In this document: piece after piece, positions 1 to 15,587 of the stretch
Numbering within the stretch: the first letter of the stretch is position 1
Layout of the letters: every line of letters begins with the position of its first letter
Source of the DNA: Ornithinimicrobium sp.
GTDB taxonomy: Bacteria > Actinomycetota > Actinomycetes > Actinomycetales > Dermatophilaceae
NCBI GenBank assembly: GCA_030145965.1
Contig: JASKZT010000087.1
Coordinates: forward strand, 1-15,587
Length of the DNA: 15,587 bases
Reading direction: 5' to 3'
Program-made: the position numbers and the translations under genes
The notes under the pieces: model-generated
Seen by the model: only the letters and a program-made list of their open reading frames with translations
Database searches by the model: none
Told to the model about the DNA's origin: nothing

Positions 1-737
<737 letters not shown>

Positions 738-764
738 TCAGGCGGACGCCGCACGAGATGGCTC

Positions 765-1613
765 TCAGCCGGTCCCGGGGTCGAGACCGAACGTGGCCCG
801 CCAGATGGCGAGCGACTCCTCCGTGCTGCCTGCCGGGACGAACTCCAGCGCCACGGCCCCGTCGTAGCCCATCTGCAGGAGCTTCTCGACGAAGTCTCTG
901 ACGCCGCCGTCGGCACTGCCAGGAGCACCACGGCCCGGGACGTCGGCGACCTGGACATGACGCAGGTACGGCATGACGAAGTCCAGGTCTGCCAGCACGT
1001 CCTCCCCGTTGGTGGCCAGGTGGTACTGGTCCATGAGAAGGCCGATGCTGGACGGCTCGACATGATGGCGAACCCGCTCGATGACCTCGAGCGCGGCTCG
1101 GCTGGTCTGCACCGGGTAGTCCGGGAATCCGCTGAGGGGCTCGACGAGGATGGTGGCTCCCAGCGCCTCGGCTGCCCGTGCGGCGTACGTGAGCGCCTCC
1201 GTCGCAGCGGCGTCCTGCGCCTGCTCGGGAACCGAGGGGAGTCGGCGCCCGTAGGGGATGTTGAAGAGCCGGGTCCCCAGTCGCGACCCGATGCGCATGG
1301 CGACGTCGACGCTGTCCCGGAAGTCCTGCCCCTGGTCGGGGTGGGACACGACCCCACGGTCCCCGCCCGCCATGGTGCCGGCGTACAGGTTCATCGCGGT
1401 GAGCCTGACCCCGGCGGCGGTGATCGCCTCCACCAGGGCGTCGACCTCGTCCTCGGAGGGACGCGGTCGTCCGTCGAACGGCCACCAGTACTCCACCTCG
1501 GTGAAGCCCGCAGCGCGCGCGGCCGCGGGACGCTCCAGCAGGGGCAGCTCGGTGAACAGCAGGTGCAGGTTCGCCACCCACCTGAGGTGGGCGAGAGTCG
1601 TCGCGCCCGTCAT
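765..1613 (-). CDS. otnI: Hydroxypyruvate isomerase-like TIM barrel, probable 2-oxo-tetronate isomerase
   Basis: Member of the xylose-isomerase-like TIM barrel / hydroxypyruvate isomerase family, 282 aa. In tetronate catabolism the family member OtnI converts 2-oxo-tetronate to 3-oxo-tetronate, the substrate of the neighbouring kinase. The expected divalent-metal ligands can be placed by spacing against Hyi: Glu158 (LVEPLSG), Asp195 (MDQYH), Gln221 (HVQVADVPGR) and Glu257 (LEFVPAG). The QVAD-PGR-PG and E-x-PAG-T-E-E blocks are hallmarks of this subgroup. The ATG at 1613 overlaps the stop of otnC by 4 bases (ATGA). A longer frame to 1814 exists but would run through otnC and lacks family similarity. 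The first residues, RWVANLHLLFTELP, match the usual N-terminus. The OtnI role rests on its position beside otnK and otnC; plain hydroxypyruvate isomerase is the alternative. Confidence 0.88.
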   Translation of the reverse strand: MTGATTLAHLRWVANLHLLFTELPLLERPAAARAAGFTEVEYWWPFDGRPRPSEDEVDALVEAITAAGVRLTAMNLYAGTMAGGDRGVVSHPDQGQDFRDSVDVAMRIGSRLGTRLFNIPYGRRLPSVPEQAQDAAATEALTYAARAAEALGATILVEPLSGFPDYPVQTSRAALEVIERVRHHVEPSSIGLLMDQYHLATNGEDVLADLDFVMPYLRHVQVADVPGRGAPGSADGGVRDFVEKLLQMGYDGAVALEFVPAGSTEESLAIWRATFGLDPGTG

Positions 1614-2266
1614 GACCCCACCCTCCAGGGCTGTCGGTAGGTGGAGGTCAGGTGCTCGGACTCGCTGTCGGTGAGCACCCGCACGCCGGGCGCCCGGCCC
1701 ACCAGCATGGTCGTCTGGGCCGCCAGCTCGATCTCGATGGCCCGGTCCACGGCCTCGGCGACCGTGCGCCCGGCCACCACGGGGCCGTGGTTCTGCAGCA
1801 GAGCCCCATGACACTCGATGCTCAGCTCCCGCAGAAGGTCCGCCTGCGCGGCGTCACCCGGGGGGTGGTAGGGGATGAGCGGCAGGTTGCCCACCCTCAT
1901 GAGCAGGTACGGCGTGAGCGGAGGAAGCGCGCTGTGCTCCGTCCACGGGGGCAGGCACGAGGCGGCCACGGCGTGGGTGGAGTGCAGGTGGACGACGCAC
2001 ACCGCCTCCGGGTCGCGCAGGTAGAGGGCGGCGTGGAGCCCGTGCTCCTTGGAGGGCCGTGGTCCGGAGACGTGGGTCAGCCCGTCCTCGCCCAGGGCCA
2101 TCACGGACAGGTCGTCCTCCCGCAGCGACCCCAGCGGCTGCCCGGTGGGGCTGATGTGGACGTGGCCGTCGAGCCGCACCGAGATGTTGCCCGACGAGCC
2201 CGGCGAGAGTCCGAGCTCCTCCAGGCGCCGTCCGCCTCGGCAGGCCTCGCTCAGCAGGTCGCTCAT
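1610..2266 (-). CDS. otnC: Class II aldolase/adducin-family protein, probable 3-oxo-tetronate 4-phosphate decarboxylase
   Basis: 218-aa zinc enzyme of the class II aldolase (fuculose-phosphate aldolase) family. In OtnK/OtnC pathways it decarboxylates 3-oxo-tetronate 4-phosphate to dihydroxyacetone phosphate and CO2. Visible signature: GNIS at 26-29 and SPTG at 39-42 (phosphate and substrate loops), Glu74 in KEHGLHAALY (catalytic acid/base position), zinc ligands His93 and His95 in HLHSTHAV, and a third His160 in LLQNHG. The length matches the family. The ATG at 2266 overlaps the otnK stop by 4 bases, and its own stop overlaps the otnI start by 4, indicating translational coupling. The frame extends upstream to 2476 but that part lies inside otnK and is not aldolase-like. 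Sugar-phosphate aldolase or epimerase activity is the alternative; adjacency to the DUF1537 kinase favours OtnC. Confidence 0.9.
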   Translation of the reverse strand: MSDLLSEACRGGRRLEELGLSPGSSGNISVRLDGHVHISPTGQPLGSLREDDLSVMALGEDGLTHVSGPRPSKEHGLHAALYLRDPEAVCVVHLHSTHAVAASCLPPWTEHSALPPLTPYLLMRVGNLPLIPYHPPGDAAQADLLRELSIECHGALLQNHGPVVAGRTVAEAVDRAIEIELAAQTTMLVGRAPGVRVLTDSESEHLTSTYRQPWRVGS

Positions 2267-3528
2267 GCCAGCCCGCTCCACCCGGCCACGAAGAGGTCCT
2301 CGGTGCCGAAGTTCCCGGACTTCAGCACGAAGTTGTGGCGCCGACCGCCCGACGTGGTGCCGGCCAGCCACGACACTCCCGGGCTCAGCTGCTGCCCGAT
2401 CTCCAGTCGTGCGACACCCAGTGCCTCGAGCACCGCGCCGGAGGTCTCCCCACCGGCGACGATGAACTCCGTGCAACCGGCGTCCGACAGGGCCGTGGCC
2501 AACGTGGAGAACGCCGCCTCGATCCGCTGCGACACGTTCCCGCCCGTGGCTCGCGCGCGGGTGACGTCGTCGGGGGAGCCCACCGAGTAGACGAGGGCAG
2601 GTCGGTCGGGTTCCTCCCGCCAGGCGTCCTGCACCAGCCCCGTCACGCGGGCCACCTCCGACTCCGGCTCCGCCGTGTATGCCGCGACGTCGAGCTGCAC
2701 GTGCGGCATGACACCCAGCGCCCGGCCCACCTGACGCTGCGTCGCGCTGGAGGCGCTGCCGGAGAGGATGACCCGCCGTCCGGGGATCCGGGCAAGCAGG
2801 CGCGGTCGCGTCGGGCGGGCGGGCAGGCCGAGCGCGAGTCCCGAGCCGCCGGTCACCAGAGGGTCGTCCTGGGTCGCGGCGGCGACCACCGTCAGGTCGT
2901 CGTTGGTGACAGCGTCCACGACGACGAGGCGGTGGCCCTCCGCCTGCTGCTGCTCCAGCCCCGACCGGACGGCGCCCGGACCCTCGTGCACGACCTGGAG
3001 CGAAACCACCCCTACCGAGTGACGTGACTGAGGGTCCAGCAGCCGCGGCACCGACGAGTCCCGCATCGGGTTCAGCGGGTGGTCCTTCATCGGACTCTCG
3101 TGCAGCAGCTGGCCACCGACGAACAGGTGCCCCTGGTAGACGGTCCTGCCGTTGTCCGGGAAAGAAGGAACCACCACGGCGCGCGCGGCCCCGGTCAACG
3201 ACACCAGCTCGTCCATCACCGGGCCGATGTTGCCCTCGGAGGTGCTGTCGAAGGTCGAGCAGTACTTGTCGTAGATCTGCTCCACCCCCAGGTCGAGGAG
3301 GAAACGCCCGGCCCGGGTCGACTGGTCCCGGGCGAACGCGACCGGCGCCGACCTCGTCTTGAGGGCGACCACGACGGCGTCGTCCTCCTCGACCTCGGCC
3401 GCCATCGTGTCCTCCGGCAGCCCGAGCAGCACCGAGGTCCGCAGGCCACGTGCGGTCCAGTTGCCGGCGAGGTCGGTCGCCCCGGTGAAGTCGTCGGCGA
3501 CGGCTCCTCGCCTCACGTGTGTCGACAT
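2263..3528 (-). CDS. otnK: DUF1537 four-carbon acid sugar kinase, probable 3-oxo-tetronate kinase
   Basis: 421-aa cytosolic kinase of the four-carbon acid sugar kinase family (DUF1537). The family phosphorylates C4 acid sugars using ATP; OtnK makes 3-oxo-tetronate 4-phosphate. The N-terminal domain opens with the characteristic VADDFTGATD (residues 10-19). A substrate-domain block reads PDNGRTVYQGHLFVGGQLL followed by HPLNPMRDS, very like known OtnK proteins. The C-terminal nucleotide domain carries GGETSG (about 359-364) and KSGNFG (about 403-408). The ATG at 3528 shares one base with the dctP stop (TGATG). A GTG 9 codons earlier would add residues unlike the family. It is followed by otnC with a 4-base overlap, giving the canonical kinase-decarboxylase-isomerase cassette. 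It differs clearly from the second DUF1537 kinase at 8790. Confidence 0.93.
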   Translation of the reverse strand: MSTHVRRGAVADDFTGATDLAGNWTARGLRTSVLLGLPEDTMAAEVEEDDAVVVALKTRSAPVAFARDQSTRAGRFLLDLGVEQIYDKYCSTFDSTSEGNIGPVMDELVSLTGAARAVVVPSFPDNGRTVYQGHLFVGGQLLHESPMKDHPLNPMRDSSVPRLLDPQSRHSVGVVSLQVVHEGPGAVRSGLEQQQAEGHRLVVVDAVTNDDLTVVAAATQDDPLVTGGSGLALGLPARPTRPRLLARIPGRRVILSGSASSATQRQVGRALGVMPHVQLDVAAYTAEPESEVARVTGLVQDAWREEPDRPALVYSVGSPDDVTRARATGGNVSQRIEAAFSTLATALSDAGCTEFIVAGGETSGAVLEALGVARLEIGQQLSPGVSWLAGTTSGGRRHNFVLKSGNFGTEDLFVAGWSGLA

Positions 3529-4550
3529 CAGCCCTCGCGAATCTGCTCGACCCACTCCTGCACCTTCGGGTCAGCGTCGTTGACGACGTCGCTGGTGGCC
3601 TCGACCCACTTCTCGCGGTCCACCTCGGCGAAGGTGACCCCGTTCTCCTCGAGGAAGGCGATGTTCTCGTCCTGCTCCTCCAACGAGGTCTCGCGGGCCC
3701 ACTCCGACACCTCGGCGACGGACTCGTCGAAGATCGTGCGCGTCTCCTCGTCCCAGCCGTCGTAGTTCTCCGCCCACACCTGGAAGTGGTTGCTGCCGTA
3801 CAGGTGGTTGGTGTGCGCGATGTGGGGCGCGACCTCGTAGAAGGAGTTGAAGCGCGCCACGTTGACCGGGTTCTCCTGGGCCTCGATGGCTCCCTGCTCC
3901 AGTGCGGAGAACACCTCGTTGAAGGACAGCGGTGTGGGCGCCGTACCGAGCGCCTGCCACGTGCGGATGTAGGTCTCCTGGTTCGGGACCCGGATCTTCA
4001 GGCCCTTGGCGTCCTCCAGGCTGTTGATGGGCATGGTGCTGTTCAGCACCCGCGGTCCGCGGTAGATGTGACCGGCGAGGTAGAACCCGGAGTCCTCCTT
4101 GATGGCCTGGATCATCTCCTCGCCGAGGTCGCTGTCCCACGTGCTGAAGTAGTGCTCGGCGTCCTCGTACAGGAACGGAACCCCCTCGATGCCGGCCAGG
4201 CTGGAGTAGCGCTCGAGCGAGCCGATCGACTCGATGACGACGTCGACGGAGCCGAGCTCGAGGCCTTCCTGCATCTCCTCCCAGCTGCCGAGCTGCGAGG
4301 AGGGGAAGACCTCGAGCGTGATCTGGCCGTCGGACGCCTCCTCGAGGCTGTCCGCCAGACGCTCGGCGGCGCGGTTCTCCAGGCTCTCCGGGCCGTAGGA
4401 GTGGCCCAGGCGCCAGGTCATCTCCTCGCCGCCGCCGGTCTGCCCGCCGGCGTCGGCGCCTTCGGAGTCGGAGCCGGTGCTGCCGCCGCAGGCGGTGACC
4501 ACGAGCGCTCCGGCGGCGAGGAGGCTGGTGAGGGCGTATCGGTTCTTCAT
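3528..4550 (-). CDS. dctP: TRAP transporter solute-binding protein (DctP family), lipoprotein
   Basis: 340-aa extracytoplasmic substrate-binding subunit of a TRAP transporter, delivering an organic acid to the DctQM membrane part. The N-terminus is a lipoprotein signal: basic MKNR, a hydrophobic stretch, then lipobox VTAC with Cys21, and a Gly/Ser/Asp-rich linker to about residue 43. The core has the DctP landmarks: GLKIRVPNQETY with Arg187 at the position that grips the ligand carboxylate, then PTPLSFNEVFSALEQGAIEAQENP. A carboxylated sugar ligand is inferred from the catabolic neighbours. It is encoded after dctM with a 27-nt gap carrying an AGAGGAAA ribosome binding site, the only real spacer among dctQ, dctM and dctP. 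That suits a binding protein made in excess. Its stop overlaps otnK by one base. Confidence 0.95.
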   Translation of the reverse strand: MKNRYALTSLLAAGALVVTACGGSTGSDSEGADAGGQTGGGEEMTWRLGHSYGPESLENRAAERLADSLEEASDGQITLEVFPSSQLGSWEEMQEGLELGSVDVVIESIGSLERYSSLAGIEGVPFLYEDAEHYFSTWDSDLGEEMIQAIKEDSGFYLAGHIYRGPRVLNSTMPINSLEDAKGLKIRVPNQETYIRTWQALGTAPTPLSFNEVFSALEQGAIEAQENPVNVARFNSFYEVAPHIAHTNHLYGSNHFQVWAENYDGWDEETRTIFDESVAEVSEWARETSLEEQDENIAFLEENGVTFAEVDREKWVEATSDVVNDADPKVQEWVEQIREG

Positions 4551-4577
4551 GATGTGTTTCCTCTCGGGTGGGGACGT

Positions 4578-5828
4578 CTAGAACAGGAGCGGGACGTAGG
4601 TGACTACGGCCAGGAGCGCGATGGCGACGCCGAGCAGGGGGATGGCCGCTCGGACGGACTGGTGCAGCGGGATCCCGGCTATCCGGGTCGTGATGAGCAG
4701 CGAGATGCCGACCGGCGGGGTGAGCAGTCCGATCGCCAGGTTGATGACGATGATGAGGCCCAGGTGGATCGGGTCGATGCCCACGGCGACCGCGACCGGC
4801 AGCAGGATGGGGGTGAAGATGATGATGGCGGCGTTGCCCTCCAGGACCATCCCGATCAGCAGGAACAGGATGTTCACGACCAGCAGGATGACCACGGGGT
4901 TGGCGCTGACGCCGAGGATGTAGTCGGCGATGAGACGGGGGATGCCGCCGGTGACCAGGGCCCAGGAGTACAGCTGAGCCATGGCGATGATCAGCATGAT
5001 CGCGGCGATCAGCATGAGCGACTCGGTCATCGCGTGCTTGATCCTCGCCCAGGTGAGCTCGCGGTAGACGAGCCCACCCAGGATCACGGCGGTCAGCACC
5101 GCCACGGCACCGCCTTCGGTGGCGGTGAAGACGCCGAACCGGATGCCGCCCAGGACGATGATCGGGATGAGCAGCGCCAGCAGCGCGTCCTTCGCCGAGC
5201 GCAGGAACTCCCGGGTGCTGACCCTGTCCTCGGCGGGGTAACCCTTGATCCTCGCGATCACGTAGGCCGTCAGGATGTAGACGGCGCCGAACGCCACGCC
5301 GATGTAGAGGCCCCAGAAGAACAGCGTCCCGATGGAGACCTCGGCGGTGACGCCGTAGATGATGAGGTTGATGCTGGGGGGGATCACCACCGCGATGGTG
5401 GATGCCAGGGCCGTCAGCGCGGCGGCGAAGCCGGCGGGGTAACCGCGGTTGACCATCTGCGGGATGAGGATCTTGCCGGTCGCCGACGCGTCAGCGACGG
5501 AAGACCCGGAGATGCCGCCGAAGATCATGTTGGTGAGGATGTTCACGGCGGCCAGCCCACCGCGGATGCTGCCCACCGCGGCATACGCGAAGGTGATGAG
5601 CCGGCGTGTGATGCCGCCGCTGTTCATCAGCGAGCCGGCCATGACGAAGAGGGGGATGGCCATGAGGGGGAAGCTGCGCAGACCGGCGACGAGGCGCTGG
5701 GCGCCGATCTCGAGCGGGATGCCACCGGACAGCCACATGGACAGCAGGCTCGCGGCGCCGATGGCGATGGCGACGGGCGCGCCGATGAGGAGCAGGGCGG
5801 CGAAGCCGCCGCCGAGGATCACGGGCAT
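4578..5828 (-). CDS. dctM: TRAP transporter large permease subunit (DctM family)
   Basis: 416-aa multi-span inner-membrane protein, the large subunit of a TRAP transporter that couples ion gradients to uptake of the ligand delivered by DctP. Very hydrophobic, with roughly a dozen membrane segments. Family landmarks visible in order: the N-terminal AIPLFVMAGSLMNSGGI block, the first hairpin region GGISGSSVADASATG, the IPPSINLIIYG motif, GVFTATEGGAVAVL near the middle, and GLLTPPVGISLL near the C-terminus. Full length and intact. The ATG at 5828 follows the dctQ stop by 3 nt, so the membrane subunits are translationally linked. Specificity cannot be read from this subunit; it comes from DctP and the operon context. 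Confidence 0.96.
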   Translation of the reverse strand: MPVILGGGFAALLLIGAPVAIAIGAASLLSMWLSGGIPLEIGAQRLVAGLRSFPLMAIPLFVMAGSLMNSGGITRRLITFAYAAVGSIRGGLAAVNILTNMIFGGISGSSVADASATGKILIPQMVNRGYPAGFAAALTALASTIAVVIPPSINLIIYGVTAEVSIGTLFFWGLYIGVAFGAVYILTAYVIARIKGYPAEDRVSTREFLRSAKDALLALLIPIIVLGGIRFGVFTATEGGAVAVLTAVILGGLVYRELTWARIKHAMTESLMLIAAIMLIIAMAQLYSWALVTGGIPRLIADYILGVSANPVVILLVVNILFLLIGMVLEGNAAIIIFTPILLPVAVAVGIDPIHLGLIIVINLAIGLLTPPVGISLLITTRIAGIPLHQSVRAAIPLLGVAIALLAVVTYVPLLF

Positions 5829-5831
5829 GGT

Positions 5832-6356
5832 TCAGATCTCCGTCTCTGGAGTCTTGACGGCGTCTGCCACCGGGTCGGGCGCCGGGATCGGCACGACGAT
5901 CCGGTAGAGGATCAGGACGACGCACAGGGCGCACCCCACAGGCACCGCCAGGTAGAGGTAGCTGAGCGGGATCGTGGTGTTGAAGAGCATCGTCAGCCCC
6001 GACATCGACTGGCGCTCGGCCGAGCCCAGGAGCCGCATGGCGAAGAAGCCGACGACGCCCAGGGTCAGCGCGCTGATCCCGTCCGTCGCGACGCCGACGG
6101 CGCGCTGCACGCCGCGGGGCAGGGCGTCGACCGCGAAGCCGATGACGATGTGCTCACGTCGCAGGAAGGCGACAGGGACGGCGAGCATGGTCGACCAGAC
6201 GAAGCAGAAGATGGCCAGCTCCTCCGACCAGACGGTCGGTGCGTTCAGGAAGTAGCGGCTGACCACCTGGATGAGCAGGGACACCGTCGAGACCGTGATC
6301 AACAGGCCGGCGGCCATGAGGAGCACGTTGGCGACGATGTCGATGAGGCGCTTCAT
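5832..6356 (-). CDS. dctQ: TRAP transporter small permease subunit (DctQ family)
   Basis: 174-aa four-helix membrane protein forming the small TRAP subunit, which pairs with DctM. Hydrophobic segments lie near residues 8-28, 45-65, 85-110 and 130-155. The second region contains the DctQ-like RYFLNAPTVWSEELAIFCFVW block, with the conserved aromatic/acidic pattern before helix 2. The ATG at 6356 overlaps the dehydrogenase stop by one base (TGATG). A GTG one codon earlier (6359) is an equally coupled alternative, giving a 4-base overlap and one extra residue. The ribosome binding site is weak, consistent with translational coupling to the upstream gene. Confidence 0.92.
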   Translation of the reverse strand: MKRLIDIVANVLLMAAGLLITVSTVSLLIQVVSRYFLNAPTVWSEELAIFCFVWSTMLAVPVAFLRREHIVIGFAVDALPRGVQRAVGVATDGISALTLGVVGFFAMRLLGSAERQSMSGLTMLFNTTIPLSYLYLAVPVGCALCVVLILYRIVVPIPAPDPVADAVKTPETEI

Positions 6357-7372
6357 CACTCGGCACTTCTGCGCACGATGAGCTTCATGACGCCTCCGGG
6401 GCCCTCCGCGGCGAACTGGGTGATCTGCCGCGCCGCGTCGGTCCAGTCCTCGGTGTAGGTGACCATGCGCTTGACGAGGTCGGGCTTGGCCTCGATGACC
6501 TGCAGTGCTGCTGCGATGTCGTCCTTGGTGTACGTCGCCGTACCCGTCAGGGTGATCTCGCGGATCTGCAGGTCACCGACCGGGGTGGGGTGGTCGGAGC
6601 CGAAGACCGCGACCCGCACCACAGTTCCTCCCGTCGCTGCGGCCCTGACGGCCGTACCGACGAGGGCAGGCACGCCGGCCGCGAGGAACACGAGGTCGTA
6701 GGTGTTGCGCGGGAGGTCCTCCGCCTCGACGGCGGTCCTCGTCGCTCCGGCCGTCGTGAGCAGCTCGTGCAGGGGCTGGCGGGGCTCCACCACGGTGATG
6801 TCCAGCTCCGGGGCCTGCGCCGAGAGCACCGCCGTGATCAGCGTGCCGATGGTCCCGCCGCCGAGCACGAGAGCCCGGCGGACCGTGCCCAGCTGCCCGG
6901 CGCGCCGGACGGCGTGCACGGCGACCGCGACCGGCTCGGCGAAGGACAGCAGGCTCGCGTCGAGGGAGTCCGGCGCCGGGACCAGGGTGAACGTCGGCAC
7001 CTTCACGAAGTCCGCGAGGCCGCCGGGCCACGTGGGCACGCCGAGCATGGTCTTGTCGCTGCACAGGTGGTAGTCGCCGCGGGAGCACAGCTCGCACGAC
7101 TGGCAGGGCCACTGGGGGTCGATGACCACCCGGGTGCCGACCTGCAGCTCGTCTCCTGCATCGGGCCCGAGCTCGGCGACGACGCCGCCGACCTCGTGCC
7201 CGCTGATCAGCGGTGGTTTGCGGAACGGGTGCGTCCCGTGCAGGGCAGAGATGTCGGATCCGCAGACCCCGGCCGAGGTGACCTGGACCACGGCCTCCCC
7301 GGGGCCGGCGCTGGGCCTGGGGATGTCCGTGACGGTTGCCGTGCCGTCCTGCGCGAACTTGATGGCCTGCAA
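6356..7372 (-). CDS. Zinc-dependent medium-chain alcohol/polyol dehydrogenase, likely sugar-acid dehydrogenase
   Basis: 338-aa MDR-superfamily dehydrogenase, of the threonine/sorbitol-dehydrogenase type, that oxidises a secondary alcohol with NAD(P)+. Catalytic zinc ligands are visible at Cys37 (GVCGSD), His59/Glu60 (SGHE) and Glu146 (FAEPVAV). The structural zinc lobe has Cys90, Cys93, Cys96 and Cys104. The Rossmann loop is GGGTIG (171-176), and an acidic residue at the end of the next strand (VVEPRQ) favours NAD+. The chosen TTG start at 7372 has GAGGGG five bases upstream and gives the usual N-terminus QAIKFAQDG. A second TTG at 7387 is possible; the frame further up runs into the promoter. 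It is the first gene of the leftward operon and the most plausible entry oxidation step (sugar acid to oxo acid). No LtnD/DenD-type dehydrogenase is present in the window. Confidence 0.9.
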   Translation of the reverse strand: MQAIKFAQDGTATVTDIPRPSAGPGEAVVQVTSAGVCGSDISALHGTHPFRKPPLISGHEVGGVVAELGPDAGDELQVGTRVVIDPQWPCQSCELCSRGDYHLCSDKTMLGVPTWPGGLADFVKVPTFTLVPAPDSLDASLLSFAEPVAVAVHAVRRAGQLGTVRRALVLGGGTIGTLITAVLSAQAPELDITVVEPRQPLHELLTTAGATRTAVEAEDLPRNTYDLVFLAAGVPALVGTAVRAAATGGTVVRVAVFGSDHPTPVGDLQIREITLTGTATYTKDDIAAALQVIEAKPDLVKRMVTYTEDWTDAARQITQFAAEGPGGVMKLIVRRSAE

Positions 7373-7428
7373 TGGGGCCCCTCGCAATCTACTCCGGATA
7401 CAGCGGTGTATGTGGGTAGCAGTTCGAC

Positions 7429-7442
7429 TGTTCGATCGAACA
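7429..7442. promoter_or_regulatory. Putative DeoR-family operator (perfect 14-bp palindrome)
   Basis: TGTTCGATCGAACA is a perfect inverted repeat. Its half-sites equal those of the E. coli GlpR operator consensus (TGTTCG-N4-CGAACA), but with a 2-bp rather than 4-bp centre; GlpR is a DeoR-family repressor. An extra GTTCGA copy sits 8 bp upstream (7422-7427). The palindrome begins about 8 nt downstream of the candidate leftward -10, near the expected transcription start, a good place for repression. Binding by the locus DeoR regulator is inference. Confidence 0.65.
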
Positions 7443-7449
7443 TCATGTG

Positions 7450-7478
7450 ACCGTAACAAGTCCGGAACGTTACGTCAA
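7450..7478 (-). promoter_or_regulatory. Candidate promoter for the leftward dehydrogenase-TRAP-otn operon
   Basis: Read on the minus strand: -35 TTGACG (7478-7473), a 17-nt spacer and -10 TACGGT (7455-7450), which fits the TAnnnT pattern common in actinobacteria. Transcription would start near 7443, at the edge of the palindromic operator, leaving a leader of about 70 nt before the TTG at 7372. Confidence 0.45.
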
Positions 7479-7498
7479 GATGTCCTTGCATGTACTAT
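7470..7498 (+). promoter_or_regulatory. Candidate promoter for the rightward RLP-kinase-deoR operon
   Basis: -10 TACTAT (7493-7498) lies 17 nt after a poor -35, TTACGT (7470-7475). The -10 is the best on this strand. The weak -35 overlaps the right arm of the CGTAAC-N11-GTTACG dyad, so activator help is possible. The start point would fall at about 7505, inside the tandem TGTTCG sites. Confidence 0.35.
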
Positions 7499-7501
7499 GT
7501 C

Positions 7502-7519
7502 TGTTCGGTCATGTTCGAT
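7502..7519 (+). promoter_or_regulatory. Tandem TGTTCG half-sites, probable second DeoR-family operator
   Basis: TGTTCGGTCA is followed directly by TGTTCGATTG, so the TGTTCG core is repeated with a 10-bp period (7502 and 7512), one helical turn apart. The second copy shares TGTTCGAT with the palindrome at 7429. The pair overlaps the expected rightward start point and ends about 8 nt before the RLP ribosome binding site. Confidence 0.5.
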
Positions 7520-7539
7520 TGCGCACAAGGGAGTGTCAA

Positions 7540-8790
7540 GTGACGGATCAGCAGCACGTCGTCGCCACCTACAGCGTGGCGGTGGAGAAGGACCCGGAGG
7601 CCGCGGCGTCGATGCTCGCGGGGGAGCAGTCGGCCGGGACGTTCACCCAGGTCGCAGGCGACACCCCCGCGCTGCAGGAGCGCTTCGGTGCCCGCGTGCT
7701 CGACGTACGCGCGACAGGGCGCACCCGGGTGGCAGCCCGCGCCTACGACCGCCCACCCGGTGGCGCGGTGCCGGAGTACGACGTGCGGGTCGCCTACCCG
7801 TCGGGCAACTTCAGCGCCTCGGCCAGTCACCTGATGACCGTCGTCGCCGGCAACCTGTTCGAGCTCAAGGCACTGGCCGGTGTGCGCCTGGAGGACGTGG
7901 AGATCCCCGAGACCGTTGCTCGGCGGCTCCGGCTACCCATGGCCGCCGGCGTCCCTGGAAGCCGCCGGGCCATGCAGCGCCCGGAGGGGCCCATGCTGGG
8001 CACCATCGTCAAGCCCTCCGTCGGTCTGGACAACGAGCAGGTCACCCAGCTCACCGGGGTGCTGGCCGAGGCCGGCCTGGACCTGGTCAAGGACGACGAG
8101 CTGAATGCGGACCTGCTGCACGCCCCCTTGCTGGACCGGGTCAGCCGCGTCCAGGGCGAGCTGCGACGGCGCGGCGACCCCGGGACCCAGTACGCCTACA
8201 ACGTCACCGGAACCCTGTCGCACATGAAGCGCGCGGCCGACCACATCGAGTCCCTCGGAGGCACCACGGCCATGGTCGTCGTGCCGTGGGTCGGCCTCGA
8301 GGCCTTCGCCGAGCTGCGGAGCCACACGGCCCTGGTGCTGCACGCGCACCGTGCGGGGTGGGGAGCGCTCGACCGCTCCTCGGACGTGGGCGTGTCCTTC
8401 AAGGCCTACGCCAGGGTGCTGCGCCTCCTGGGAGCCGACCAGGTGCACGTGGGTGGACTGCGCAGCAAGTTCTGGGAGCACGCGTCGAGCATCCGCGGTT
8501 CGGTGGAGGCGCTGACCGTGCCGGATCCCGCGACCGCCCCGGCGCTCCCGGTGCTGTCCTCGGCCCAGACCGCCCTGACGGCCGCCGAGTCCTACCAGGC
8601 GCTGCAGACCCAGGACCTCCTCGTGATGGCCGGTGGAGGGATCCATGGCCATCCCGGCGGCCCGGCTGCGGGGGTACGCAGCATGCGTCTGGCCTGGGAC
8701 GCCGCCGTGAGCGGGACACCTCTCGCCGAGGTGGCGGCGCGTGAGCCGGACCTCGCCCGAGCCGTGGAGCACTTCTCGGAGCGCCCCTGA
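7540..8790 (+). CDS. RuBisCO-like protein (form IV RLP), possible 3-oxo-acid 4-phosphate decarboxylase or transcarboxylase/hydrolase
   Basis: 416-aa RuBisCO large-subunit homologue. The GTG start at 7540 has AAGGGAG six bases upstream; an in-frame GTG at 7447 would place the promoter inside the gene. Many RuBisCO positions can be matched (Rubisco numbering in brackets). Retained: Glu29 (E60), Thr34 (T65), Asn105 (N123), Lys158 (K175), the carbamylation/metal triad Lys184-Asp186-Glu187 (K201-D203-E204) in LVKDDE, His270-Arg271 (H294-R295), His303 (H327), loop-6 Lys310 (K334) and a GGG at 365-367 (403-405). Changed: Phe35 (W66), Ser160 (K177), Trp274 (H298), and SSA at 340-342 for SGG (379-381). 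It therefore keeps metal-enolate chemistry but probably not CO2 fixation. RLPs beside DUF1537 kinases act on 3-oxo-isoapionate 4-phosphate in D-apiose catabolism (OiaC decarboxylase, OiaX transcarboxylase/hydrolase). Which applies here cannot be told from sequence alone. Confidence 0.92.
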   Translation: MTDQQHVVATYSVAVEKDPEAAASMLAGEQSAGTFTQVAGDTPALQERFGARVLDVRATGRTRVAARAYDRPPGGAVPEYDVRVAYPSGNFSASASHLMTVVAGNLFELKALAGVRLEDVEIPETVARRLRLPMAAGVPGSRRAMQRPEGPMLGTIVKPSVGLDNEQVTQLTGVLAEAGLDLVKDDELNADLLHAPLLDRVSRVQGELRRRGDPGTQYAYNVTGTLSHMKRAADHIESLGGTTAMVVVPWVGLEAFAELRSHTALVLHAHRAGWGALDRSSDVGVSFKAYARVLRLLGADQVHVGGLRSKFWEHASSIRGSVEALTVPDPATAPALPVLSSAQTALTAAESYQALQTQDLLVMAGGGIHGHPGGPAAGVRSMRLAWDAAVSGTPLAEVAAREPDLARAVEHFSERP

Positions 8791-10058
8791 TGGAGATCTT
8801 CTTCGTCGCGGACGACTTCACCGGCGGGGTCGACGTCCTGCTCCAGGCGGCACGGTGCGGGCAACCGGCAAGCATGTTCCTCTCGGAGTCGGCCTTCCTC
8901 GCGGCCGACCCCGACCAGTTCAGCCCGTGCACCGGGATCGCCACGACGTTCCGCCGCTCCCCGCCGGCCGACGTCCGCGACACCCTGTCCAGGATCCTCG
9001 ACCATGGTGCCGGGCAGGATCCCCGGGTCGTGCAGTACAAGATCTGCAGCACGGCTGACTCCTCGCCGAGCCGGGGCTCGGTCCGCCCAGCGTTCGAGCA
9101 GTTCCTGCAGCGTGGTGCCGAACGGGTCGCGCTGCTCGTCGGGCAGCCGGGGCTCAGGCGCTACACCGCCTTCGCGAACCACTTCGCCAACGACCGGGGC
9201 GCCGTCTACCGGCTGGACCGGCAACCCACCATGGCCAACCACCCGAGCACCCCGATGCACGAGGCCGACCTGCGGCTGCACTTCGCCGAGCAGATCGGCG
9301 AGGAGGTCGGGAGCGTCACGCTGGAGGACATGCGCGAGCAGGAGAGCCTGGACCGAGCGTGGTCCCGAGAGGCCGAGGCCGGCAGGCGCATGGTCGTCCT
9401 GGACGTCGCGCGGCCGGAGGACCTGGCTACCCACGGCCGGGTGCTGGCCGAGGACCGTCCGGCGTACGTGATCGGCTCGGGGGGAGCGACCCTGGCGCTC
9501 GCGGCGGGGCTGGGCTGGTCGGAGGCGTCCGTGCACCACCAGCAGGCCGAGGCTGCGACGGGGCCCGTCCTCGTGGTGGTCGGCTCGTGCTCCCAGCTCA
9601 CCGCGGCGCAGGTCGACCACGTCGCCGACCGTGCCGGCTGGACGACGATCGCCTGGGACCCTGGTGAGGGGGAGGGGTCGATGGAGGTGGAGGTGCGCGA
9701 GCTGCTCGAGAGCGGTCAGCACGTGCTCGTGCACAGCGGCGGCGCTTCCGGTGCCCATCGACCGGACCTCGGGACGCGGGTCCCGCACGGGCTCGCCGGC
9801 ATCGTACGCTCGTCGCTCGGCAGCTTCGCCAGGCTCGTCGTCGCCGGCGGCGACACGTCGGGGGACGTGCTGACCCTCCTGGGTGCCACGAGCCTGACGA
9901 CCCTGGCGGTCCTCGACCGCGACACGTGTCTGTGCCTGGTCGACGGCATCATGGACCAGGAGATGGAGGTGGTCCTCAAGGGCGGCCAGATCGGCAGCGT
10001 GGACTTCTTCGTCCGCGCAGCGAGCGGTGACGAGAGCGACGGTGATGGGGACCAATAA
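8790..10058 (+). CDS. DUF1537 four-carbon acid sugar kinase, OiaK-like (RLP-associated)
   Basis: 422-aa kinase of the four-carbon acid sugar kinase family. The ATG at 8790 shares one base with the RLP stop (TGATG). The N-terminus carries VADDFTGGVD (6-15). The C-terminal nucleotide domain has GGDTSG, a later LKGGQIGSVDFF block in place of KSGNFG, and an acidic tail. The central substrate block reads QPGLRRYTAFANHFA followed by HPSTPMHEADL, whereas the otnK in this window has PDNGRTVYQGHLF and HPLNPMRDS. From memory, the LRRYTAF / TPM-EADL pattern is typical of DUF1537 kinases next to RLPs, such as 3-oxo-isoapionate kinase. It presumably makes the phosphorylated 3-oxo acid used by the RLP. Its last 14 bases overlap the deoR-family gene. 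The family is sure; the substrate is inferred. Confidence 0.92.
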   Translation: MEIFFVADDFTGGVDVLLQAARCGQPASMFLSESAFLAADPDQFSPCTGIATTFRRSPPADVRDTLSRILDHGAGQDPRVVQYKICSTADSSPSRGSVRPAFEQFLQRGAERVALLVGQPGLRRYTAFANHFANDRGAVYRLDRQPTMANHPSTPMHEADLRLHFAEQIGEEVGSVTLEDMREQESLDRAWSREAEAGRRMVVLDVARPEDLATHGRVLAEDRPAYVIGSGGATLALAAGLGWSEASVHHQQAEAATGPVLVVVGSCSQLTAAQVDHVADRAGWTTIAWDPGEGEGSMEVEVRELLESGQHVLVHSGGASGAHRPDLGTRVPHGLAGIVRSSLGSFARLVVAGGDTSGDVLTLLGATSLTTLAVLDRDTCLCLVDGIMDQEMEVVLKGGQIGSVDFFVRAASGDESDGDGDQ

Positions 10059-10812
10059 GCGCAAGCGGCAGGAGACGATCCTCGGCGCCCTCAGGCGTGA
10101 GGGGCGGGTCGACGTGACGGCCCTTGCGGCCACGCTCGAGGTGTCGCCCATGACCGTCCGGCGGGACATGGCGGACCTGAGCGGTCGGGGCCTGATCAAC
10201 CGCGTGCACGGCGGGGCGACGAGCCGACAGGATCCGACGATCCGGGCGGGCGTCATGCGGGAGGAGAAGCAGGCCCTGGCGCGCTGGGTCGTGGAGACCG
10301 TGATGGACGACCAGTTCCTGGGCCTCGACGTCGGCAGCACGTGCACCGCCATCGCCCGCGAGCTCGACGCTCGCGGCAACGTGACGGTGCTCTCCAACTC
10401 GCTGGAGGCGCTGCACGTCATGCGCAACCCCTCCGTGGAACGGTTGTGCGTCGCCGGCCAGATCAACGCGGAGGGGTCCATCGTGCCGCACGACGTCAGG
10501 GCCGCCCTCGAGCCCTACGTGCTGGACAAGGTCATCCTGGGGTGCGGCGGGGTCAGCGTCTCCCGCGGAGCGACCTATCACGAGGTGCAGGAGACGTTCT
10601 TCCGCAAGGCACTCATGGAGCACGCCTCAGAGGTTCTTCTCGTGGCCGACCACACGAAGCTGGGGCGAGAGTCGAGCTTCTCCCTGGGCAAGCTGTCTCT
10701 CATCGACGTCCTCGTGACGACGCGGGAGCCGGAGCGGTCGCTGGGCGAGGCGCTGTCGTCGGCGGGGGTGCAGGTCGAGGTCGTCGACGTACCTGTCGCT
10801 ACCTCTGCCTGA
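10045..10812 (+). CDS. DeoR/GlpR-family transcriptional regulator
   Basis: 255-aa regulator, the usual length for the family. An N-terminal DeoR winged helix-turn-helix lies at about residues 8-58, with recognition region LEVSPMTVRRDMADL and the diagnostic RVHGGA end. The C-terminal DeoR sensor domain (about 75-245) is related to sugar-phosphate isomerase folds and normally binds a phosphorylated sugar. Its DVGST loop is at 95-99, and downstream blocks include GCGGVS and VADHTKLG. The ATG at 10045 was chosen for the KRKRQETIL start. In-frame GTGs at 10042 and 10027 are alternatives with weaker context. It overlaps the kinase by 14 bases, so it is co-transcribed with the RLP operon. It probably represses both divergent operons through the TGTTCG sites and is relieved by a pathway phosphate intermediate (inference). 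Confidence 0.92.
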   Translation: MGTNKRKRQETILGALRREGRVDVTALAATLEVSPMTVRRDMADLSGRGLINRVHGGATSRQDPTIRAGVMREEKQALARWVVETVMDDQFLGLDVGSTCTAIARELDARGNVTVLSNSLEALHVMRNPSVERLCVAGQINAEGSIVPHDVRAALEPYVLDKVILGCGGVSVSRGATYHEVQETFFRKALMEHASEVLLVADHTKLGRESSFSLGKLSLIDVLVTTREPERSLGEALSSAGVQVEVVDVPVATSA

Positions 10813-10821
10813 CCACACTCG

Positions 10822-11694
10822 TCAGACGGTCCGGTCGTCAGGCGTCCCGACCTGGTGGTCCGGTCCGGGGGCCTCCGGCAGCTCGCTGGCGCGCACCAGG
10901 CGCAGCGCCGTGACGAAGATCAGGCCGCCCAGCATGTTGAGCGGCACGACGTACCAGAACCAGCCCAGCCACTCGGCGTACGAGACCGAGCCCTCCGCAT
11001 GGATCGCCCCGAAGATGAGGAACGAGTCCAGGACGGAGTGGAACAGGCTCAGCCCGGCCAGGAGAAGGCCGGCCGAGAACGCGGCGACGACCTTCACCCC
11101 GTCCGAGTCGGTCCCCGCCTGCATCCGCGTCAGGACGGTGATGACGATGCCACCGAGCAGCGACAGCGCCACGGATCGCAGGTCCAGCGGCGCATCGACG
11201 AAGTGCCGTGCGCTCTCGGTCAGCAGCGCCCCGAACTCGGGGAAGGCCTGTGCGACCAGCCACATGAACACCCACCCGCCGATCAGGTTGGTCACGAGCG
11301 TGGTCCCCCAGAGCCGCACCAGCTGCAGCACCGTCCCGCGGCGGGCGGACAGCGCCATGATCGGCAGGAGGAAGCCCTCGGTGAACAGCTCGCTGTGCGC
11401 CAGGTAGAGCGCCACGAGGCCGATGCCGAAGGCGAGCCCGGCCAGGAGATGGTTGTCGGTCTCGTGCAGCACCGCCAGGTAGGCGAGGATGCCCAGACCG
11501 ATCTCCATGCCCCCGAAGAGACCGGTGGTGATGAGGACCCGCCAGCTGCGGTGCAGCCGCGCGGCCCCCTGGTCGACCGCTCCCCGGAAGGACTCGACGA
11601 CCTCCTCCTCGACACCCTCGGCGGCCGGGTCCACGCGCCCATCGGCGTCCTCGGCGACCTTGTCGTTCGTGGGCCGTGCGGACGCCTCGCTCAT
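10822..11694 (-). CDS. Formate/nitrite transporter (FNT) family membrane channel
   Basis: 290-aa protein of the FNT family, pentameric channels for small monovalent anions such as formate, nitrite or hydrosulfide. An acidic hydrophilic N-terminus (about 48 residues, including AEGVEEEVVESF) precedes six hydrophobic segments. Family landmarks are the first half-helix loop region SELFTEGFLLPIM (101-113) and His219 in LFHSVLDSF, at the place of the central pore histidine. The SELFTE loop suggests the YfdC-like branch rather than FocA/NirC proper, a tentative subgroup call. The ATG at 11694 has GGAGG four bases upstream. It follows the small acidic gene by 11 nt on the same strand, so the two are likely co-transcribed. 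It ends 9 nt from the convergent deoR-family gene and has no visible link to sugar acids. Substrate unknown. Confidence 0.88.
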   Translation of the reverse strand: MSEASARPTNDKVAEDADGRVDPAAEGVEEEVVESFRGAVDQGAARLHRSWRVLITTGLFGGMEIGLGILAYLAVLHETDNHLLAGLAFGIGLVALYLAHSELFTEGFLLPIMALSARRGTVLQLVRLWGTTLVTNLIGGWVFMWLVAQAFPEFGALLTESARHFVDAPLDLRSVALSLLGGIVITVLTRMQAGTDSDGVKVVAAFSAGLLLAGLSLFHSVLDSFLIFGAIHAEGSVSYAEWLGWFWYVVPLNMLGGLIFVTALRLVRASELPEAPGPDHQVGTPDDRTV

Positions 11695-11705
11695 GGTGCC
11701 TCCGC

Positions 11706-11945
11706 TCAGGAAGTGCCGGGATCCTGGTTCGCCACGAACTGCACGAGCTCGGCCGGGACCGTCGCCTGCCCGTCCTCGGTCTGCGGCCACCAGTCGGCCG
11801 CGCGGGCCACGCCTGCGTCGCGCAGCTCGGTGACCATCCAGTCCGGCACCGGGTCGTCCTCGACGAGGCGGGCGGCCTCCTCCTGCTGCTCCGGCGACAG
11901 GGTCAGCCACCAGCTCTGCAGTGCGTCCTTCTCTTCGTCAGCCAT
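11706..11945 (-). CDS. Small acidic tryptophan-rich hypothetical protein
   Basis: 79-aa soluble protein of unknown function. It is strongly acidic (start MADEEKDAL, then SPEQQEEAARLVEDDP) with Trp at residues 12, 13, 36, 52 and 53, and no membrane segment, signal peptide or cysteine. The ATG at 11945 is chosen because codon use and composition change there; upstream codons are Arg/Pro-rich and non-coding in character. The base context GGGGGC directly before the ATG is a poor ribosome binding site, but a TACGGT (-10-like) lies 7 nt upstream, so the message may be leaderless. It is paired with the FNT gene 11 nt downstream. No family recognised. Confidence 0.7.
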   Translation of the reverse strand: MADEEKDALQSWWLTLSPEQQEEAARLVEDDPVPDWMVTELRDAGVARAADWWPQTEDGQATVPAELVQFVANQDPGTS

Positions 11946-12089
11946 GCCCCCGACCGTAGTCCCCGGGCCGACACGTCTCCTGCCGGTCCGACGCGCCACC
12001 CTGGTGGCGCGGCGGGGGCAGCAGCCGGCTGAGGGTCGGCCCTGCGGTGGCGCCGGTGCCATACTGAGCCACCCGACAGAAGAGGACCC
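11946..12089. promoter_or_regulatory. Divergent intergenic region with a perfect inverted repeat
   Basis: 144 bp between the small acidic gene (leftward) and the DedA gene (rightward). It must hold both promoters. Seen: TACGGT (11958-11953, minus strand) ending 7 nt before the leftward ATG; a weak extended -10 candidate, TGCCATACT (12057-12065), upstream of DedA; and the 11992-12011 palindrome. No convincing -35 boxes. Confidence 0.45.
11992..12011. repeat. Perfect 9-bp inverted repeat, 2-nt centre
   Basis: CGCGCCACC, then CT, then GGTGGCGCG. It sits in the divergent gap about 47 bp from the leftward start and 78 bp from the DedA start. There is no T-run after it and a 2-nt loop is too tight for a normal hairpin, so an operator for a dimeric regulator is more likely than a terminator. 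Confidence 0.55.
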
Positions 12090-12716
12090 ATGGTCGAGGC
12101 GCTCAACGCCTACATCGAGGCGAACGCCGACTCCGTGTGGCTGCTGCCGGTCGTGCTGCTGGTGTGCATCCTCGACGGCCTGCTCCCGCCCGCGCCCGCG
12201 GAGCCCGTCCTGGTCGCCCTCGGGGCCGTGGCGGTCGCGACGGGCCAGCCGGACGTCCTGGCGCTCATGGCCGTGGCGGCCGCGGGCGGCTTCCTCGGGG
12301 ACAACCTCGCCTACACCCTCGGCCGCTACACCAGGCTCGGCCGGCTGCGGGAGAGCCGTCGACCCAAGGTGCGCGGCTTCGTCACCTGGGTCGGGCGGCT
12401 CCTGCTGCGGCGCGGCGGCATGATCATCATCGCCTGCCGCTACGTCCCGGGCGGGCGTCAGATCGTCAACCTCACCGCGGGCGCCATGGAGTTCCCCCGC
12501 CGGCGGTTCATCCTCTTCGACGGCATCGCGGTCACCACCTGGGCCGCCTACAACGTCGGCATCGGTGCGCTGGCCGGCAGCTGGCTGGAGGACCAGCCGC
12601 TGTGGGGCGCGCTCGGCGCGGTCGTGCTCGCCCTGGCGCTGGGATGGCTGGCCGAGCGCGTCTCCCAGTGGTGGCGGGACCGGGCCGGGAGCGGGGTCGC
12701 CCAGGAGGCGGCGTAG
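12090..12716 (+). CDS. DedA family (SNARE-associated / VTT domain) membrane protein
   Basis: 208-aa integral membrane protein of the DedA/VTT family; characterised members flip polyprenyl phosphate or phospholipids and support envelope homeostasis. Visible signatures: LPPAPAEPVLVALG (31-45) in the first re-entrant region, GDNLAYTLGRYTR (70-82), and the diagnostic CRYVPGGRQIVNLTAGAMEF (116-135) with Arg117 and Arg123, then a C-terminal helical pair. The ATG at 12090 has AGAGGA 4 nt upstream. Full length. It is divergent from the FNT pair and is followed after a 106-nt gap by an MFS gene. Confidence 0.9.
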   Translation: MVEALNAYIEANADSVWLLPVVLLVCILDGLLPPAPAEPVLVALGAVAVATGQPDVLALMAVAAAGGFLGDNLAYTLGRYTRLGRLRESRRPKVRGFVTWVGRLLLRRGGMIIIACRYVPGGRQIVNLTAGAMEFPRRRFILFDGIAVTTWAAYNVGIGALAGSWLEDQPLWGALGAVVLALALGWLAERVSQWWRDRAGSGVAQEAA

Positions 12717-12769
12717 GCGACCCCGGCCGTGGCTGCCGGTCCTCGGGGCCGGTCGTAGGCTCGTCCCCG

Positions 12770-12826
12770 ATGCCTCCCCACGCCGCGCCTCTGCACGCTC
12801 GCCTCCGGCGCGCGCGGCGGCCGTGA
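12770..12826 (+). CDS. Possible 18-residue leader ORF upstream of the MFS gene
   Basis: A short frame begins at ATG 12770 and ends in TGA at 12824-12826, overlapping the MFS GTG start as GTGA. It encodes an Arg/Pro/Ala-rich peptide (starts MPPHAAPLHARLRR). TAGGCT at 12756-12761 matches the actinobacterial -10 pattern and ends 8 nt before this ATG, while no ribosome binding site is present. That is the layout of a leaderless start. It could translationally couple the poorly initiated MFS gene. Chance occurrence in GC-rich DNA is a real alternative. Confidence 0.3.
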   Translation: MPPHAAPLHARLRRARRP

Positions 12827-14025
12827 CGGCGGGGACGGCCGGGCACGCCCGCGGCAGCGCGGCCTACCGGCGCCTCCTCGCGGCCCTGCTGTGCGCCGGC
12901 ATCGCGACCTTCGCCCAGCTCTACTCGCCCCAGGGCGTCCTGCCGCAGGTGGCGGCCGACCTCGGCACGACCGCCGACCGCGCCGCCCTCACCGTCTCCG
13001 CGGCGACCCTGGGGCTGGCGCTCGCCGTCGTGCCGTGGTCGTTCGTCGGCGACCGGGTGGGGCGGCTGCGCGCCATGGTCGTCGCGGTGGTCGCCGCCAC
13101 CGTGCTCGGGCTCGTCTCGGCGTGGGCGCCGACGTTCGAGGCGGTGCTGGCCCTGCGTCTCCTGGAGGGTGCGGCGCTGGGTGGCGTGCCGGCCCTGGCG
13201 ATGGCCTACCTCAACGAGGAGGTCGACGCCCGGGCCGCCTCCGTCGCGGCCGGGTGGTTCGTCGGCGGCACCACGGTCGGGGGGCTTCTCGGCCGGGTCG
13301 TCGCGACGCCCGTCGCCGACGTCACCTCGTGGCGGGTCGGGATGACGACGGTCTCCGCGCTCGCAGCCCTGGCGGCCGTGGCCTTCGTCCTGCTCGCCCC
13401 GCGGGAGCGCCGCTTCGTCCCCGTGCGCGGCGCCGGCGTGCTGGCCCAGACCGGCCGGGTCCTGGTCAACCTGCGCGACCGTCCCCTCCTCGGGCTCTAC
13501 CTCACGGCCTTCCTCCTCATGGGGGGCTTCGTCGCGGTCTACAACTACCTCGGCTTCCGCCTCACTGCGGAGCCCTACCTGCTGCCCGGCTGGGCGGTCG
13601 GGCTGGTCTTCCTCGCCTACCTCGCCGGCACCGTCTCCGCGCCCCGGGCGGGCGAGCTCGCCCAGCGCCACGGCAGGTATGCCGTGCTCGTCGCGGGGGT
13701 GCTGGTCATGGCCGTGGGGCTGCTCATGACCCTGGCCCGTCCGCTGTGGCTGGTGCTGCCCGGCCTGCTCGTGCTGACGGCCGGCTTCTTCGCCGCGCAC
13801 TCGGTCGCCTCGGGATGGGCGGGGGCACGGGCGGTGACGGCCCGCTCGCAGTCGACGGGGCTGTACAACCTGGCCTACTACGGCGGCTCGAGCGTGCTCG
13901 GCTGGGCCGGCGGGCTGGCCTTCGAGGCTGTCGGCTGGGGCGGGGTCGTGGGCTTCGTCGCAGTGGTCGTCCTGGCGACACTCGCCGTCCAGCACGTTCT
14001 CGTGCGTCCGGGGTCGGTACCGTGA
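12823..14025 (+). CDS. Major facilitator superfamily transporter (YnfM/AraJ-like efflux type)
   Basis: About 400-aa, 12-helix MFS transporter. Motif A, GDRVGRLR (76-83), lies in the loop between helices 2 and 3. Helix 1 is followed by FAQLYSPQGVLPQVAADLG, which resembles the YnfM-like DHA1 branch, as does the C-terminal TGLYNLAYYGGSSVLGWAGG block. A second cytoplasmic loop (RERRFVPV) separates the halves. The frame is open from 12565, but the upstream part overlaps DedA and is Arg/Pro/Ser-rich, so the GTG at 12823 is taken as the start. Its ribosome binding site is poor. Substrate unknown; drug, sugar or metabolite efflux are typical of the group. Confidence 0.87.
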   Translation: MTAGTAGHARGSAAYRRLLAALLCAGIATFAQLYSPQGVLPQVAADLGTTADRAALTVSAATLGLALAVVPWSFVGDRVGRLRAMVVAVVAATVLGLVSAWAPTFEAVLALRLLEGAALGGVPALAMAYLNEEVDARAASVAAGWFVGGTTVGGLLGRVVATPVADVTSWRVGMTTVSALAALAAVAFVLLAPRERRFVPVRGAGVLAQTGRVLVNLRDRPLLGLYLTAFLLMGGFVAVYNYLGFRLTAEPYLLPGWAVGLVFLAYLAGTVSAPRAGELAQRHGRYAVLVAGVLVMAVGLLMTLARPLWLVLPGLLVLTAGFFAAHSVASGWAGARAVTARSQSTGLYNLAYYGGSSVLGWAGGLAFEAVGWGGVVGFVAVVVLATLAVQHVLVRPGSVP

Positions 14026-14055
14026 CAGGTGTTCACCGCCGAGCAAGGAGGCACC

Positions 14056-15587
14056 ATGTCCGATCGCCGTCAGGTCCCCGGGGACCATCTGCGTCAGTAC
14101 AGTCCCGACCCCGGGCGAGGCGTGGAGGTCGAGCAGAAGTCGCCGGGTGAGCTCGACCCGGGCCTGGAGCCGCGGGCGAGCCGCGTGCGCTGGGCCGGGC
14201 TGGCCGCCGGTGTCATCGCCGCCGTCATCGTCTACCTGGTCATGCCGGGCGACGTCCCCCACCCGGCCCGTCTCACCGCGGCCACCGCGGTCCTCATGGG
14301 CATCTGGTGGATGACCGAGGCGCTGCCCATCCCGGCGACGGCCCTCGTGCCCCTGATCGTCTTCCCGGTCCTCGGCGAGTCCTCCGTCAACGACGTCGGC
14401 GCCTCCTACGGCAACAACATCATCTTCCTCTTCATGGGCGGCTTCATGCTGGCCCTGGCGATGCAGCGGTGGAACCTGCACCGTCGCATCGCCCTGGTCA
14501 CGGTCCGGGCGATGGGGACCAACCCGGCGATGGTCGTGGCGGGGTTCATGGTCGCCACCGGCTTCCTGTCGATGTGGGTGTCGAACACCGCCACCGCGGT
14601 CATGATGCTGCCGATCGGCGTCTCGGTGCTCCTGCTCGTGGCCGGGCTGGGCACCTCCGACGAGACCGCCCCGCAGGCGGCCGGGGCCGCCGCGACGGGC
14701 GAGGGCGCCCTTCAGTCCGTCGACGCCGACGCCGACCCGCAGTCGCAGCAGGTCAAGGACGCCGTCATCGAGTCCAACTTCGGCACGGCGCTCATGCTGG
14801 GCATCGCCTACGCCGCCTCCATCGGCTCCCTCGGCACCATCATCGGCACCCCTCCCAACACGCTTCTGGTGGGCTACCTGCAGGAGAACCACGACATCTC
14901 CATCGGCTTCGGCCAGTGGATGATGGTCGGGGTCCCGCTGTCGATCGTCTTCCTCGTCATCTGCTGGTTCCTGCTGACCAAGGTCTTCTTCAAGCCCGAG
15001 ATCGACGAGATCCCCGGCGGGCGCGACCTCATGACCCAGGAGATCGCCAAGCTGGGGCCGATGTCCCAGGGAGAGATCCGGGTGCTGGGCATCTTCGTGC
15101 TGGCGGCCGTCTCCTGGGTCTCGGTGCCCCTCATCTGGTCGGACGACACCCCGATCGACGACGCGGGGATCGCGATGACGGTCGCGCTGCTGCTCTTCGT
15201 CCTGCCCGCGGGCGCGGCCCGTGGCGTGCGGCTGCTGAACTGGGAGAGCGCGCTGCAGCTGCCGTGGGGCGTGCTGCTGCTCTTCGGTGGTGGCCTGGCG
15301 CTGTCCGCCCAGTTCGGCTCCTCGGGGCTGACCGAGTGGATCGGCGCCTCGGCGCAGGGGCTGGGCGGGCTGCCCGTCATCCTGCTGGTCGTCGTCTTCA
15401 CCGCCGGCATCCTCTTCCTCACCGAGCTGACGAGCAACACGGCCACGGCGGCGACCTTCCTGCCCGTCGCCGGTGGTGTCGCGCTCGGTCTGGGCGTGGA
15501 CCCGATGCTGCTGGCCATCCCCGTGGCGTTGGCCGCGACCTGCGCGTTCATGCTGCCGGTGGCCACCCCGCCCAACGCCATCGCCTT
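14056..15587 (+). CDS. DASS-family (SLC13-like) anion:sodium symporter, partial
   Basis: Divalent anion:Na+ symporter family, importing C4-dicarboxylates or related anions with sodium. 510 codons are visible and the frame stays open to the window edge. The ATG at 14056 has AAGGAGG 5 nt upstream, a strong site. Both family repeats are present: SNT at 176-178 (MWVSNTATAVMML) with TPPNT at 265-269, and SNT at 459-461 (TSNTATAATFLP) with TPPNA at 505-509. These form the sodium and substrate sites. After a hydrophilic N-terminus of about 45 residues there is an unusually long Ala/Asp/Gln-rich insertion at about 200-235. The last residues suggest only one or two helices are missing. It lies 30 nt after the MFS gene and could be co-transcribed. 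Specificity cannot be assigned. Confidence 0.93.
   Translation, partial: MSDRRQVPGDHLRQYSPDPGRGVEVEQKSPGELDPGLEPRASRVRWAGLAAGVIAAVIVYLVMPGDVPHPARLTAATAVLMGIWWMTEALPIPATALVPLIVFPVLGESSVNDVGASYGNNIIFLFMGGFMLALAMQRWNLHRRIALVTVRAMGTNPAMVVAGFMVATGFLSMWVSNTATAVMMLPIGVSVLLLVAGLGTSDETAPQAAGAAATGEGALQSVDADADPQSQQVKDAVIESNFGTALMLGIAYAASIGSLGTIIGTPPNTLLVGYLQENHDISIGFGQWMMVGVPLSIVFLVICWFLLTKVFFKPEIDEIPGGRDLMTQEIAKLGPMSQGEIRVLGIFVLAAVSWVSVPLIWSDDTPIDDAGIAMTVALLLFVLPAGAARGVRLLNWESALQLPWGVLLLFGGGLALSAQFGSSGLTEWIGASAQGLGGLPVILLVVVFTAGILFLTELTSNTATAATFLPVAGGVALGLGVDPMLLAIPVALAATCAFMLPVATPPNAIA

What the first reader, a model, noticed from the sequence alone, without database searches (positions are those of the whole stretch)
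765..10812. One divergent locus combines a complete otn cassette with an RLP/kinase pair
Seen: otnK-otnC-otnI plus TRAP genes and an MDR dehydrogenase on one strand, and RLP plus a second DUF1537 kinase plus a DeoR regulator on the other, sharing one control region. Known: OtnK/OtnC/OtnI turn C4 oxo acids into DHAP, and RLP/OiaK act on 3-oxo-isoapionate in D-apiose degradation. Inference: this locus processes two related sugar acids, or one branched acid through consecutive or parallel decarboxylation branches. I do not recall this exact combination as characterised.
Basis: partly seen in the sequence, partly recalled or inferred. Interest (0 to 1): 0.75.

Follow-up and report, generated by a model that had tools for sequence, protein, structure and literature searches.

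The report
Conserved two-branch sugar-acid gene locus
Ten neighbouring bacterial genes that stay together in related species seem to break down two kinds of small sugar acid through one shared entrance, one branch using a divergent relative of the carbon-fixing enzyme RuBisCO whose exact substrate is still unknown.

Summary
The gene layout is confirmed: otnI-otnC-otnK-TRAP P/M/Q-MDR on (-), RLP-DUF1537 kinase-DeoR on (+), 167 bp between. OtnK passes its curated cut-off; OtnC, OtnI, RLP (as OiaX) and kinase (as OiaK) do not. The same ten genes in the same order occur in two Ornithinimicrobium genomes (71-88% identity); contig-length matching suggests linkage for 10 of 13 further close RLPs. Among more distant RLPs it is rare (2 of 80 loci). 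The control region keeps two operator-like motifs 83-85 bp apart in all three loci. RLP and kinase sit on long branches, yet 18 of 19 recalled active-site positions equal those of four RLPs from other loci. No ApnO-like gene, the supplier of 3-oxo-isoapionate in apiose degradation, was detected in the two Ornithinimicrobium genomes, while four of five other RLP-bearing actinobacterial genomes had one. MDR-TRAP-otnK-otnC without RLP occurs in two genomes. Best reading: one co-regulated unit in which a shared transporter and MDR dehydrogenase feed two parallel kinase/C-C-cleaving branches, for linear 3-oxo-tetronate and a branched analogue. Substrates are inferred. New variant of a known kind.

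The parts
765..1613 (-). OtnI-like isomerase (AP endonuclease 2 / xylose-isomerase-like TIM barrel)
   Evidence: Pfam PF01261; NCBIfam OxoTetrIsom 138.9 bits (cut-off 325), hydroxypyruvate isomerase 213.5 (cut-off 353); nearest solved 3ngf 91 bits and YgbM 1k77 71 bits; 77-79% identical copies in L127 and L128
1610..2266 (-). [quoted passage not shown]
   Evidence: NCBIfam OxoTetrPhDc 193.6 bits (cut-off 250), next family 83.3; Pfam Aldolase_II; start and stop
2263..3528 (-). OtnK, 3-oxo-tetronate 4-kinase (DUF1537)
   Evidence: NCBIfam OxoTetrKin 437.9 bits, above cut-off 350; solved relatives 3dqq, 5dmh, 1yzy at 281-292 bits
3528..4550 (-). TRAP transporter substrate-binding protein DctP
   Evidence: TIGR00787 202.5 bits, above cut-off 175; nearest solved 4pc9/4pcd
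4578..5828 (-). TRAP transporter large permease DctM
   Evidence: TIGR00786 400.9 bits, above cut-off 268
5832..6359 (-). TRAP transporter small permease DctQ
   Evidence: Pfam DctQ 95.4 bits, above cut-off
6356..7372 (-). MDR zinc-dependent dehydrogenase, proposed 3-hydroxyl dehydrogenase shared by both branches
   Evidence: Pfam ADH_N and ADH_zinc_N; no NCBIfam cut-off met; same family as the MDR of RLP-less otn operons (361 and 331 bits), far from MDRs beside other RLPs (105-185 bits; tree)
7373..7539 (.). Shared divergent control region with two operator-like sites, TGTTCGATCGAACA at 7429-7442 and TGTTCGATTGCGCA at 7512-7525
   Evidence: Only places matching TGTTCGWWCGMACA with up to 2 mismatches in the window; two such sites 85 bp apart in L127 and L128
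7540..8790 (+). RuBisCO-like protein of a distinct clade
   Evidence: Pfam RuBisCO_large; OiaX 305.6 bits, cut-off 700; clade SH-aLRT 100, stem 1.17; 19 recalled active-site positions identical in 16 members; model pLDDT 90, best PDB 3nwr
8790..10058 (+). Second DUF1537 kinase, RLP-associated type
   Evidence: OiaK 210 bits, cut-off 700; 15 of 21 group-separating columns match the RLP-associated kinases, 1 matches OtnK, 5 are its own; clade stem 2.2
10045..10812 (+). DeoR-family transcriptional regulator
   Evidence: Pfam HTH_DeoR and DeoRC; 74-78% identical in L127 and L128 at the same place

Best explanation
The locus is one co-regulated catabolic unit with a shared entrance and two parallel processing branches. 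The TRAP transporter imports small sugar acids. The single MDR dehydrogenase oxidises the C3 hydroxyl to a 3-oxo acid. Linear 3-oxo-tetronate is phosphorylated at C4 by OtnK and decarboxylated by OtnC to DHAP, with the OtnI-like isomerase admitting a 2-oxo isomer. A C2-branched analogue (3-oxo-isoapionate or a close relative, formed by the MDR and not by ApnO) is phosphorylated by the second kinase and cleaved or decarboxylated by the RLP. The DeoR protein represses both divergent transcripts from two operators and is released by an intermediate. Shown by computation: gene content, conserved order, retained RLP active-site positions, kinase subtype, two operator-like sites kept in three loci, ApnO not detected in two genomes with the locus. 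Inferred: every substrate, the MDR reaction, DeoR binding, and the reaction type of the RLP.
For: Ten genes in identical order in two Ornithinimicrobium genomes, 71-88% identical. Contig lengths place MDR or OtnK with the RLP in 10 of 13 other full-length clade members (10 of 14 with one fragment) and in 0 of 104 more distant RLPs. MDR-TRAP-OtnK-OtnC exists without RLP, second kinase, DeoR or detectable OtnI in two genomes, with a GntR-type regulator in the divergent position, so the MDR belongs to the tetronate module and is the only candidate dehydrogenase in the ten-gene unit for the RLP branch. ApnO-like gene: 0 of 2 genomes with the locus, 4 of 5 other RLP-bearing actinobacterial genomes, 4 of 4 proteobacterial genomes chosen as positive controls. 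Among 71 other RLP loci 23 carry an ApnO-like gene and 12 an MDR, 1 carries both and 37 neither. Two operator-like sites 83-85 bp apart in all three loci. Kinase and RLP on long branches, OtnK not. A DeoR repressor of an otn cluster that probably answers an intermediate is described for another bacterium (passages of PMC10580937).
Against: No substrate, enzyme activity or expression was measured. OtnC and OtnI miss their curated cut-offs. The MDR could serve the tetronate branch alone. Outside the stretches read, the Ornithinimicrobium genomes were searched only for OtnK, RLP and ApnO. ApnO was sought with one proteobacterial query at E 1e-5, so a distant or unrelated oxidoisomerase could be missed; Kribbella also lacks a match although it has an RLP and kinase. 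Long branches can have other causes; the kinase tree has three members of the clade and none of the sister RLP group's kinases, which lengthens its stem. The motif was written from the sites themselves, and the stretch between the MDR start and the first site is also well conserved (28 of 38 columns), so conservation does not single out the first site strongly. As many matches as found were reached by 1 of 200 shuffles in the window and in L127 and 0 of 200 in L128.
Confidence: 0.5

Rival explanations
1. Two independent modules for two unrelated acids (for example threonate or erythronate and an apionate-type acid) that are merely neighbours, each with its own oxidising enzyme, the one for the RLP branch lying elsewhere.
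For: This is seen in Rhodobacterales L075, where LtnD-OtnK-OtnC-OtnI and RLP-kinase-ApnO-like gene stand side by side, each with its own dehydrogenase. In 396 genomes of one order RLP and OtnK matches co-occur in 8 genomes but are at least 50 kb apart or on different contigs.
Against: In the window and both Ornithinimicrobium loci the RLP branch has no dehydrogenase of its own, and no ApnO-like gene is detected in those two genomes; gene order is conserved as one unit and the control region holds the same two sites.
Confidence: 0.2
2. The second kinase and RLP have been turned to a linear acid (another stereoisomer of 3-oxo-tetronate, or 3-oxo-tetronate itself) and give an alternative to OtnK/OtnC.
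For: Long branches of both proteins, the kinase leaving 7 of 58 near-invariant positions of its group, no ApnO detected, linkage to an otn operon.
Against: The kinase keeps 15 of 21 RLP-type columns and has 1 OtnK-type column; 18 of 19 recalled RLP active-site positions equal those of four RLPs from other loci, two of them (L075, L019) beside an ApnO-like gene.
Confidence: 0.15
3. It is an ordinary apiose (OiaK/OiaT or OiaX) or D-hamamelose branch whose upstream enzymes lie elsewhere in the genome.
For: Closest solved structure 3nwr is an RLP of the same family. RLPs acting on 3-oxo-isoapionate 4-phosphate in D-apiose breakdown are reported (passage of PMC6302742), as is an RLP in a D-hamamelose pathway with 3-phosphoglycerate and glycolate (PMC8914248).
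Against: OiaX and OiaK cut-offs missed by far (305.6 and 210 of 700), although ten other RLPs (352-462) and eight other kinases (196-570) miss them too; no ApnO-like gene in two genomes with the locus; no Gfo/Idh-type sugar dehydrogenase, lactonase or glycosidase among the ten conserved genes, though the MDR itself could act on a sugar. Hamamelose genes were not searched for.
Confidence: 0.13
4. Consecutive use: the product of the RLP branch is passed to OtnK/OtnC or the reverse.
For: Conserved linkage and shared control region; OtnI accompanies the RLP module in 3 of 3 composite loci and is undetected in 2 of 2 RLP-less MDR operons.
Against: Known RLP products of this family (3-phosphoglycerate with glycolate, or erythrulose 1-phosphate; recalled) are not substrates of OtnK or OtnC, and OtnC's product DHAP is not one of the RLP.
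Confidence: 0.02

Closest known systems
L-threonate / D-erythronate pathway with LtnD (or DenD), OtnI, OtnK, OtnC (Zhang et al. 2016, not seen; recalled and as described in passages of PMC12540250 and PMC10580937)
   Same: OtnK by curated cut-off; OtnC- and OtnI-like genes contiguous; a DeoR regulator is known for such a cluster
   Different: An MDR dehydrogenase and TRAP transporter and no LtnD; OtnC and OtnI below cut-off; an RLP-kinase pair shares the control region
D-apiose degradation by RLPs OiaX (decarboxylase) and OiaT (transcarboxylase/hydrolase) with kinase OiaK and oxidoisomerase ApnO (Carter et al. 2018; paper not held, recalled and via a passage of PMC6302742)
   Same: Adjacent RLP and DUF1537 kinase; recalled catalytic positions kept; kinase columns of the RLP-associated type
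   Different: Far below OiaX and OiaK cut-offs, long branches, no ApnO-like gene in the locus or in two genomes that carry it, fused to an otn operon
D-hamamelose pathway of Ochrobactrum anthropi with an RLP (Kim et al. 2018; paper not seen, cited in PMC8914248 and PMC10176493)
   Same: An RLP in catabolism of a branched sugar, with 3-phosphoglycerate and glycolate
   Different: Gene content could not be compared; no sugar-oxidising gene among the ten conserved genes unless the MDR is one
Rhodobacterales locus L075 with LtnD-OtnK-OtnC-OtnI beside RLP-kinase-ApnO-like gene (L061 shows OtnK-OtnC-OtnI and RLP, then its contig ends)
   Same: The same two modules side by side, with a regulator gene between them
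   Different: Different RLP clade (with Xanthobacteraceae and Burkholderiaceae); each module has its own dehydrogenase; regulator GntR-type by my reading of the sequence

Membership tests
OtnK, 3-oxo-tetronate kinase | NCBIfam NF043035 score at or above 350 bits | tested here: met
   437.9 bits
[quoted passage not shown]
   193.6 bits, still the best family; the L075 OtnC scores 292.1
OtnI, 2-oxo-tetronate isomerase | NCBIfam NF043033 score at or above 325 bits | tested here: not met
   138.9 bits; hydroxypyruvate isomerase TIGR03234 scores higher (213.5) and also misses its cut-off; the L075 OtnI scores 290.9 and misses too
OiaX, 3-oxo-isoapionate-4-phosphate decarboxylase | NCBIfam NF042437 score at or above 700 bits | tested here: not met
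   305.6 bits; ten other RLPs 352-462
OiaK, 3-oxo-isoapionate kinase | NCBIfam NF042436 score at or above 700 bits | tested here: not met
   210 bits; eight other RLP-associated kinases 196-570
OiaT, transcarboxylase/hydrolase | Formation of 3-phosphoglycerate and glycolate (recalled) | not testable with these tools
   No OiaT model appeared among the NCBIfam hits
D-apiose/apionate degradation locus | ApnO oxidoisomerase available | tested here: not met
   None in the window or, at E 1e-5 with one query, in two Ornithinimicrobium genomes with the locus; found in 8 of the other 10 genomes, 4 of these chosen as positive controls. The ApnO identity of the query is recalled (Pfam PGDH_C)
L-threonate pathway (LtnD type) | LtnD present | tested here: not met
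   No LtnD-like gene in the window; the rest of the genomes was not searched
RuBisCO-like proteins (fold and catalytic residues) | RuBisCO fold with carbamylation lysine and metal ligands (recalled spinach K201, D203, E204) | tested here: met
   Pfam, model and 3nwr match, residues; the K177 position is Ser, as in the four comparison RLPs
DeoR-regulated divergent unit | Regulator binds both promoters | not tested
   Two operator-like sites kept in three loci only

The most novel reading that the evidence does not exclude
The RLP-kinase pair of this clade has a new function: C-C cleavage of a phosphorylated C2-branched 3-oxo sugar acid that the shared MDR makes directly from an imported 2-C-branched tetronate-type acid. 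This would be a further RLP catabolic route that needs neither ApnO nor sugar oxidation and borrows its transporter, dehydrogenase and regulator from tetronate catabolism.
Probability: 0.35. Interest if true: 0.75.

Novelty: new variant of a known kind. Interest (0 to 1): 0.6.

Why it matters
RuBisCO-like proteins have few known jobs. A clade that keeps the catalytic residues, sits on a long branch together with its kinase, and is tied to a tetronate operon in genomes without a detected ApnO gives a testable case for a further RLP reaction. It would also warn against naming every RLP-kinase pair an apiose gene set, and it offers two genome-sequenced Ornithinimicrobium species in which it can be tested.

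Tried and rejected
Asymmetry argument withdrawn: from the contig-length comparison I first took Ornithinimicrobium cavernae to carry the MDR-otn operon without the RLP, because no listed RLP had its contig length (notes). Direct search showed the RLP 4 kb from its OtnK. The RLP protein search therefore misses members, and the unmatched RLPs are not evidence of absence.

Searches for close RLPs in other groups failed: 17 of 396 genomes at E 1e-30, best 43% identity; 7 of 151; 0 of 1; 2 of 213 at E 1e-60, 42-43% identity; 0 of 13. One search (3 of 24 genomes with OtnK at E 1e-110) gave only hits already known. A flanking VTT-domain protein was used to choose the family in which Ornithinimicrobium was found (4 of 396 genomes at E 1e-50). 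The viral-contig scan found nothing. The plasmid search found 358 records, all under 60% identity. No sigma-70 promoter or terminator pattern was found around the control region. A paper search for the operator half-site gave nothing usable in its listing. The idea that the acid is hamamelonate (2-carboxyarabinitol) is kept only inside the apiose/hamamelose rival: a hamamelose RLP pathway is already reported.

Rows dropped and choices made: seven distant RLPs (L096, L097, L110-L114) were left out; five of them served as outgroup. One search used the 71 loci of at least 15 kb. One of 105 distant contig lengths was not typed. The kinase group was gathered by best match to the window's second kinase, which favours likeness to it. 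Some OtnK matches are weak (down to E 2e-63) and may be other DUF1537 kinases. Trees are 'quick' (SH-aLRT only) and of chosen subsets: 74 RLPs, 53 MDRs, 41 and 34 kinases.
Full report
WHAT IS THERE. The window carries two divergent, tightly packed operons. On (-): MDR dehydrogenase, TRAP Q, M, P, OtnK, OtnC-like, OtnI-like. On (+): RLP, a second DUF1537 kinase, DeoR. The ten frames are intact. Against NCBIfam, OtnK passes its cut-off (437.9 of 350), OtnC (193.6 of 250) and OtnI (138.9 of 325) do not, the RLP reaches 305.6 of 700 for OiaX, and the second kinase 210 of 700 for OiaK. Ten RLPs and eight kinases from other loci also miss the OiaX and OiaK cut-offs (352-462 and 196-570), so missing them shows distance, not by itself a different function.

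IS THE COMBINATION REAL. A search of 186 genomes of one actinobacterial family found OtnK relatives (E at most 1e-100) in three. Two of them, Ornithinimicrobium cavernae and O. faecis (named by equal contig length with records), also carry the RLP at 78% and 75% identity about 4 kb away; the third has no RLP match at E 1e-10. Reading 19.5 kb around each OtnK showed the same ten genes in the same order and orientation in these two, with protein identities of 71-88%. Three of the window's flanking proteins were sought there and not found. For 13 further full-length close RLPs (12 from metagenomes, one from Georgenia muralis), the MDR list or the OtnK list holds a protein on a contig of identical length in 10 (MDR 8, OtnK 3, both 1), against 0 of 104 more distant RLPs; a fourteenth, fragmentary RLP had no match. 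This evidence is indirect and has false negatives, as O. cavernae showed.

HOW RARE ELSEWHERE. Of 80 loci with RLPs of 36-46% identity, 2 (both Rhodobacterales, L061 and L075) have otnK, otnC and otnI beside the RLP. Among 396 genomes of one order, RLP matches (E at most 1e-30) occur in 17 and OtnK matches (E at most 1e-40) in 29; 8 genomes have both, at least 50 kb apart or on different contigs. In L075 the two modules keep their own dehydrogenases, LtnD (400.8 bits, cut-off 350) and an ApnO-like protein; the L061 contig ends behind the RLP.

WHICH PARTS BELONG TOGETHER. Two other genomes, G071 and G063, have MDR, TRAP Q-M-P, OtnK and OtnC in the same order without RLP, second kinase, DeoR or a detectable OtnI; a GntR-type regulator stands divergently in their place (Pfam GntR and FCD for the G071 one), and neither genome has an RLP match. 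The MDR is thus part of the tetronate module. It is distant from the MDRs beside RLPs of Kribbella, Streptomyces, Rhodococcus and Bacillota. In the composite loci it is the only dehydrogenase among the ten genes, so it is the candidate for the RLP branch too. Among 71 RLP loci of at least 15 kb, 23 hold an ApnO-like gene, 12 an MDR, 1 both and 37 neither; within 6 kb of the RLP, 31 of 71 have none of the oxidoreductases tested.

THE RLP AND ITS KINASE. Fourteen RLPs including the window form a clade with SH-aLRT 100 and a stem of 1.17 changes per column, where the median end branch is 0.17. At 48 positions one residue is held by at least 13 of the 14 and by under 10% of 203 other RLPs; some lie in a poorly aligned stretch, and none is one of the 19 active-site positions. 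Those nineteen positions, recalled from plant RuBisCO, are identical in 16 clade members, and 18 of them are the same in four RLPs of other loci; only the G381 equivalent differs (Ala against Gly; the sister group also has Ala). A model from 30 sequences has mean pLDDT 90.2, and its best PDB match is the RLP 3nwr (TM 0.88/0.90). At 21 columns that separate 93 RLP-associated kinases from 46 OtnKs, the second kinase follows the former at 15, OtnK at 1 and neither at 5; it departs from its group at 7 of 58 near-invariant positions. Its clade has a stem of 2.2, against 0.19 for the OtnK of the same three loci; the tree programme warns of long branches, and kinases of the sister RLP group are missing. 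Conserved catalysis, a fast stem and ordinary divergence within the clade suggest a change of substrate followed by constraint; this is inference.

NO APIONATE ENTRY DETECTED. With the ApnO-like protein of L075 as query, no match at E 1e-5 was found in the two Ornithinimicrobium genomes, in the RLP-less relative G694 or in Kribbella; the other eight of twelve genomes matched. Four of those eight were chosen as positive controls because an ApnO-like gene stands near their RLP; the other four are actinobacteria with RLPs (1e-54 to 1e-56). That this protein is ApnO is recalled; its position beside RLP and kinase and the Pfam domain PGDH_C fit.

REGULATION. The 167-bp control region holds the palindrome TGTTCGATCGAACA (7429-7442) and a related site (7512-7525). 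The motif TGTTCGWWCGMACA, written from these sites, matches with up to 2 mismatches only at these two places in the window, and only at two places 85 bp apart in the control regions of L127 and L128. Between the three loci 12 of 14 and 12 of 16 columns of the sites are identical, against 17 of 66 between them; but the stretch between the MDR start and the first site is also conserved (28 of 38). The first site lies 57 bases from the MDR start, the second just before the RLP ribosome-binding site. Such half-sites recall operators of GlpR-type DeoR proteins (recalled, not tested). A DeoR repressor of an erythronate/threonate otn cluster, apparently answering an intermediate, is described in PMC10580937 (passages seen).

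CHEMISTRY. 3-oxo-tetronate 4-phosphate and 3-oxo-isoapionate 4-phosphate differ only by a C2 hydroxymethyl group (recalled structures). One 3-hydroxyl dehydrogenase and one transporter could therefore serve both, while the C4 kinase and the C-C-cleaving enzyme differ. This is the basis of the two-branch model. The nearest solved TRAP binding proteins, 4pc9/4pcd, bind aldonic acids as I recall.

LITERATURE. Carter et al. 2018 (apiose) is not held; I used one passage in PMC6302742 and recall. The threonate pathway was seen in passages of PMC12540250. A hamamelose RLP (Kim et al. 2018, not seen) is cited in PMC8914248 (one section and passages), in PMC10176493 and in PMC8319343 (passages and reference lists). 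In the open-licence library, a search for RuBisCO-like with threonate gave one paper, PMC8914248, which does not describe this locus in the parts read; a search for four-carbon acid sugar kinase, otnK and RuBisCO terms gave 23 papers, 20 seen in the listing only and none about it by title or abstract start; Ornithinimicrobium with RuBisCO-like gave none.

VERDICT. The two-acid reading is plausible; the apiose equation is doubtful. New variant of a known kind.

Noticed in passing
window 3-689 (-): Aldo/keto reductase (Pfam PF00248) running off the left end, 75 bp downstream of OtnI; not found in the 19.5 kb read in each of the two Ornithinimicrobium genomes.
   Followed up: partly
window 10822-14025: Right flank: formate/nitrite transporter family (-), a small protein without Pfam match (-), VTT-domain (DedA-type) protein (+) and an MFS transporter (+). 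The first and third were sought and not found beside the Ornithinimicrobium loci; the other two were not sought.
   Followed up: partly
L061 6515-7783: The otnK of this Roseicyclus MAG matches as two separate open frames; damage or assembly error not distinguished, left as it is.
   Followed up: no
L016, L020, L021, L022: Bacillota loci with RLP, kinase, an MDR and a weakly OtnC-like class II aldolase (49-55 bits); all but L021 also have TRAP genes; possibly a further RLP-based sugar-acid locus.
   Followed up: no
L121 4244-18271: Streptomyces plasmid locus with MDR-RLP-kinase among glycoside hydrolases of families 28, 78 and 2, suggesting plant cell-wall sugars.
   Followed up: no
L122 10001-20549: Rhodococcus plasmid locus with RLP-kinase-MDR near glycerate kinase and D-glycerate dehydrogenase.
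   Followed up: no
L123 8401-15499: Rhodobacteraceae plasmid with Gfo/Idh oxidoreductase, NanR, RLP, kinase and a NAD(P)-binding protein that I take for ApnO in a row, with insertion sequences on both sides.
   Followed up: partly
71 RLP loci: 31 of 71 RLP loci have neither the ApnO-, MDR-, SDR-, Gfo/Idh- nor LtnD-type gene tested within 6 kb, so the oxidising partner of many RLPs is unknown.
   Followed up: no
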